DNA from: Bryopsis sp. KO-2023
Taxonomy: Eukaryota; Chlorophyta; Ulvophyceae; Bryopsidales; Bryopsidaceae
NCBI GenBank assembly: GCA_030272585.1
Contig: BSYQ01000008.1
Coordinates: forward strand, 2,046,001 to 2,110,000
Direction of reading: 5' to 3'
DNA: 64,000 nt
The position numbers and the translations under genes are program-made. Shown here piece by piece: positions 1 to 64,000 of this stretch (positions are counted from its first letter, which is position 1; each line of letters opens with the position of its first letter). The notes beneath the pieces are model-generated. The model did no database searches, was not told the DNA's origin, and saw only the letters and a program-made list of their open reading frames with translations.

Positions 1-1376
1 ATCTCTACTTTCGCACTTGCTTGCTTGTTGCTCGCCGCTCCTGCGTTTGCAGGTAATTTGAAGCCTATGTCTGCCCGATCGAGGGTTTCTGGTTGGTTGA
101 GTGATTCGATCGATGTGTTTAGCGTCGATGATGGGTGTTTGAAAAGCCGCAGTTGTTGAGGATGTGAAAAAACGGTGGTTCCATTGCGTAGGACGTGAGC
201 TTTCTCAGACGGCTTCGAACTCCTGCAGTGTGTTCGGATCCGTGAGTCTTGTCGTCAAGTCTGGAAAGTGCAAAGGGTGGGCGGGAGCAAGCTGCACGGT
301 AAGACGATTTGTTTGCTAACGTGGCTGTTGGATCCCCTTTCGACTCGCGTATTGTTCGTGTCGCTGAATTTCTGGCATTGGTTGACGCAGTCCCACGCCA
401 AGGCCCAGGCAGACATCAAGTCGGCGGTGAAAGCCCTGAGCACCGTGAAGATCTGCGATCCAGTCGCAGTCAGGGCGGCTTCCACCGCAGTTGCCAAGGC
501 TCTTGCACAGGTCTACGTTGAAGCACTCGCAAAGGTTTCTTGCGATGGCAAGGGTTTTGGGTGTGGATTCGGAGTTTCCCAGGGAGATGCGTTCGCAACC
601 GCCTACGCTGAGGCTTTCAGCAAGGCTGTTGCCGCCGCATTCAACGGTGACTTGAGCGCACTTTGCATTGCCGATCTCAAGGCCATTGCCGTGGGTGTCG
701 CTCGCGCAGCCGCTTTCGCTGTCTCGCAGGCATGTGTCAGCGGATCTGGAAGCGCCTCGGTCTTCCAGTCGACCTTCGTGTCCTCCACGAGTGTCGCCAT
801 CGCAAAGTCCATCTCAACCGCGACCGCTGAAGTGTGCAATAGTAAGTGATCTGAACAGTTCGAATTCCCGGACGCTGAGGAACTTCTAGATTTACGCCCG
901 CCTAATTCTGTGTCGATTGAATCTCCAGAGCCCAAGGACAGCTCGAAGTGTGGTGCTGATGTGGTGGGAAGCTCCACGACCAATGACAACGTCGTGCAGA
1001 TCCCCAGGGTCGTCACCCCACCACCCACCGGATCTGGCACCGGCAGCGGAAGCACTGGCGGCTCTGGATCCGCTGGCCAAGTTGAGCCTTGCTTGACCAT
1101 CGAAAGCCTCGACTGCTGCTTCGACCAGACCAAGTAAGAATGACCCCCCCTTGCCGCACTGTAAGAAATTGGCACTGTTGAAAATGATCGAGGTTATAAA
1201 TAAAAAACATATTTTTTCGAAGATTTCCTAGAGAATCTGCGTTGATATTGATTATTGGTTGTGTTTCTTGAAGGTGTGGACCTAAGGGACTGTGGGCTGA
1301 GGCTCCGTTGAACCCTGCTGGGAACAAGTTGGTCTTCAAGAGGGGTGTCAGCAAAGCTTTGTGCTACTGCTACTAG
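1..1376 (+). CDS. Secreted Ala-rich, Cys-containing protein (5' end outside window)
   Basis: I do not recognise the family. Six exons fit in phase: 1-52, 209-241, 276-298, 391-841, 929-1133 and 1274-1376. Together they give 289 codons including the TAG at 1374-1376. Introns are GT-AG and some hold CTAAC or CTAAT-like branch sites. Exon 1 reads as a hydrophobic signal peptide ending APAFA; its Met lies just before the window. Exon 4 is strikingly Ala-rich with alternating small and polar residues (AFATAYAEAFSKAVAAAF), a pattern seen in fibrous or matrix proteins. Exon 5 holds a Pro/Gly/Ser linker, and the C-terminus is Cys-rich, ending in CYCY. I infer an extracellular or wall protein with disulfides. 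The two microexons (33 and 23 nt) are predicted only from splice signals and phase, so they are less certain than exons 4-6. Confidence 0.7.
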
Positions 1377-1398
1377 GAAGATTGGCCAGTTGTGATAA

Positions 1399-1404
1399 AA
1401 TAAA
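1399..1404 (+). terminator. Possible polyadenylation signal AATAAA
   Basis: An AATAAA lies 23 bases after the stop codon of the Ala-rich secreted protein gene and is followed by AT-rich sequence. The spacing suits a short 3' UTR. Confidence 0.4.
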
Positions 1405-3851
1405 GCAAATTTTGGAGACAGAATTGATTAAAGGAGTTACTTATTCGTGAATCCATACCAGTTTAAAAAAAAAATTAGTGCACTTTGAATAAAGAATATC
1501 TTTTTTTTGAAATTAATATTTTGATGAATCTCCTTTTGGAAGCAATAAAAGAAATTTAAGGAGGGCTGTGATATTGTGTGAATCTTTCCTTTTAAAAATC
1601 ATGTTTAAAATCATGAAAAACTGAAAGCTTGGAGACATTTTGGCAGCAATGGTTTGGAGGCTATGTTTTTTCATTATGTTTTTGTCATTATTGCCATTTC
1701 AATCTGCAGAAAAAGTTTTGTCTTTCCAGTTAACTTCCCAAACATCAAATAAATTTGTGCAGAAGAATAGCCCCTGCAACCACCTCTGGATAGTTTTTTT
1801 ACCCATCTCTATGGATTAAAAATATGACAAATAAATTGATCGATTGATCGATTTGTACTGATGGTACAAATCAGTAAGGTAGAAATTTACAAAGCAGTCA
1901 TGGTGAGTTGTTCCTTGAGCCTTAAGTGTGGAAAGATTAAGCAGCAGCATCTCATCTCTTTGACAAGATTTAAATATCACGATAAATAAATAAAAAGAAT
2001 TGGTTGTGTGGTGCTTTCGTGAGGATTGGGATTGGTGGTGTGAACAGTCTGGTTAAGAATTGAGTTGCGAGGGCAGGTGCTGTCACTGGCTTGGTACATG
2101 TAAAGACAAGAAGGTGGGTTGCTTCAAAATATGACACAGAACCAAAAAGGGTACAGGTAAAGAGGGAGAGACAAAAATGTGCCTAGAAACAAAGCTTTCG
2201 AGCATTTTGATTCTTACATTATTTCATACCACATGCTTTATGTGCTGACTCATTGGTCTCCATTATTTTTTGAAAGCATTTTCTTGTTGGCTGGAGGGAC
2301 CAATGAATTGGGCTTGAAATGTGAGAAATCTGGGTCAATACTTTTGAGGGTTGATAAACTCTACAGGATAAAATCAAAGCGACTGGATAACCCACATTTG
2401 GCACATCTCAGTGCTGATACCGTATTTTTTCGAGTTTTCAGAGTGTGCTGAGTTGCTTTGTTGTAATATTGACTGATTGCTTGATTGTTCGAGTTGTTTA
2501 TTATGTGAGGGTTTGAATGGTGGAATGGTTGTGTGAGAGAATCACAGAGGCCGCCGGTCTTGCAGATAATTACTTATCCCCAGAAAGAGTGCGTGCTTCT
2601 GTTGTTTGATCTCGAAAAGTGTTCTGTGGCTTTGAGAAAAGCAATACAGAACAGCAGCTGCTGTGTCATCGAACTTTGATTTCAGGAATTTCAGCCAGCA
2701 TCACAAAAGTTGGGTTCTTCCCTCCACAGGTTGAACCATATAAATACATATCTTTATCTATATGGAGTTTTCAAGGCTTGGTCTTTGTGTTGCCAGACCT
2801 TCAGGAGCTTGTTTGTCTGAATCCTATGTTGTATGTTAATCCAATGGCCACTGGGTTCGTTTTTTTTGGTTTTTGGAACGACTTTTGCTGGCCTCATACC
2901 AATGCTAGATAATATCGTACCCACACAGGACAACTGTGGGGCTGTGGAAATTTACCAATGCTGTTTTTGCTGAAGCGATTTCTAGTTTTTTGTTTCGCCG
3001 TCTTAAAACCCTGAGCGTAAATAAACCAGGCTTGTCCATTTGTGAAGACTTTTAAAGACATGGAAATGTGAAGGAGTTGTATCAAAAAAATTTATTTACC
3101 AAAGGACCCTTTTCTTACTACTCTTTAGGTGGCAGGGGTGGATCCTAACATTAAAAGCATTGAAATATGTGGCACAGAGAAACAAAGCGGAGCTCAATCG
3201 AAATATGAAAAGGAAGCAATGCCTCTGGAGAGACTCGATCTCTTCCGAAAATCAGCTGGTTTTTGGAAAATTTCGAGTTTTTTTTAACCAACAGCCTTTC
3301 ACTGGCGATCTCTTGACCATATGAATCCTCACTGAGGCGCATGGCCATTTTCACACAGAGATGATCGCAATACCTCCCTGATGGGGAACTGCTCACCAAC
3401 GAGAAGCCTGGATGCCAGTCCCCCCCCCCCTAAAGAAAATAATACTAATAATGTCAAATTGATCAAGGTTTGCTTTGGACAATAAAAGTGAAACCCGCAG
3501 TTCCTTTGCGAGAGCTCCAACAACCAATCTTGACTGCCACAGGAAACTTACCCTTCCCGTTTGCGAGAAACAAACAGACATCGGATTGCGCTGTGGAGGA
3601 GAATTCTACTGCAATGATCAAGCCTACTCGCGTAAAGCGACTTCTCCGTTCCTTCCGTGCCGTCTCAATCGAGATGTTGAATCTTCTCGACAGGTCCATA
3701 TCGACGCAAGACAGTTCCACGTTGGATATGGAGCATCGATGGGACCTGTTCTTGTGGGCTGTCGCTTCCTGCTGAAGCTGATCCCCAGTGGCTGATCATT
3801 CAAAGGCAGCGCTGGAGCTTTTTGGGTCCGATTGGCGGGCCCAGTATAATT
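1405..3851. other. AT-rich intergenic region, no supported gene
   Basis: The stretch is AT-rich with many stops in all frames. Short open frames (for example 2179-2451 and 2619-2912, both +) lack codon bias, splice context or recognisable motifs. The only structure noted is a perfect inverted repeat at 1850-1872 (arms GATTTGTAC and GTACAAATC, 5-base loop) next to a short direct repeat of TGATCGAT. No RNA gene was recognised. Confidence 0.5.
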
Positions 3852-5875
3852 ATGACCTTGAGATTGCACGCCGCCGTGGTGGCCCTCCTCATATCGCTGC
3901 TACCTTATGGATCCAGTGCGGCGTTCGTCCCTTGCAAGGTGAACCAAAAGCTTGAAAAACTGTGTAACTATTTACGATGGATATTTTCTTCTGGGTGTTG
4001 GTTCTTCTAGTCAGGCGATGCAATGAAGGAACGGGGTGTCCCCTTCCAACGTCCTTATTATTTTGTGATCGGAGTGGGTCGATGAACCAACTGGAGATGG
4101 ACCCCTGACATTTAGATTTCTGTTTCAGGGCGATTCGTTCTCTGCTAAAGATGCATCCTTTTTGGGGTGGCTGATTGAAGAAGAACTGTCTGAAAGATCT
4201 TGCGAGAGGCTTTCCGAGGAGGAAAAGGCATTTCTTGTACCTTGGTACCGCAGGGACCCAGTAGAAGTGGTTGTGGAGCCCGCTTGTGATGCGGTCAGTT
4301 GCATTGCGTTGAAACGCAAAAAAACGATTGCTCTATTTTTGGAAGAGTTACTGATCTCGGAGGTTGGCACTTTCGATTCAGTTTCCAATTTTTATCGAAT
4401 CTGGATTGAAGCTGAATTTGGACCAAGAACACAAAAATAGGATTTGTCGATTGTGTCGATCAGCGATGGGGGATGAACATCATTTTGTGTTTCAATGTCT
4501 TATTTATTCTTTGTTTTGTCTTTCACATAGTGATGTTTTTGGATGTGCTGCTCCCAAGGAGGATCATGCTTGAGTCGAGTTATTGTTTGCATCTATTCTG
4601 AGGGTGAATGCTCTCTTTTTGCTGTGGGCTGTCATTGATGCTTGATTGCTTGAAAATAAAAAATTACTTGAACAGGTGGAGCATCTGTACCAGCGAGGTC
4701 GGCTTGCCTTTCGATTGCAATAATCCGAGTCAAATGGAAGCAACTTTATGAAAACCTTGTGGTGTGGTGTAGGCGCTTGGTCAGTCTGAGGGCTGGGTTG
4801 GCTCTGGAAAACCTCAGTCCATCACTGAAGTATGGTTCCGCCATAGATTCTCAGCCAACCAATCAGTTTTGGACGATGTAGTGCAGAGGCTCCACTCACT
4901 TCCTTGTCTCACAACCATCAGTGCCCGTGGTGCTGCAGCACTGAGTAAGAGTTCCCTCACTTTTCACGATCATGGCGGTTTTGAAGTCAAATCAAACCTG
5001 CCTGGTTTCGGGTTTATTTCAGACAGAATTCATCACTCTTCCTCTATTCCACAACAACTGTGTGTGTATTGTTCCCATCCAATGTGATTCGATAATTCCA
5101 ACCAAAACTATGACAAGAGATGCCAGGCCAGAGCCTAATTCGATAAATCGACGTTTCTTTGTTTTGTTGTTCCAAAGACTTTTTGACCTCCGATGATTTC
5201 CGAAGGCTATCAGTCAAAGATCTAGAGGCACGCATCAGCGGCACTCAGCTGTCCAGATTTTTCCGTCCTAAGTATAGTTGTGGAAGCTCGTGTGACGATC
5301 CCATCGAGCTAAGACTACCGCCCTCACTACTAACACTCAAAATATGGGGATCTGACGAAGAACCTCGCCTGTGGGCCGATAGCAGAATAGCAGTTTTGCC
5401 ATCCCTTCCAAAAGGGCTACAGAAGCTTGCTATAAAGCACACGCGGATTGGTGGGAAGCTGCCGCAGAGGTTGCCTGAGAACATACGGCACGTGGAGCTT
5501 GGGGGGAACTTGTTCGAGGGGGGCGTCCCGAGCGAGTGGGCAAAAGCAGCTAAACTGGAGGTTTTTGCGGTTCATGAGGAGAGACTGCGGGACTCGGTTG
5601 TTTTGAATGATAAAAACGTGTGGCCTGGGATAAAAGATATCGATGTGTGCTTGGGCCATCCCAAGAAGAGAGCTCAGCCCCGGGAGGAATTCGTTAGAAA
5701 AAGCTCAAACGCATCCCAGTTGCTGTGCTTCGGTTTTGGCTGCAATGGTTCTGGCTGCGAGAGATCCTTGCAGTGTTTTAAAGTGAGCAAATCCCCCCAA
5801 GGAAAAATTGAGAGAAGAAGAAGAAGAAGAAGAAAAAGAAGAAACAGAATTCGGAAAACCCACGCTTCCTTTTAG
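3852..5875 (+). CDS. LRR-type protein A, secreted or membrane ectodomain, apparently short of its membrane region
   Basis: The ATG at 3852 opens an 87-nt exon (3852-3938) coding a clear signal peptide (MTLRLHAAVVALLISLLPYG), followed by a GTGAAC donor. Later exons supported by signals and phase are 4129 to about 4361 (uncertain end), 4785-4944 (SITEVWFRHRF ... LHSLPCLTTI), and 5178 to 5782 or 5875. The last carries LRR-like text (LRLPPSLLTLKIWG, LPKGLQKLAIKHTRIGGKLP, LPENIRHVELGGN). A short Cys-containing exon near 4677-4750 (WSICTSEVGLPFDC) may belong, but I could not phase it. The ectodomain aligns by eye with the downstream gene at 6126-7877, including LPCL and the C-terminal FGCG region. 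Sequence then runs into an AGA-rich stretch and a stop with no membrane segments, so this looks like a truncated or secreted paralog. Confidence 0.55.
4364..4573 (+). mobile_element. LINE reverse-transcriptase C-terminal fragment in an intron
   Basis: One open frame reads RICRLCRSAMGDEHHFVF followed by QC. This is the C-x2-C-x8-H-x4-C zinc-binding signature found downstream of the RT in many LINE ORF2 proteins. Nothing else of the RT is visible and no target-site duplication or long poly-A tail was found, although AATAAAAAATT occurs at about 4655. It lies between exons of the first LRR gene and is probably intronic. It is a short, dead 3' remnant. Confidence 0.5.
5812..5843 (+). repeat. AGA/GAA microsatellite at the end of LRR gene A
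   Basis: A run of AGAAGA units with a few interruptions makes a poly-Arg/Lys tail in the open frame of the upstream LRR gene. It may mark a replication-slippage site. If the donor at 5783 is used, the run is intronic instead. Confidence 0.6.
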
Positions 5876-6125
5876 TTGAATAACAGAAATAACTTCGACT
5901 TTCTTTCCTAGTGCTACTAGTTTTCAATATGGTTCAAAAAAACGGAACAATGGTGCTGCGAAATATGAATGCATAAACAGGCGAGATAAGAAAAGTTGCG
6001 GTGTAGCATACGAAAAGGTGCAAAGTGTTTGGGTTTTTTTCCATCTTTTACTTTCCACAGAGTTTTTTTGTTCAAATCGACTGTAGACGGGGAAGGGCGA
6101 CGCAAGGCTCGTCACCCGCAGTCAG

Positions 6126-7877
6126 AATTACACGGAGCTGGACATGAAGTTCGCTTACCATTTTGACTACAAAGGGCCTTTCCGATTCTTTTGGGACTCC
6201 CCGTGCTACGACGAGCGAATGCGAGACACAGTGGAGGGAGGGTGCCCAGACCGAAGCTCGTCACCTGTACAAATCGCTGGTGTTCGGATGGAGGGGCTTC
6301 CAAGTGGTCGACGGTCCGTGGAGGAGCTCTTCGATTTGTTGAAGGACCTCCCGTGCTTGCAAACCTTACACATACATCATTGCCCTGGTAAGGTGCAGCC
6401 TGCCAAACAAACGAACCAGAATTCACACTGGAAAAGATAAAACGCTTCGGTTTGTGTTTTCACCGTTCAGGAGAGACTGTGGCGGCCGTACCAGTGTGGA
6501 AAACTGTCTTGAAAAAAGACTGTAACGAATCCATTCCATATTTATATTTAATATATTATCCGTGACGGACCAACAGCGACGTGCGAATGATTTCAACCCA
6601 TTTTTGAGTGTCGCGTTTTTCCCTCAGGTTGGATGGCAGGCTTAGGCACTCTCCATCAACTTCGAAATTTCACGTTGACGAAGCCGTCCACTGAGGACTG
6701 CCCAAAGGGCCCCACAAACGCAAAAAGCATTGGTATGATCTTCCCACCCAACCTGGAGATTCTGAAGACACAAGGAATCAGGTTTGGCCCAGGGGAACTA
6801 TCCACTAGCGCCCTGCCACATTTAGAACAACTGGACGTCGCCGATTCAGGTTTGCCGGAAGATCTGCCCGCTGGACTAGACCATCTTCGAATCGAGCTTG
6901 ATCCGGCCCTCGAGTGGGTAATTCCGAAGGCCTGGGCAGAGCTGACCCGACTGGAGACGATGGCTATCGAAGGGACCTCCCCTTCCGACCGCCTCCAGCT
7001 GCAACTCACTCCTGTATTTGACAAAATGAGGTGGCTGGAAGTCGTGGACACATGCTTGCGAACCACCCCTCCAAACCCTACGCGGCTTCAGTTTTGCAAC
7101 ATGGATTATTTCCAACTGCGGTTGTGCACGTACCCGAAAACGTTCGGTTGCGGAACCGATTTTGCCCTTGCCACTGGGCTTTCATGGATGGGTGTTGGCC
7201 TGGTTATTCTTCTGTTTCTGTGTGGTTGTGTTTGTTCTGTGTTCGAGTGTGAACCCTTCGTGGGAGTCGTGCATAGGTCATTCGGAGTGGTGTCGCTCGG
7301 CGCAATTTGCTCTTGTGTGTGGTTGATCGTGGAAACATTTCCATCCATCTTTGCGAAAGTTATGCTTGGAATCGGAGCGCTTCACTACGTTGTTTTCATG
7401 CTGTCGTTCTGGATATCAATGAAACACACAGAAAAACACGCATGTTTTCCCAGCGATGCAAGGGAGAGCGAGCCTGGAATGCTGGACACCGCTTGGTTTT
7501 CTTGGCGTTTCAGAGGAGGACGTTCCTCGCGTTGCTTGAGCACTACGCTCATTGTTCTGGCTGCGCCGTTGGTGTTGGAATTGGCAGGTCTGTTCCACAC
7601 GCTCACAGGAAGAAAGATCCCTCGCGTCACGTCTGAAATGGATTTGAGAGTGTGGCTGTACTGGAGGATCGTATTGCAAGGCCTCACTGCCTCCGCCTTC
7701 CAAGCAGTGTTGCAGAGTATCGTGTTCAACTTACCGCTGGCCAAGTTTTTCGACATGGTGGGAGCCCACGATGTGCCTTTGTGGGTGTTGGCATTGACCT
7801 TGGTGCTGTCGGAATTATCGATTTTGCTGGCAGTCGGTCGGGCGTTGTCGGCGCTTTGCGGGCGATCATTTGCTTGA
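6126..7877 (+). CDS. LRR ectodomain protein with six C-terminal membrane segments (5' exons unclear)
   Basis: Two exons join in phase: about 6126-6387 (donor GTAAGG) and 6628-7877 (acceptor CCCTCAG, stop TGA at 7875). The first codes VEELFDLLKDLPCLQTLHIHHC; the second continues with LRR-like repeats (LPHLEQLDVADSGLPEDLP, LPAGLDHLRIEL, WAELTRLETMAIEG). A Cys-containing juxtamembrane stretch (CTYPKTFGCG) precedes six hydrophobic segments starting near GLSWMGVGLVILLFLCG, SLGAICSCVWLIVETF, AKVMLGIGALHYVVFMLSFW, LIVLAAPLVLELAG, LQGLTASAFQAVLQSIVF and VPLWVLALTLVLSELSILLAV. The likely form is an outward LRR domain on a six-pass membrane base. I recognise no kinase, ion-channel signature or other effector. 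The signal peptide is not seen upstream, so the 5' end may be missing or further exons are unrecognised. Confidence 0.65.
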
Positions 7878-8297
7878 TTAATCATGTTTTGGCGGCGTGG
7901 CTGTGCGGAAGCGGTGGACGCACTGTGGGACTTTTTTTCTTTTACCAGAGTCTAAGCGTAAAAAGTTGTACACTTCGTCATTTCGAAACTCCTCGTTTTT
8001 TTTGGTTTTTTTTGTTTCACGTTGGTACCAACGACCGGTCTGGTTTGTGCAATAGATGCTGATTCAAACGAACAAAGAAAATATCGAACTGCTGATTTGT
8101 TTGATTGTTTGATTGTAGGACATGGGCTTCAGAGAACTTTTTACTGTGTAAGCTACGTTTGATGTTTTCTTTGAGTGATTATTAATTATTTTTAGTAAAA
8201 ATTAGGGGGGCATTCGGGGTCAATTGAGGTTATTAATGTAAATTTGATGATGTGAATTTCACAAATCTTTTTAACTCCTTGTCTGTCTGAGGTTAGG
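7878..8297. other. AT-rich 3' flank of the LRR gene, nothing supported
   Basis: T-rich and AT-rich sequence runs between the LRR stop codon and the start of E1's LTR. No gene, RNA or repeat was recognised. The last six bases, GTTAGG (8292-8297), match GTTAGG at 18440-18445 and are the likely target-site duplication of E1. Confidence 0.5.
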
Positions 8298-8765
8298 TGT
8301 AACCACCAACCACGTCGCCTTAACATATTAGGTCACCTCCACAGAAGGAGTGCTGCCACAGAAGTGGGACTGTGGCAGCAATGCAGTAATGATTGTGGTA
8401 GAGGAGCAGTCCAGCCACAGCACGGTTTTTTATAACGATTTGTCAAGGTTTCTAAGGGCAGTTGGGGTGTAGTTAGACCGTCCATTTGTTAGGTTCAATA
8501 AAGGGTTAGTAAGGGTTATTATAGGTCAAAGAGGTAGCTAGGTTGTAGCTGAAGTCCATTGGGGCTGAAGCTACAGTTTTTGTATTTATAAAGCACCTCC
8601 GAACACATTCGATGTAAGACTCTTTTTTGCTTGAGTTTTTGTCTCCTCCTTTCCGACCTTTGCACACTACCACGTTCAACCACGAGCCCTTAGGCTCTTT
8701 TCCGTTCTCCCCACGATCAGTCTCTCCGCAGGGGTGACCTAATAGGGAGAGACGACGCTATTTGG
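8298..8765 (+). repeat. E1 5' LTR
   Basis: It begins TGTAACCACC and ends directly before a primer-binding site. It matches 17965-18432 almost base for base. Confidence 0.9.
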
Positions 8766-8777
8766 TGGTTTCGGAGC
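8766..8777 (+). other. E1 primer-binding site
   Basis: TGGTTTCGGAGC follows the LTR immediately and would pair with a tRNA ending GCTCCGAAACCA. The same 12-mer serves E2, E3, E4, E6 and E7. Confidence 0.8.
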
Positions 8778-8922
8778 CTAGGTCGAAAATCTGGCTGAGG
8801 GGTCGACCCCACCGTGGTTATCCAAGGAGCTACTCGAGTATCTCGAATCAAATCGAGATCTAAGGAAGAGATATAGAGAGCTCTTCAAGGAGGAAGGACT
8901 ACAACCGCCGGAAGAACTGCAT

Positions 8923-10968
8923 TTGGACACAACTGAAAGCTCAAGCTCGGAGGATTCATCGGGTAGCAGTAGTTCCGCTGGAATCATGGCAGCACCAATG
9001 CCATTACCGCCGCCACTGCCGGCAGCTCCCTTGGACAAAATCTCTCGCTTTGAGACGGTGACTTCCAGGAACTTCAGATATGTTTTCCAAAGAGCACACT
9101 TATATGCAGCATTTCCGCAGTTCTGTGCGTGTTTGGTGGATCATTATTCACCCGACGGAGCCGGGGAGAATATCCTTCCGATTATCTACGAAGTGTCTCC
9201 ACACACAGTTGCCAGTTTTGACGCAGCATATCCGCCAGGAACCCATGACAGGGGTAGAAGAGATCCTCCGGCGACCAACGCCACGATCGACAATTTGAAG
9301 ATGAACTTGGTTGGATATCTGGTGCACTCGAGGATCATAAACGAATCTCCCGCGGAGAAAGAAGCAATATTGAGGAAGTGTGTCAAGAAGAAAGGCCAAA
9401 CATGGCTAGTTTGGCTGGAGCACTTTCGCCAGGAAGCTCTGGCGGTAGAAGCCGATGTCGAAGATACAAGAGTCAAGGACATCTTCTTCAAACTCCTTCC
9501 GAAGGACTGCAGAAACGGGATCGCGGGAATGCCGACCATCAACTACAAGGATGTGATCCAAAACGCAAAGGAATGGTTGATCAACGTCTTTCGTTTGGTT
9601 GATACAAGCGCCCACACTGGAGGGGATGCAATGGATATTGGAGCTGTAGGCGAAACTGCAGCATCAGCAGAAACGGAAGCACCGGTGAGACAAGGAGAGC
9701 TTCCACAGACGGATTGGCAACAAAAGCTGAAGGAGGTACCGTTCGGCTCTCTCAAGTTTTTTATCACTCAATTGAGCAAAAGAGATCGGAGATTCAAAGG
9801 TTTTCTGAGCTGGTTAGCAAAGAGTGGCGGCGGAGGAAGTGGAGGCAACAGCGGATTCCGAAACAGCGGAGGTGGATTCAGAAGAGGAGGAACGCCGTAT
9901 CGCGGAATGCCTACGAGAACCGTTCAATTCGATGAACCCCAATTCGAAGACAACAACGAGTTTGAAGGATTGGAAGAAGAAGACCTCTATCAGCCCGAGA
10001 CAAACTATGTCGGGACTATTTCCGCTGTGCCTGTGACAAAAGTGCCGACAAGGAAATGGAGGAAGTCCGAGAGAACTCAGTACCGCCGTGGGAACCCAAC
10101 CGGTGGGCCGAAGCAAACGGGGAATCCCAAGAGTTCTGGAACCGGAGGGATTCTGAAGACCAAAACGTACAAAGAGGTTTTGACCGTGGGAAAATCAGCA
10201 GGACTCCTGACAACCAAGATGTCTCTTGTGTCTACCGCCGCAGAAAGCGTGGAAGAATTTGCTATTATCGATACGGGGGCAGCCGTCAATGTTATTTCCA
10301 CAGATCTGGCAAAGAGACTGGGAGTGTCGCCACAACAAGAAGGAGCACCCAGTAAGATTCGCACGGCTGATGGCAGGACTGTGGAAACTGAAGGCAGCAT
10401 TTCTTCCATCAAGATAGGAACCGAGGGGAAGAAGGTTTCTGCGGATTTTTACGTGATGAAAGAGCCCGGCTACGAGCTGTTGGTCGGTATGCCTATCCTC
10501 AACTCCTTGAACGCCGTGATCGACGTTCGAAGGAAGAAGATCCACATAGGATCTGGAAAAACTCTCCAATGCATGGTCACAAGACTGCCTGAGGAAGTAG
10601 TGCTTCCAGAACGGGAGAAAACGGATGGAGAGAGCGTGGAGCTGACTTCTGCCAAAAGGCATCTCAAGATCATCAACGTGGCAAAGGATCGTTATTCGGT
10701 ACCTCTGGGGAGAAACTTGGTGCTGAAGCCGCATTCCCTCTCCACGATATGGATACCGATCAAGACTTCCAAGGAGATCGAGCTCAACCCAGTTGTTCCA
10801 AACGGTAGTATCGCCATACATGCGGGACTGAATTACAAGGGTCAGTACCTCCGCGTCCAAATCAGCAACTGGAATGACCTGCCCGTCCAATTGCCGAGCA
10901 ACTACAAAGTTGCGACTTTTGCACACGAAGGACTCGTCAAGTTCAATGACCGGGAGGTATCAAACTAG
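8923..10968 (+). CDS. E1 gag and aspartic protease
   Basis: The product makes virus-like particles (Gag) and cleaves them (protease). The first 350 residues or so look like Gag. A basic Gly/Arg-rich stretch (GFRNSGGGFRRGGTPYRG) replaces the usual CCHC knuckle, of which I see none. The protease follows with FAIIDTGAAVNVIS (catalytic DTG) and YELLVGMPIL as flap-side text. The frame stays open and protein-like upstream to just after the primer site. The first in-frame ATG (about 8986) is therefore probably not the natural start, and a non-AUG start or leader splicing is possible. The RT frame follows after a 62-base gap holding a hairpin. Confidence 0.75.
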   Translation: MDTTESSSSEDSSGSSSSAGIMAAPMPLPPPLPAAPLDKISRFETVTSRNFRYVFQRAHLYAAFPQFCACLVDHYSPDGAGENILPIIYEVSPHTVASFDAAYPPGTHDRGRRDPPATNATIDNLKMNLVGYLVHSRIINESPAEKEAILRKCVKKKGQTWLVWLEHFRQEALAVEADVEDTRVKDIFFKLLPKDCRNGIAGMPTINYKDVIQNAKEWLINVFRLVDTSAHTGGDAMDIGAVGETAASAETEAPVRQGELPQTDWQQKLKEVPFGSLKFFITQLSKRDRRFKGFLSWLAKSGGGGSGGNSGFRNSGGGFRRGGTPYRGMPTRTVQFDEPQFEDNNEFEGLEEEDLYQPETNYVGTISAVPVTKVPTRKWRKSERTQYRRGNPTGGPKQTGNPKSSGTGGILKTKTYKEVLTVGKSAGLLTTKMSLVSTAAESVEEFAIIDTGAAVNVISTDLAKRLGVSPQQEGAPSKIRTADGRTVETEGSISSIKIGTEGKKVSADFYVMKEPGYELLVGMPILNSLNAVIDVRRKKIHIGSGKTLQCMVTRLPEEVVLPEREKTDGESVELTSAKRHLKIINVAKDRYSVPLGRNLVLKPHSLSTIWIPIKTSKEIELNPVVPNGSIAIHAGLNYKGQYLRVQISNWNDLPVQLPSNYKVATFAHEGLVKFNDREVSN

Positions 10969-10970
10969 AA

Positions 10971-11002
10971 AGGCCCGTCGAAAGGGGACTTCGGACGGGC
11001 CT
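10971..11002 (+). promoter_or_regulatory. Hairpin in the gag-pol gap of E1
   Basis: AGGCCCGTC (10971-10979) pairs perfectly with GACGGGCCT (10994-11002); the stem may extend by three more pairs with one bulge. It starts two bases after the gag-protease stop. RNA structures here help some retroelements express pol by read-through, frameshift or reinitiation. Its use in E1 is inference. Confidence 0.5.
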
Positions 11003-11030
11003 AACTAGATCCGAACAAGGCAAAGAAGCC

Positions 11031-12050
11031 ATGGCAGAAGCGCTAAAAGATGTGGTGAGGAAACACCCGGAGGTATTCGGCCCGATCATACCTCCGAAGC
11101 AAACGAAAATGGAGGAAATGGCTGTATCGATGGAGGAGTGCGGCTATAGGAGGGAGCCGCCGAAATCGAACGTCCCTCAAAGGAGTATCCAAGACCAGAG
11201 ATTGTCCGAAGAACAAGTGAAGGAGTGGCTAAAGGAACAAGTGGAGCTCGGGTTCATAGAACCGTTACAACGGAAGGACTACCCTCGCGGCGTATACTGG
11301 AATCCATCCCAGATAAGCTACTGCGAAAGGAGAAAAGGACCGAGGCCGATCATAGACTTCAGGAAGCTCAATACCTACGGCAGTGATGAGCACCAACCGG
11401 GCATTCAAGATGCAAGAAGACTCGTGCGATCCGTTCCGAGCAAGTGGAAGTACTTCATTGTCGTAGACATAGCCAAGGCATATAATAAAGTGCCGATAAA
11501 AAAGGAGGTCAAAGCGCTAACGGCGTTTAAAGTAGGAAGCAAGGAGTTCGTCAACAGTACCATTCCCCACGGTACTTCGTGGTCCGTTCGAGTATTCAAC
11601 GACAAGATGTGCCGCGTCTTTGAAGGTTTGGAGGAGTTCCGCCGCTACATGGATGATCTGCTCATTGGCGGCGCTACTGTGGAGGAGTGCTTCCAGAACT
11701 TCGAAAAGGTCGTTTCTCGTTGCAAGGAATACGGACTTCAGATCAACCAAAGGAAAATCGTCAGCGGGACTGAGGTGAAGTTTCTCGGGTTCCACATTCA
11801 ACAAGGAAAGTTCCATCCGGATATACCTTGGGAAAAAGTGAATGAAACTATTGCTAAACTGGTTGGAACGGCGGAACTGAGGGAGATTCAGCAGCTCCGC
11901 GGTTTGCTGAACGCTTTCAAGAACTCGACTCTGGAGTGGGACATGCAACATTTGCTATCCAAGATGGAAGCCAATCAAGTACCGCCACAGGAGGTAAAGG
12001 CGGAACTACAAAGTAAGGTATCACAATGGCTGAGTCGTTGCTATTGCCGC
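11031..12050 (+). CDS. E1 reverse transcriptase (part left of E2)
   Basis: This is reverse transcriptase of a Ty3-like element. Motifs in order are RPIIDFRKLN, FIVVDIAKAYNKVPI (first catalytic Asp), RYMDDLLIGG (YMDD box) and VKFLGFHIQQGKF. The YMDD and DIAKAY text differs from the FIDD/FLDD and DLRSGYW forms of the E3 and E7 chromoviruses, so E1 is a separate lineage. The coding sequence is cut at 12050 by the nested element E2. Confidence 0.8.
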
Positions 12051-12323
12051 TGTTATAAACCTCTCTCTCCTAGGAAAATAACCTCCCAGCGCCCTTCCTT
12101 GAAGTCCCTTTAACCCATCAAACCCCCACTCCTTGATGGGACCCTTGAGATGACAGGGATCACCTCAGGGCGAGACACCTGGGCTTGCTATGAGTCATCC
12201 TTTCAGCACACGTGCTATAATGATCTCATGGACCTTAAGCATATGACTAGAGCCATGTTAGTGCCCACGACTAACCCTTGAGCTCTAGTAGTGCATAGAC
12301 ATACTCGGCGTACACTTATAACA
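12051..12323 (-). repeat. E2 3' LTR (left end)
   Basis: 273 bp with TG...CA ends and inverted TGTTATAA/TTATAACA termini. It matches 17209-17481. The purine tract of the minus strand (+ strand GTGCCCCCTCCCT, from 12324) abuts it. Confidence 0.92.
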
Positions 12324-12472
12324 GTGCCCCCTCCCTGATGTGAAGCCGCCCTCGGCTTTACTAGGGAATCAAATGCTGATTGGCATCAAGCAAAAGATAG
12401 CTGTCTTTTGACATTTGCACTTTCAGAGAAAGAAGATCATCATCATCCAGTGGCCTACTGTGATATGATGTC

Positions 12473-14278
12473 TCAAACCTTCGCTTTTGATCTTCTACGG
12501 ATCGTGCGAGGTACTACAGTCGACTGTTCTTGCGATTGGTGAAATGCATCAACCAATTCCTTTGCATGCAAGACATTTTCTTCGGGTTCCCAAGAGTTAT
12601 GTTCATGGCCATAACCAAGCCACTTCACAAGGTATTCTGTATGGCATTTCTTCCCTCTGCGTCGCTCTCTGCGATCAAGAATGCGCTCAACCTCCCACTC
12701 CAGATCTCCCTCGATCTCAACAGGTGGTGGTGGTTGTACAGTTCCTTTAGCCCAATATGGCTTTAACAGTGAAGCATGGAACACCGGATGTATGGGCAAA
12801 GTTGCAGGAAGCTTCAGCTTGAATGCAACCTCATTTATTTCACGCTCAATTGGGAAAGGTCCTACCCATTTTGGCGTTAATTTACGTGAGCCTGGGTGCT
12901 TGAGTCGAAGATTTCTTGCATCTAATAATACAAGGTCTCCTACTTTGACTTGCACTGGTACACGATGGCGATCAGCTTGCGCTTTAAAGCGTTGCTGTGC
13001 GGCTTGAAGGCGTTTCTTTGCCTCAACAATCCCTTCCCGAATTTCATTCGTCATTTTCTGAACTTCTGGTACAGCCACTTGCTTCGACCCTTTTCTAGGG
13101 ATCTGAGCAGTCAATGCTGTCCATGGATCTCTTCCATAATTCAGAAAGAAGGGTGTTTCACCAGTTGCTTCGGATTTAGAGTTATTTATTGCAAACTCTA
13201 CAACCGGTAACAAATCCGCCCAATTCTTTTGGGATGGCCCGACAAAGTGGCGGAGTGTATCCTCCATGACTTTGTTCATAGCTTCGGTTTGCCCATCTGT
13301 TTGTGGGTGATAAGCCGAAGACAAGGCCTGTGAGATTTCCCATGTATAGCACAACTCCCTGAAGAAGTGCGATACAAATCTCGGGTCTCTATCTGTGACC
13401 AACTTCTTTGGCATACCATGTGCTTTGAATACATGGTTCACAAAGAGTTTTGCTGCATCTACGGCTGAGCACTCTGTACTTGTTGCCGCCAAATGAACCA
13501 TTTTGGTCAACATATCCACAAATACGAGGATTGCATCATGACCTTCTCCTCTGGATGGTGGGAGATTAGTGACAAAATCCATCGAAACATTTTCCCATTG
13601 TGCCTTCGGGATAGGCAAGGGTTTCAGAGGGCCTTGTGGCTTTGTTCGCCTCCCTTTATGCCTTTGACATGAGTCACATCCTCGCACATAGGATTTGATT
13701 TGGTCCTCCATTTGAGGCCACCAGAAATGTTTCTTGATTTGCCGACTTGTCTTAGCCACTCCAAAGTGACCCGAATAGACAGTGCTATGGCAATCTTGGA
13801 TTATTTCTTGTCTCAATGATCCATCATTTGGTACTGATATCACATTTCCATTCCACCAAATTCCATCTTGGTTCTGTAACATCTGGGCAGCTTCCAGAGT
13901 TTGATACCAAGGATCTTTGGTGTACCCTTCAACCAGCCTTGACTCCAACTGGGTATGATAACCCCGAGGCAGAGATGGGACCTCAGGATCCCGCGGTCTA
14001 GAAACCAAGCCACTCGATCTCACGGTCTCGCATAATACTCCAATTGAAGAAGGAGAAGACGGTATACGTGACAAGGGATCAGCCACATTTACTCGCCCTG
14101 GTCTATACTCCCATTCAAATTGGAAATCATGGAGCAATTCTAGCCAGCGGACCTGCCGTCGATTCAAGGTCGATCGGGAATGAAAGAATGTGTTTGGACT
14201 ATGGTCGGTAATCACTCGGAATTTTCTGCCTTGCAAGTAGCATCTCCATAATTGAAGTGCATACACAGTAGCATACAT
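12473..14278 (-). CDS. E2 pol, second part: RNase H, integrase, chromodomain
   Basis: 601 residues. RNase H text (FRVITDHSPNTFF ... NVADPLSRI) is followed by the integrase HHCC finger (HSTVYSGH ... CDSCQRH). The DDE core follows, with Asp in SMDFVTNLP, Asp in VTDRDPRF and Glu in YHPQTDGQTEAMNK. At the C-terminus is a chromodomain (about residues 525-580: WEVERILD ... TEYLVKWLGYGHEHNSWEPEENV). Chromodomains of chromoviruses steer integration to marked chromatin. The aromatic cage residues look present. Confidence 0.85.
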   Translation of the reverse strand: MYATVYALQLWRCYLQGRKFRVITDHSPNTFFHSRSTLNRRQVRWLELLHDFQFEWEYRPGRVNVADPLSRIPSSPSSIGVLCETVRSSGLVSRPRDPEVPSLPRGYHTQLESRLVEGYTKDPWYQTLEAAQMLQNQDGIWWNGNVISVPNDGSLRQEIIQDCHSTVYSGHFGVAKTSRQIKKHFWWPQMEDQIKSYVRGCDSCQRHKGRRTKPQGPLKPLPIPKAQWENVSMDFVTNLPPSRGEGHDAILVFVDMLTKMVHLAATSTECSAVDAAKLFVNHVFKAHGMPKKLVTDRDPRFVSHFFRELCYTWEISQALSSAYHPQTDGQTEAMNKVMEDTLRHFVGPSQKNWADLLPVVEFAINNSKSEATGETPFFLNYGRDPWTALTAQIPRKGSKQVAVPEVQKMTNEIREGIVEAKKRLQAAQQRFKAQADRHRVPVQVKVGDLVLLDARNLRLKHPGSRKLTPKWVGPFPIEREINEVAFKLKLPATLPIHPVFHASLLKPYWAKGTVQPPPPVEIEGDLEWEVERILDRRERRRGKKCHTEYLVKWLGYGHEHNSWEPEENVLHAKELVDAFHQSQEQSTVVPRTIRRRSKAKV

Positions 14279-14330
14279 TTCCTGGTCACTCGTCGACCAA
14301 TTGAGTTGTGGACCTTGCAGCTTTTTGCTT

Positions 14331-16655
14331 TCATAAGCTACCTTGAACGAACTTGCGAAAGTAATTGGCGAGTCCGAGGAACGACCTTAAGTCATCCACC
14401 CCACTAGGACGAGGCCAATTCTTCACTTTAGTCGTTTTATTCGGGTCAACTGAGATACCATTGCGGCCCACCACGAACCCTAAATAGCGCAACTCAGTTT
14501 TGTTGAAGTCACATTTGGACTTCTTCAAGAACAATTTATGTTCTCGCAACCTTTGTAATACTTCTCGAAGATGTATCAAATGTTCCTTTGGTGTCTTTGA
14601 AAAGACTAAAATGTCATCCAAGTAGATCAAGACATATTTGCCTATCATACCATGGAAGACTGAGTTCATCAGGGTCTGAAACACTGCCGGTGCATTGGAT
14701 AATCCCATCGGGAGCACCCGGTACTCAAATAAACCAAAGGGTGTTTTGAAGGCTGTTTTGGGGATGTCGTCTTCCTTGACTCTGACCTGCCAGTATCCGG
14801 CTCTCAGGTCAAGAGAAGTAAAACATCTCGAGCCTTGTAACTCATCCAAGAGATCGTCGATCCGTGGAATCGGGAAATGATTCCGGATAGTTACTTTATT
14901 AAGACCCCTGTAGTCTATGCACATCCTAAAGCCTCCATCCTTTTTCGGTACGAAAAGAACCGGAGCACCCCAAGGGCTAGAACTAGGTCTTATGAGCTTT
15001 TTGGCTAAGAGTTCGGACAATTGATCCTGAATCTCTTGCCGCTCTGCGGGTGAATACCGAAAAAGTGGCCGGTTTACAGGACGTGTACCTTCTTCTAAAG
15101 GAATGTTCACTTCTACGGCTCTTTCCGGGGGATATTCCGCCAAACCAGTTACAAACAAATCATCAAATTCCTCCAAGAGAGATTCCATCTCCTTCTCAGG
15201 GACTTGATCTGATTCACCGGTTTCCTCCGCTACACTTACATGTGCGGGTACGTCCTGTACTTCACGAATTACCACCAGAAATGGTTGAAGAGAGGAATCC
15301 TTGAGTTTTCTCTTCACCTGTGGAATAGTGAGTAAGGAACCAACATTTTTGTGGGGAATGCTTTGTTCTCCACCAGTGGCCTTGGGCAAAAGACCCTGGC
15401 GTATCAAGATCCGTTGATTTGCGGAATTCGTCACGGCACACTTCTTCTCAAAGAAGTCCAAGACTGCCTTGCGATTTCGCAACCACGTATCACCCAAAAT
15501 GATATCAAATTTCTCCATCAGATCAATCACCAAACAATTCAACTTCTCGCGGAAGCCTTGAATTTTCAGAGAGATCTTTGTTTCACCTAAGATATCAATA
15601 TAACTCCCATTGGCCAATTCGGCTTGCGAACTTGTGGTTACCTTGAAGGAAATCCCATTTTGTTCACAAAATCTCTTGGAAAGGAATGCTAATCCCTTAG
15701 CTCCTGAGTCCAAAAGACAATGGGCAGGAATGCCACTAAGAGTTCCCTCAAAGTGCATTGACATCCTGTCTTGGGTAAGTAAATCTTGAGTATCCTTTGG
15801 TACCAAGGGGACAGGTGGGTCATAGTATACATTCACTGGCCAAGGAAGACCTGGAAGTCTTTTCCGGCGCTTTCCTTTCATAGCGGTGAACAAAACCATG
15901 CCCTTCTTGTATTGTGCAATTAGTCTCATAGAGGCCAAGGCCGGATGCGGCTCTTTATTCCACTGTGGAACCAGAATGCAACAAGAAGTATTGTGTGGAG
16001 ACTTATTCTTTTCTCTCACATAGTGATCAATGTATTTGTGAAGCTCCTTGAATGGAGGATTCAGCCATACATGCTCACCCGAAAGAGTAGTCTCAAAAAA
16101 CCCCTCACCAATACAAAACTTTGCACACAAGGCATTGGTTTGGTCTGAGTTAGCACACCCGTCCAAGCTAAACGCTTGTCCCGTGAGTGACTCGAGACGC
16201 TGAAACTCTGCCTTGAGTATTGTTTTGTCTGATTGGATATTAGATCTTTCATTCACATCCTCTGGAGGGACAGAAGTTTGTGCTTCTTCCTGTTTCTCCT
16301 TTCTCTTTTGACCACGAGTCACGATAGGCGCTAAATGTGCACTATCCACTTCCATTGGGTCACAATTAGGATGAGAATTCAAATCTTGCCTCAGAAATTT
16401 CCAGTCATGGGGCTTGGACCTCTGAGAAACATGTGTAACAACCTCTTTGGGTTTTCCACATTTATGTCCTCGTGTCCAAGTCTCTCCACAAAACCAGCAC
16501 AATCCCAACTGTTTGCGAGCTTTCAACTCTGCTTTGGTCAGTTGGCTGACTGATTTTCTCTTAGAAACTTGAGGTTTAGAGGAATGCTCAGTAGCATTTT
16601 TCCTCTCATCAAAAGAATCACTTTGCCCCGTGTTCTTTTGGGTGGATTTCTGCAT
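14331..16655 (-). CDS. E2 zinc knuckle, Dam-like domain, protease and reverse transcriptase
   Basis: 774 residues. Residues 53-66 form a retroviral knuckle (CWFCGETWTRGHKC). Residues about 155-285 resemble phage-type DNA N6-adenine methyltransferase: FSLDGCANSDQTNALC, then HVWLNPPF (NPPF at 199-202, motif IV of amino-methyltransferases). The protease follows near 316 (LLDSGAKGLAF). RT then shows GFRMCIDYRGLNKVT, TSLDLRAGYWQVRV and LIYLDDILVF. Dam domains are known in DIRS retrotransposons; one inside a chromovirus is unusual to my knowledge. Whether it is catalytic or a structural relic cannot be told from sequence. Confidence 0.75.
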   Translation of the reverse strand: MQKSTQKNTGQSDSFDERKNATEHSSKPQVSKRKSVSQLTKAELKARKQLGLCWFCGETWTRGHKCGKPKEVVTHVSQRSKPHDWKFLRQDLNSHPNCDPMEVDSAHLAPIVTRGQKRKEKQEEAQTSVPPEDVNERSNIQSDKTILKAEFQRLESLTGQAFSLDGCANSDQTNALCAKFCIGEGFFETTLSGEHVWLNPPFKELHKYIDHYVREKNKSPHNTSCCILVPQWNKEPHPALASMRLIAQYKKGMVLFTAMKGKRRKRLPGLPWPVNVYYDPPVPLVPKDTQDLLTQDRMSMHFEGTLSGIPAHCLLDSGAKGLAFLSKRFCEQNGISFKVTTSSQAELANGSYIDILGETKISLKIQGFREKLNCLVIDLMEKFDIILGDTWLRNRKAVLDFFEKKCAVTNSANQRILIRQGLLPKATGGEQSIPHKNVGSLLTIPQVKRKLKDSSLQPFLVVIREVQDVPAHVSVAEETGESDQVPEKEMESLLEEFDDLFVTGLAEYPPERAVEVNIPLEEGTRPVNRPLFRYSPAERQEIQDQLSELLAKKLIRPSSSPWGAPVLFVPKKDGGFRMCIDYRGLNKVTIRNHFPIPRIDDLLDELQGSRCFTSLDLRAGYWQVRVKEDDIPKTAFKTPFGLFEYRVLPMGLSNAPAVFQTLMNSVFHGMIGKYVLIYLDDILVFSKTPKEHLIHLREVLQRLREHKLFLKKSKCDFNKTELRYLGFVVGRNGISVDPNKTTKVKNWPRPSGVDDLRSFLGLANYFRKFVQGSL

Positions 16656-17193
16656 TTTCTTGCAGTATCCCTCTACTTCAAGCCCGCGGCGAAGAAGTGA
16701 GTATGAGAGTTATTTTTAGACCAACACCTGTGTTGGGGGAAACCTCTGTGGATATTCCCTTTGTCCTTTAGACAAATCTGTAACCACCTCTTTGTGTGGA
16801 TAACTCTTCTTTTCGTGGTGTTTCCTTGTAAACTGCTTTAATTTAATTTTTCTTTGGACACAACAAGCACCTCTAGGGTCTGCTTGAAAAATCTCCAAAA
16901 ATCTCAAAATATCGTCCAATCCTGACGAAAAATATTAAGGACCTCTTGGGTCTCCTTAAAATAGACGAAGGACCTCTTGGGTCTCCTTCGCAACTCGAAA
17001 AACCACTCTGCAGAAAGTCTGAAGCAATACCCTAACTTTAACAGAGCATAACTTTCCGCACACAGCTCGGAATAAACCCCAACTGGACTCAAACGAAGCG
17101 GATTTTTCTTAGCTTACTTTTCGACACCTTATTTGTCCAATTCGGACCTTAGACGCCGAAGTTATCGTCGTTTCCGTGACGGACTCTTCACCT
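16656..17193 (-). other. E2 leader between primer site and coding region
   Basis: Only short open frames occur here and no capsid domain is recognisable. An imperfect repeat unit, AAGGACCTCTTGGGTCTCCTT-like (20-21 bases), occurs about three times between 16865 and 16995 (+ strand), twice in near-perfect form. Confidence 0.5.
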
Positions 17194-17205
17194 GCTCCGA
17201 AACCA
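17194..17205 (-). other. E2 primer-binding site
   Basis: GCTCCGAAACCA on the + strand, so TGGTTTCGGAGC in the element's sense, three bases inside the 5' LTR. It sets the element's orientation as minus. Confidence 0.85.
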
Positions 17206-17208
17206 AAC

Positions 17209-17481
17209 TGTTATAAACCTCTCTCTCCTAGGAAAATAACCTCCCAGCGCCCTTCCTTGAAGTCCCTTTAACCCATCAAACCCCCACTCCTTGATGGGAC
17301 CCTTGAGATGACAGGGATCACCTCAGGGCGAGACACCTGGGCTTGCTATGAGTCATCCTTTCAGCACACGTGCTATAATGATCTCATGGACCTTAAGCAT
17401 ATGACTAGAGCCATGTTAGTGCCCACGACTAACCCTTGAGCTCTAGTAGTGCATAGACATACTCGGCGTACACTTATAACA
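17209..17481 (-). repeat. E2 5' LTR (right end)
   Basis: 273 bp, same as 12051-12323 by eye. It is followed by the GCCGC duplication and then by E1 pol sequence. Confidence 0.92.
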
Positions 17482-17486
17482 GCCGC

Positions 17487-17969
17487 GCATTTTCTGCCGG
17501 CGATACTCAGCGGAAGTTGTTTGTTGATTGGGCTTCTATTGATACATCAGAGTATTTTGGATACATTTTGACAGATGGTTCGGGAAGGATTTTATACCTC
17601 GGACACGGAAAAATAGGTGGACAACATTCAAGTTTTTTGGGGGAAGTGTTGGCAGCTATGAGCGCCATTAAGGAAATACCCACAGATTTGTGGAGAGGAA
17701 CTGCCGTTCAAATTTTTTCCGATAATTGGGCGGCAGTGAAAAGTTTATGGGCTCACCTCACCCAAGAGGGGAAAGAGGCAGCACCGATTAAAGATTTGAG
17801 AACTTTGAGAGCAGTAACGGGAATCAAAGAAATTTTGCAGTTCAGCGGTTGTTCGAGTATCTCCGTACAACACATAGATGGGAAAGCCAATTTTGTGGCT
17901 GATCATTTGAGTAGATGGTATGAAATTCGGAGTACATCACAGTGGAAACGAAGTGGGTTACAGCTGTAA
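17487..17969 (+). CDS. E1 RNase H (part right of E2)
   Basis: This part degrades the RNA strand of the RNA-DNA hybrid during reverse transcription. The four acidic residues of the fold are visible in order: TDGSGRI, LGEVLAAM, IFSDNWAAVKSL and FVADHLSRW. The frame ends at the 3' LTR, so no integrase could follow. A TTACAGCTGTAA palindrome spans the junction with the LTR. Confidence 0.8.
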   Translation, partial: AFSAGDTQRKLFVDWASIDTSEYFGYILTDGSGRILYLGHGKIGGQHSSFLGEVLAAMSAIKEIPTDLWRGTAVQIFSDNWAAVKSLWAHLTQEGKEAAPIKDLRTLRAVTGIKEILQFSGCSSISVQHIDGKANFVADHLSRWYEIRSTSQWKRSGLQL

Positions 17970-18432
17970 CCACCAACCACGTCGCCTTAACATATTAGGT
18001 CACCTCCACAGAAGGAGTGCTGCCACAGAAGTGGGACTGTGGCAGCAATGCAGTAATGATTGTGGTAGAGGAGCAGTCCAGCCACAGCACGGTTTTTTAT
18101 AACGATTTGTCAAGGTTTCTAAGGGCAGTTGGGGTGTAGTTAGACCGTCCATTTGTTAGGTTCAATAAAGGGTTAGTAAGGGTTATTATAGGTCAAAGAG
18201 GTAGCTAGGTTGTAGCTGAAGTCCATTGGGGCTGAAGCTACAGTTTTTGTATTTATAAAGCACCTCCGAACACATTCGATGTAAGACTCTTTTTTGCTTG
18301 AGTTTTTGTCTCCTCCTTTCCGACCTTTGCACACTACCACGTTCAACCACGAGCCCTTAGGCTCTTTTCCGTTCTCCCCACGATCAGTCCCTCCGCAGGG
18401 GTGACCTAATAGGGAGAGACGACGCTATTTGG
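17965..18432 (+). repeat. E1 3' LTR
   Basis: 468 bp matching 8298-8765 with about one difference. If the inverted ends TGTAACC/GGTTACA are the true termini, this copy extends to 18439, whereas the 5' copy lacks those last seven bases. Confidence 0.88.
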
Positions 18433-18439
18433 GGTTACA

Positions 18440-18911
18440 GTTAGGGTGTGTTGGAGGGGGCTGTAGACTTCTTTGGAAGCGTAAGGGCGTTGTCCAGCCA
18501 TAGATGAAAACCACAACTTATCCACCAAGCTTCTGGTCCAAAGACGGTCGAGTATGCGCTACGTAGCACTGCGTGGCGTTGCCAGATCGCCACACCCACG
18601 TGCAAGAGTTCCCCAAGGAAAAGTAGTAGTAGTGTATTTCTGTACTGTGCGGTTAGTACCTTTGAATGTCGCGGCACCTTAGCGCATATAAACGTGCTCC
18701 GTTTGCAAGGATATCTTCTGAGCAACCCCAAACCACAAGGCTTACTGACTGGATAGACAAGATGAAGACTTCGCAACCATCGCTGGTATTCTCCCGAGTG
18801 GGACCAGTCAGGCCACGAGTGCTGACGAAAAGTCGCACGGGAGTCCCTCCTCGGCGTTGATTCGGCAGTCAATGTGTCGCCCCCGCCAGGACGGATCCTG
18901 GGAAGAGGGGT
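18440..18911. other. Host DNA between E1 and the kinase exon
   Basis: This is host sequence rejoining after E1. An open frame at 18666-18860 (+) has no recognised motif. It may include the 5' part or an intron of the kinase gene, but I cannot place exons. Confidence 0.4.
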
Positions 18912-19280
18912 GTGTGGGATGACGTGGAGGAGTTTCAGACGGCAACGGTGAAGGTCTGCGTTCCCCTCGTCGAGTGGAGGGATGACTTCGCCAAGAACTA
19001 CTCCCTGGAAGAAGAAGCCGCTGCCGGGAGTTTCGGGACAATATGGAGGGGCAGCGACAAGAAAACGGGGGAGCCTGTGACTGTCAAGAAGCTGCAGATG
19101 CAGCGGGGTAGCCTGACGAAGGAGCGCTTCCAGGAAGGGGTGGAGCAGGAGGTTGATGTGTTGACGGGCCTTCAGGGCCCTCATGGGACAGTGCCCTTGC
19201 ACGGCGTGTTCATCGAAGACGACCACTACAACGTCGTGATGAACTTCTGTGGTGGGAGCGACCTGAAGGTTCTCGTTCAG
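18912..19280 (+). CDS. Protein kinase N-lobe exon, gene incomplete
   Basis: The frame reads YSLEEEAAAGSFGTIWRGSD, then EPVTVKKLQ, EQEVDVLTGLQGPHGTVPLH and YNVVMNFCGGSDL. It resembles the start of a CDPK/CAMK-like Ser/Thr kinase: glycine loop, VAVK-type lysine (here TVKK), helix-C glutamate and hinge. The first glycine of the loop is replaced by alanine. No C-lobe (HRD, DFG) follows. Possible donors are at 19269 and 19281, after which the host sequence is soon lost in repeats. The frame has no upstream ATG in view, so 5' exons are expected. It is either an exon of a gene broken by the transposon stack or a dispersed fragment. Confidence 0.55.
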
Positions 19281-19382
19281 GTTCGCTGTGCTGGTATGCT
19301 CATCAGCGAGTTCTGTTCCAACATTCGAAACGCCTACTTACTGACCATCACCACCCTGAAGGACCTCTCAGGACCGCACTAA

Positions 19383-19878
19383 TTCTACGACTGTCTCGCC
19401 TTGAGTAATCTTGTAAACACATTTTCAATGATAATGATAATGATACACATTTTCAAACTCCAAGGCATGGCTACTTCTAGCTGCTGCAAGATGGGGCTGT
19501 AAATGAGTTGTACAGTCATGTGTTGTAACGGTCCTTCTGCCCACGTTACACCTTGGTAACGTTTGCTTTTTGAGTAAGGATGCCCTGTAGGGCAGGGAAT
19601 AAAGGAAGGGCCTTTAACCAGAACTCCTTCCTCCTCCCTACCCTCTCAGTGCATCCCCTGGTAGCGCTCGAGGCGCCGCCAAGGTGTGGGTGGGCGGGAA
19701 CGAAAAAAGCTCGTTCAAAGCGTACAGGTCCTCAGTGGGATTCCTTTAGAACGCACTGAGGTTTTCTCCTTTCAGGGCTGTTTAAAAGGGGGAAAAGCCG
19801 ACGTTTCCCTTCTTGGACAGAAACGTCGGTCAGTCGAAACGCCACCTGTCTCTGTCAGACTGGTGATTAGTCTAATCC
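19383..19878. other. Host or degenerate repeat sequence, no supported gene
   Basis: Unassigned sequence with an AATAAA near 19599 and an imperfect TGTAACG/CGTTACA inverted pair near 19525-19552. This might be a decayed repeat end, but no partner copy lies in the window. Confidence 0.35.
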
Positions 19879-20266
19879 TGATACAAACGTTGGAACAAAT
19901 AGACTAGTCGAGTGGACTTACGTCTAGAGCACGGAATACACTTCAAACAAGGAACTTTACAATGTGTCCAAGTTACAATGAGGCTGTGGTCCGGGCCGAA
20001 TAAGTATTCGGCCGGGCCGACAGCCTGTCCAACCCTTTCATCCAACTCAGTGTTCTAATGGCCCCTTGGCCGTGTCCTAATGGACCCTAAGCTGAATGTG
20101 AGGCTCCAGGCCGAACTGAGGGTTGCCACCTCAGAGGCGGCCTGGCCCTCTCCCTTATTGTGTGGCTATGATGATGGTGAGCTGGTTCGGTCCGACTACT
20201 GTCAGGCCGAACCACGTGTTGGGTGAGTGGGCCGAACCACGTGTCAAACGACGGACGTTCGTATCA
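19879..20266 (+). repeat. Solo LTR of the E7 family
   Basis: 388 bp from TGATACAAAC to GTTCGTATCA. It matches the two E7 LTRs (52497-52884, 61594-61981) with a dozen or so scattered differences. The flanks AATCC and AGTCC may be a target duplication with one mismatch. No internal region is attached, so it is a solo LTR left by LTR-LTR recombination, older than E7. Confidence 0.85.
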
Positions 20267-20315
20267 AGTCCCCTAGTAACCCTTCTTGTGACGGAGCTAG
20301 AAAGAACATGGCAGA

Positions 20316-20742
20316 TGTTAGTCTTTTAGCGCTATACGAGGTAGTTTGGGATAGAGCCGAGGGTGGCTGACGCATGTGGGTTCGCGAGTAAGACAGATTA
20401 GACCCAGAGTTTGGGGCATGCGTCAGCGTACTACACTTAGGGGTACTTAAGAGGCCCACTCGTTGTTTTGACATTCTTATTCACTTTATTTTGTAAGAAC
20501 TCGGGATTCGTGGGACTGGTGTGTTCCCGCTTGTGTGTGTGTTTGTGTGTGTGTGTGTCTAAGTGTTTGCCTGACGCAATCACTTATCCAACCAAGTGCT
20601 CTAGTAGCGTTCACAACCGCGCTAGCTAGAGAGTTGTCTAAACCAACAAACCCCACAAGTATACTTGCGTTAGCCAGCAAGTTATCACGAATCCAATCAA
20701 CACAGCCGACCACTATTGCGTCACCCACAAGCTTCACTATCA
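20316..20742 (+). repeat. E3 left LTR
   Basis: 427 bp with TG...CA ends and an internal GT microsatellite near 20530-20560. The primer site starts three bases later. Confidence 0.9.
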
Positions 20743-20744
20743 AT

Positions 20745-20756
20745 TGGTTTCGGAGC
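20745..20756 (+). other. E3 primer-binding site
   Basis: TGGTTTCGGAGC. A near-perfect hairpin, CAAGAACTTTAAGTTCTTG, follows at about 20761-20779 in the leader and is shared with E6. Confidence 0.85.
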
Positions 20757-20887
20757 TAGGCAAGAACTTTAAGTTCTTGAGATCGAAACTTGTGAACGTG
20801 GCGCAACAAACGTTTTTGTTTGTTTGTTTGGTAGAGAGAAACTCCAACCGTGGTTGTTGAGTACTCCCAAATAGTGGCTGAGAGATC

Positions 20888-21267
20888 ATGGCTGACCGTG
20901 AACACGCATTGGCAGTGCGCGAGCCTCAAGTTGAAGAGCCAGGGATTGAACCTGAGTTCGATGAGGAATTGCCTGACGCACCCAATGTTGTGTATCAACA
21001 AATAAACGTCCAGAACATCCACAATGTCCAGCAAGCAGCTGTCGACATAGACATGGGAGCTGATGCGGAAGCCTTAAGAGAGGATGTGGATGCGGTCCAT
21101 GACCGTGTGGACGATTTAGCCCACGGGCTAAGGGGTCACCTGCAGCAAGTTGACCAGACACTGGGGCAGAGGCTAGCCCATGCTGAGGCCTCTGTGTCGA
21201 ACCAACTGGCTGGCGCATCAGAGGTGATCGGGCAGGCGCTGGAAACACAGCACCAGCATGCGCAACA
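20888..21267 (+). CDS. E3 gag, 5' portion
   Basis: Starts at ATG (MADREHALAVREPQVEEPG) and codes an acidic, heptad-like N-terminal region. It is interrupted at 21267 by E4. The uninterrupted form is seen in E6 gag (49531-52185). Confidence 0.85.
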
Positions 21268-21637
21268 TGATAGGGGCCCTTCCCCCAGAGGGGGAAGGGT
21301 AGATAGGGGCCCTCCTCCAAGTGGAGGAGGGTAGAACGTGGGAACACAACACAATAGCAAACCCAGCCCCAAAGGTTACACAATGTCAAAAATACAACCC
21401 CTTTTATACCATCCACAACACACTAACCCCTTACTCTACAGTGACACACCCACTCACCGATGGGACATCTAGACACTAACCTCGTCACCTCGTATCAACT
21501 ACATCAACTATGTCAAAAATACAACCCCTTTTATACCATCCACAACACACTAACCCCTTACTCTACAGTGACACACCCACTCACCGATGGGACATCTAGA
21601 CACTAACCTCGTCACCTCGTATCAACTACATCAACTA
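21268..21637 (-). repeat. E4 3' LTR with internal tandem duplication
   Basis: Bases 21268-21506 match the other LTR. A 127-base segment (21384-21510) is then repeated at 21511-21637. In the element's sense this doubles the U3 part, including the TATA box, next to the purine tract. The other LTR has a single copy. Confidence 0.85.
21277..21331. promoter_or_regulatory. Two adjacent perfect hairpins in E4's 3' LTR
   Basis: CCCTTCCCCC-AGA-GGGGGAAGGG (21277-21299) and CCCTCCTCC-AAGT-GGAGGAGGG (21310-21331). The same pair occurs at 30625-30679 in the other LTR. They lie close to the U5 end in the element's sense. Confidence 0.8.
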
Positions 21638-21639
21638 CT

Positions 21640-21654
21640 CCCCCCCCCCCCCCC
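21640..21654 (-). other. E4 polypurine tract
   Basis: Fifteen C on the + strand (15 G in the element's sense) a few bases from the 3' LTR. This is the expected place for the plus-strand primer of reverse transcription. Confidence 0.75.
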
Positions 21655-22145
21655 GAGTGGTGTCCTCAGCACTCAAGAAAGTGAATCGCGAAAGAAAAAC
21701 CCGAAAGAAATAAAGAATAAGTACTTTGATTGGCCGCTAAAAAGAGAAACAGGGCCATCCACTGAACAAAACACGAAGAAAAATAGAAAAATAGAAAACA
21801 AACCTCACAATCATGCAAACAAGATGATTTTCAAACGGCATAACAGATCCCATACTCTGTGAAATCCAAAAACCTTGTGTCTCTTGCTTGGACGGATGCC
21901 CGCTTCTTCGTCTGCTTGCTTCATCAGGGCATTTAGTAATAGCCCGCTCAAGCCTCTCCTAACTCGTGGTTCTATGGTGCGGATGTGGATTCCGCCCACG
22001 AGTACCGCCAAGGAGAAGGTTAAACATGGCATAAGCATTGCTTGCAATGTCTTCTTGCTCGTGATTCAGCACACGAACATGAAGAAATGCCCGCTATGCT
22101 TTATCCGTTCAAGACTCCAAGTCCGCGCAAGCTTAGATTATAACT

Positions 22146-25100
22146 TCCGCTCGCTACCTCGCTTCGCAGTTTCACTTAGTCGGAAACCATAAGCTTCGCT
22201 CTTGTCAGACACTCTCCTGTAGTCCGCTGCTGTTGATATCCGCTGCGGCTTTTCATCCATTGCAGTTTTGGTCAATTCCAATTCCGCTGCAATTCCTTGG
22301 TCAGATTTCCACTTCCGTTTTCTTCATTTACAACTGATATTTTTCCTTCCTTCCATGGTACATCTTCGTTCTTCGCTCGGTAAAACGCTTGGTCGGATAT
22401 CACTTAGGCACAACACTCCATTCGTTACGTTTATCCGCTAGTATATAAGCGGTCATCAGTGTAGAGATTTGTCCGAGGCCAAATCCTATGCGGATACCCC
22501 CAGGATCTCACTAAGCTGGTTGACTGCTAGAGTCCCCACTTAGCAGCGAGAGCCAGTACACCGATGAGAAGTCCGGCTGATCTCTCAGCTTCTTCTCTCT
22601 TCAACGTCCCTACGAATCTCCCATGAGTTTCTCCGCCGCAACACCTCAGAACAATAGCCGCTCGAGCATATCCATAACATGTATGGCCACTGCTATAGAG
22701 ATTTGTCTGAGGCCTACATTTCCCCCAGGATCTCATCGAATCACAATCCGCTGGTTGGCTACTAGAGTCCCTACGTAGCAGCGAGAGCCAGTATATGCAG
22801 CAGAGCGTCCGGCCATTCCCTGACCTCTTCGTCCTTTCTGCTCCAGTGCTATTGTCTTCGATGGTCCGCTCCAATGTTTTTCCGAGTTTGGTCTTCAAAT
22901 AATGTCCGCTCCTTCTTCGGCGGTTTGAATTACTCCGCCCTGATGGTCCATTTTAATCCACCCTGGCGATTCTTTGTTGTCTTCGGCCAATCCTCTGATG
23001 CTTTGGTAAACCCCCATAAGTCTCCATTACATCCTCAGCTTCAGAACATCCATAATCCGCTCATGACTGAGTCAATCGTTGCATAACCACCTTCACGCCT
23101 CCAAGTCGGTTGTCGATCAGAACTTCCGCTCAGTGTTGTCCGCTAGGTCGCTTCAACGTTCGCTTTGACGCCCTTTCATTCGTTCCTAATTGTACTTGCG
23201 ACTATGGTCCTCAAATTCCGTCTTGACTGATATTTTCCGCCTTGGCTCTTTGAGATCATCAATTCCGCCTTCACATTCCGCTCACTGGAATTGTGTCGCT
23301 TCTTCAGGCACAATATCCGCTTCCACAGGCACAATTCCGCTTCTGCAGCACAATTTCCGCTTCTGCAGGCACGATATCCGCTTCCACAGGCACAATTCCG
23401 CTTCTGCAGCACAATTTCCGCTTCTGCAGGCACGATATCCGCCTTAAGTACTGGATTTTGTCCGCCCAAATGCTTCTTGTCTTCGTATTCGCTAGCAATG
23501 TGATTCCGCCAATATTAACTCGCCAGTCATATTCCAACAGGCTTAATCCGCTGGTCACAATCTGCCAGTCGAATACCCTTCAAGTTCTCTTCAGAACTTC
23601 GCTTCTTCCGCCGTAGTCGAAGTTGCTTTCCTCCTGACAAGTGCATTGTCCGCTTCAGTTGCTGTTTCCGCCAACTGATGTACAATTAGTCCGCTCGAAC
23701 GAATTCAGTCACTCAGCTGTATGTGTCTTCCGTCTCCACGGTTCATAGTTCAGAATTTATTTCGGCTTCTTTCTTTGCTCGGCTTCTGTGATAATCCGCC
23801 CTTCGGTCAGTTCCACGTCCGCTCGAGGTTCCTTCGTTGGAGAAGAGTAATTTTTGAATGTCCGCACATTCCTTCTTTTGTTTTCCATTGCATGAGCCGC
23901 CACCTCCGTCGTCTTTGGATCCTTCTCACGGCATCGCTTTGTCAAAGAAACTTCTCAAAGTCTCGCGGTTGCGTCTATAGGTAGTAAATAACCAACTGGG
24001 TATCTCCGCTTACTCCATCCCTATAGAATCGCAATGTGTGCTCATTTTTCGAGCCCGCTATCTCTTCGATACTGTCTAGATCCAAACACGAGTCGATTCT
24101 TTTCACCGCAGATAGTCCGCTCTCATCAATGCTCGGTTAGTCCCCAAGTTCCGCCACTTCAAAACTTGTTGACTTCCACACGAAATATACTCCATATACC
24201 TTCCGCCACAGAGATTACCTTTTAACCCCCGCCTTCCAAAGAACCTTGGAAATAGTCCGCCAGCAACAAGACGATCTTGTCCGCACTATCCATTCAGATA
24301 CCACTAAATAGAAAGTTCCGCAAGAAAGAGTTAAAGGAATGTCAGTCCGTCGACTTCCGCTCCTCAGACAAATAACTCGGGTACCACTTGGCAGTGTTCA
24401 CCTTCCCCGATAGTTTTTGTCTCTCTTTTACCTTGCACGTCCAAAGTTAAATCGCCTTTGGATAATCCCCTTGGTCCTCCTTCTGCGCGCTTGTGGCTTG
24501 GCAAATCCGCTCTTGATCCTATTTTCAGCGAGGTTTAGTTTGCTGGAAGTCAATGCACGCCTTCCCGAGAAGAAAGTATCCAGGTAACCCCCGTTGGGTT
24601 ACCCCTTGTTCGAACAGCAGTTCCGCCTGAGGGGAACTGTGCATCCCTGCTCGCCCCTTGACAAGCGACTTCCCGACGTAACTAATCCGCTTAGCGGGTT
24701 AGCACATCTTGATTTTGGCTCCGGCTTGAGCCTCATCAAGTGTCGGAAGTCCTCCTCCTTTTTCTTCACGCTTGACTTGCCTCTGGAGGAAGACCTTCGT
24801 CTTCTCTTCAGTACCCTGAACGATAATTTCCAGCTCAACCGACTAGCGGGCCAGTGTTCGTACCACGGCTGTCCAGAACACTGGTTGAGGAGCTTGCCCC
24901 CGTTTTCCTGCTGCAAGACATCCCCGTCAGAGTTCCCGCTTTGTCGCCCAAACAGTCCCCTCTCAACTGTTGGTACTTCGCCCGAAGTCTTGAGCTCTTC
25001 ATATCCTCTTCTGTCCGCTGGTTTCTGCACAATATGTGGCACTTCCGCCCTTGGTCTTGTATTGAACGAAAGCCTTGTAATCCGCCCTCCAAATCAGCAT

Positions 25101-28100
25101 AGTCGTCCCTTCTTGTAGTTCCATGCAAGTTCACCTTCAAAATCCGGCTCTAGCGGTCGTATTTAACCCGCTCTGGCTGTCTGATTTCATCCGCCTTTGG
25201 AATTTGTTTTGAAGTCCGCCCTTGAGCCTTTCATAGTCCGCCTGATGAAGCTTTAATCCGCCCGAAGGCTAAACTGTTAGTCCGCCCTCCAGGTGTTTAA
25301 TCCGCCTCAGGGCTTAGTCCTCTTTAGTCCGCCCTCCAGGTCCGCTTCTCAGGTCCGCTTTCCTCAAGGTTGCGGTCTTGGACTTCCTACTTCAAATTAT
25401 CGTGTTCCTCCTCGTCCAAGTTGAACTTTGCTTTGCTGATATAAGGAATCTTTCAGAAGTTTAATGTCGAGTAAAGGCACACACCTTAAGGCGTTCAAAA
25501 CAACCAGGAATAGACCGTTCTCCCTATGGACAAGGGTGCCGACGGATTACCCGGTTCTGCACATTTCACTGAATGGGCTGTCAATGCACAATACTCGAAG
25601 TAAATTCTTCCTCCACACATATTTGCAGTCCGCTGACAGAGCTTGAAGCATCTTCTTTTTGTCGAACTTATTAACATCTTCAACAATCCGCCACACTGAG
25701 TTAACTCTAAGGAGTTCTGGTGTGCGTTCCAACGCTTCGTTCTTAGCTCCAAGGTACTTGGTTTCCCTCTTAGTCCGCCTTTTTAAAAGGTTCACCACTT
25801 CTCTCTCGACTGGTATATTTCTCCACTTCAACAAATCTGCCCGCTCACTTGCCTTTAAGTGTAGCATCCAAGGAAACTCTGTTTTCCGCCCTGACCACCT
25901 GTCAGTGGATACTCCGCGGTCGCTAGTTTGGACCTCTAGCGCGATTTGTTTGTTTGTCAACCTTCAACCAGATTGCTTCGCCTGGTTCAAGCTCTCCTAG
26001 CTTGGGTCTCTCAGTATACACCATAACAGTCTTGCCAGACTGGTTGAAACTACCGCACCTCAATAGTCTCCCAAGCCTTTTTGTCCGAGTGGTGCTCATT
26101 GCTTGGTATGGCGTTTTAGGCCACTCTGGTTGCTCCACAAAGTTAGGCCTCGGCGTGGATTGCGCCATCCCTGGTCTTTGGGATTTGTCCGGCCTTCTGG
26201 CATCCATCCATCGTGCACACCTGGATTTCCGCCTCTTTGTTGATTATGCTCCACGCATAACCGCCGCTTCCACGCTCAATCTTTATTTGCCTCCTCTCCA
26301 GCCAATCCGCGTTCAGCTATGCTTTTCGCCATTCCAGGAAGTCCCCATCCCCTGTTTCCGCTTGACAAGTAGCCAGCCAAATCTCTTTTAAAATATCCGC
26401 TCAGGAAATCCGCCCCAACTCTCTTTGAGGTGGGCGTTATCAGACCCGCTTCCTTGCGATTGTCCGATTGATTCGCTGCTTCCTTTGTCCGCGTTTTGGG
26501 TTTTTCTGGTAATGGTCTCTTATTTCTCAAGCATTTCTTATCTGCCCAGGAAACTATATATCACACAAAGTGTAGTGGCACTTAAATTCCGCCACTTGTC
26601 CTCCATTGATCAAGCAATATCCGCCTGTCTTGTAGTCTAATTCATCCTTTCAGGCTTGTTACCAAGACGTAGTATTTCCGCTCTTGGTGACCACTATTTG
26701 TTGGAATCCGCTCTTGAGCAATGCTCGGTCAATATTTGTCCGCTAAGGCTTCAAATAAGAGCTGTATTCCGCTTCTTTGATCGTGGTTCTTCCATCCTCT
26801 CAATGGTGGACAACTTCTTCAATTTGCGGAATCAAAGCACTCCTTTTTCCGGCCACAAAGCTTCAGAACTCCCATTTCCTCGCGTCTAGGTTTCTGGAAT
26901 AGTTTGGAACCTTATAGTCCGCCTTGGAGTCCGCTTTGGAGTCCATTCTCCCCATCATCATTGCTGGATCCATTCATTCCATGCCTGCTTCAGGATTGTC
27001 CGGTTTAGGTCGAATCCGCTGGCGCCATAGGCTGCTCAAGCTAGTACTCCGCCTATACACTCTAGTGTTCCGCCATCTGAAGCAATATCCGCCCATGTCG
27101 TGGATATCTGTCGTTAGCTTCTTTCCAATTCCAATTCCAGTCAATATTTCGCTTGCTGGTCCTTCAAGCTTTGGATTAAGCTCCTAGAAATCTCTATTTA
27201 GTGGCGCCCTTCTTAGGTCGGCCTACTTGTTCAAAATTTCCGCTTTAATCCCCAACTGACAGTAGTATTCCGCCTCCAGCAACTCTTGAAGTCGTAATGA
27301 TGATGCAATTCCGCTCTTGTGAAGTACTTCATCCAAATGTGTCTTCTGCGGTAGGACTCATCTCCCTGGCACTAAATAATCCGCTTCTTTGACAAGTTTC
27401 CTCCACTCCGACATGCTCTTATGCATCTTTTTCCGCATGCTTTGTCATTTGCAGGACCTTCCATAATTTTAGCCGCTTGTCAACAGTAGAATACATTACT
27501 CAGCGCTCAACTCTCCCAGACACATAACTTTTTCCGCTGATCCTTGAGTTTGCGCTTTTCCTTTATATTATTTTGTCAGTAGCACTCCTTATCCGCTTGG
27601 TAGCTTTTTCCGCTCTTCAGGTTCGGTTAACTCAATGCCTTACACTGGCTAATACGAGTATAATCCGCCCTTACTTCCAATCCACTTGATAATCCGCTTG
27701 TGCTCTTGCTTCTGACAACAATCCGCTGACTCTTTGCTCGCGCTCCATGCTGTTCAAAGCTCGAACTGTTACAAAACACGCTTGTCGGTGATCATATTTG
27801 AATGCTCCATATGATATATCTAATAGCCAATATAGGGAAACTTGGCTTCTACCCGCTCCAGGTTGGGTCTTGTATGGAGGTAGATGACTATAGACAATCC
27901 GCCATTTTATGGCCTTCGCCACTTGACGTTACAGCACCAATTTCCGCTTCTGCGGCCACAGAGTGTGATCAATGTCCGCCACAACAGTAGCTTGGAATCT
28001 TCATCTTTTTCCGCTTCAGCTCATGGCATTTACTCTCCGTGAGCAGTTGAACTTTCCGCTCAAGCAATCACACATAGTTCTCAGTAGCAGCGTCACTATC

Positions 28101-30070
28101 CGCTCTGGCTTTGTTGATTTCCGCTTGGCAGTTCTACTGTCTCCATATGAACACATTTACTCCGCTCTTTGGATGCCTGTATTGTCTGTCACTTATTCCG
28201 CTTGCACCTTTGCTGCATTGGAATTTCCGCTCAAGACACACACCCTCATCGCCTCCGCATTCTGCCTCAGCAGTCCGCTCTGACAGTCCGCCTTTGCCTT
28301 AGCTTTTAGTCCGCTTAGTGCAATAGTCTGACGGTTGTAATTTGGTCGATGAATACTCCTTAAACTTTTGGGTGTTGTTCTTGGCGCTAGACTTCCATTT
28401 ATGGCTAGTATTGTGAGCCATATCCGCTCAATGGTTTGTGGTAATGTCCGCCCTGACCAGACGTATGATTCCGCTTAGTCCTTCAGCCAATAGTCCTTGG
28501 ACCTGATCATCCAGGTTGGCTCTTTTATTTCCGCTCTGGCTCAGGTTCTTGACGGTCTAATTTAATCCGCCTGACGGTATAATTTAGTCCGCCTTGACGA
28601 CCTCATTTAGTCCGCCTCTGCTATTCCGCTGGTGAAAAGAGAATGAATTTTTCCGCTCGTGATCCTCGGTTGGTTCCATGGAAACTCGGTTAGTTCCAAA
28701 GAATACCACCATACACTTCCACGGCAATAACCTCTAATTCTTCTTCTTCACTCAGCCCGGAATATCACAGTCCACTACCACATCCATTAGACCTCAAAGT
28801 TTACCCACAAGATATCCGCTCAGAGCTTCAACAATGCTTCACTTGCCCGTTCATAACATTAAGTCACAAACATCCAATGTGGCACTGCTATTGCGTGCTC
28901 CTTAATCAGATTCAAACTCTCGAGAATGCTCGATAGCTCGCGGCAAGCTACATTATATCCGCTCGTCTTATATCCGCTTGTGTGAGGTCTTGGCTTATTG
29001 AAAGTCCATTCCAAACGAACTATACTCTCCACCAGCTCCTTCTGCAACAAATCATTCTGCATACTTAATAGCTTAGCAGATGATTCCTTCTCTTCCGCCC
29101 TGCGTACTTAGCAGCTTTGCAGGCGGTTTAATCCCCCACTTGGGTGCGTTGAACTCCACTATCGCTTGAACTCGGTTTGTAGGTAACTGGCAGGCCGCTC
29201 TTCCGCTCTCTATTAGCCTGGCGACTTCTTTTCTCTCTTTGTCTTCTTGTCGCTAGTTGTGTTTACATTCTTCCGCTATGGTCCAACTCTTGGCAGTATA
29301 AAGTCTTTGTCTTGTTATCTTCGCACTGAAAATCCGCTCTTTTGCGGTTGCTAGTCCGCTGGGTGATCAGCCCAGGCGGTTTGTGCGTTGATACAGACTC
29401 GTTTCTGCTCCTGCCATGTAACACAACCTCCAGCTCCTGTTTCATGACCGCCTCCAACTCTTGATGTATCAAAATCCGCCTCCAACGCGATCGTGAAACT
29501 ACCGTAGTTCTAGCCTCGATACTTCGCCGATATTCCGTGTTGTGTGTCCGCTGGTGCTCCTCCAAGCTCAACCGCTTTAGCTCACAACAACACCGCCTAT
29601 TCTTCCTCCGCGTTGGAATATCATAGTCCGCCCAGCAGAGTGTAAGGGCAGCAGTTCGCTGGGCCACTTTGCCCGCCTTCTACCTCTGTCCGCCCTCACT
29701 CTCCGCCGTTTCCGTTTAACCGCTTTGGCGGACTTCGTTTTTCCGGCTCTGGCGAACTACCTCGGAGTTCTGTCCGCTCCCTTTTTCCGCCACCTATTTT
29801 GTCCGCTGCGCCATTTTGTCCGCTGTCAGACTTTGGCCTTTTCCATTCGCTGTCTGACTTTGGCTCGTCCGCTGCACTTCCGGCTCGCCATTTCCGCTCT
29901 GCGGATTCCGATGTAACACTTCCGCTCCGCGGATTCCGCTGTGATACTTCCGCTCTGCCACATTCCGCTGTAACACAGTATGACATGACTGTATGTCCGA
30001 CAACGGAATTTCTGGCAGCTGTCACAGGCGCAGTCGTCGACTTCTTGCGCAGCAACTATCCGCCACCACG
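22146..30070 (-). repeat. E4 dispersed TCCGC/GCGGA motif array
   Basis: By hand count TCCGC occurs about 138 times on the + strand here, about one per 57 bases, against about 8 expected for a random pentamer. The reverse complement GCGGA occurs only about six times. Flanks are biased: most are (A/T/G)TCCGC(C/T), such as ATATCCGCTT, AGTCCGCC and TTTCCGCT. Spacing is irregular (13 to over 100 bases) and not a multiple of three, so it is not a tandem repeat, CRISPR or coding repeat. The + strand is also pyrimidine-rich, so the element's RNA would be purine-rich. The density falls near 24721-24960 and 25921-26220. The rest of the window shows no such enrichment. Confidence 0.9.
23313..23441. repeat. 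61-bp tandem repeat within the E4 array
   Basis: A 61-bp unit starting ATATCCGCTT at 23313 repeats at 23374 and begins a third time at 23435. Each unit holds three TCCGC motifs about 20 bases apart. This suggests local amplification as one way the motif spread. Confidence 0.85.
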
Positions 30071-30600
30071 CGTTCGCCGTCCGTGTGTCGAACTTCCCTC
30101 ACGAACGTTGCCTCGAACTTGGTTCGTCCATAGGTGGTTCGTTTGTAGGAGATCTTTGCAGATCTGCTGTAGATCTTCTTCCAGAAATTTACAGGTTCTG
30201 TCGAAACTTTGTCTTAGGGAAACTTAAGCTCTCAGCTTTTCTTTCCACTGCTTTTCGAGCTCTTTCGACCTGTTTCGAACTCTTTTCGACCACTGTGCTG
30301 TCCTTTAGGTTAACAGTCACAAGGTCACCTGCAGATTTCTGTAGATCTGACCCTTAGATCTCTTCCTGCGACGGGTTCCTTTTCGTTTCCTTCTCCTCGC
30401 CTCTACCCCGACCTTTCCAGTGCTTACGAACTCGTCGCTCGCACTCGCGCTCCTTCGATCCCACCTAGCACCACCCCCTTTGGTGCCATCACTCCTTGCC
30501 CATCCCCTCTTGATAGGCACTTAACCTAGCCACTGACTTTTTCGTCGTCAGGTGGCTCCTCCTACAGGGTCGTCCGTCCTCGTCGTTTAAGGACGCCCAA
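30071..30600 (-). other. E4 leader between primer site and motif array
   Basis: The 5' part of E4 in its own sense. It lacks the dense TCCGC motif and shows no convincing ORF. AGATCT-type words recur near 30150-30360. It may hold packaging signals, by position only. Confidence 0.4.
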
Positions 30601-30612
30601 GCTCCGAAACCA
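30601..30612 (-). other. E4 primer-binding site
   Basis: GCTCCGAAACCA on the + strand, three bases inside the 5' LTR, identical to the primer sites of the autonomous elements. Confidence 0.85.
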
Positions 30613-30615
30613 AAA

Positions 30616-30854
30616 TGATAGGGGCCCTTCCCCCAGAGGGGGAAGGGTAGATAGGGGCCCTCCTCCAAGTGGAGGAGGGTAGAACGTGGGAACACAACAC
30701 AATAGCAAACCCAGCCCCAAAGGTTACACAATGTCAAAAATACAACCCCTTTTATACCATCCACAACACACTAACCCCTTACTCTACAGTGACACACCCA
30801 CTCACCGATGGGACATCTAGACACTAACCTCGTCACCTCGTATCAACTACATCA
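30616..30854 (-). repeat. E4 5' LTR (right end)
   Basis: 239 bp. In the element's sense it starts TGATGTAGTTG and ends CCCCTATCA. It contains the hairpin pair at 30625-30679 and a TATA box. Confidence 0.92.
30750..30757 (-). promoter_or_regulatory. TATA box of E4 5' LTR
   Basis: CTTTTATA on the + strand reads TATAAAAG in the element's sense, about 100 bases into the LTR. This is the expected place for a U3 promoter. It is a good RNA polymerase II TATA match. Confidence 0.65.
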
Positions 30855-30859
30855 CAACA

Positions 30860-33131
30860 GGTTGAGGCCACACAGCATGCGGTGGTGTCGCAACAGCAGA
30901 AGCTGGATTCAGTAGCGGCTCAACATAGTCGATACGAGCAGAGGCTATTACGCCAAGATATCGACCATAGGAAAGAAAGAGCCGAGATCAAAGCTTCTGT
31001 GGACGCAATAACGAGGAGGATGGATGCCGCAGACATCCTAGCGGACTCTCGTTTTGCTGACCTAAAAGAAGCAACTGAAGCATCAGCACTTCAGTTAAAA
31101 CAACTCTCCGAGTTATCCCTTGTTCAAGGGCGGAGAATTGAAGGCTTATTAGGAACTGTTGCGGATTCCAACGAAAAAGTCGAACGGACTCTAGAATTGT
31201 TTCGGGAGTCCTTGCACAAACAAGGTGCTGAGGTGAAGCGTTTGCAGAGCTCAAGAGTAGCAATTCAAAAAGATTTGATTGCCTTGGAGAAAAAGGCATC
31301 CAAGACCTGGGATCAGCAGCAAGATGCAGCTGATGTGGTTGCCTTAAGATTATCTGGCCTGGAACGAAGCATGGAGGATGTGAGTGGCGGAAGTCAGAGT
31401 GCCCAAAGTGGAAGTGATGCTCGTGCAGTATCACCAGAGCGAGAAGAATCAACTTCTCCTGAGCCTGAGGACTCAGCCTTTGGGATGCCGCTGCCGAAGA
31501 AATCAGTAAAGCAGTTGGCTGCATCATGGCCGCCACTAGACCAGAGCTTCGCGGTAGGAATGGTTGGGGCAGGAACCTCAACAATACCGGCTCCTCCAGC
31601 AGTACAGGTCGAGGAGGGTGAAATTGTTGCTGCAGAAGCACCACCATGCACTGCAGTGGATAGCGCACCAGACGCTGATTTCACATTCCCTCAGTTGATA
31701 CCTCCAAGTACAAGAGCTCAGCCTGGAGTACGCATCTCAGAACCCGACTCTGCCGATGGATCACGTAGACCCACACGAACTAACCCAAGAGTTCTCTCCT
31801 CAGCAGAAGTGTTATATCAAATTGACCTTGAGCGTGCTAAGGCACAGGTCAGAGAAGAGAAAGGAAAAGAACCCATGCAGATCCCCACACGTATTGGAAG
31901 ATTGGGACTTGGGTTAAGTGCTTTAGGAGCAAGGGTAGAAAATAATCCCTTTGCTGCACTTGGTTCATATGAGTCTACTGGTGGACCCAGTCGAGTTCCT
32001 CGCATGCGAGGTAACTTTGGAGACCCTGGTGATGACGACTCAGATGATGATGGCGGTGATGATTACCGCGACAGACGAAACCGCCCACCTTCCCGCATTC
32101 CAGGTGCGCCTGATGGCGGAGGAGGTGGTGGCGGCGGTGGAGATGGTGGAGGCGGTGGACCTCCCGGTGGACCTCCTGATGGAGGTGGAGGTGGAGGTGG
32201 CGCTGGACCAGCAGGCCCAGGACCTCCTAGGCAAGGACAGTGGTTGCCTAGCACCGTCAAGTTGCAAATGCCTCGCGCATTTAACGGAAGTGGAGAACCA
32301 AAAGCCCGTAAATGGCAAGTGCTCATGACGCGGTACTTGAGAACCTGCGGAGTGCATGAAGCACAGTGGCAATCGATTATGGCCACTAACCTTTATGGGG
32401 CTGCCTCGGATTGGTTAACGATGCAAGAGTTGAAAATTCACCGAGGTGAAAGACCACCCTTCCGTGACTGGATGGACTTCATGGATGGCTTAGCTACAGC
32501 TTTCGAATTCTCTAGTGATCGAGATGAAGCGTGGCGTGACCTCCATAAACTCAAGCAGACTGGAACCGTGAAACAGTTCGTTAAAGAGTTTCAGCGGTTA
32601 GTTTTGAGGATTCCAGACCTCGAAGAGGATCACCAGTATTTGCTCTTCGTGGATGGACTTAAAAGTGAAGTTCAGAAGTTAGTCGCAGCAACGGTACCTC
32701 GAGATGTCGAGGCCGCCATCATATCCGCCGAACGATTGGAAGCCCTTGGAGTTGGAACACAAGGCCAAGGAGGGCAAACCAATCAGAAAAAGAAAGGAGT
32801 CTGGCGTGGTGGAAGAAAGAAGAAAGGCCAGAATCAGGGTCAGCAGCAGCAGAACCCTACACCACCAGCCCAAGCACCACCACAAGCTGCCGCAGGAGTG
32901 CAACAGCAGCAGCAACAGCAACAAGGACGAGGAGGAGGACGTGGTGGTGGTGGACGTGGACGCGGTGGTGGTAACCGTGGAAGAGGACAAGCCAATCAGG
33001 GAAGACAGAACCCCCAGGGGGGAGGGGGATATCATTGTTATCTTTGTGGAAAGAAGGGTCATCCTGTGAGGCAATGTCCTAGATTGGAGGAGGTGAAAAA
33101 CCTCCCCGATGTAAAAAAAATGTTAAACTGA
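30860..33131 (+). CDS. E3 gag, 3' portion with CCHC knuckle
   Basis: Continues after the CAACA duplication. It begins with long coiled-coil text, then an acidic Ser/Pro region. A Gly/Pro-rich stretch (DGGGGGGGGGDGGGGGPPGG-like) follows, then a capsid-like domain (MPRAFNGSGEPKARKW ... YGAASDWLTMQEL ... QFVKEFQRLVLRI). Q-rich and RGG-rich text precedes a zinc knuckle (CYLCGKKGHPVRQC). The stop at 33129-33131 lies beside a frameshift-like signal. Confidence 0.85.
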
Positions 33132-33166
33132 CCGCCAGGCAGGAAACTGCTTCGTCTGAGCCTGGC
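33122..33166 (+). promoter_or_regulatory. Candidate -1 ribosomal frameshift signal between gag and pol
   Basis: GTTAAAC (33122-33128) fits the X-XXY-YYZ slippery layout in the gag frame, right before the gag stop; a run of A lies just upstream. After a 5-base spacer, GCCAGGC (33134-33140) can pair with GCCTGGC (33160-33166). The pol frame is open through the site in the -1 frame. Gag-pol frameshifting is common in Ty3/gypsy elements. The same signal occurs in E6 at the matching place. Confidence 0.6.
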
Positions 33167-33388
33167 CGACGCAAACGTCGTAAGCGAAACAGAGTTCGTA
33201 GGCGGCGTAGGAAGCATAGATCAAAAGTAGGTGCCTCGAAAAAGGTTAAAAGTACTCACAGCGGAAAACCTGAGGAGCGGACTAGTACACCGCGTGAAGA
33301 GAGAACAGAGACACTCTCCACATCTACCCAATCGGCACATGACAACTGCGATTGGAAAAATGAACAGAAGGAAAGCACACCGGATGAG

Positions 33389-36300
33389 ATGGACGCGCCT
33401 CATGCGTCATCTGCATCTCTTCCCTCTGTTAGTGAATCTGTGGGCTCATTGGAGTCGCAGAGTAGTCTACAGGAGTCCCTGCCTGCAGACGTAGACGATA
33501 GTGGGTCAGAAACAACCCAGCGGTCTACCACAGAGCGAGTTAATGTGTCAGAAGTTCGATCAACTTCATCAACCAAGGGTGACACATGCCCTCTGTTAAA
33601 AATTCAAGAAGTGCCTGTGAGAGGGTACGAAGTAAAAGCACGGATCAAGACCACGGACCTTTATGCATTCATTGATTGTGGAAGTACCGCAAACTATATC
33701 AATGATAAGGTAGCGCGTGATCTCGGGTTGTCGATTACACCAAGCTCAAAGAGAGCAATGTTGGCAAACGGAGATATTAAAGAATTGGCTGGCAGCTGTA
33801 ACAACCTCCGAGTAAAGATAGGAGGGCTGAAGTGCAAAATGAAAGCGGATCTGTTCCCAGACCTTGGTTATGACCTAATATTGGGCATGCCTTGGTTGCA
33901 GAAAGAAAACCCCCGCATAGACTTTCAGCAGAATGAGATTTCAGTTTGCAAAAACAGCCAAGTGTTTCATCTTCCGTTGCGTCATCCAACCCAAGAGAGT
34001 ATTGAACCTGAACGAAAAGTACAGTCGATACTGCAAGAAGTGCCAGTGACTGAGTGTTCAGCTAAGAGAATGATGCGTCATCTCAAAACAGAGACAGCAT
34101 TCATGGTTGTAGTGCAAGAGTCTGAAGAGAAAGCTTTAGGCCAACATGAATTGCCTGACGCAATAGAGCGAACACAGCCATTCAACACTGAGGATGAGAT
34201 TGGCAAACTTATTCGTTCAGACACCCCTGCCGAAATTAAAAAGGTGGTAGAAACACACCGTGGTGTGTTCCCTCGTGATTTACCCCCAGGGATCCCTCCG
34301 AAAAGAAAAGGTCATGAGTTTAAGATAGACCTGGAGGATCCAACACCTATCCATCGTCCAATATACAAGCTTTCACCAGCAGAGCTGGATGAAGTGAAAG
34401 CACAAGTGGACTACCTTCTGGAACAGAAGAAAATCAAACCATCCGAGTCCCCTTGGGGCGCGCCAATCCTATTTGTACCGAAAAAGGATGGAGGCTTAAG
34501 GATGTGTGTGGATTACAGGTGGATCAATAAGGTGACGGTGAAAAACCGGTATCCTTTACCCCTGCCAGAAGAATTGATGGATAGAGTGTTCAAAGCCAAA
34601 GTGTTCTCGAAGTTAGATCTGCGATCAGGCTATTGGCAATTTCCAGTAAGGCCATCTGATACAGATAAAACAGCGTTCCGCACGAGATACGGTCACTTTG
34701 AGTTTTTGGTAGCGCCTTTTGGGCTAACCAATTGCCCAGCGCAATTCCAAACTCTAGTGCAAGACCTACTCGCAGAGTTTTTAGATGATTTTGTTGTTGT
34801 CTTTATCGATGACATACTCATCTTCTCTGAAAACATGGAACAGCATGCCGAACACTTAGAGAAAGTCCTGTCGCGACTAGCAGAATATCAGCTTTTTGCT
34901 AAGGCAAGTAAAAGTGAGCTGGCTGTCGCAACAGTAGACTATCTTGGCTACCGCATTAGCGGAAGTGGGTTAAAACCACAGGAACAAAAAGTGAAGGCAG
35001 TGAAGGAGTGGAAGGAACTACAGAGTGTTAGTGAGGTACGTAGTTTCCTTGGAATGGTTTCATACTACAGGAAATTCATTCCCCAGTTTGCACATGTTGC
35101 TGGACCACTCCATGACTTAGTGAAAAAAGACCATCCCTGGAGATGGGGACAGGTTGAGCGTGGCGCATTCAATGAACTGAAAAAGCGTTTAAGTCAAGCT
35201 CCCGTCCTTATTTTTCCAGATGCGTCACTGCCTTACACTGTGATCACTGATGCGTCGAATGAGGCCATCGGTGCCGTGTTAACACAGGATCACGGAGAGG
35301 GGCTACAGCCAATAGCTTACCTCTCACGTAGATTCAAGCCTGCCGAGCTTAACTATGCACCATACGACAAAGAGTTGTGTGCAATATGTTATGCGATGGT
35401 GCAGTGGAGACATTATCTAGAAGGTTGTGCGGGTGGAGTAACAGTGTTCACTGACCACCAACCTCTGACGCATATTCTGTCGCAGAGGAACCTTTCTAGA
35501 ACCCAAGCAAGATGGCTTGAGGCGGGGTACCTGACTTCGATCAACCCCAAGATCTCCTATATCAAAGGCAAGGCTAATGTGTTAGCAGATGCTCTCTCCC
35601 GCAGTGTTCCTAAGCCCGTGGAAACTGCGATGAACATTTCCACTTGGCAAGTGCATCAAGCAAGCCAAGACGAGTGGAAACAAGCCCTCCAAGCTGATAA
35701 CTCCTTGGTGAAGATATTGCGGAAGCTTGAGAGTGGCGAGGAAGTTGAGGGATATTTCCTCAGAGAGGGAATACTCTGGACGGTCCCAAAAAGAGGGTTA
35801 GTCGAGAAAGTGGTGGTTCCGAAAGGCCAGCGCAATAAGATCATGAAGGAGTGCCATGAGACACCTTCAGCAGGCCATACAGGACCAGCGCGAACAGGAG
35901 AAATCCTAGCGCGGCGATATTGGTGGAAGGGGTGGATGAATGAGTTGAAGGCATTTGTGCGCGAATGCCCTGTGTGCCAACAAATAAAGGCTGACACACA
36001 GAAGCCTATGGGCTTACTTCAACCCCTGCCAATACCTGAGCGGAAGTGGGAGCAGATTACCACTGACTTGGTGACAGATCTACCAGCATCCAATGGGTTT
36101 AGTGCTGTAGCTGTCTTTGTCGATAGACTTACCAAGTTTGTGCATTTCGCCCCATGTACTAAAGAGATTACCGCTGCAGGATACGCCCAACTTTTTATCG
36201 AACATGTTTACCGCAACCATGGCCTACCTAAAGTGATTGTGTCTGATAGAGACCCTCGCTTTACCAGCAAGTTCTGGCAGACGCTTTTTAAAGCTCTGGG

Positions 36301-37129
36301 TACAGAGATTCGTATGAGTACAGCTTACCACCCTCAGACGGATGGGCAGAGTGAGGTTACCATACGTACTCTGGAAAATTTTCTAAGGCCATATGCTGAG
36401 AGGTATCCCCATAAGTGGGTTGAGTATTTACCTACAGCAGAGTTTGCAGCAAACAATGCAGTGAATGCGAGTACAGGGTTCGCACCTGCATACTTGATGT
36501 ATGGGTACCATCCAGAAACACCAAACATTGGTGGGACGGCAACGCAATTTCAAGTGGAAGCAGTTAAGACTATGGTAGCACGGATGGCACAGGACCTAGA
36601 TACCGCAAAAGCATATTACTCTAGAGCACAACACAGAATGTGTGTGAGTGCAAACAAGAAGAGGAAAGATATTGCTTTTGAGAAAGGGGATAAAGTCCTG
36701 ATAAAAAGCCGTTTTATTCCGTTGGCTGCTTTGAACAAAGTGAGTCCCAAACTGCGCCGTCGATTTGTGGGTCCCTTTGAAATTGTGGAGAAAATATCAA
36801 AGGTGGCTTACAGAGTTCAACTTCCGGAAACATGGCTCATTCACCCAGTGTTTCATGTTTCTAAGTTCAAGCGTTATCACGCCTCGAGTGATAACAGCAG
36901 GCAGATACAACCTCCAGAAGGAGAGTTGATTGGTAGCGAAGTAGAGTATGAGGTCGAAAATATCCTAAGGGCTAGAGGTAAACGCAATCGCGAATACCTA
37001 GTGCTGTGGAAAGGATACGATCTACTTGACGCTACTTGGGAACCTGAAGCTAATCTGGTTAACGCACCAGATATACTTCGCGCATTTAAAGAGAAAGAAA
37101 GAAAAGAGTTGCAGAAAGGAAGAGAATAG
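33389..37129 (+). CDS. E3 pol: protease, RT, RNase H, integrase, chromodomain
   Basis: The first Met is at 33389 and gives 1246 residues. The frame is open upstream to the gag end through an Arg-rich stretch (GRRKRRKRNRVRRRRKHR). Protease: YAFIDCGSTANYI. RT: LDLRSGYWQF near residue 408 and VFIDDILIF near 470. RNase H: VITDASNEAIGAVL near 619. Integrase HHCC finger near 820-867 (HETPSAGH ... CPVCQQ). DDE core near 891 (TTDLVTDLP), 951 (VSDRDPRF) and 987 (TDGQSEV). Chromodomain near 1185-1240 (YEVENILRARG ... YLVLWKGYDLLDATWEPEAN). It looks whole. Confidence 0.92.
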   Translation: MDAPHASSASLPSVSESVGSLESQSSLQESLPADVDDSGSETTQRSTTERVNVSEVRSTSSTKGDTCPLLKIQEVPVRGYEVKARIKTTDLYAFIDCGSTANYINDKVARDLGLSITPSSKRAMLANGDIKELAGSCNNLRVKIGGLKCKMKADLFPDLGYDLILGMPWLQKENPRIDFQQNEISVCKNSQVFHLPLRHPTQESIEPERKVQSILQEVPVTECSAKRMMRHLKTETAFMVVVQESEEKALGQHELPDAIERTQPFNTEDEIGKLIRSDTPAEIKKVVETHRGVFPRDLPPGIPPKRKGHEFKIDLEDPTPIHRPIYKLSPAELDEVKAQVDYLLEQKKIKPSESPWGAPILFVPKKDGGLRMCVDYRWINKVTVKNRYPLPLPEELMDRVFKAKVFSKLDLRSGYWQFPVRPSDTDKTAFRTRYGHFEFLVAPFGLTNCPAQFQTLVQDLLAEFLDDFVVVFIDDILIFSENMEQHAEHLEKVLSRLAEYQLFAKASKSELAVATVDYLGYRISGSGLKPQEQKVKAVKEWKELQSVSEVRSFLGMVSYYRKFIPQFAHVAGPLHDLVKKDHPWRWGQVERGAFNELKKRLSQAPVLIFPDASLPYTVITDASNEAIGAVLTQDHGEGLQPIAYLSRRFKPAELNYAPYDKELCAICYAMVQWRHYLEGCAGGVTVFTDHQPLTHILSQRNLSRTQARWLEAGYLTSINPKISYIKGKANVLADALSRSVPKPVETAMNISTWQVHQASQDEWKQALQADNSLVKILRKLESGEEVEGYFLREGILWTVPKRGLVEKVVVPKGQRNKIMKECHETPSAGHTGPARTGEILARRYWWKGWMNELKAFVRECPVCQQIKADTQKPMGLLQPLPIPERKWEQITTDLVTDLPASNGFSAVAVFVDRLTKFVHFAPCTKEITAAGYAQLFIEHVYRNHGLPKVIVSDRDPRFTSKFWQTLFKALGTEIRMSTAYHPQTDGQSEVTIRTLENFLRPYAERYPHKWVEYLPTAEFAANNAVNASTGFAPAYLMYGYHPETPNIGGTATQFQVEAVKTMVARMAQDLDTAKAYYSRAQHRMCVSANKKRKDIAFEKGDKVLIKSRFIPLAALNKVSPKLRRRFVGPFEIVEKISKVAYRVQLPETWLIHPVFHVSKFKRYHASSDNSRQIQPPEGELIGSEVEYEVENILRARGKRNREYLVLWKGYDLLDATWEPEANLVNAPDILRAFKEKERKELQKGRE

Positions 37130-37457
37130 GGAAACAGAGTGTTTGATGGCTAAGGTGGAACTCCTTATAGCAAGGGGGCGCGAAAAAGGATACCTTAGAA
37201 AAACTCTGTCGACTTCCAAACCAACTCTTTAACTTTAATGCGTTAGGTGCCTAAGTTATTTGGCTGGCGCAGTAAGTGTAGCTTCAGTAGTACTTTAGAA
37301 ACCGGGCAAACGATGTCACATTCGAGATAGTGTGGTTGTTCCGAGAAAACCCCTATCAAGTGACGTGTTGAGGTGGTCTTGACGAGACTCCAACCGAGCG
37401 AAACGTTGGTGTCTCACCCCAATAACTCAACGAGGAAAGTGTACGAGTCACCCAGCC

Positions 37458-37464
37458 TTATAAG
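37458..37464 (+). promoter_or_regulatory. Possible internal promoter TATA box for ORF3
   Basis: TTATAAG about 120 bases upstream of the ORF3 ATG, within the 450-base gap between pol and ORF3. It is kept in all three copies (about 40341 in E5 and 45200 in E6, reversed). An internal promoter would explain ORF3 expression; splicing is the alternative. Confidence 0.4.
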
Positions 37465-37579
37465 CGCAGCCCTCGAACCATTTTGCCCTAGTGTTTGTGT
37501 AAACGGAGCGAGCTCCTGAGTGAAAAAGAGTCTAAAGACGCACAAACCGTTGTTTATTTCTTTCTTTCCGACGAACATA

Positions 37580-39394
37580 ATGGCTGCTGATACCCCCGCC
37601 GCAATTATTGCGAGGTTGGAAGCGGAGGTAGCTCAAAAAGAAGAAGAGCTGCAGCACTTTACGTCGACCGCAGAGGAAGTGCTGCAGAACAATGAGGCCT
37701 TAACCCGGCAGCTCTCAGAGTTGAGTGACCGGACGAAAGCAGCTGAGGCTGCGAAGGAGGCAGCGGAGAAAGCCAAGGATAAGGCGGAGGCGGAAAAGAA
37801 AGAAGCGGAGGACAAGACCAAGGTCTTGGAAGAAAAATTGGAAGCCATGAAGCTGAAAAAGCAAAGGTTCCAATCTCACATGATGGCTAACCATCGTGAG
37901 AATGACCTCCGTAAACAAGCTCTCGGGGGAATGGTGGATCGATTTACCGCGGTAGAGGAAACGCTGCAGCGAGCTGTAGCAACCGCGTGGAGTGCAGCAG
38001 CCAACAACCTTAAGAAGGAATTGGCAGAACAAGAGCTGCAGATCGATTTGCTGGGAGAGTCCCTCAGAGACGGCTCTGAAAAACTTCAAGTGCAGAGCGA
38101 AACAACGGACAAGATGCTGCGTTTGAACCCGGCGGTACCAGCACCACGGGTACGCGAAGAACTGGATCGCCAAGTCCAAGTTCTGTTGTCAAACGCAACA
38201 CTTGATCTGGAACCGTCCGAGGACGATGATGCGGGAGGCTCAAGCAAGGGCAAGGGGAAAGGGAAAAACAAACGCCCAAGCTCGCCGTGTAGGGATGAAG
38301 ATCCACACGGAAAGAGAAGGCGAGAGGACGGTGACGATGAAGGTGGTGAGCCACCGAGGGATCGTATGCCTGGAGATGCAGCAAGAGCCAACTTGTTACT
38401 CAAGTTAAAGGCTGCCGCATTAAAGACTCCAGCACCCTCACAACCAGCGCCAACAGTTCAGACTCCCGGAGATGAGGCTACCGCAATAGCACCGGGGGAG
38501 GACTTATTCGACATGAGAGAGGAGGAGCTTTTGGACTTGGATTTTAACGAAGAAATTGACTTCGGCAGTCCAGCTCCTAGGCTCGAAGGTCCTAGTTCTG
38601 AACTGGAGGACGGGGAAATCAGGAATGATGAAGGGCCAAGCCAGGTGACAGAGGTTCAGCGTGCGATCCATCCACCGTTGGAGTTAGCTCCAACAGAAGC
38701 AGCACTTCGGGCTTTCCGAGAAAAGGTTAAGCTCAGAAGACTAAGGGCGGCTGCTCAGGACAAAGTGGATGCTGCACCCAGCGAAGTGAACCTGTCACGG
38801 GAGGATATCGAGGAGGCTTGCAACCCCATCACTGCGTCAGAGAAATGGCCGAAGGTCCAATATACCAACCCCAGGGACCGAGCCTTGCAAAATTACCGCG
38901 GCAACCGGCACTTTCACGAGTTGCCCATGTGCATTTGGTGCGGGAGAAGCCCAATGCAAGCAAGTGCTCAGCGGCTGACGCAGAAGAAGTATTCCGTCCT
39001 TCCTTGTGGGTATCACCTCGTGTGTGATGCTCATTGGTTGGCATACTCGATGCTGGGGCGCATCGTCACGGCGGTCCAAAAAGTCGCGGAAGTGGACAAC
39101 AAGTCCATCGCCACCGTCTCCCCATTCTCTCTACCTGCCCATATGTTGAAGCTGACACGCTCGACGTTCGAAGAAATCCCTCCGTTCCCGGCTGAGCACG
39201 AGAAGTTGCCACACTGCAACATGTGTGTGAAGCGGCAGCTCAAGGTGTCCGGCATCACAAGGGATCTGCCATTCCTTAAGTCCAAGAGGGTGGCTGCCGC
39301 ATTTGATCCCTGTGTCCGGTATCGTGCAGTGCAGCAAGCGCATGCGCAGGAGCAGCGTGCTATTCAGCCAGCGCAAGCGCCGGAACAGCGTTAA
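37580..39394 (+). CDS. E3 ORF3: coiled-coil protein with RING-like zinc site
   Basis: 604 residues from MAADTPAAII. Residues about 5-110 and 130-190 are heptad-rich coiled coil (AEAAKEAAEKAKDKAEAEKK). An acidic and basic linker with nuclear-signal-like text (KGKGKGKNKRPSS, GKRRRED) follows. Next comes an acidic stretch with an ELEDGEI motif, then a Cys/His site: C451, C454, C476, H479, C482, H485, C546, C549. This eight-ligand order matches a RING-like cross-brace. There is no signal peptide or membrane segment, so it is not an envelope protein despite its position between pol and the 3' LTR. Three near-identical copies in the window and an analog in E7 argue for function. Role unknown; ubiquitin ligase, nuclear import or silencing suppression are guesses. 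Confidence 0.8.
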   Translation: MAADTPAAIIARLEAEVAQKEEELQHFTSTAEEVLQNNEALTRQLSELSDRTKAAEAAKEAAEKAKDKAEAEKKEAEDKTKVLEEKLEAMKLKKQRFQSHMMANHRENDLRKQALGGMVDRFTAVEETLQRAVATAWSAAANNLKKELAEQELQIDLLGESLRDGSEKLQVQSETTDKMLRLNPAVPAPRVREELDRQVQVLLSNATLDLEPSEDDDAGGSSKGKGKGKNKRPSSPCRDEDPHGKRRREDGDDEGGEPPRDRMPGDAARANLLLKLKAAALKTPAPSQPAPTVQTPGDEATAIAPGEDLFDMREEELLDLDFNEEIDFGSPAPRLEGPSSELEDGEIRNDEGPSQVTEVQRAIHPPLELAPTEAALRAFREKVKLRRLRAAAQDKVDAAPSEVNLSREDIEEACNPITASEKWPKVQYTNPRDRALQNYRGNRHFHELPMCIWCGRSPMQASAQRLTQKKYSVLPCGYHLVCDAHWLAYSMLGRIVTAVQKVAEVDNKSIATVSPFSLPAHMLKLTRSTFEEIPPFPAEHEKLPHCNMCVKRQLKVSGITRDLPFLKSKRVAAAFDPCVRYRAVQQAHAQEQRAIQPAQAPEQR

Positions 39395-39589
39395 GGAGGA
39401 GGGAAAAGGAGTTATCGTCGACCAAGTGTGTGCGTGCAGCAGCTGTCAGAGACGTCAGAGCAAGAGACAGGTCCAAGACAGTTGGGTGTGGGTATGGGAG
39501 TGGGTGAGTTTTGTGTTTGTGTTTTTGTGTTTTTGTTTTTCTTTGTGTTTTGGTGTGCGTGGGCGCCCACTTTTTCCGGGGGGGGCGTA

Positions 39590-40014
39590 TGTTAGTCTTT
39601 TAGCGCTATACGAGGTAGTTTGGGATAGAGCCGAGGGTGGCTGACGCATGTGGGTTCGCGAGTAAGACAGATTAGACCCAGAGTTTGGGGCATGCGTCAG
39701 CGTACTACACTTAGGGGTACTTAAGAGGCCCACTCGTTGTTTTGACATTCTTATTCACTTTATTTTGTAAGAACTCGGGATTCGTGGGATTGGTGTGTTC
39801 CCGCTTGTGTGTGTGTTTGTGTGTGTGTGTCTAAGTGTTTGCCTGACGCAATCACTTATCCAACCAAGTGCTCTAGTAGCGTTCACAACCGCGCTAGCTA
39901 GAGAGTTGTCTAAACCAACAAACCCCACAAGTATACTTGCGTTAGCCAGCAAGTTATCACGAATCCAATCAACACAGCCGACCACTATTGCGTCACCCAC
40001 AAGCTTCACTATCA
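39590..40014 (+). repeat. E3 right LTR
   Basis: 425 bp, preceded by a purine tract (G run at 39578-39585). It ends exactly at a junction with E5 sequence that corresponds to the region just after pol (37131 onward). Confidence 0.9.
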
Positions 40015-40462
40015 GAAGCAGAGTGTTTGATGGCTAAGGTGGAACTCCTTATAGCAAGGGGGCGCGAAAAAGGATACCTTAGAAAAACTCTGTCGACTTC
40101 CAAACCAACTCTTTAACTTTAATGCGTTAGGTGCCTAAGTTTTTTGGCTGGCGCAGTAAGTGTAGCTTCAGTAGTACTTTAGAAACCGGGCAAACGATGT
40201 CACATTCGAGATAGTGTGGTTGTTCCGAGAAAACCCCTATCAAGTGACGTGTTGAGGTGGTCTTGACGAGACTCCAACCGAGCGAAACGTTGGTGTCTCA
40301 CCCCAATAACCCAACGAGGAAAGTGTACGAGTCACCCAGCCTTATAAGCGCAGCCCTCGAACCATTTTGCCCTAGTGTTTGTGTAAACGGAGCGAGCTCC
40401 TGAGTGAAAAAAAGTCTAAAGACGCACAAACCGTTGTTATTTCTTTCTTTCCGACGAACATA

Positions 40463-42277
40463 ATGGCTGCCGATACACCCGCCGCAATTATTGCGAGGTT
40501 GGAAGCGGAGGTAGCACAAAAAGAAGAGGAGCTGCAGCACTTTGTTACGACCGCAGAGGAGGTGCTGCAGAACAATGAGGCCTTAACCCGGCAGCTCGCA
40601 GAGTTGAGTGACCGGACGAAAGCAGCTGAGGCTGCGAAGGAGGCAGCGGAGAAAGCCAAGGATAAGGCGGAGGCGGAAAAGAAAGAAGCGGAGGACAAGA
40701 CCAAGGTCTTGGAAGAAAAATTGGAAGCCATGAAGCTGAAAAAGCAAAGGTTCCAATCTCACATGATGGCTAACCATCGTGAGAATGACCTCCGTAAACA
40801 AGCTCTCGGGGGAATAGTGGATCGATTTACCGCGGTAGAGGAAACGCTGCAGCGAGCTGTAGCAACCGCGTGGAGTGCAGCAGCCAACAACCTTAAGAAG
40901 GAATTGGCAGAACAAGAGCTGCAGATCGATTTGCTGGGAGAGTCCCTCAGAGACGGCTCTGAAAAACTTCAAGTGCAGAGCGAAACAACGGACAAGATGC
41001 TGCGTTTGAACCCGGCGGTACCAGCACCACGGGTACGTGAAGAACTGGATCGCCAAGTCCAAGTTCTGTTGTCAAACGCAACACTTGATCTGGAACCGTC
41101 CAAGGACGATGATGCGGGAGGCTCAAACAAGGGCAAGGGGAAAGGGAAAAACAAACGCCCAAGCTCGCCGTGTAGGGATGAAGATCCACACGGCAAGAGA
41201 AGGCGAGAGGACGGTGACGATGAAGGTGGTGAGCCACCGAGGGATCGTATGCCTGGAGATGCAGCAAGAGCCAACTTGTTACTCAAGTTAAAGGCTGCCG
41301 CATTAAAGACTCCAGCACCCTCACAACCAGCGCCAACAGTTCAGACTCCCGGAGATGAGGCTACCGCAATAGCACCGGGGGAGGACTTATTCGACATGAG
41401 AGAGGAGGAGCTTTTGGACTTGGATTTTAACGAAGAAATTGACTTCGGCAGTCCACCTCCTAGGCTCGAAGGTCCTAGTTCTGAACTGGAGGACGGGGAA
41501 ATAAGGAATGATGAAGGGCCAAGCCAGGTGACAGAGGTTCAGCGTGCGGTTCATCCACCGTTGGAGTTAGCTCCAACAGAAGCAGCACTTCGGGCTTTCC
41601 GAGAAAAGGTTAAGCTCAGAAGACTAAGGGCGGCTGCTCAGGACAAAGTGGATGCTGCACCCAGCGAAGTGAACCTGTCACGGGAGGATATCGAGGAGGC
41701 TTGCAACCCCATCACTGCGTCAGAGAAATGGCCGAAGGTCCAATATACTAACCCCAGGGACCGAGCCTTGCAAAATTACCGCGGCAACCGGCACTTTCAC
41801 GAGTTGCCCATGTGCATTTGGTGCGGGAGAAGCCCAATGCAAGCAAGTGCTCAGCGGCTGACGCAGAAGAAGTATTCCGTCCTTCCTTGTGGGTATCACC
41901 TCGTGTGTGATGCTCATTGGTTGGCATACTCGATGCTGGGGCGCATCGTCACGGCGGTCCAAAAAGTCGCGGAAGTGGACAACAAGTCCATCGCCACCGT
42001 CTCCCCATTCTCTCTACCTGCCCATATGTTAAAGCTGACACGCTCGACGTTCGAAGCAATCCCTCCGTTCCCGGCTGAGCACGAGAAGTTGCCACACTGC
42101 AACATGTGTGTGAAGCGGCAGCTCAAGGTGTCCGGCATCACAAGGGATCTGCCATTCCTAAAGTCCAAGAGGGTGGCTGCCGCATTTGATCCCTGTGTCC
42201 GGTATCGTGCAGTGCAGCAAGCGCATGCGCAGGAGCAGCGTGCTATCCAGCAAGCGCAAGCGCAGGAACAGCGTTAA
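40463..42277 (+). CDS. E5 ORF3 (second copy)
   Basis: 604 residues, same length and layout as the E3 copy at 37580-39394, with few substitutions scattered along the protein. All eight Cys/His ligands are kept. It has its own TTATAAG about 120 bases upstream. Confidence 0.8.
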   Translation: MAADTPAAIIARLEAEVAQKEEELQHFVTTAEEVLQNNEALTRQLAELSDRTKAAEAAKEAAEKAKDKAEAEKKEAEDKTKVLEEKLEAMKLKKQRFQSHMMANHRENDLRKQALGGIVDRFTAVEETLQRAVATAWSAAANNLKKELAEQELQIDLLGESLRDGSEKLQVQSETTDKMLRLNPAVPAPRVREELDRQVQVLLSNATLDLEPSKDDDAGGSNKGKGKGKNKRPSSPCRDEDPHGKRRREDGDDEGGEPPRDRMPGDAARANLLLKLKAAALKTPAPSQPAPTVQTPGDEATAIAPGEDLFDMREEELLDLDFNEEIDFGSPPPRLEGPSSELEDGEIRNDEGPSQVTEVQRAVHPPLELAPTEAALRAFREKVKLRRLRAAAQDKVDAAPSEVNLSREDIEEACNPITASEKWPKVQYTNPRDRALQNYRGNRHFHELPMCIWCGRSPMQASAQRLTQKKYSVLPCGYHLVCDAHWLAYSMLGRIVTAVQKVAEVDNKSIATVSPFSLPAHMLKLTRSTFEAIPPFPAEHEKLPHCNMCVKRQLKVSGITRDLPFLKSKRVAAAFDPCVRYRAVQQAHAQEQRAIQQAQAQEQR

Positions 42278-42455
42278 GGAGGAGGGAAAAGGAGTTATCG
42301 TCGACCAAGTGTGTGCGTGCAGCAGCTGTCAGACAGGTCCAAGACAGTTGGGTGTGGGTATGGGAGTGGGTGAGTTTTGTGTTTGTGTTTTTGTGTTTTT
42401 GTTTTTCTTTGTGTTTTGGTGTGCGTGGGCGCCCACTTTTTGCGGGGGGGGCGTA

Positions 42456-42653
42456 TGTTAGTCTTTTAGCGCTATACGAGGTAGTTTGGGATAGAGCCGA
42501 GGGTGGCTGACGCATGTGGGTTCGCGAGTAAGACAGATTAGACCCAGAGTTTGGGGCATGCGTCAGCGTACTACACTTAGGGGTACTTAAGAGGCCCACT
42601 CGTTGTTTTGACATTCACTTTATTTTGTAAGAACTCGGGATTCGTGGGATTGG
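42456..42653 (+). repeat. E5 LTR, left part, cut by E6
   Basis: Starts TGTTAGTCTT after a G-run purine tract and stops at ATTGG (42649-42653), the left target duplication of E6. Confidence 0.9.
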
Positions 42654-43073
42654 TGATAGTGAAGCTTGTGGGTGACGCAATAGTGGTCGGCTGTGTTGAT
42701 TGGATTCGTGATAACTTGCTGGCTAACGCAAGTATACTTGTGGGGTTTGTTGGTTTAGACAACTCTCTAGCTAGCGCGGTTGTGAACGCTACTAGAGCAC
42801 TTGGGTTGGGAAGTGATTGCGTCAGGCAAACACTTAACACACACACACACAAACACACACACAAGCGGGAACACACCAATCCCACGAATCCCGAGTTCTT
42901 ACAAAATAAAGTGAATGTCAAAACAACGAGTGGGCCTCTTAAGTACCCCTAAGTGTAGTACGCTGACGCATGCCCCAAACTCTGGGTCTAATCTGTCTTA
43001 CTCGCGAACCCACATGCGTCAGCCACCCTCGGCTCTATCCCAAACTACCTCGTATAGCGCTAAAAGACTAACA
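42654..43073 (-). repeat. E6 3' LTR
   Basis: 420 bp. On the + strand it runs TGATAGTGAAG to AAAGACTAACA and includes a CA/GT microsatellite. Confidence 0.92.
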
Positions 43074-43268
43074 TACGCCCCCCCCGCAAAAAGTGGGCGC
43101 CCACGCACACCAAAACACAAAGAAAAACAAAAACACAAAAACACAAACACAAAACTCACCCACTCCCATACCCACACCCAACTGTCTTGGACCTGTCTCT
43201 TGCTCGGACGTCTCTGACAGCTGCTGCACGCACATACTTGGTCGACGATAACTCCTTTTCCCTCCTCC

Positions 43269-45083
43269 TTAACGCTGTTCCTGCGCTTGCGCTTGCTGGA
43301 TAGCACGCTGCTCCTGCGCATGCGCTTGCTGCACTGCACGATACCGGACACAGGGATCAAATGCGGCAGCCACCCTCTTGGACTTAAGGAATGGCAGATC
43401 CCTTGTGATGCCGGACACCTTGAGCTGCCGCTTCACACACATGTTGCAGTGTGGCAACTTCTCGTGCTCAGCCGGGAACGGAGGGATTTCTTCGAACGTC
43501 GAGCGTGTCAGCTTCAACATATGGGCAGGTAGAGAGAATGGGGAGACGGTGGCGATGGACTTGTTGTCCACTTCCGCGACTTTTTGGACCGCCGTGACGA
43601 TGCGCCCCAGCATCGAGTATGCCAACCAGTGAGCATCACACACGAGGTGATACCCACAAGGAAGGACGGAATACTTCTTCTGCGTCAGCCGCTGAGCACT
43701 TGCTTGCATTGGGCTTCTCCCGCACCAAATGCACATGGGCAACTCGTGGAAGTGCCGGTTGCCGCGGTAATTTTGCAAGGCTCGGTCCCTGGGGTTCGTA
43801 TATTGGACCTTCGGCCATTTCTCTGACGCAGTGATGGGGTTGCAAGCCTCCTCGATATCCTCTCGTGACAGGTTCACTTCGCTGGGTGCAGCATCCACTT
43901 TGTCCTGAGCAGCCGCCCTTAGTCTCCTGAGCTTAACCTTTTCTCGGAAAGCCCGAAGTGCTGCTTCTGTTGGAGCTAACTCCAACGGTGGATGGACCGC
44001 ACGCTGAACCTCTGTCACCTGGCTTGGCCCTTCATCATTCCGTATTTCCCCGTCCTCCAGTTCAGAACTAGGACCTTCGAGCCTAGGAGCTGGACTGCCG
44101 AAGTCAATTTCTTCGTTAAAATCCAAGTCCAAAAGCTCCTCCTCTCTCATGTCGAATAGGTCCTCCCCCGGTGCTATTGCGGTAGCCTCATCTCCGGGAG
44201 TCTGAACTGTTGGCGCTGGTTGTGAGGGTGCTGGAGTCTTTAATGCGGCAGCCTTTAACTTGAGTAACAAGTTGGCTCTTGCTGCATCTCCAGGCATACG
44301 ATCCCTCGGTGGCTCACCACCTTCATCGTCACCGTCCTCTCGCCTTCTCTTTCCGTGTGGATCTTCATCCCTACACGGCGAGCTTGGGCGTTTGTTTTTC
44401 CCTTTCCCCTTGCCCTTGCTTGAGCCTCCCGCATCATCGTCCTTGGACGGTTCCAGATCAAGTGTTGCGTTTGACAACAGAACTTGGACTTGGCGATCCA
44501 GTTCTTCGCGTACCCGTGGTGCTGGTACCGCCGGGTTCAAACGCAGCATCTTGTCCGTTGTTTCGCTCTGCACTTGAAGTTTTTCAGAGCCGTCTCTGAG
44601 GGACTCTCCCAGCAAATCGATCTGCAGCTCTTGTTCTGCCAATTCCTTCTTAAGGTTGTTGGCTGCTGCACTCCACGCGGTTGCTACAGCTCGCTGCAGC
44701 GTTTCCTCTACCGCGGTAAATCGATCCACCATTCCCCCGAGAGCTTGTTTACGGAGGTCATTCTCACGATGGTTAGCCATCATGTGAGATTGGAACCTTT
44801 GCTTTTTCAGCTTCATGGCTTCCAATTTTTCTTCCAAGACCTTGGTCTTGTCCTCCGCTTCTTTCCTTTCCGCCTCTGCCTTTTCCTTGGCTTTCTCCGC
44901 TGCCTCCTTCGCAGCCTCAGCTGCTTTCGTCCGGTCACTCAACTCTGAGAGCTGCCGGGTTAAGGCCTCATTGTTCTGCAGCACTTCCTCTGCGGTCGAC
45001 GTAAAGTGCTGCAGCTCCTCTTCTTTTTGAGCTACCTCCGCTTCCAACCTCGCAATAATTGCGGCGGGTGTGTCGGCAGCCAT
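43269..45083 (-). CDS. E6 ORF3 (third copy)
   Basis: 604 residues from the ATG at 45083, nearly identical to the E3 copy: coiled coil, KGKGKGKNKRPSS-type linker and eight-ligand RING-like site. The TATA-like box lies at about 45197-45203 (CTTATAA on the + strand). Confidence 0.82.
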   Translation of the reverse strand: MAADTPAAIIARLEAEVAQKEEELQHFTSTAEEVLQNNEALTRQLSELSDRTKAAEAAKEAAEKAKEKAEAERKEAEDKTKVLEEKLEAMKLKKQRFQSHMMANHRENDLRKQALGGMVDRFTAVEETLQRAVATAWSAAANNLKKELAEQELQIDLLGESLRDGSEKLQVQSETTDKMLRLNPAVPAPRVREELDRQVQVLLSNATLDLEPSKDDDAGGSSKGKGKGKNKRPSSPCRDEDPHGKRRREDGDDEGGEPPRDRMPGDAARANLLLKLKAAALKTPAPSQPAPTVQTPGDEATAIAPGEDLFDMREEELLDLDFNEEIDFGSPAPRLEGPSSELEDGEIRNDEGPSQVTEVQRAVHPPLELAPTEAALRAFREKVKLRRLRAAAQDKVDAAPSEVNLSREDIEEACNPITASEKWPKVQYTNPRDRALQNYRGNRHFHELPMCIWCGRSPMQASAQRLTQKKYSVLPCGYHLVCDAHWLAYSMLGRIVTAVQKVAEVDNKSIATVSPFSLPAHMLKLTRSTFEEIPPFPAEHEKLPHCNMCVKRQLKVSGITRDLPFLKSKRVAAAFDPCVRYRAVQQAHAQEQRAIQQAQAQEQR

Positions 45084-45532
45084 TATGTTTGTCGGAAAGA
45101 AAGATATAACAACGGTTTGTGCGTCTTTAGACTGTTTTTCACTCAGGAGCTCGCTCCGTTCACACAAACATTAGGGCAAAATGGTTCGAGGGCTGCGCTT
45201 ATAAGGCTGGGTGACTCGTACACTTTCCTCGTTGAGTTATTGGGGTGAGACACCAACGTTTCGCTCGGTTGGAGTCTCGTCAAGACCACCTCAACACGTC
45301 ACTTGATAGGGGTTTTCTCGGAACAACCACACTATCTCGAATGTGACATCGTTTGCCCGGTTTCTAAAGTACTACTGAAGCTACACTTACTGCGCCAGCC
45401 AAATAACTTAGGCACCTAACGCATTAAAGTTAAAGCGTTGGTTTGGAAGTCGACAGAGTTTTTCTAAGGTATCCTTTTTCGCGCCCCCTTGCTATAAGGA
45501 GTTCCACCTTAGCCATCAAACACTCTGTTTCC

Positions 45533-48500
45533 CTATTCTCTTCCTTTCTGCAACTCTTTTCTTTCTTTCTCTTTAAATGCGCGAAGTATATCTGGTGCGT
45601 TAACCAGATTAGCTTCAGGTTCCCAAGTAGCGTCAAGTAGATCGTATCCTTTCCACAGCACTAGGTATTCACGATTGCGTTTACCTCTAGCCCTTAGGAT
45701 ATTTTCGACCTCATACTCTACTTCGCTACCAATCAACTCTCCTTCTGGAGGTTGTATCTGCCTGCTGTTATCACTCGAGGCGTGATAACGCTTGAACTTA
45801 GAAACATGAAACACTGGGTGAATGAGCCATGTTTCCGGAAGTTGAACTCTGTAAGCCACCTTTGATATTTTCTCCACAATTTCAAAGGGACCCACAAATC
45901 GACGGCGCAGTTTGGGACTCACTTTGTTCAAAGCAGCCAACGGAATAAAACGGCTTTTTATCAGAACTTTATCCCCTTTCTCAAAAGCAATATCTTTCCT
46001 CTTCTTGTTTGCACTCACACACATTCTGTGTTGTGCTCTGGAGTAATATGCTTTTGCGGTATCTAAGTCCTGTGCCATCCGTGCTACCATAGTCTTAACT
46101 GCTTCCACCTGAAATTGCGTTGCCGTCCCACCAATGTTTGGTGTTTCTGGATGGTACCCATACATCAAGTATGCAGGTGCGAACCCTGTACTCGCATTCA
46201 CTGCATTGTTTGCTGCAAACTCTGCTGTAGGTAAATACTCAACCCACTTATGGGGATACCTCTCAGCATATGGCCTTAAGAAATTTTCCAGAGTACGTAT
46301 GGTAACCTCACTCTGCCCATCCGTCTGAGGGTGGTAAGCTGTACTCATACGAATCTCTGTACCCAGAGCTTTAAAAAGCGTCTGCCAGAACTTGCTGGTA
46401 AAGCGAGGGTCTCTATCAGACACAATCACTTTAGGTAGGCCATGGTTGCGGTAAACATGTTCGATAAAAAGTTGGGCGTATCCTGCAGCGGTAATCTCTT
46501 TAGTACATGGGGCGAAATGCACAAACTTGGTAAGTCTATCGACAAAGACAGCTACAGCACTAAACCCATTGGATGCTGGTAGATCTGTCACCAAGTCAGT
46601 GGTAATCTGCTCCCACTTCCGCTCAGGTATTGGCAGGGGTTGAAGTAAGCCCATAGGCTTCTGTGTGTCAGCCTTTATTTGTTGGCACACAGGGCATTCG
46701 CGCACAAATGCCTTCAACTCATTCATCCACCCCTTCCACCAATATCGCCGCGCTAGGATTTCTCCTGTTCGCGCTGGTCCTGTATGGCCTGCTGAAGGTG
46801 TCTCATGGCACTCCTTCATAATCTTATTGCGCTGGCCTTTAGGAACCACCACTTTCTCGACTAATCCTCTCTTTGGGACCGTCCAGAGTATTCCCTCTCT
46901 GAGGAAATATCCCTCAACTTCCTCGCCACTCTCAAGCTTCCGCAATATCTTCACCAAGGAGTTATCAGCTTGGAGGGCTTGTTTCCACTCGTCTTGGCTT
47001 GCTTGATGCACGTGCCAAGTGGAAATGTTCATCGCAGTTTCCACGGGCTTAGGAACACTGCGGGAGAGAGCATCTGCTAACACATTAGCCTTGCCTTTGA
47101 TATAGGAGATCTTGGGGTTGATCGAAGTCAGGTACCCCGCCTCAAGCCATCTTGCTTGGGTTCTAGAAAGGTTCCTCTGCGACAGAATATGCGTCAGAGG
47201 TTGGTGGTCAGTGAACACTGTTACTCCACCCGCACAACCTTCTAGATAATGTCTCCACTGCACCATCGCATAACATATTGCACACAACTCTTTGTCGTAT
47301 GGTGCATAGTTAAGCTCGGCAGGCTTGAATCTACGTGAGAGGTAAGCTATTGGCTGTAGCCCCTCTCCGTGATCCTGTGTTAACACGGCACCGATGGCCT
47401 CATTCGACGCATCAGTGATCACAGTGTAAGGCAGTGACGCATCTGGAAAAATAAGGACGGGAGCTTGACTTAAACGCTTTTTCAGTTCATTGAATGCGCC
47501 ACGCTCAACCTGTCCCCATCTCCAGGGATGGTCTTTTTTCACTAAGTCATGGAGTGGTCCAGCAACATGTGCAAACTGGGGAATGAATTTCCTGTAGTAT
47601 GAAACCATTCCAAGGAAACTACGTACATCACTAACACTCTGTAGTTCCTTCCACTCCTTCACTGCCTTCACTTTTTGTTCCTGTGGTTTTAACCCACTTC
47701 CGCTAATGCGGTAGCCAAGATAGTCTACTGTTGCGACAGCCAGCTCACTTTTACTTGCCTTAGCAAAAAGCTGATATTCTGCTAGTCGCGACAGGACTTT
47801 CTCTAAGTGTTCGGCATGCTGTTCCATGTTTTCAGAGAAGATGAGTATGTCATCGATAAAGACAACAACAAAATCATCTAAAAACTCTGCGAGTAGGTCT
47901 TGCACTAGAGTTTGGAATTGCGCTGGGCAATTGGTTAGCCCAAAAGGCGCTACCAAAAACTCAAAGTGACCGTATCTCGTGCGGAACGCTGTTTTATCTG
48001 TATCAGATGGCCTTACTGGAAATTGCCAATAGCCTGATCGCAGATCTAACTTCGAGAACACTTTGGCTTTGAACACTCTATCCATCAATTCTTCTGGCAG
48101 GGGTAAAGGATACCGGTTTTTCACCGTCACCTTATTGATCCACCTGTAATCCACACACATCCTTAAGCCTCCATCCTTTTTCGGTACAAACAGGATTGGC
48201 GCGCCCCAAGGGGACTCGGATGGTTTGATTTTCTTCTGTTCCAGAAGGTAGTCCACTTGTGCTTTCACTTCATCCAGCTCTGCTGGTGAAAGCTTGTATA
48301 TTGGACGATGGATAGGTGTTGGATCCTCCAGGTCTATCTTAAACTCATGACCTTTTCTCTTCGGAGGGATCCCTGGGGGTAAATCACGAGGGAACACACC
48401 ACGGTGTGTTTCTACCACCTTTTTAATTTCGGCAGGGGTGTCTGAACGAATAAGTTTGCCAATCTCATCCTCAGTGTTGAATGGCTGTGTTCGCTCTATT

Positions 48501-49273
48501 GCGTCAGGCAATTCATGTTGGCCTAAAGCTTTCTCTTCAGACTCTTGCACTACAACCATGAATGCTGTCTCTGTTTTGAGATGACGCATCATTCGTTTAG
48601 CTGAACACTCAGTCACTGGCACTTCTTGCAGTATCGACTGTACTTTTCGTTCAGGTTCAATACTCTCTTGGGTTGGATGACGCAACGGAAGATGAAACAC
48701 TTGGCTGTTTTTGCAAACTGAAATCTCATTCTGCTGAAAGTCTATGCGGGGGTTTTCTTTCTGCAACCAAGGCATGCCCAATATTAGGTCATAACCAAGG
48801 TCTGGGAACAGATCCGCTTTCATTTTGCACTTCAGCCCTCCTATCTTTACTCGGAGGTTGTTACAGCTGCCAGCCAATTCTTTGATATCTCCGTTTGCCA
48901 ACATTGCTCTCTTTGAGCTTGGTGTAATCGACAACCCGAGATCACGCGCTACCTTATCATTGATATAGTTTGCGGTACTTCCACAATCAATGAATGCATA
49001 AAGGTCCGTGGTCTTGATCCGTGCTTTTACTTCGTACCCTCTCACAGGCACTTCTTGAATTTTTAACAGAGGGCATGTGTCACCCTTGGTTGACGAAGTT
49101 GATCGAACTTCTGACACATTAACTCGCTCTGTGGTAGACCGTTGGGTTGTTTCTGACCCACTATCGTCTACGTCTGCAGGCAGGGACTCCTGTAGACTAC
49201 TCTGCGACTCCAATGAGCCCACAGATTCACTAACAGAGGGAAGAGATGTAGATGACGCATGAGGCGCGTCCAT
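45533..49273 (-). CDS. E6 pol: protease, RT, RNase H, integrase, chromodomain
   Basis: 1246 residues, the same length as E3 pol and differing from it at only about three residues by eye. All catalytic signatures given for E3 pol are present here. The open frame continues upstream past the first Met to the gag end at about 49530, as in E3. Confidence 0.92.
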   Translation of the reverse strand: MDAPHASSTSLPSVSESVGSLESQSSLQESLPADVDDSGSETTQRSTTERVNVSEVRSTSSTKGDTCPLLKIQEVPVRGYEVKARIKTTDLYAFIDCGSTANYINDKVARDLGLSITPSSKRAMLANGDIKELAGSCNNLRVKIGGLKCKMKADLFPDLGYDLILGMPWLQKENPRIDFQQNEISVCKNSQVFHLPLRHPTQESIEPERKVQSILQEVPVTECSAKRMMRHLKTETAFMVVVQESEEKALGQHELPDAIERTQPFNTEDEIGKLIRSDTPAEIKKVVETHRGVFPRDLPPGIPPKRKGHEFKIDLEDPTPIHRPIYKLSPAELDEVKAQVDYLLEQKKIKPSESPWGAPILFVPKKDGGLRMCVDYRWINKVTVKNRYPLPLPEELMDRVFKAKVFSKLDLRSGYWQFPVRPSDTDKTAFRTRYGHFEFLVAPFGLTNCPAQFQTLVQDLLAEFLDDFVVVFIDDILIFSENMEQHAEHLEKVLSRLAEYQLFAKASKSELAVATVDYLGYRISGSGLKPQEQKVKAVKEWKELQSVSDVRSFLGMVSYYRKFIPQFAHVAGPLHDLVKKDHPWRWGQVERGAFNELKKRLSQAPVLIFPDASLPYTVITDASNEAIGAVLTQDHGEGLQPIAYLSRRFKPAELNYAPYDKELCAICYAMVQWRHYLEGCAGGVTVFTDHQPLTHILSQRNLSRTQARWLEAGYLTSINPKISYIKGKANVLADALSRSVPKPVETAMNISTWHVHQASQDEWKQALQADNSLVKILRKLESGEEVEGYFLREGILWTVPKRGLVEKVVVPKGQRNKIMKECHETPSAGHTGPARTGEILARRYWWKGWMNELKAFVRECPVCQQIKADTQKPMGLLQPLPIPERKWEQITTDLVTDLPASNGFSAVAVFVDRLTKFVHFAPCTKEITAAGYAQLFIEHVYRNHGLPKVIVSDRDPRFTSKFWQTLFKALGTEIRMSTAYHPQTDGQSEVTIRTLENFLRPYAERYPHKWVEYLPTAEFAANNAVNASTGFAPAYLMYGYHPETPNIGGTATQFQVEAVKTMVARMAQDLDTAKAYYSRAQHRMCVSANKKRKDIAFEKGDKVLIKSRFIPLAALNKVSPKLRRRFVGPFEIVEKISKVAYRVQLPETWLIHPVFHVSKFKRYHASSDNSRQIQPPEGELIGSEVEYEVENILRARGKRNREYLVLWKGYDLLDATWEPEANLVNAPDILRAFKEKERKELQKGRE

Positions 49274-49530
49274 CTCATCCGGTGTGCTTTCCTTCTGTTC
49301 ATTTTTCCAATCGCAGTTGTCATGTGCCGATTGGGTAGATGTGGAGAGTGTCTCTGTTCTCTCTTCACGCGGTGTACTAGTCCGCTCCTCAGGTTTTCCG
49401 CTGTGAGTACTTTTAACCTTTTTCGAGGCACCTACTTTTGATCTATGCTTCCTACGCCGCCTACGAACTCTGTTTCGCTTACGACGTTTGCGTCGGCCAG
49501 GCTCAGACGAAGCAGTTTCCTGCCTGGCGG

Positions 49531-52185
49531 TCAGTTTAACATTTTTTTTACATCGGGGAGGTTTTTCACCTCCTCCAATCTAGGACATTGCCTCACAGGG
49601 TGACCCTTCTTTCCACAAAGATAACAATTATATCCCCCTCCCCCCTGGGGGTTCTGTCTTCCCTGATTGGCTTGTCCTCTTCCACGGTTACCACCACCGC
49701 GTCCACGTCCACCACCACCACCACGTCCTCCTCCTCGTCCTTGTTGCTGTTGCTGCTGCTGTTGCACTCCTGCGGCAGCTTGTGGTGGTGCTTGGGCTGG
49801 TGGTGTAGAGTTCTGCTGCTGCTGACCCTGATTCTGGCCTTTCTTCTTTCTTCCACCACGCCAGACTCCTTTCTTTTTCTGATTGGTTTGCCCTCCTTGG
49901 CCTTGTGTTCCAACTCCAAGGGCTTCCAATCGTTCGGCGGATATGATGGCGGCCTCGACATCTCGAGGTACCGTTGCTGCGACTAACTTCTGAACTTCAC
50001 TTTTAAGTCCATCCACGAAGAGCAAATACTGGTGATCCTCTTCGAGGTCTGGAATCCTCAAAACTAACCGCTGAAACTCTTTAACGAACTGTTTCACGGT
50101 TCCAGTCTGCTTGAGTTTATGGAGGTCACGCCACGCTTCATCTCGATCACTAGAGAATTCGAAAGCTGTAGCTAAACCATCCATGAAGTCCATCCAGTCA
50201 CGGAAGGGTGGTCTTTCACCTCGGTGAATTTTCAACTCTTGCATCGTTAACCAATCCGAGGCAGCTCCATAAAGGTTAGTGGCCATAATCGATTGCCACT
50301 GTGCTTCATGCACTCCGCAGGTTCTCAAGTACCGCGTCATGAGCACTTGCCATTTACGGGCTTTTGGTTCTCCACTTCCGTTAAATGCGCGAGGCATTTG
50401 CAACTTGACGGTGCTAGGCAACCACTGTCCTTGCCTAGGAGGTCCTGGGCCTGCCGGTCCAGCGCCACCTCCACCTCCACCTCCATCAGGAGGTCCACCG
50501 GGAGGTCCACCGCCTCCACCATCTCCACCGCCGCCACCACCTCCTCCGCCATCAGGCGCACCTGGAATGCGGGAAGGTGGGCGGTTTCGTCTGTCGCGGT
50601 AATCATCACCGCCATCATCATCTGGGTCGTCATCACCAGGGTCTCCAAAGTTACCTCGCATGCGAGGAACTCGAGTGGGTCCACCAGTAGACTCATATGA
50701 ACCAAGTGCAGCAAAGGGATTATTTTCTACCCTTGCTCCCAAAGCACTTAACCCAAGTCCCAATCTTCCAGTACGTGTGGGGATCTGCATGGGTTCTTTT
50801 CCTTTCTCTTCTCTGACCTGTGCCTTAGCACGCTCAAGGTCAATTTGATATAACACTTCTGCTGAGGAGAGAACTCTTGGGTTAGTTCGTGTGGGTCTAC
50901 GTGATCCATCGGCAGAGTCGGGTTCTGAGATGCGTACTCCAGGCTGAGCTCTTGTACTTGGAGGTATCAACTGAGGGAATGTGAAATCAGCGTCTGGTGC
51001 GCTATCCACTGCAGTGCATGGTGGTGCTTCTGCAGCAACAATTTCACCCTCCTCGACCTGTACTGCTGGAGGAGCCGGTATTGTTGAGGTTCCTGCCCCA
51101 ACCATTCCTACCGCGAAACTCTGGTCTAGTGGCGGCCATGATGCAGCCAACTGCTTTACTGATTTCTTCGGCAGTGGCATCCCAAAGGCTGAGTCCTCAG
51201 GCTCAGGAGAAGTTGATTCTTCTCGCTCTGGTGATACTGCACGAGCATCACTTCCACTTTGGGCACTCTGACTTCCGCCACTCACATCCTCCATGCTTCG
51301 TTCCAGGCCAGATAATCTTAAGGCAACCACATCAGCTGCATCTTGCTGCTGATCCCAGGTCTTGGATGCCTTTTTCTCCAAGGCAATCAAATCTTTTTGA
51401 ATTGCTACTCTTGAGCTCTGCAAACGCTTCACCTCAGCACCTTGTTTGTGCAAGGACTCCCGAAACAATTCTAGAGTCCGTTCGACTTTTTCGTTGGAAT
51501 CCGCAACAGTTCCTAATAAGCCTTCAATTCTCCGCCCTTGAACAAGGGATAACTCGGAGAGTTGTTTTAACTGAAGTGCTGATGCTTCAGTTGCTTCTTT
51601 TAGGTCAGCAAAACGAGAGTCCGCTAGAATGTCTGCGGCATCCATTCTCCTCGTTATTGCATCCACAGAAGCTTTGATCTCGGCTCTTTCTTTCCTATGG
51701 TCGATATCTTGGCGTAATAGCCTCTGCTCGTATCGACTATGTTGAGCCGCTACTGAATCCAGCTTCTGCTGTTGCGACACCACCGCATGCTGTGTGGCCT
51801 CAACCTGTTGCGCATGCTGGTGCTGTGTTTCCAGCGCCTGCCCGATCACCTCTGATGCGCCAGCCAGTTGGTTCGACACAGAGGCCTCAGCATGGGCTAG
51901 CCTCTGCCCCAGTGTCTGGTCAACTTGCTGCAGGTGACCCCTTAGCCCGTGGGCTAAATCGTCCACACGGTCATGGACTGCATCCACATCCTCTCTTAAG
52001 GCTTCCGCATCAGCTCCCATGTCTATGTCGACAGCTGCTTGCTGGACATTGTGGATGTTCTGGACGTTTATTTGTTGATACACAACATTGGGTGCGTCAG
52101 GCAATTCCTCATCGAACTCAGGTTCAATCCCTGGCTCTTCAACTTGAGGCTCGCGCACTGCCAATGCGTGTTCACGGTCAGCCAT
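49531..52185 (-). CDS. E6 gag, uninterrupted
   Basis: 884 residues from MADREHALAV. Residues about 40-330 are coiled-coil-like. Then come a Ser/Pro acidic region, a Gly/Pro tract (about 545-590), a capsid-like domain (about 610-740), a QG-rich and RGG-rich basic tail, and a CCHC knuckle (CYLCGKKGHPVRQC). Ty3 Gags are often 250-450 residues, so this is long, mostly through the N-terminal coiled coil. It shows the arrangement that E4 has interrupted in E3. Confidence 0.88.
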   Translation of the reverse strand: MADREHALAVREPQVEEPGIEPEFDEELPDAPNVVYQQINVQNIHNVQQAAVDIDMGADAEALREDVDAVHDRVDDLAHGLRGHLQQVDQTLGQRLAHAEASVSNQLAGASEVIGQALETQHQHAQQVEATQHAVVSQQQKLDSVAAQHSRYEQRLLRQDIDHRKERAEIKASVDAITRRMDAADILADSRFADLKEATEASALQLKQLSELSLVQGRRIEGLLGTVADSNEKVERTLELFRESLHKQGAEVKRLQSSRVAIQKDLIALEKKASKTWDQQQDAADVVALRLSGLERSMEDVSGGSQSAQSGSDARAVSPEREESTSPEPEDSAFGMPLPKKSVKQLAASWPPLDQSFAVGMVGAGTSTIPAPPAVQVEEGEIVAAEAPPCTAVDSAPDADFTFPQLIPPSTRAQPGVRISEPDSADGSRRPTRTNPRVLSSAEVLYQIDLERAKAQVREEKGKEPMQIPTRTGRLGLGLSALGARVENNPFAALGSYESTGGPTRVPRMRGNFGDPGDDDPDDDGGDDYRDRRNRPPSRIPGAPDGGGGGGGGGDGGGGGPPGGPPDGGGGGGGAGPAGPGPPRQGQWLPSTVKLQMPRAFNGSGEPKARKWQVLMTRYLRTCGVHEAQWQSIMATNLYGAASDWLTMQELKIHRGERPPFRDWMDFMDGLATAFEFSSDRDEAWRDLHKLKQTGTVKQFVKEFQRLVLRIPDLEEDHQYLLFVDGLKSEVQKLVAATVPRDVEAAIISAERLEALGVGTQGQGGQTNQKKKGVWRGGRKKKGQNQGQQQQNSTPPAQAPPQAAAGVQQQQQQQQGRGGGRGGGGGRGRGGGNRGRGQANQGRQNPQGGGGYNCYLCGKKGHPVRQCPRLEEVKNLPDVKKMLN

Positions 52186-52316
52186 GGTCTCTCAGCCACT
52201 ATTTGGGAGTACTCAACAACCACGGTTGGAGTTTCTCTCTACCAAACAAACAAACAAAAACGTTTGTTGCGCCACGTTCACAAGTTTCGATCTCAAGAAC
52301 TTAAAGTTCTTGCCTC

Positions 52317-52328
52317 GCTCCGAAACCA
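52317..52328 (-). other. E6 primer-binding site
   Basis: GCTCCGAAACCA on the + strand, two bases inside the 5' LTR starting at 52331. Confidence 0.85.
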
Positions 52329-52330
52329 AT

Positions 52331-52496
52331 TGATAGTGAAGCTTGTGGGTGACGCAATAGTGGTCGGCTGTGTTGATTGGATTCGTGATAACTTGCTGGC
52401 TAACGCAAGTATACTTGTGGGGTTTGTTGGTTTAGACAACTCTCTAGCTAGCGCGGTTGTGAACGCTACTAGAGCACTTGGGTTGGGAAGTGATTG
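52331..52496 (-). repeat. E6 5' LTR, first segment
   Basis: Matches 42654-42819 and ends with GATTG, the left target duplication of E7. The LTR resumes at 61987. Confidence 0.9.
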
Positions 52497-52884
52497 TGAT
52501 ACAAACGTGGAACAAATAGACTAGTCGAGTGGACTTACGTCTAGAGCACGGAAAGACTTTCTCAAACAAGGATCTTTACAATAGTCCAAGTTACAATAAG
52601 GCTGTGGTCCGGGCCGAATAAGTATTCGGCCGGGCCGACAGCCTGTCCAACCCTTTCATCCAACTCAGCGTCCTAATGGCCCCTTGGCCGTGTCCTAATG
52701 GACCCTAAGCTGAATGTGAGGCTCCAGGCCGAACTGAGGGTTGCCACCTCAGAGGCGGCCTGGCCCTCTCCCTTAATGTGTGGCTATGATGATGGTGAGC
52801 TGGTTCGGTCCGACTACTGTCAGGCCGAACCACGTGTTGGGTGAGTGGGCCGAACCGCGTGTCATACGACGGACGTTCGTATCA
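52497..52884 (-). repeat. E7 3' LTR
   Basis: 388 bp, TG...CA. The purine tract (+ strand ACCACTCCCCCCCCAC) adjoins it at 52885. Confidence 0.92.
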
Positions 52885-52901
52885 ACCACTCCCCCCCCAC
52901 G

Positions 52902-53428
52902 CAAGTACGCGCCTCGCGTACCCAAGTAACCGAAGTTTGGGGGTTACACTCACACATACGCATAGACACACACAAAACGCTTTCAAGGCATCCAACAAGC
53001 CTTTAGCTTTTAAGGGAGTCAAATAATGTTTAACCTTCGCTGAAATTAAAAGAGTGTTCAAAAACTCTAAGCGAATTATCAACAAAAATCAACCAAATGA
53101 TAAGGCTGCCACCTGCAGGCCGAATCATGTACTGTAAACCAGCTAACTGTTTGCACAAAACAACCCATAAGGTCCAAATTCAGATTCCCTTATAAGTATC
53201 CAGAAAGCAGGTGATTGACCCAGCCCGGCCAACCCACTGTATAAAAACCATTGTATAAAAAAAACCATTGGGTCAGAACTCAAAACAAAATAACCCAGTT
53301 CTGGGCCTGAATGTCCCTTATCCAGAAAAGTAAAATCAACAGAAACTCAGCCCAATCCCAGGCCATCACACTGTAAAACACCCAAACATCCCTTGCCCTT
53401 CTCTCTTTCGTTCCCGACCCCAGTTCGC
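52902..53428 (-). other. E7 region between ORF3 and 3' LTR
   Basis: About 530 bases of non-coding, A/C-rich sequence on the + strand with a CACACA-type tract near 52950-52980 and repeated ACCCA words. No ORF of note. Confidence 0.5.
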
Positions 53429-54652
53429 CTATTTCTGCGACCTGGTTCTCGGCCCATGCCTCTTGGACGTTGCTGGGCTACGTGGAGGGAGCGGAAGGCG
53501 AGTCGCCGAGGAAGGTGCTGATGGTTGGTCTGGTGATGGTGGTGGGTGGCTCGGCTGGCGGTGCGATCTGGCTGCTCCTGGGAGTTCCAAGCCGAGAGCC
53601 TGGAAATACTGAGTATTCCAGGTGCCGATCTGCTCTTTGAGCTTGCCCGGCCAGCGACCTTTTAACGACTCCTTGGTACAGCTTGGACAATCCGGAAGTG
53701 GGGCGTCGAATGGGAGGATCGGCCTGACGCCTTGGTCTCCCTCACCGATGAGATCCTGTATGCGGGGGAGGTAAGGTCCTCCCGACTCGTCGGCCGAGAT
53801 GAGAGCTCCTGCTCGTGCCGCGATCCTCAACCCCACATTGTGTTTTTTGCACAAAAGATGCCCTTTGTTGCAGAGCACCCGATCCAAACCAGGGCGGGGA
53901 GCTTCCCGCGGATATGCGCAAGCAGCGCAGGCGAACGTGGACGGAGCAGGTGCTGGAGGTGGTGGTGGAGGTAGGGACGACGTTTTCGGAGGCTCCTCCG
54001 AAATGAGGTCATCCTCACTCCCGGATAGCAGCACGGGACCAGGCTTCGGCCTCGGGGGAAGAGCGTCCTCCAAGTCAGCGTAGGGATCTTCCGTGTAATC
54101 CCAGAGCTGCTGCTCATCTTCCCCCTCGGCCTCAGCCTGGTCCACTTCCATGGCCTCATCCAGGATGAACCTCCCCACCCCTCGGCCTTTGAGCTTCCTC
54201 GACCTCTTTCGTCGCGGGACCACCACCTTCAGTGGGGTTGACGATGGTCCCTCTGGTGGCCTCTCCGCAGCGACTTCTTCTTGTACCGAGTCCTCCACTG
54301 TTTCGGTTTCCACGTGCTCTTTTTCTTTTTCTTTTTCCCCGGCCAGAGGTTGGTCCATTTCCATACGCTGCAGTCCACGATTGAGAGTGTCGATAGCTTC
54401 GGCCATGGCTGTTTTCGCCAGCCTTTCCCTTTCCTGCCCCCACACTGCTGCTTGCCGAAACGCATCCAAGCGCTGCGTTTTCAGCTGTTCCTCCAACTGA
54501 GCCACTTTCTCCTCAGCGGCTTTTGCCCGCTTCTCCGCCTCGTTGGCCCTATTTTGCCATTCGGCAAGTTCGGCCTCGAGCTTGTTCTTCTGCTCAGTGG
54601 ACTGTCGCGCGTCCTGCAGAAATCGCTCCAAGTTGGCCGCTGTCAGATCCAT
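53429..54652 (-). CDS. E7 ORF3: coiled-coil protein with RING-like zinc site
   Basis: 407 residues from MDLTAANLER; the frame is open 25 codons further upstream, also with a Met. Residues about 5-95 are coiled coil (KNKLEAELAEWQNRANEAEK). A basic stretch (PRRKRSRKLKGRGVGR) is followed by an acidic linker and a proline run. The zinc site is C242, C245, C261, H265, C268, H271, C322, C325: the same ligand order and similar spacing as E3 ORF3, with little other sequence similarity. Proline-rich basic tail. No signal peptide or membrane helix. The shared layout in two families and the shared position make a common origin or role likely. Confidence 0.75.
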   Translation of the reverse strand: MDLTAANLERFLQDARQSTEQKNKLEAELAEWQNRANEAEKRAKAAEEKVAQLEEQLKTQRLDAFRQAAVWGQERERLAKTAMAEAIDTLNRGLQRMEMDQPLAGEKEKEKEHVETETVEDSVQEEVAAERPPEGPSSTPLKVVVPRRKRSRKLKGRGVGRFILDEAMEVDQAEAEGEDEQQLWDYTEDPYADLEDALPPRPKPGPVLLSGSEDDLISEEPPKTSSLPPPPPPAPAPSTFACAACAYPREAPRPGLDRVLCNKGHLLCKKHNVGLRIAARAGALISADESGGPYLPRIQDLIGEGDQGVRPILPFDAPLPDCPSCTKESLKGRWPGKLKEQIGTWNTQYFQALGLELPGAARSHRQPSHPPPSPDQPSAPSSATRLPLPPRSPATSKRHGPRTRSQK

Positions 54653-54974
54653 GGCTCCTCTTTCCTTTCTTTTCTGTGTTCGGCCGTGTGGGCTCTCTCT
54701 CCTTTTTTTTTTCTCTGACTCAATCAAACAAAGGCTTTCTGTAGCGCCTTCGTTACTTCTCCTTAAATTCGCCGATGAGGTACCGGTCAGACACAGTGCG
54801 CAACTGAAAGGTACACTCTGATGTGACGAGGGATGGGAATTCCCTCCGAACTTCCGAGGTACCGCCTCGTTTGAGGTACCGTCCCATTCCGGCCGAGGTT
54901 GACCTCATCAGTTCGTCATCATGACTTCCAACTCCCCCATCACCCTCGTCAGTTGCATCAGAAGCTTCCTTCAG

Positions 54975-57900
54975 TCATGCTCGGCCCGTTCGTGCAACGA
55001 ACTCGGCCAGCAGATCTGAACAATGTGTCAGACTCTCCTTCGGCTCCCATGTTGCCTCATGGGGTTGGTATCCTTTCCAGCAAACCAAATAACGTTTTCC
55101 TCTTCCCTTTCCTTTCTCCCTGACAATAGCCTCCACTTCGTATTCCTCTTCTCCATCCAGCTCATCGATAAGAGCCGGGCCGGGAGGTGCATCCCGCACG
55201 AACTCCTCGGACCGCTTGTATTCCTTGAGCTTGGAGACGTGGAATGTAGGGTGAAGCCTCCAGCCTGGTGGGAGGTCGAGCCTATAGGCCACTGGTGATA
55301 TTACGGCCTCAACCTTGAACGGCCCGATGAACCTTCGCCTGACCTTGGCCGGAATGTGCTTGGTTACGGCCAGAGGGAGGTGGGCACTTCGGAGGCAAAC
55401 CTCCTGTCCCACTGCGAATTCCACATGTCGCCTCTTTTTGTTGGCGCTCACACACATGGTCTCCTGGGCCGAAGCGTAGTTTGCTTTGGCCTCCTCCAGG
55501 TCTCGGTTCATTCGGCTCACCATGGCCTCGGCCGCCTCCACGTTAGTACTCGGCCGGTCGGCCTCCAGGCCTCTTGGGTGTTGCCCATACATCAGGTAGA
55601 AAGGGGTGTATTTGGTGCTGGCGTTGACCGAATTGTTTGCAGCAAATTCGGCCGTGCTGAGGTATTCGCTCCATGTCTCCGGCCTCGCTTCAATGTAGGG
55701 CCGAAGGAAGTTCTCCAGTGTTCGGATTGTTACTTCGCTCTGTCCATCAGATTGCGGATGGTGAGCGGTCGACATCCTTAGATCGGTGCCCACGAGCCGA
55801 AACAACTCCTTGTAGAACTGGCTCGTAAATCTTGGGTCTCGGTCAGACACGATAACTTCCGGTATCCCTGAGGTGGGGAATACTTTGGAGAGAAAGAGCT
55901 CGGCATATCCTTTCGCCGAAACCTCCTTGGTGCACGGGACGAACTTGCACATCTTCGTGAGCCGATCCACAAAGACAGCCACGGCCGTGTACCCGTTAGA
56001 CTTCGGTAAGTCAGTAACGAGGTCGGTCGTCAGCTGCTCCCACTTGTAGGCCGGAACTGGCAGAGGGTGTAGCAACCCTTTCTGCTTAGAATTCTCGGTC
56101 TTCATCATTTGGCAAGTGGGGCACGATTCGACATAGTGGTTCACGGCTCGGCGCCAGCCTCTCCACCAATGTCTTCGGCTCACAAGCTCGGCTGTCCGAG
56201 CTTTCCCTGGATGTCCCGCCATCGGCACATCGTGGTGGTCGTGCAATACCACCTGGCGTTTAGAAACCGGCACAACGAGTTTCGGCTCGGCTCCAACGTC
56301 CTTGGCTTGATACATGAGCAGTCCATCTGGGGTCAGGGTGTACCCCTGCACTGCTCGTCCCTCTTCAAGTTGGGTCACGATTGGTCGAAGAATAGGGTCC
56401 TCCTTTATGGCGGCTTGCCAGTCTTGTGCCTCCCCGGGCGAGATTTTGGCCCCCAAAATCGCATTGAGCCGGAGTTGTGGCTTGCGAGAAAGCGCATCGG
56501 CCACAAAATTGGCTCGGCCCGGAAGATATAAAATCTTCGGCTTGATAGACTGGAACGATCCAGACTTCAACCAACGCGTTTGAGTCCGTGAAAGGACGCG
56601 TTGCTGTAGAAAATGGGTAGCTGGGAGGTGATCCGTATACACCGTAGTCCCACCAGGAGCTCCTTCCAGGTAGTGACGCCATTGGGCGAGAGCATAGGAG
56701 ATGCCCAATAGTTCCCTTTCGTAGGCCGAATACTTCTGCTCGGCTGAGTTCAGGGAACGGCTCAAAAATGCAATGGGCTGATAACCTTCCTCCTTGCTGC
56801 CCTGCATTAAGGTAGCTCCTAATGCGAAGTCCGATGCATCCGTGGCAACAACGTACGGCTTGGCCGGGTCCGGGATCAAGAGTACTGGGGCCGAAGTGAG
56901 TCGGTCCTTGAGCTCTTGAAACGCTGCTGTCTGGGCCGGACCCCATTCCCAGGCTTGGTCCTTCTTGACGAGCTTCTGGATGGGAGCAGCAATCCTTGAA
57001 AACTCCCTGATGAAGCGTCGGTAGTAGGACACCATGCCCAGAAAACTCCGCACTTCCGGCACAGACTGTAGGGGCTTCCAATCTTGAATGGCTTGGGTCT
57101 TGCTGCGATGAGGGGAGATGCCGTCGGCCGAAATCCAATGCCCCCCGAAATCCAGTTCTTTGACGGCGATGGAACACTTTGACGCCTTCGCATAGAGCTG
57201 ATGCTCGGCCAGCTTGTCCAGCACGAGCCGAAGGTGCTCCGCGTGTTCCTCCTCCGTTTTACTGTAGACGATGATGTCGTCCAGGAAGACCACAAGAAAC
57301 TTATCGTGGAAATCCCGGAAGAGGTCGTTCACCATCGCCATGAACTGCGGGGGTGCGTTCGTTAGGCCGAAGGACACTACTTTGTATTCGTAGTGCCCAT
57401 AACGGGTCCGAAAAGCGGTCTTCTCCTGATCTTCGGCCCGGATGGGCATCTGCCAATACCCCGATCGCAGGTCCAGCCGAGTAAAGATTTTGGCTCCCTG
57501 GAGGCGGTCCAATAATTCTTCAGGGAGAGGGAGGGGGTAGCGGTTCTTGACCGTCCGCTGGTTGATCCACCGGTAGTCAATGCAAAAGCGAAGCCCACCA
57601 TCCTTTTTGTTGGCGAAAAGGATGGGGGCGCCCCACGGGCTCTTTGAGGGCCGAATCAGCTCCCGGTCCAACATGTAGTCGAGCTGCTTCCGGACCTCCG
57701 CGAGTTCGGCTGGAGAGAGCTTGTACATAGGCCGAAAAATCGGCTTCGTTCCTTCCTCCAGCTCGATCTCGAATTCATGACCGTTCCTGACCGGTGGTGG
57801 TCCTTTAGGAAGGTCAGATGCGAATACTCGCTTGTAGTCCGTTAAGAGCTGGGTGATCGCTTTTGAGAGCTCGGGCCGAACCAACTTGCTGATATCATCT

Positions 57901-58940
57901 TTGGTATGTTCATCGTTTTGTTCGGCCTCGGCTTCGGTAACCACTACCATCACAACGTCTCCTTGTCCAGCACGCGCATCCTTTAAAAGCTTGGCCGCGG
58001 ATGTCTGTTCCATGTCGCCCACGCTCATAGTCTCGGTGGGTCGAGGCTTGCCCGAGATAGCTAGAGGAAGAGAAATCCTTGTCTTCCCCCGCTGAACCGA
58101 GATTGTCCGTGTCCGAAAGCAGAGATCGGGGTTTTCGGCTACAAGCCACGGGATGCCCAAAATCATCTCGTATGCCATGTCGGGAAAGATGTGGAAATCC
58201 GCGACAAAAGTGGCTCGGCCCGATCGAAATCGAACATGTTCGGCTCGGCCCCGGGTTGAGCCCTTGGAACCATCCGCCATGACCAGGGTGCGGTGCTCTC
58301 CGGTTGCCTCCAATTCCAGTCGTGCTTGAGTTGCCGTTGAGATGTAGTTTTCCCAACTTCCGCTATCCACATACGCCTTCACCGGTCGGTCTCCAACTTG
58401 AATGGCTATCTCGAAGCCAGTAAACCGCCCTTTGGAACAGGTGTTTCCCGTTCTGGCGATGTAAGAAAAATTGTCGGCCACTGCAGAGTCGGCGCGACTG
58501 AGTGCCCCCGGCACTTGAGAAAAATTTGAACCATCCATCCCTCGGTTGCCTTGCGGGCCGAGCTGTACAGTGGATGGTGGTTCCCCTGATGATACCCCAG
58601 GCCGTGCGTGGCCAGTATCATCCGCTCCTTCACTGAGTCCTGTTCCATGGGACTCGGCTCGCGCTGCAGTATTGGAACTATGCGAGCTGGAGCTAGTGTC
58701 TATCCGTTTTTCATGCTCTTCCGCCTTGTCCGGCCAAGTAACTCTCTTGGTCATTTTTCTATCATCTATTCCTTCTGCTTGCTCCTCCCCAAAATCTTCC
58801 GGAACCTCGGCCCTGATACCACCCGCATTTGTGTCCAGGGTAGGTGGCCTCGCGCCCCGGACCTTCAGTTTATCGAACGCTTTGCGGCCGAGAGCTTGGG
58901 ACAATTCCTGATCCCATGATCTCCTCCGCACAAGTAGCAT
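54975..58940 (-). CDS. E7 pol: protease, RT, RNase H, integrase, chromodomain
   Basis: 1321 residues, overlapping the gag end by 76 bases in the -1 frame, the usual layout for gag-pol frameshifting. Protease: VKAYVDSGSWENYI near residue 190. RT: LDLRSGYWQMPI and VFLDDIIVYS near 550. RNase H: VATDASDFALGATL. Integrase: HDVPMAGH ... CPTCQM, then TTDLVTDLP, VSDRDPRF and SDGQSEV. Chromodomain near 1265-1315 (YEVEAIVREKG ... YLVCWKGYQPHEATWEPKES). It looks whole. It is clearly related to E3 pol but a distinct family. Confidence 0.92.
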   Translation of the reverse strand: MLLVRRRSWDQELSQALGRKAFDKLKVRGARPPTLDTNAGGIRAEVPEDFGEEQAEGIDDRKMTKRVTWPDKAEEHEKRIDTSSSSHSSNTAARAESHGTGLSEGADDTGHARPGVSSGEPPSTVQLGPQGNRGMDGSNFSQVPGALSRADSAVADNFSYIARTGNTCSKGRFTGFEIAIQVGDRPVKAYVDSGSWENYISTATQARLELEATGEHRTLVMADGSKGSTRGRAEHVRFRSGRATFVADFHIFPDMAYEMILGIPWLVAENPDLCFRTRTISVQRGKTRISLPLAISGKPRPTETMSVGDMEQTSAAKLLKDARAGQGDVVMVVVTEAEAEQNDEHTKDDISKLVRPELSKAITQLLTDYKRVFASDLPKGPPPVRNGHEFEIELEEGTKPIFRPMYKLSPAELAEVRKQLDYMLDRELIRPSKSPWGAPILFANKKDGGLRFCIDYRWINQRTVKNRYPLPLPEELLDRLQGAKIFTRLDLRSGYWQMPIRAEDQEKTAFRTRYGHYEYKVVSFGLTNAPPQFMAMVNDLFRDFHDKFLVVFLDDIIVYSKTEEEHAEHLRLVLDKLAEHQLYAKASKCSIAVKELDFGGHWISADGISPHRSKTQAIQDWKPLQSVPEVRSFLGMVSYYRRFIREFSRIAAPIQKLVKKDQAWEWGPAQTAAFQELKDRLTSAPVLLIPDPAKPYVVATDASDFALGATLMQGSKEEGYQPIAFLSRSLNSAEQKYSAYERELLGISYALAQWRHYLEGAPGGTTVYTDHLPATHFLQQRVLSRTQTRWLKSGSFQSIKPKILYLPGRANFVADALSRKPQLRLNAILGAKISPGEAQDWQAAIKEDPILRPIVTQLEEGRAVQGYTLTPDGLLMYQAKDVGAEPKLVVPVSKRQVVLHDHHDVPMAGHPGKARTAELVSRRHWWRGWRRAVNHYVESCPTCQMMKTENSKQKGLLHPLPVPAYKWEQLTTDLVTDLPKSNGYTAVAVFVDRLTKMCKFVPCTKEVSAKGYAELFLSKVFPTSGIPEVIVSDRDPRFTSQFYKELFRLVGTDLRMSTAHHPQSDGQSEVTIRTLENFLRPYIEARPETWSEYLSTAEFAANNSVNASTKYTPFYLMYGQHPRGLEADRPSTNVEAAEAMVSRMNRDLEEAKANYASAQETMCVSANKKRRHVEFAVGQEVCLRSAHLPLAVTKHIPAKVRRRFIGPFKVEAVISPVAYRLDLPPGWRLHPTFHVSKLKEYKRSEEFVRDAPPGPALIDELDGEEEYEVEAIVREKGKGRGKRYLVCWKGYQPHEATWEPKESLTHCSDLLAEFVARTGRA

Positions 58941-61132
58941 GATATACCACCCCGGCCTCCTCTTCCACTTGGTGTGGTAGATCGGCCTCCACCTCCTCGT
59001 CCTCCAAATCTTCCCCCACTGCGGCCACGGCCTCGGCCTCGGCCTCGGCTTGAACCTCCCCGGCCGCGGTTTCCACCGATGTAGTTGAGACGATCATCTC
59101 CGGCTTTGTCGCCAATACTGTTAACTCTCGATCTTCGATTCCAACGCTGATGACCTCCTCCACCCCGGCCTCCACTCGAGTTATGAAGTCCACGGATACC
59201 ATCGAGCCGTTCGGCCATTTCGATAGCGGCTTGCACGTCGTCACGAATGAAGCCAACAACTTGACTTCGGATCGGTTCACGCAAACCTGCGGTGAATGCG
59301 CTATATGCCTCCGCTTCACTCATATCCGGGATCCTGAAGCAAACGCTGTTATAGCGCTTGATGTAGTCCTTCACTGAGGTCGTCTGCCTCAGGGTTCGTA
59401 ACTCGACTCGGGCGTGTTCAGAGGTTGTCGTCGGTTGGAACAGTTTTCGAGCCTCCTCGGCCCACGAGCGCCAGTCGGCAAATGGCTGTCTTCGGCCCTC
59501 CATTACTTTGAGCTCGGTCAAATTCATCCATTCGGCTGCAGGGCCCTCCGTGTTGGCACAGATGACCTGAAGCCATAGCTCCTCTGGAATGGCCTGGGCA
59601 CGAAACCATCGGCCCATGCGCATCAGCCAGTCCGTGACATTCGCGGTGCCGTTGAAAGCTCGTGGCATTGGTATCTTGACTTGTCTCAATCCATTGCCTC
59701 CGGCTGCTGGTGGCCCTCCGGGTAATTGTGGTCCAAATGGTCCTCCCGGTCCGCCAGGTCCTCCGGGACCTCCAGGTCCGTTCGGCCCGCCGCCAGGTCC
59801 ATTTGGTCCTCCTCCCGGTCCATTCGGCCCACCAGGTCCATTCGGCCCGCCAGATCCTCCTGGTCCATTCGGCCCACCACCTCCATCACCATCGTCCCCG
59901 CCTCCTCCTCCTGGCCGCCGTCTTCTTGGAGCGTCTCGGAATCCGGAGTTGGGGTCTTGCTGTCCAACTGAGGCATAGGAACCCAGGCCCGCAAACGGGT
60001 CCGTTCCCGAATTGAATCCGACAGCTCCAACTCCCTGTGGCTGACTGGGTCCAGGGGGTGGTTCTTGACGTGGTGCTATGGGAGGTCCTTGGCCGGATGG
60101 CGGTGTAGGATTGGTGGCTTGGTTCTGGCCGCTGGGTGGCCTTGCGGCGGCCGCTGGGTCTCTTCGGCTCGGCCTCGGCCCGCCCGTTGGTGCAGAACCG
60201 GGCTCTCGAATGACAGGTCCTGGTGGTGGTCCGGCTCGCCGTTGGCTGGGTACTCCACTGGGTGGCACGAGAATCGGTACCGCGGGTGCGTTGCTGACGA
60301 TAGGAGAAACAAGGGGCACGTCTTGAAAACTGGAAGACGGGGGTGGTCCGGGTGGCGCTTGTGTAGTTTGGGTCACAGTTTGGGTTCCGGCTCCGGCCAT
60401 GTACACAGGAATGACTTGGGGCTGCGCTGGAACTTGCTTGGACCATAACTTCACGAGCTCGTCCACGGATGGGTAGTCTTCCCGTAGACACTTTGTTTCG
60501 ACCCCGAGCGTCTCGACAGCGGCCCGCTGGTCTGCCACTTGCAACGTGAGCCTTTCGGTCCGGGCTCCAAGGTCTTGGAAATCTTGAGCTGCCTTGGCGG
60601 CCGCACGTTCTTGGGCCAGGTGCATCCGTTCCTCCATTTCGGCCACGAGATGTCCGTTCTCGGCTTTGAGGTGCTCGAGCCGTCGGATGAACTCCTCTTC
60701 CAGCCGAACGCGGTCCTCCCAGTGATGGTCCTCCAGTTCGGCTCTCTGGTTCTCGAGGGCCGTGTTCATGGCTTCGGCTTGCTCGTTGGCTACTTGCCAT
60801 TGTCGAGCTTCGGCTTCCTCGCGGGTGTGGTGGAGTTCTCCTCGCACTTCGTTGAGTGCTTGGTACAGTTCGGCCTGAGTACGTCCCGCCCATTCTTCGG
60901 TGTTGGCCGCCAGCTGGGCTACGGTGATAGAGGTCTCGTCTTGGTTCACCTCCACATGGTGCACGTTCTGGACGTTGTGCTGGATATTGTTTTGCACAAA
61001 CACGCCTTGCACCGGAGGGGGGTCTTCTTCGGTCCCCAGGCTCATGCTGTCCCCTGCGCTCATCTCCTCCACTCCGTCGGGATAGGCGATGGCTTCGGCC
61101 TCTGGTTCGGCATAGTAGGGGACGAGGTCCAT
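58865..61132 (-). CDS. E7 gag with collagen-like tract and CCHC knuckle
   Basis: 755 residues from MDLVPYYAEP. Residues about 70-220 are coiled coil (RTQAELYQALNEVRGELHHT). A long Pro-rich region leads to a Gly-Pro-Asn/Gly tract (about 430-500, NGPGG repeats). A capsid-like domain follows (MPRAFNGTANVTDWLMRMGR ... EGPAAEWMNLTELKV ... VKDYIKRYNSVCFRI). An RGG-rich tail and a knuckle (CYLCGGDHGIRNC) finish it. The order parallels E3-family gag. Confidence 0.88.
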   Translation of the reverse strand: MDLVPYYAEPEAEAIAYPDGVEEMSAGDSMSLGTEEDPPPVQGVFVQNNIQHNVQNVHHVEVNQDETSITVAQLAANTEEWAGRTQAELYQALNEVRGELHHTREEAEARQWQVANEQAEAMNTALENQRAELEDHHWEDRVRLEEEFIRRLEHLKAENGHLVAEMEERMHLAQERAAAKAAQDFQDLGARTERLTLQVADQRAAVETLGVETKCLREDYPSVDELVKLWSKQVPAQPQVIPVYMAGAGTQTVTQTTQAPPGPPPSSSFQDVPLVSPIVSNAPAVPILVPPSGVPSQRRAGPPPGPVIREPGSAPTGGPRPSRRDPAAAARPPSGQNQATNPTPPSGQGPPIAPRQEPPPGPSQPQGVGAVGFNSGTDPFAGLGSYASVGQQDPNSGFRDAPRRRRPGGGGGDDGDGGGGPNGPGGSGGPNGPGGPNGPGGGPNGPGGGPNGPGGPGGPGGPGGPFGPQLPGGPPAAGGNGLRQVKIPMPRAFNGTANVTDWLMRMGRWFRAQAIPEELWLQVICANTEGPAAEWMNLTELKVMEGRRQPFADWRSWAEEARKLFQPTTTSEHARVELRTLRQTTSVKDYIKRYNSVCFRIPDMSEAEAYSAFTAGLREPIRSQVVGFIRDDVQAAIEMAERLDGIRGLHNSSGGRGGGGHQRWNRRSRVNSIGDKAGDDRLNYIGGNRGRGGSSRGRGRGRGRSGGRFGGRGGGGRSTTPSGRGGRGGISCYLCGGDHGIRNCPKLSAAKRSIN

Positions 61133-61548
61133 GGTTGGACTCCGTGAGCAAGTCGTGGGTCCCGATTGCGAAGGGGTTCTTCGGCCGAGTTTGCCCGCCG
61201 GTTGCGTAGGTGCTCCTGGACTTCAGCGTAGAAACGCAGAAACTCCGGGTCGTTCCTTTCCTCTTCGGTGAAGCAGGAGTCACAGCTTCCGACACTTTCT
61301 ATGTCGTCGTTGTCGTTCGGCCCGGTAGGTGGTGGTACGGGACTCGGCCTTCGAATAGGTGGTCCCTCAAGTCCGGGAGGTACGCCCTCGATAACGCTTG
61401 GGCCGCCGTAGCAAAAGGCCAGTTGGTCGATATAAAATCTTCTCCAATGTGGTGCGACCAGCTCCTCTGGCACCGTGAGATAACGGGAAGTCGGGTGTTC
61501 GTGTGTGCCGGCGGAGGACTGGGGCGAGGTAGGGTGGCTGTTCGACAT
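61060..61548 (-). CDS. E7 small ORF upstream of gag
   Basis: 162 residues from MSNSHPTSPQ, lying between primer site and gag and overlapping the gag start by 73 bases in another frame. Text such as DIESVGSCDSCFTEEERN followed by DPEFLRFYAEVQEHLRNRR looks protein-like. No known domain. It could be a leader peptide, a regulatory upstream ORF, or an alternative Gag start. No counterpart exists in E3/E6. Confidence 0.45.
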   Translation of the reverse strand: MSNSHPTSPQSSAGTHEHPTSRYLTVPEELVAPHWRRFYIDQLAFCYGGPSVIEGVPPGLEGPPIRRPSPVPPPTGPNDNDDIESVGSCDSCFTEEERNDPEFLRFYAEVQEHLRNRRANSAEEPLRNRDPRLAHGVQPWTSSPTMPNQRPKPSPIPTEWRR

Positions 61549-61579
61549 ACGGGTGGTATGGGTCTTGGTTCCGGCTTCG

Positions 61580-61591
61580 GCTCCGAAACCA
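61580..61591 (-). other. E7 primer-binding site
   Basis: GCTCCGAAACCA on the + strand, two bases inside the 5' LTR (61594). Confidence 0.85.
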
Positions 61592-61593
61592 GT

Positions 61594-61981
61594 TGATACA
61601 AACGTGGAACAAATAGACTAGTCGAGTGGACTTACGTCTAGAGCACGGAAAGACTTTCTCAAACAAGGATCTTTACAATAGTCCAAGTTACAATAAGGCT
61701 GTGGTCCGGGCCGAATAAGTATTCGGCCGGGCCGACAGCCTGTCCAACCCTTTCATCCAACTCAGCGTCCTAATGGCCCCTTGGCCGTGTCCTAATGGAC
61801 CCTAAGCTGAATGTGAGGCTCCAGGCCGAACTGAGGGTTGCCACCTCAGAGGCGGCCTGGCCCTCTCCCTTAATGTGTGGCTATGATGATGGTGAGCTGG
61901 TTCGGTCCGACTACTGTCAGGCCGAACCACGTGTTGGGTGAGTGGGCCGAACCGCGTGTCATACGACGGACGTTCGTATCA
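61594..61981 (-). repeat. E7 5' LTR
   Basis: 388 bp, same as 52497-52884 by eye; followed by the GATTG duplication and the rest of the E6 LTR. Confidence 0.92.
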
Positions 61982-61986
61982 GATTG

Positions 61987-62240
61987 CGTCAGGCAAACAC
62001 TTAACACACACACACACAAACACACACACAAGCGGGAACACACCAATCCCACGAATCCCGAGTTCTTACAAAATAAAGTGAATGTCAAAACAACGAGTGG
62101 GCCTCTTAAGTACCCCTAAGTGTAGTACGCTGACGCATGCCCCAAACTCTGGGTCTAATCTGTCTTACTCGCGAACCCACATGCGTCAGCCACCCTCGGC
62201 TCTATCCCAAACTACCTCGTATAGCGCTAAAAGACTAACA
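61987..62240 (-). repeat. E6 5' LTR, second segment
   Basis: Continues the E6 LTR after E7 and ends AAGACTAACA at 62240, next to the ATTGG duplication. Confidence 0.9.
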
Positions 62241-62245
62241 ATTGG

Positions 62246-62468
62246 TGTGTTCCCGCTTGTGTGTGTGTTTGTGTGTGTGTGTGTCTAAGTGTTTGCCTGA
62301 CGCAATCACTTATCCAACCAAGTGCTCTAGTAGCGTTCACAACCGCGCTAGCTAGAGAGTTGTCTAAACCAACAAACCCCACAAGTATACTTGCGTTAGC
62401 CAGCAAGTTATCACGAATCCAACCAACACAGCCGACCACTATTGCGTCACCCACAAGCTTCACTATCA
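62246..62468 (+). repeat. E5 LTR, right part
   Basis: Plus-oriented continuation of the LTR begun at 42456, from TGTGTTCCCG to TTCACTATCA. It then borders E8 pol sequence (CCAACCTGAGG). Confidence 0.9.
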
Positions 62469-64000
62469 CCAACCTGAGGATCAGCCCGAGGAAATCGGAC
62501 TTCGGGTTTGAGGAGCTACTCTACTTGGGCCACATCGTGGGAAAAGGGGAAATCAAGATGAATCCGAAGAAGGTAGCCACAGTGGAGCTGCAGGAGCCAC
62601 CGGTGGATGTGTCTACTCTGAGGTCCTTCCTTGGCCTTACTTCTTACTACAGGAGATTTGTGCGCGACTATGCAAGGATCGCTGCACCTCTGACGGAGTT
62701 GTTGAAGAAGGATGTGCCATTTGAATGGAGGGAACGACAACAACAAGCATTTGAGAGGCTGAAGAAAAGCATAACCGATCAACCAGTCCTGGCTCCACCA
62801 CAGCCACACCTACCATACACTCTGCAGACAGACTGGAGCAGCCAGGCTGTGGGGGCAGTACTCTGCCAGAAGGATGAGCAAGGGAGAGAGCATGTGGTAG
62901 CCTATGCCAGCAAAAGACTCAACCCAGCGGAGAAGAACTATTCGGTAGTGGAGGGGGAGTGCCTGGCAGTGGTATGGGCTTGCACCCTATTCAGGCCATA
63001 CATCTATGGCACAGAATTTGTGCTGCAGACAGACCAGCGGGCATTACAGTGGTTGATGACAGGCACTAAACTGACGGGAAAACTGATGAGGTGGGCACTC
63101 CGCCTACAGGAGTTTGATTTCAGGATTGAGTTCCGCGCTGGAAAAAGCAATGCGAATGCGGATGCACTGACCAGGCTTCCAGTTCCACTGGATCATCCGA
63201 TAGTCAGTGGATCCACAGCACTTCGTCCATAAGGATCTTCCGGGGATCTCAAGATCATGGCTGGAAAAAGAGGAACCATTGTTGGTCCAATGGGGGTACT
63301 TCTAGACTGAAGGCAAGGCCACACGAACCCCGAAAAAGTAGCGTGGAACACCGTGACCGTTCGGACTTCGTGATTTGCCACAGTTGCTGCCGTGATCAAA
63401 GGAGGAGGTCAAAGGAGAATGGATCCATGGGCGGATGCGGAACTGATGGAATTCTTGAAAACAACGGCATTACCCGCTGAGAAACAAGCAAAAGCGAGGG
63501 TGCGAAAAAGGGGTCAGAGATATCGATGGGTGGGAGGAGATCTACACCCACTCAAGTGCTTGAGTAAACAAGGAGAATGGCTAGAGGTGCCAAAAGAGGA
63601 GCAAAGGCCAACTGTGGTCCGAAAAGTCCACAGAGAAAATGCGCACATCGGCGGCAGAGGATTGTGCCAGAAAGTGCAGCAGAGATACTGGTGGCCATAT
63701 ATAAGGAAAGAGGTAGAACAAGTGTGGCAGACGTGCCACAGCTGCAGAAGAAGTCAGAAAGCGCCTAAGGAACGACACCCATTAAGGCAGCATATACCGT
63801 TAAGAGCCTGGGAGAGACTGGGTATGGACTTGATCACCCTGCCCACCACCGGAACGGGAGAAAAATATGTGATAGTCATGGTAGACTACTTCACCAAGTG
63901 GACGATCGCCGGGGCATTAACGAGTAAGAGGAGTTCTGCGGTGGCGGCGTGGCTGAAGGCCTCGGTGTTCCATCCATATGGACCGCCCGCCTCCATCATC
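62469..64000 (+). mobile_element. E8: older Ty3/gypsy pol, left half absent, runs past the window
   Basis: Begins inside RT C-terminal text (NLRISPRKSDF, LLYLGHIVGKGEI, LRSFLGLTSYYRRFVRDYA). RNase H follows to about 63232 (YTLQTDWSSQAVGAVLCQ, NYSVVEGECLAVVWA, NANADALTRLP). An integrase part lies near 63610-64000 (HIGGRG ... CHSCRRSQK, then GMDLITLP and MVDYFTKW). The frames are not continuous, so the copy is broken (about one break visible). Its 5' half is not next to E3's left end. It is a fourth pol lineage, unlike E1, E2, E3 and E7. Chromodomain and LTR, if any, lie outside the window. Confidence 0.82.

Follow-up and report, generated by a model that had tools for sequence, protein, structure and literature searches.

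A dense, one-stranded GCGGA array in a young, apparently non-coding LTR retrotransposon of Bryopsis

Results

The window, a 64-kb stretch of DNA from the giant-celled green alga Bryopsis sp. KO-2023, contains on its minus strand a whole LTR retrotransposon of 9,587 bp (21268..30854) that starts with TG and ends with CA. Its ends were set by an uninterrupted relative in the same window, in which 20577-21267 matches 52496-51806 and 30855-40014 matches 51810-42654 with an overlap of 5 bp. The overlap confirms the 5-bp target-site duplication of an LTR retrotransposon, TGTTG on the minus strand, found upstream (30855..30859) and downstream (21263..21267) in the element's sense. The 239-bp 5' LTR (30616..30854, minus strand, as are all features below) holds TATAAAA and, at LTR offset 126, one TGTAA, the green-algal poly(A) signal. 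LTR-to-LTR comparison delimited a 3' LTR proper of 239 bp (21268..21506), and the pair is 100% identical over the 239 bp, with the termini TGATG...CTATCA and thus the TG...CA ends of the class. A first-pass annotation had already described the LTRs as identical; its account lacked a further tandem copy, 127 bp long, of the LTR's first part, joined to the 3' LTR (21507..21633).

Just inside the 5' LTR lies a candidate primer-binding site, TGGTTTCGGAGC... (30595..30615), recognised from the sequence only; the 64-kb window contains no tRNA with which to compare it. According to the site list, the sense strand is free of GCGGA in the 5' leader (30064..30615) and in a 3' segment (21655..21990), and between them extends an array of 141 GCGGA sites (21991..30063; TCCGC on the plus strand) with the consensus RGCGGAHWW and without coding signal. 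Some sites fall in a short tandem repeat with a period of about 20/61 (23297..23442). A poly(G) polypurine tract, identified from the sequence and a tract search, precedes the 3' LTR (21640..21654). A genome search for the tract followed by AGTAGTTGAT, allowing up to one mismatch, gave 221 matches, compared with 3 for a reversed control, and this type of polypurine tract is common to other LTR families. Rfam gave no match at gathering score in 20000-32000.

The interior showed no coding signal: its period-3 power was 1.16, whereas a gag ORF gave 20.5, each frame had 111-138 stops, and no Pfam match above cut-off was found in the six sense-strand interior ORFs tested. The longest open stretch is 164 codons under the standard code; reading TAA and TAG as Gln gives open stretches of 253-369 codons, depending on the frame, and a coding origin remained without support under either code. 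A satellite or minisatellite, which would consist of head-to-tail units similar throughout, was also rejected, as only short local arrays, irregular spacing and little self-similarity were found; beyond the LTRs and these arrays, self-comparison returned a single 107-bp pair at 74%. Large retrotransposon derivatives (LARDs) lack gag and pol and have a multi-copy interior of over 4 kb. The Bryopsis interior, likewise multi-copy and longer than 4 kb, has no gag or pol that we could find, and the element shares with plant LARDs the LTRs, target duplication, polypurine tract and long interior without coding capacity. It is a young, non-autonomous and apparently non-coding LTR retrotransposon. It differs from LARDs in its motif array, as our literature searches listed none for them; nor did these searches list any LTR element with a comparable one.

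The plus strand of 22146-30070 carries 139 TCCGC and 5 GCGGA, very near the roughly 138 and 6 of the first-pass annotation, and the sites at 21991 and 22122 bring the interior total to 141 sense GCGGA. In 1000 dinucleotide-preserving shuffles, a check set beforehand, comparable counts were not reached (14.7 +/- 3.6, maximum 29, z = 35), and this z is the highest among all pentamers. The complement occurs 6 times in the interior, against 3.7 +/- 1.9 in shuffles. GCGGA is therefore enriched 9.6-fold over shuffles, where the first-pass annotation had put it at about 17 times chance; relative to the surroundings the enrichment is 16- to 18-fold. The interior has one site per 64 bases and a mean spacing of 57.6, whereas in 46.9 kb flanking other copies each strand has one per 1031. 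The flanking bias seen at first reading turned out to be stronger than described, as the full RGCGGAHWW occurs 79 times against 1.6 +/- 1.3 in shuffles. G is avoided at position +5 (10 of 141 sites). Beyond -1 and +8 the flanks are near background, apart from slight excesses, C at -5 and -7 among them, and one-mismatch variants of GCGGA show no clear excess. As the first-pass annotation had stated, the sites are not in codon phase (51/50/40 by frame). The sense RNA of the element is purine-rich.

Spacing, described earlier as irregular, is irregular but not random. Measured from start to start, gaps of less than 12 nt separate only 2 of the 140 neighbouring pairs (17.9 +/- 3.5 expected), while 60 gaps measure 12-30 nt (37.6 +/- 4.6 expected). 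Among the 119 sites outside excluded tandem arrays, no gap is shorter than 12 nt, against 12.0 expected.

Several known motifs were considered and rejected. Chi of B. subtilis, AGCGG, was dismissed because the real core reads GCGGA and because the host is eukaryotic. A mimic of the 18S rRNA 3' end would require U at -1, a base present at 5 of 141 sites. E2F sites require AA after the core and occur in either orientation, and the m6A motif GGACU would cover only the subset of sites followed by C.

At least 33 places in the genome, the window included, carry a 2.5-kb middle piece of the element in full (33 of 43 genome matches), at 93-100% identity, and all 30 middle loci that were read contain the array. 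With motif sites classified by the window copy, singleton changes at motif bases were about as frequent as expected (34 vs 29.3), whereas changes at a frequency of at least 0.1 were depleted (18 vs 40.0 expected, P 8e-5; Fisher 0.0007). A tree built from 24 copies gave, per site, 0.158 terminal changes at motif bases and 0.167 at other bases, and 0.059 and 0.108 internal changes (p 0.03). GCGGA gave the lowest P among 65 pentamers, the control pentamers having fewer columns, and some controls had a lower ratio of observed to expected on small numbers (CAAGC, 0 vs 4.8; TGGAG, 3 vs 8.8). Circular shifts of the site mask gave a P as low as that of GCGGA in 4 of 500 cases; the signal is weaker with a cut-off of two or more rows (29 of 500 shifts as low), and also on the tree. 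Positions -1 and +5 beside the motif vary above average (15/122 and 13/123 at f >= 0.1). Thus, in the comparison of copies set beforehand, copy-shared changes show stronger conservation at motif bases than in the intervening sequence. The depletion of widely shared motif-breaking changes suggests that the motif is apparently under selection, and the sites seem to have been kept through transposition and then released.

Folding did not reveal a hairpin display of the motif. In three tests, pairing at the sites was slightly above that in shuffles, and they had no common stem: the mean probability that all five motif bases are unpaired was 0.073 against 0.093, with 60 of 60 shuffles higher; of the 141 sites, 3 lay in a hairpin-loop context, compared with 11.8 in shuffles; and 4-nt arms showed a weak excess at two arm positions (18 vs 9.8 and 15 vs 7.4). 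Among processing words, the 5' splice-site-like GTRAGT is absent (4.0 +/- 2.1 expected; a level matched by 8 of 300 shuffles), there are more pyrimidine-tract-AG sites than expected (6 vs 1.6 +/- 1.9), and TGTAA stands at expectation (7 vs 7.0). The pyrimidine-tract-AG excess and the unavoided TGTAA fit poorly with an RNA guarded against processing.

A second LTR family, with LTRs unrelated in sequence to those of the array element, is also rich in GCGGA, mainly as Ala-Glu/Asp codons. At synonymous sites of this family, which was picked out for its GCGGA richness, GCG is used before GA in 14 of 16 cases and elsewhere in 15 of 39 (p 0.001), a preference that yields GCGGA. Other fourfold codons of the family showed no comparable preference, and the effect is absent from two host HSP70 exons (2/13 before GA vs 7/54).

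An autonomous Gypsy family, in which RNase H and integrase domains were found (piece L075), shares the poly(G) tract and the AGTAGTTGAT start with the array element; its LTR matches that of the array element only over the first 13 bases. We found no array in its pieces (L069-L073, L075): five 1.2-kb pieces contain 4, 4, 6, 4 and 4 GCGGA, and 3.0 kb contains 7. The autonomous ORFs of the window show only a slight excess of GCGGA over synonymous shuffles (6 vs 4.3, 6 vs 4.8, 7 vs 5.3 and 10 vs 9.0 expected).

Discussion

The array might be a functionless relic, a decayed GCGGA minisatellite or an Ala-Glu coding repeat like that of the second family. The short tandem arrays of the interior and the codon context of GCGGA in the second family would suit such an origin, but we consider it quite unlikely: self-comparison leaves only the one diverged pair, the motif flanks are near background, one-mismatch variants are not clearly in excess, copy-shared changes avoid the motif, and G is avoided at +5, yet the coding family often has CGGAG (17 in L001, 13 in L004). 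Sites acting in DNA, for a host factor in transcription, chromatin or integration, are also very improbable. The motif contains CpG and its tight consensus has the size of a transcription factor site; however, a fixed orientation is seldom required of sites in double-stranded DNA, and the asymmetry here is 141 to 6 over 8 kb. Among the matches listed, moreover, inspection by eye did not show the copies gathered in a single cluster on each contig, a pattern that a centromere element might have.

The explanation that we favour, with slightly better than even confidence, is that the genomic RNA of this non-coding element is a scaffold of about 140 putative sites for one sequence-specific RNA-binding protein. 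The sites would act at the RNA level, and one protein would bind many of them and coat the RNA. Coating may be needed in each cycle, either because it protects a 9-kb intronless RNA from splicing and decay and gets it exported, or because it delivers the RNA into the particles of an autonomous Gypsy-type helper. The first-pass annotation had proposed an array of RNA-protein sites; the one-strand orientation, RGCGGAHWW and the minimum spacing fit this proposal, whereas the folding results do not agree with exposed single-stranded sites.

As the putative binder, a host RNA-handling protein seems to us a somewhat better candidate than a helper Gag: nothing like the array was seen in the autonomous elements that were examined, and the same pentamer is preferred in a second family whose LTRs are unrelated. 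Dispersed packaging signals, through which a helper Gag or nucleocapsid would drive the RNA into Gypsy particles and outcompete the helper's own RNA, are one branch of the scaffold explanation, and their probability is counted within it; taken separately, we regard them as unlikely. With no gag or pol of its own found, the element should need helper particles, and both the extent of the array, which covers the RNA outside the leader and 3' end, and the poly(G) tract and AGTAGTTGAT start common to the Gypsy family are in keeping with this branch, but the LTRs agree only over their first bases and the window's autonomous ORFs hold GCGGA barely above expectation. In the accounts given in PMC6281560, single-stranded RNA viruses likewise have many copies of a short motif along the genome RNA as dispersed packaging signals; these are sequence-structure motifs to which coat protein binds. 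The Bryopsis array differs from those accounts in that it has no common hairpin or recurring stem-loop, no coat gene was found in the element, and binding is putative.

The RNA, apparently non-coding and densely set with short sites that are all alike, could also be a sponge, titrating either a silencing protein of the host or a small RNA whose seed is UCCGC and so protecting the element itself or its helper. CsrB-type and NORAD-type RNAs are decoys of this logic. Nevertheless, a few expressed copies would suffice for titration, so that keeping the sites in every transmitted copy is not obviously expected, and the RGCGGAHWW flank preference suits a protein better than a seed; we consider a sponge very unlikely.

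Returning to the protein-bound scaffold, a broader reading is that Bryopsis families with unrelated LTRs converged on a sense-strand GCGGA code, read by one RNA-binding protein and required for retrotransposition. We regard this as possible but doubtful. If true, a distributed RNA recognition code would replace a compact packaging or export signal, and would be non-coding in one family and written in synonymous codons in another.

The question of how others come to export and package the RNA of non-autonomous LTR elements has no settled answer in the field, and a motif so dense, short and apparently selected makes it directly testable. Known cis-acting RNAs that take intronless RNA, including that of retroelements, out of the nucleus, as may happen here, are described in sections of a 2025 review (PMC12786077): CAR elements, which measure 160-285 nt and contain at least one 10-nt motif, the IAP RTE and the MusD MTE. 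These are larger single elements, in contrast to the dispersed short sites of the Bryopsis element, and the same sections treat CAR-like motifs in plant LTR elements as unclear. Human SRSF1, an SR protein of exonic enhancers, recognises GGA and selects C at -4 and +6, according to results reported in PMC7813835; such a GGA core in a purine-rich sense RNA resembles the Bryopsis element. Measured against those reported preferences, C at -4 and +6 is not enriched in Bryopsis (23 and 26 of 141 sites, about 27 expected), and the Bryopsis GGA is preceded by a fixed GC.

Results

The first-pass annotation had claimed an array of TCCGC in a young LTR element, and dinucleotide shuffling bears out the excess, since the interior holds 141 sense-strand GCGGA (21991-30063) against 14.7 ± 3.6 expected in 1000 shuffles; the complement occurs 6 times (3.7 ± 1.9 expected). 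The background in 46.9 kb of flanks, outside the element family and a second family treated below, is one GCGGA per 1031 bases per strand. The next seven pentamers by z-score all overlap the GCGGA motif, and none of its 15 one-mismatch variants is clearly in excess (largest z 2.1). Counting from the first G of GCGGA as 0, a purine stands at -1 in 130 of the 141 sites, a base other than G at +5 in 131, and A or T at +6 in 117 and at +7 in 111; the extended motif RGCGGAHWW occurs 79 times (1.6 ± 1.3 expected). Between the motifs, ATGGA (29 vs. 12.7), TGGAG (30 vs. 14.5) and TGGAA (31 vs. 15.8) are also in excess over 21991-30063 and may represent a second, weaker version of the motif.

The sites also keep a minimum distance. 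Against a null preserving the density landscape in 400-bp bins, gaps below 12 nt numbered 2 of 140 (17.9 ± 3.5 expected; 0/2000 simulations as low), and 60 were of 12-30 nt (37.6 ± 4.6 expected). For the 119/141 sites outside four local tandem arrays, the corresponding counts were 0 (12.0 ± 3.1 expected) and 40 (26.8 ± 4.1 expected). The scarcity of gaps below 9 nt follows from the 9-base span of the extended motif, but gaps of 9-11 nt are nearly absent as well (1 observed, about 7 expected), which suggests that each site has a footprint near 12 nt.

The array lies in an LTR retrotransposon of 9,587 bp (21268-30854, minus strand), the ends of which are fixed because an uninterrupted inverted relative of its host element in the same window aligns across both junctions: 20577-21267 and 30855-40014 match 52496-51806 and 51810-42654, with an overlap of 5 bp that is the target duplication. 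Both LTRs are 239 bp and identical. The array begins about 550 nt past the 5' LTR and ends about 335 nt ahead of a 15-base poly(G) tract that lies before the 3' LTR. The initial part of the LTR is duplicated in tandem at the 3' LTR only (127 bp, 21507-21633), which could be due to a template switch during reverse transcription or to a later event. The 5' leader, free of sense GCGGA, holds short TTCGAA-type repeats (30240-30291), a candidate leader signal in their own right. Nested and inverted Gypsy copies with protease, RT, integrase and chromodomain surround the element (20315-21267, 30855-40014 and 42654-62468), one interrupted by it and one not. An ORF of 624-633 codons of unknown family is present three times (37520-39391, 40376-42274 and 43272-45170); the first copy has no Pfam match, and the two copies counted are mildly GCGGA-rich (2.6-3.2 per kb).

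The interior shows no sign of coding. Period-3 power stands at 1.16 times the mean, whereas a gag ORF of the window reaches 20.5; stops number 111-138 per sense frame, and no frame stays open for more than 164 codons (mononucleotide shuffles, 150 frames: mean 95, maximum 216). No Pfam match above the cut-off was obtained for the six sense-strand interior ORFs tested, and no Rfam match for 20000-32000.

A search of the 91-Mb genome gave at least 43 matches to the 2.5-kb middle piece (92-100% identity, 40/45 candidates scored), at least 33 of them, window included, covering it whole, as well as at least 40 matches to the 5' piece (93-100%, 40/45 scored) and at least 43 to the LTR (40/95 scored). 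All 30 loci with the middle part, including the window copy, carry 61-90 sites on one strand and 0-2 on the other over about 5.5 kb, and the lowest counts (61-68) belong to four loci whose alignment to the family is only partial (L012, L023, L030 and L034). No amplified short derivative was found among the LTR and 5'-piece matches listed. Two LTR pairs lie 4.4-4.5 kb apart (C10:839622-844011 and C15:1304591-1309094), and since the retained lengths of the 5' piece differ, these short copies look like products of separate deletions.

Whether the motif sites are better kept than other bases, a question raised by the first-pass annotation, was examined by mapping 57 of the 60 loci to the coordinates of the window copy, leaving out its own three loci, matches below 85% or 100 nt, and columns with fewer than 9 rows; in the stretch of about 600 bp shared by middle and LTR loci, some copies enter the count twice, and L015, L016 and L019 hardly differ from one another. 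Motif sites were defined on the window copy alone, and comparisons were made between columns of the same base and CpG class. The answer seems to be yes for shared changes: in 619 motif columns, changes at a frequency of at least 0.1 numbered 18 (40.0 expected, P 8e-5), those of at least 0.2 numbered 9 (25.7, P 1.4e-4) and those in two or more rows 27 (44.5, P 0.003), whereas singletons were near expectation (34 vs. 29.3) and changes of any kind numbered 61 (73.7, P 0.07). The singleton/shared ratio (≥0.1) was 34/18 in motif and 282/417 in other columns (Fisher p = 0.0007). Classification by column majority agreed, and circular shifts of that site mask were as low in 4/500 (0.1), 1/500 (0.2) and 29/500 (two rows) cases. 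None of 64 control pentamers, which have fewer columns, reached the P of GCGGA (lowest 0.008, cut-off 0.1), although a few had a lower observed/expected ratio on small numbers (CAAGC, 0 vs. 4.8). In a tree built from 24 middle copies (the 30 without L012, L016, L019, L023, L030 and L034), terminal changes per site were 0.158 for motif and 0.167 for other columns, and internal changes 0.059 and 0.108 (Fisher p = 0.03). Thus, post-insertion changes seem to ignore the motif, while changes passed on by transposition seem to avoid it. The tests draw on overlapping data and several cut-offs were used, so together they count as a single, moderately strong result. Among copies, changes at ≥0.1 affect positions -1 and +5 in 15/122 and 13/123 cases, about twice the variability of the average interior base.

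Discussion

The one-strand orientation over 8 kb, the 9-base consensus, the minimum spacing and the conservation that shows chiefly in changes passed on point to one protein that would recognise the element RNA or single-stranded cDNA and bind as many molecules per RNA. Such a putative protein would be supplied by the host or a helper, since no protein of the element's own was found. We lean to a host protein, because the helper-type elements examined have no array and because a second family, seemingly dependent on a different helper, prefers the same word. In four autonomous Gypsy ORFs of the window, GCGGA counts match expectation or exceed it slightly (6/4.3, 6/4.8, 7/5.3 and 10/9.0, observed/expected).

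This second LTR family (L001-L008), found by a genome search for clustered TCCGC, occupies four places (e.g., G000:C1:1622490-1625515) and carries an Ala-Glu-rich, coiled-coil-like ORF of 583-658 codons. Its LTR shares only the first 11 bases with that of the array element and aligns with the LTR of L074, an autonomous Gypsy family (82% over 83 bp). The ORF has 32-34 GCGGA, nearly all as GCG-GAN, compared with means of 20.6-21.9 (sd 2.4-2.6) after synonymous codon shuffling, and in each of the four copies no other pentamer is as strongly over-represented. Ahead of the tandem-repeat part of L001 the excess is smaller (13 vs. 8.6 ± 1.9), but Ala before GA is GCG in 14/16 cases there, against 15/39 for Ala at other places in L001 (p 0.001); the other three copies give p 0.0002-0.0004, being of the same family and not independent. 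With GCG almost exclusive before GA codons, the density (19 per kb of ORF in L001) is roughly that of the non-coding family (16 per kb). Other fourfold codons show no comparable effect. Among controls, GCG before GA was mildly favoured in all window ORFs of at least 250 codons (44/173 vs. 160/949, p 0.01), and amounted to 24/114 vs. 94/605 (p 0.17) without duplicates and the 624-aa family, and to 2/13 vs. 7/54 in two host HSP70 exons. As the family was found through its GCGGA richness, a preference at synonymous sites is suggestive only. Many HSP70 gene pieces, several with stops, are spread over 3 Mb of one contig (G000:C2:5619047-8619376).

GGA is also the core recognised by human SRSF1 (PMC7813835), but the cytosine register of SRSF1 at -4 and +6 is not apparent in the array (C at 23/141 and 26/141 sites, about 27 expected). 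No LTR element with a comparable array was found among the titles and abstract openings listed on Bryopsis retrotransposons, LARD, GCGGA-binding proteins, packaging signals and non-autonomous LTRs, in a mostly open-access body of literature.

Predicted folding lends no support to sites that are simply exposed as single strands, though proteins can open weak pairing: the mean probability that all five motif bases are unpaired is 0.073, compared with 0.093 ± 0.009 when the sequence between motifs is shuffled (60/60 shuffles higher), 3/141 sites lie in predicted hairpin loops (11.8 in shuffles), and no stem common to the GCGGA sites was found. Words resembling 5' splice sites are scarce (GTRAGT 0 vs. 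4.0 ± 2.1, GTAAG 4 vs. 9.3, GTGAG 8 vs. 14.2), yet pyrimidine-tract-AG words are in excess (6 vs. 1.6 ± 1.9) and the poly(A) word TGTAA is at expectation (7 vs. 7.0), so that a need for the RNA to remain unspliced is only weakly supported. ATG is depleted on the sense strand of 21655-30615 (135 vs. 164.3 ± 9.2; 0/300 shuffles as low), a pattern resembling avoidance of start codons in the element RNA.
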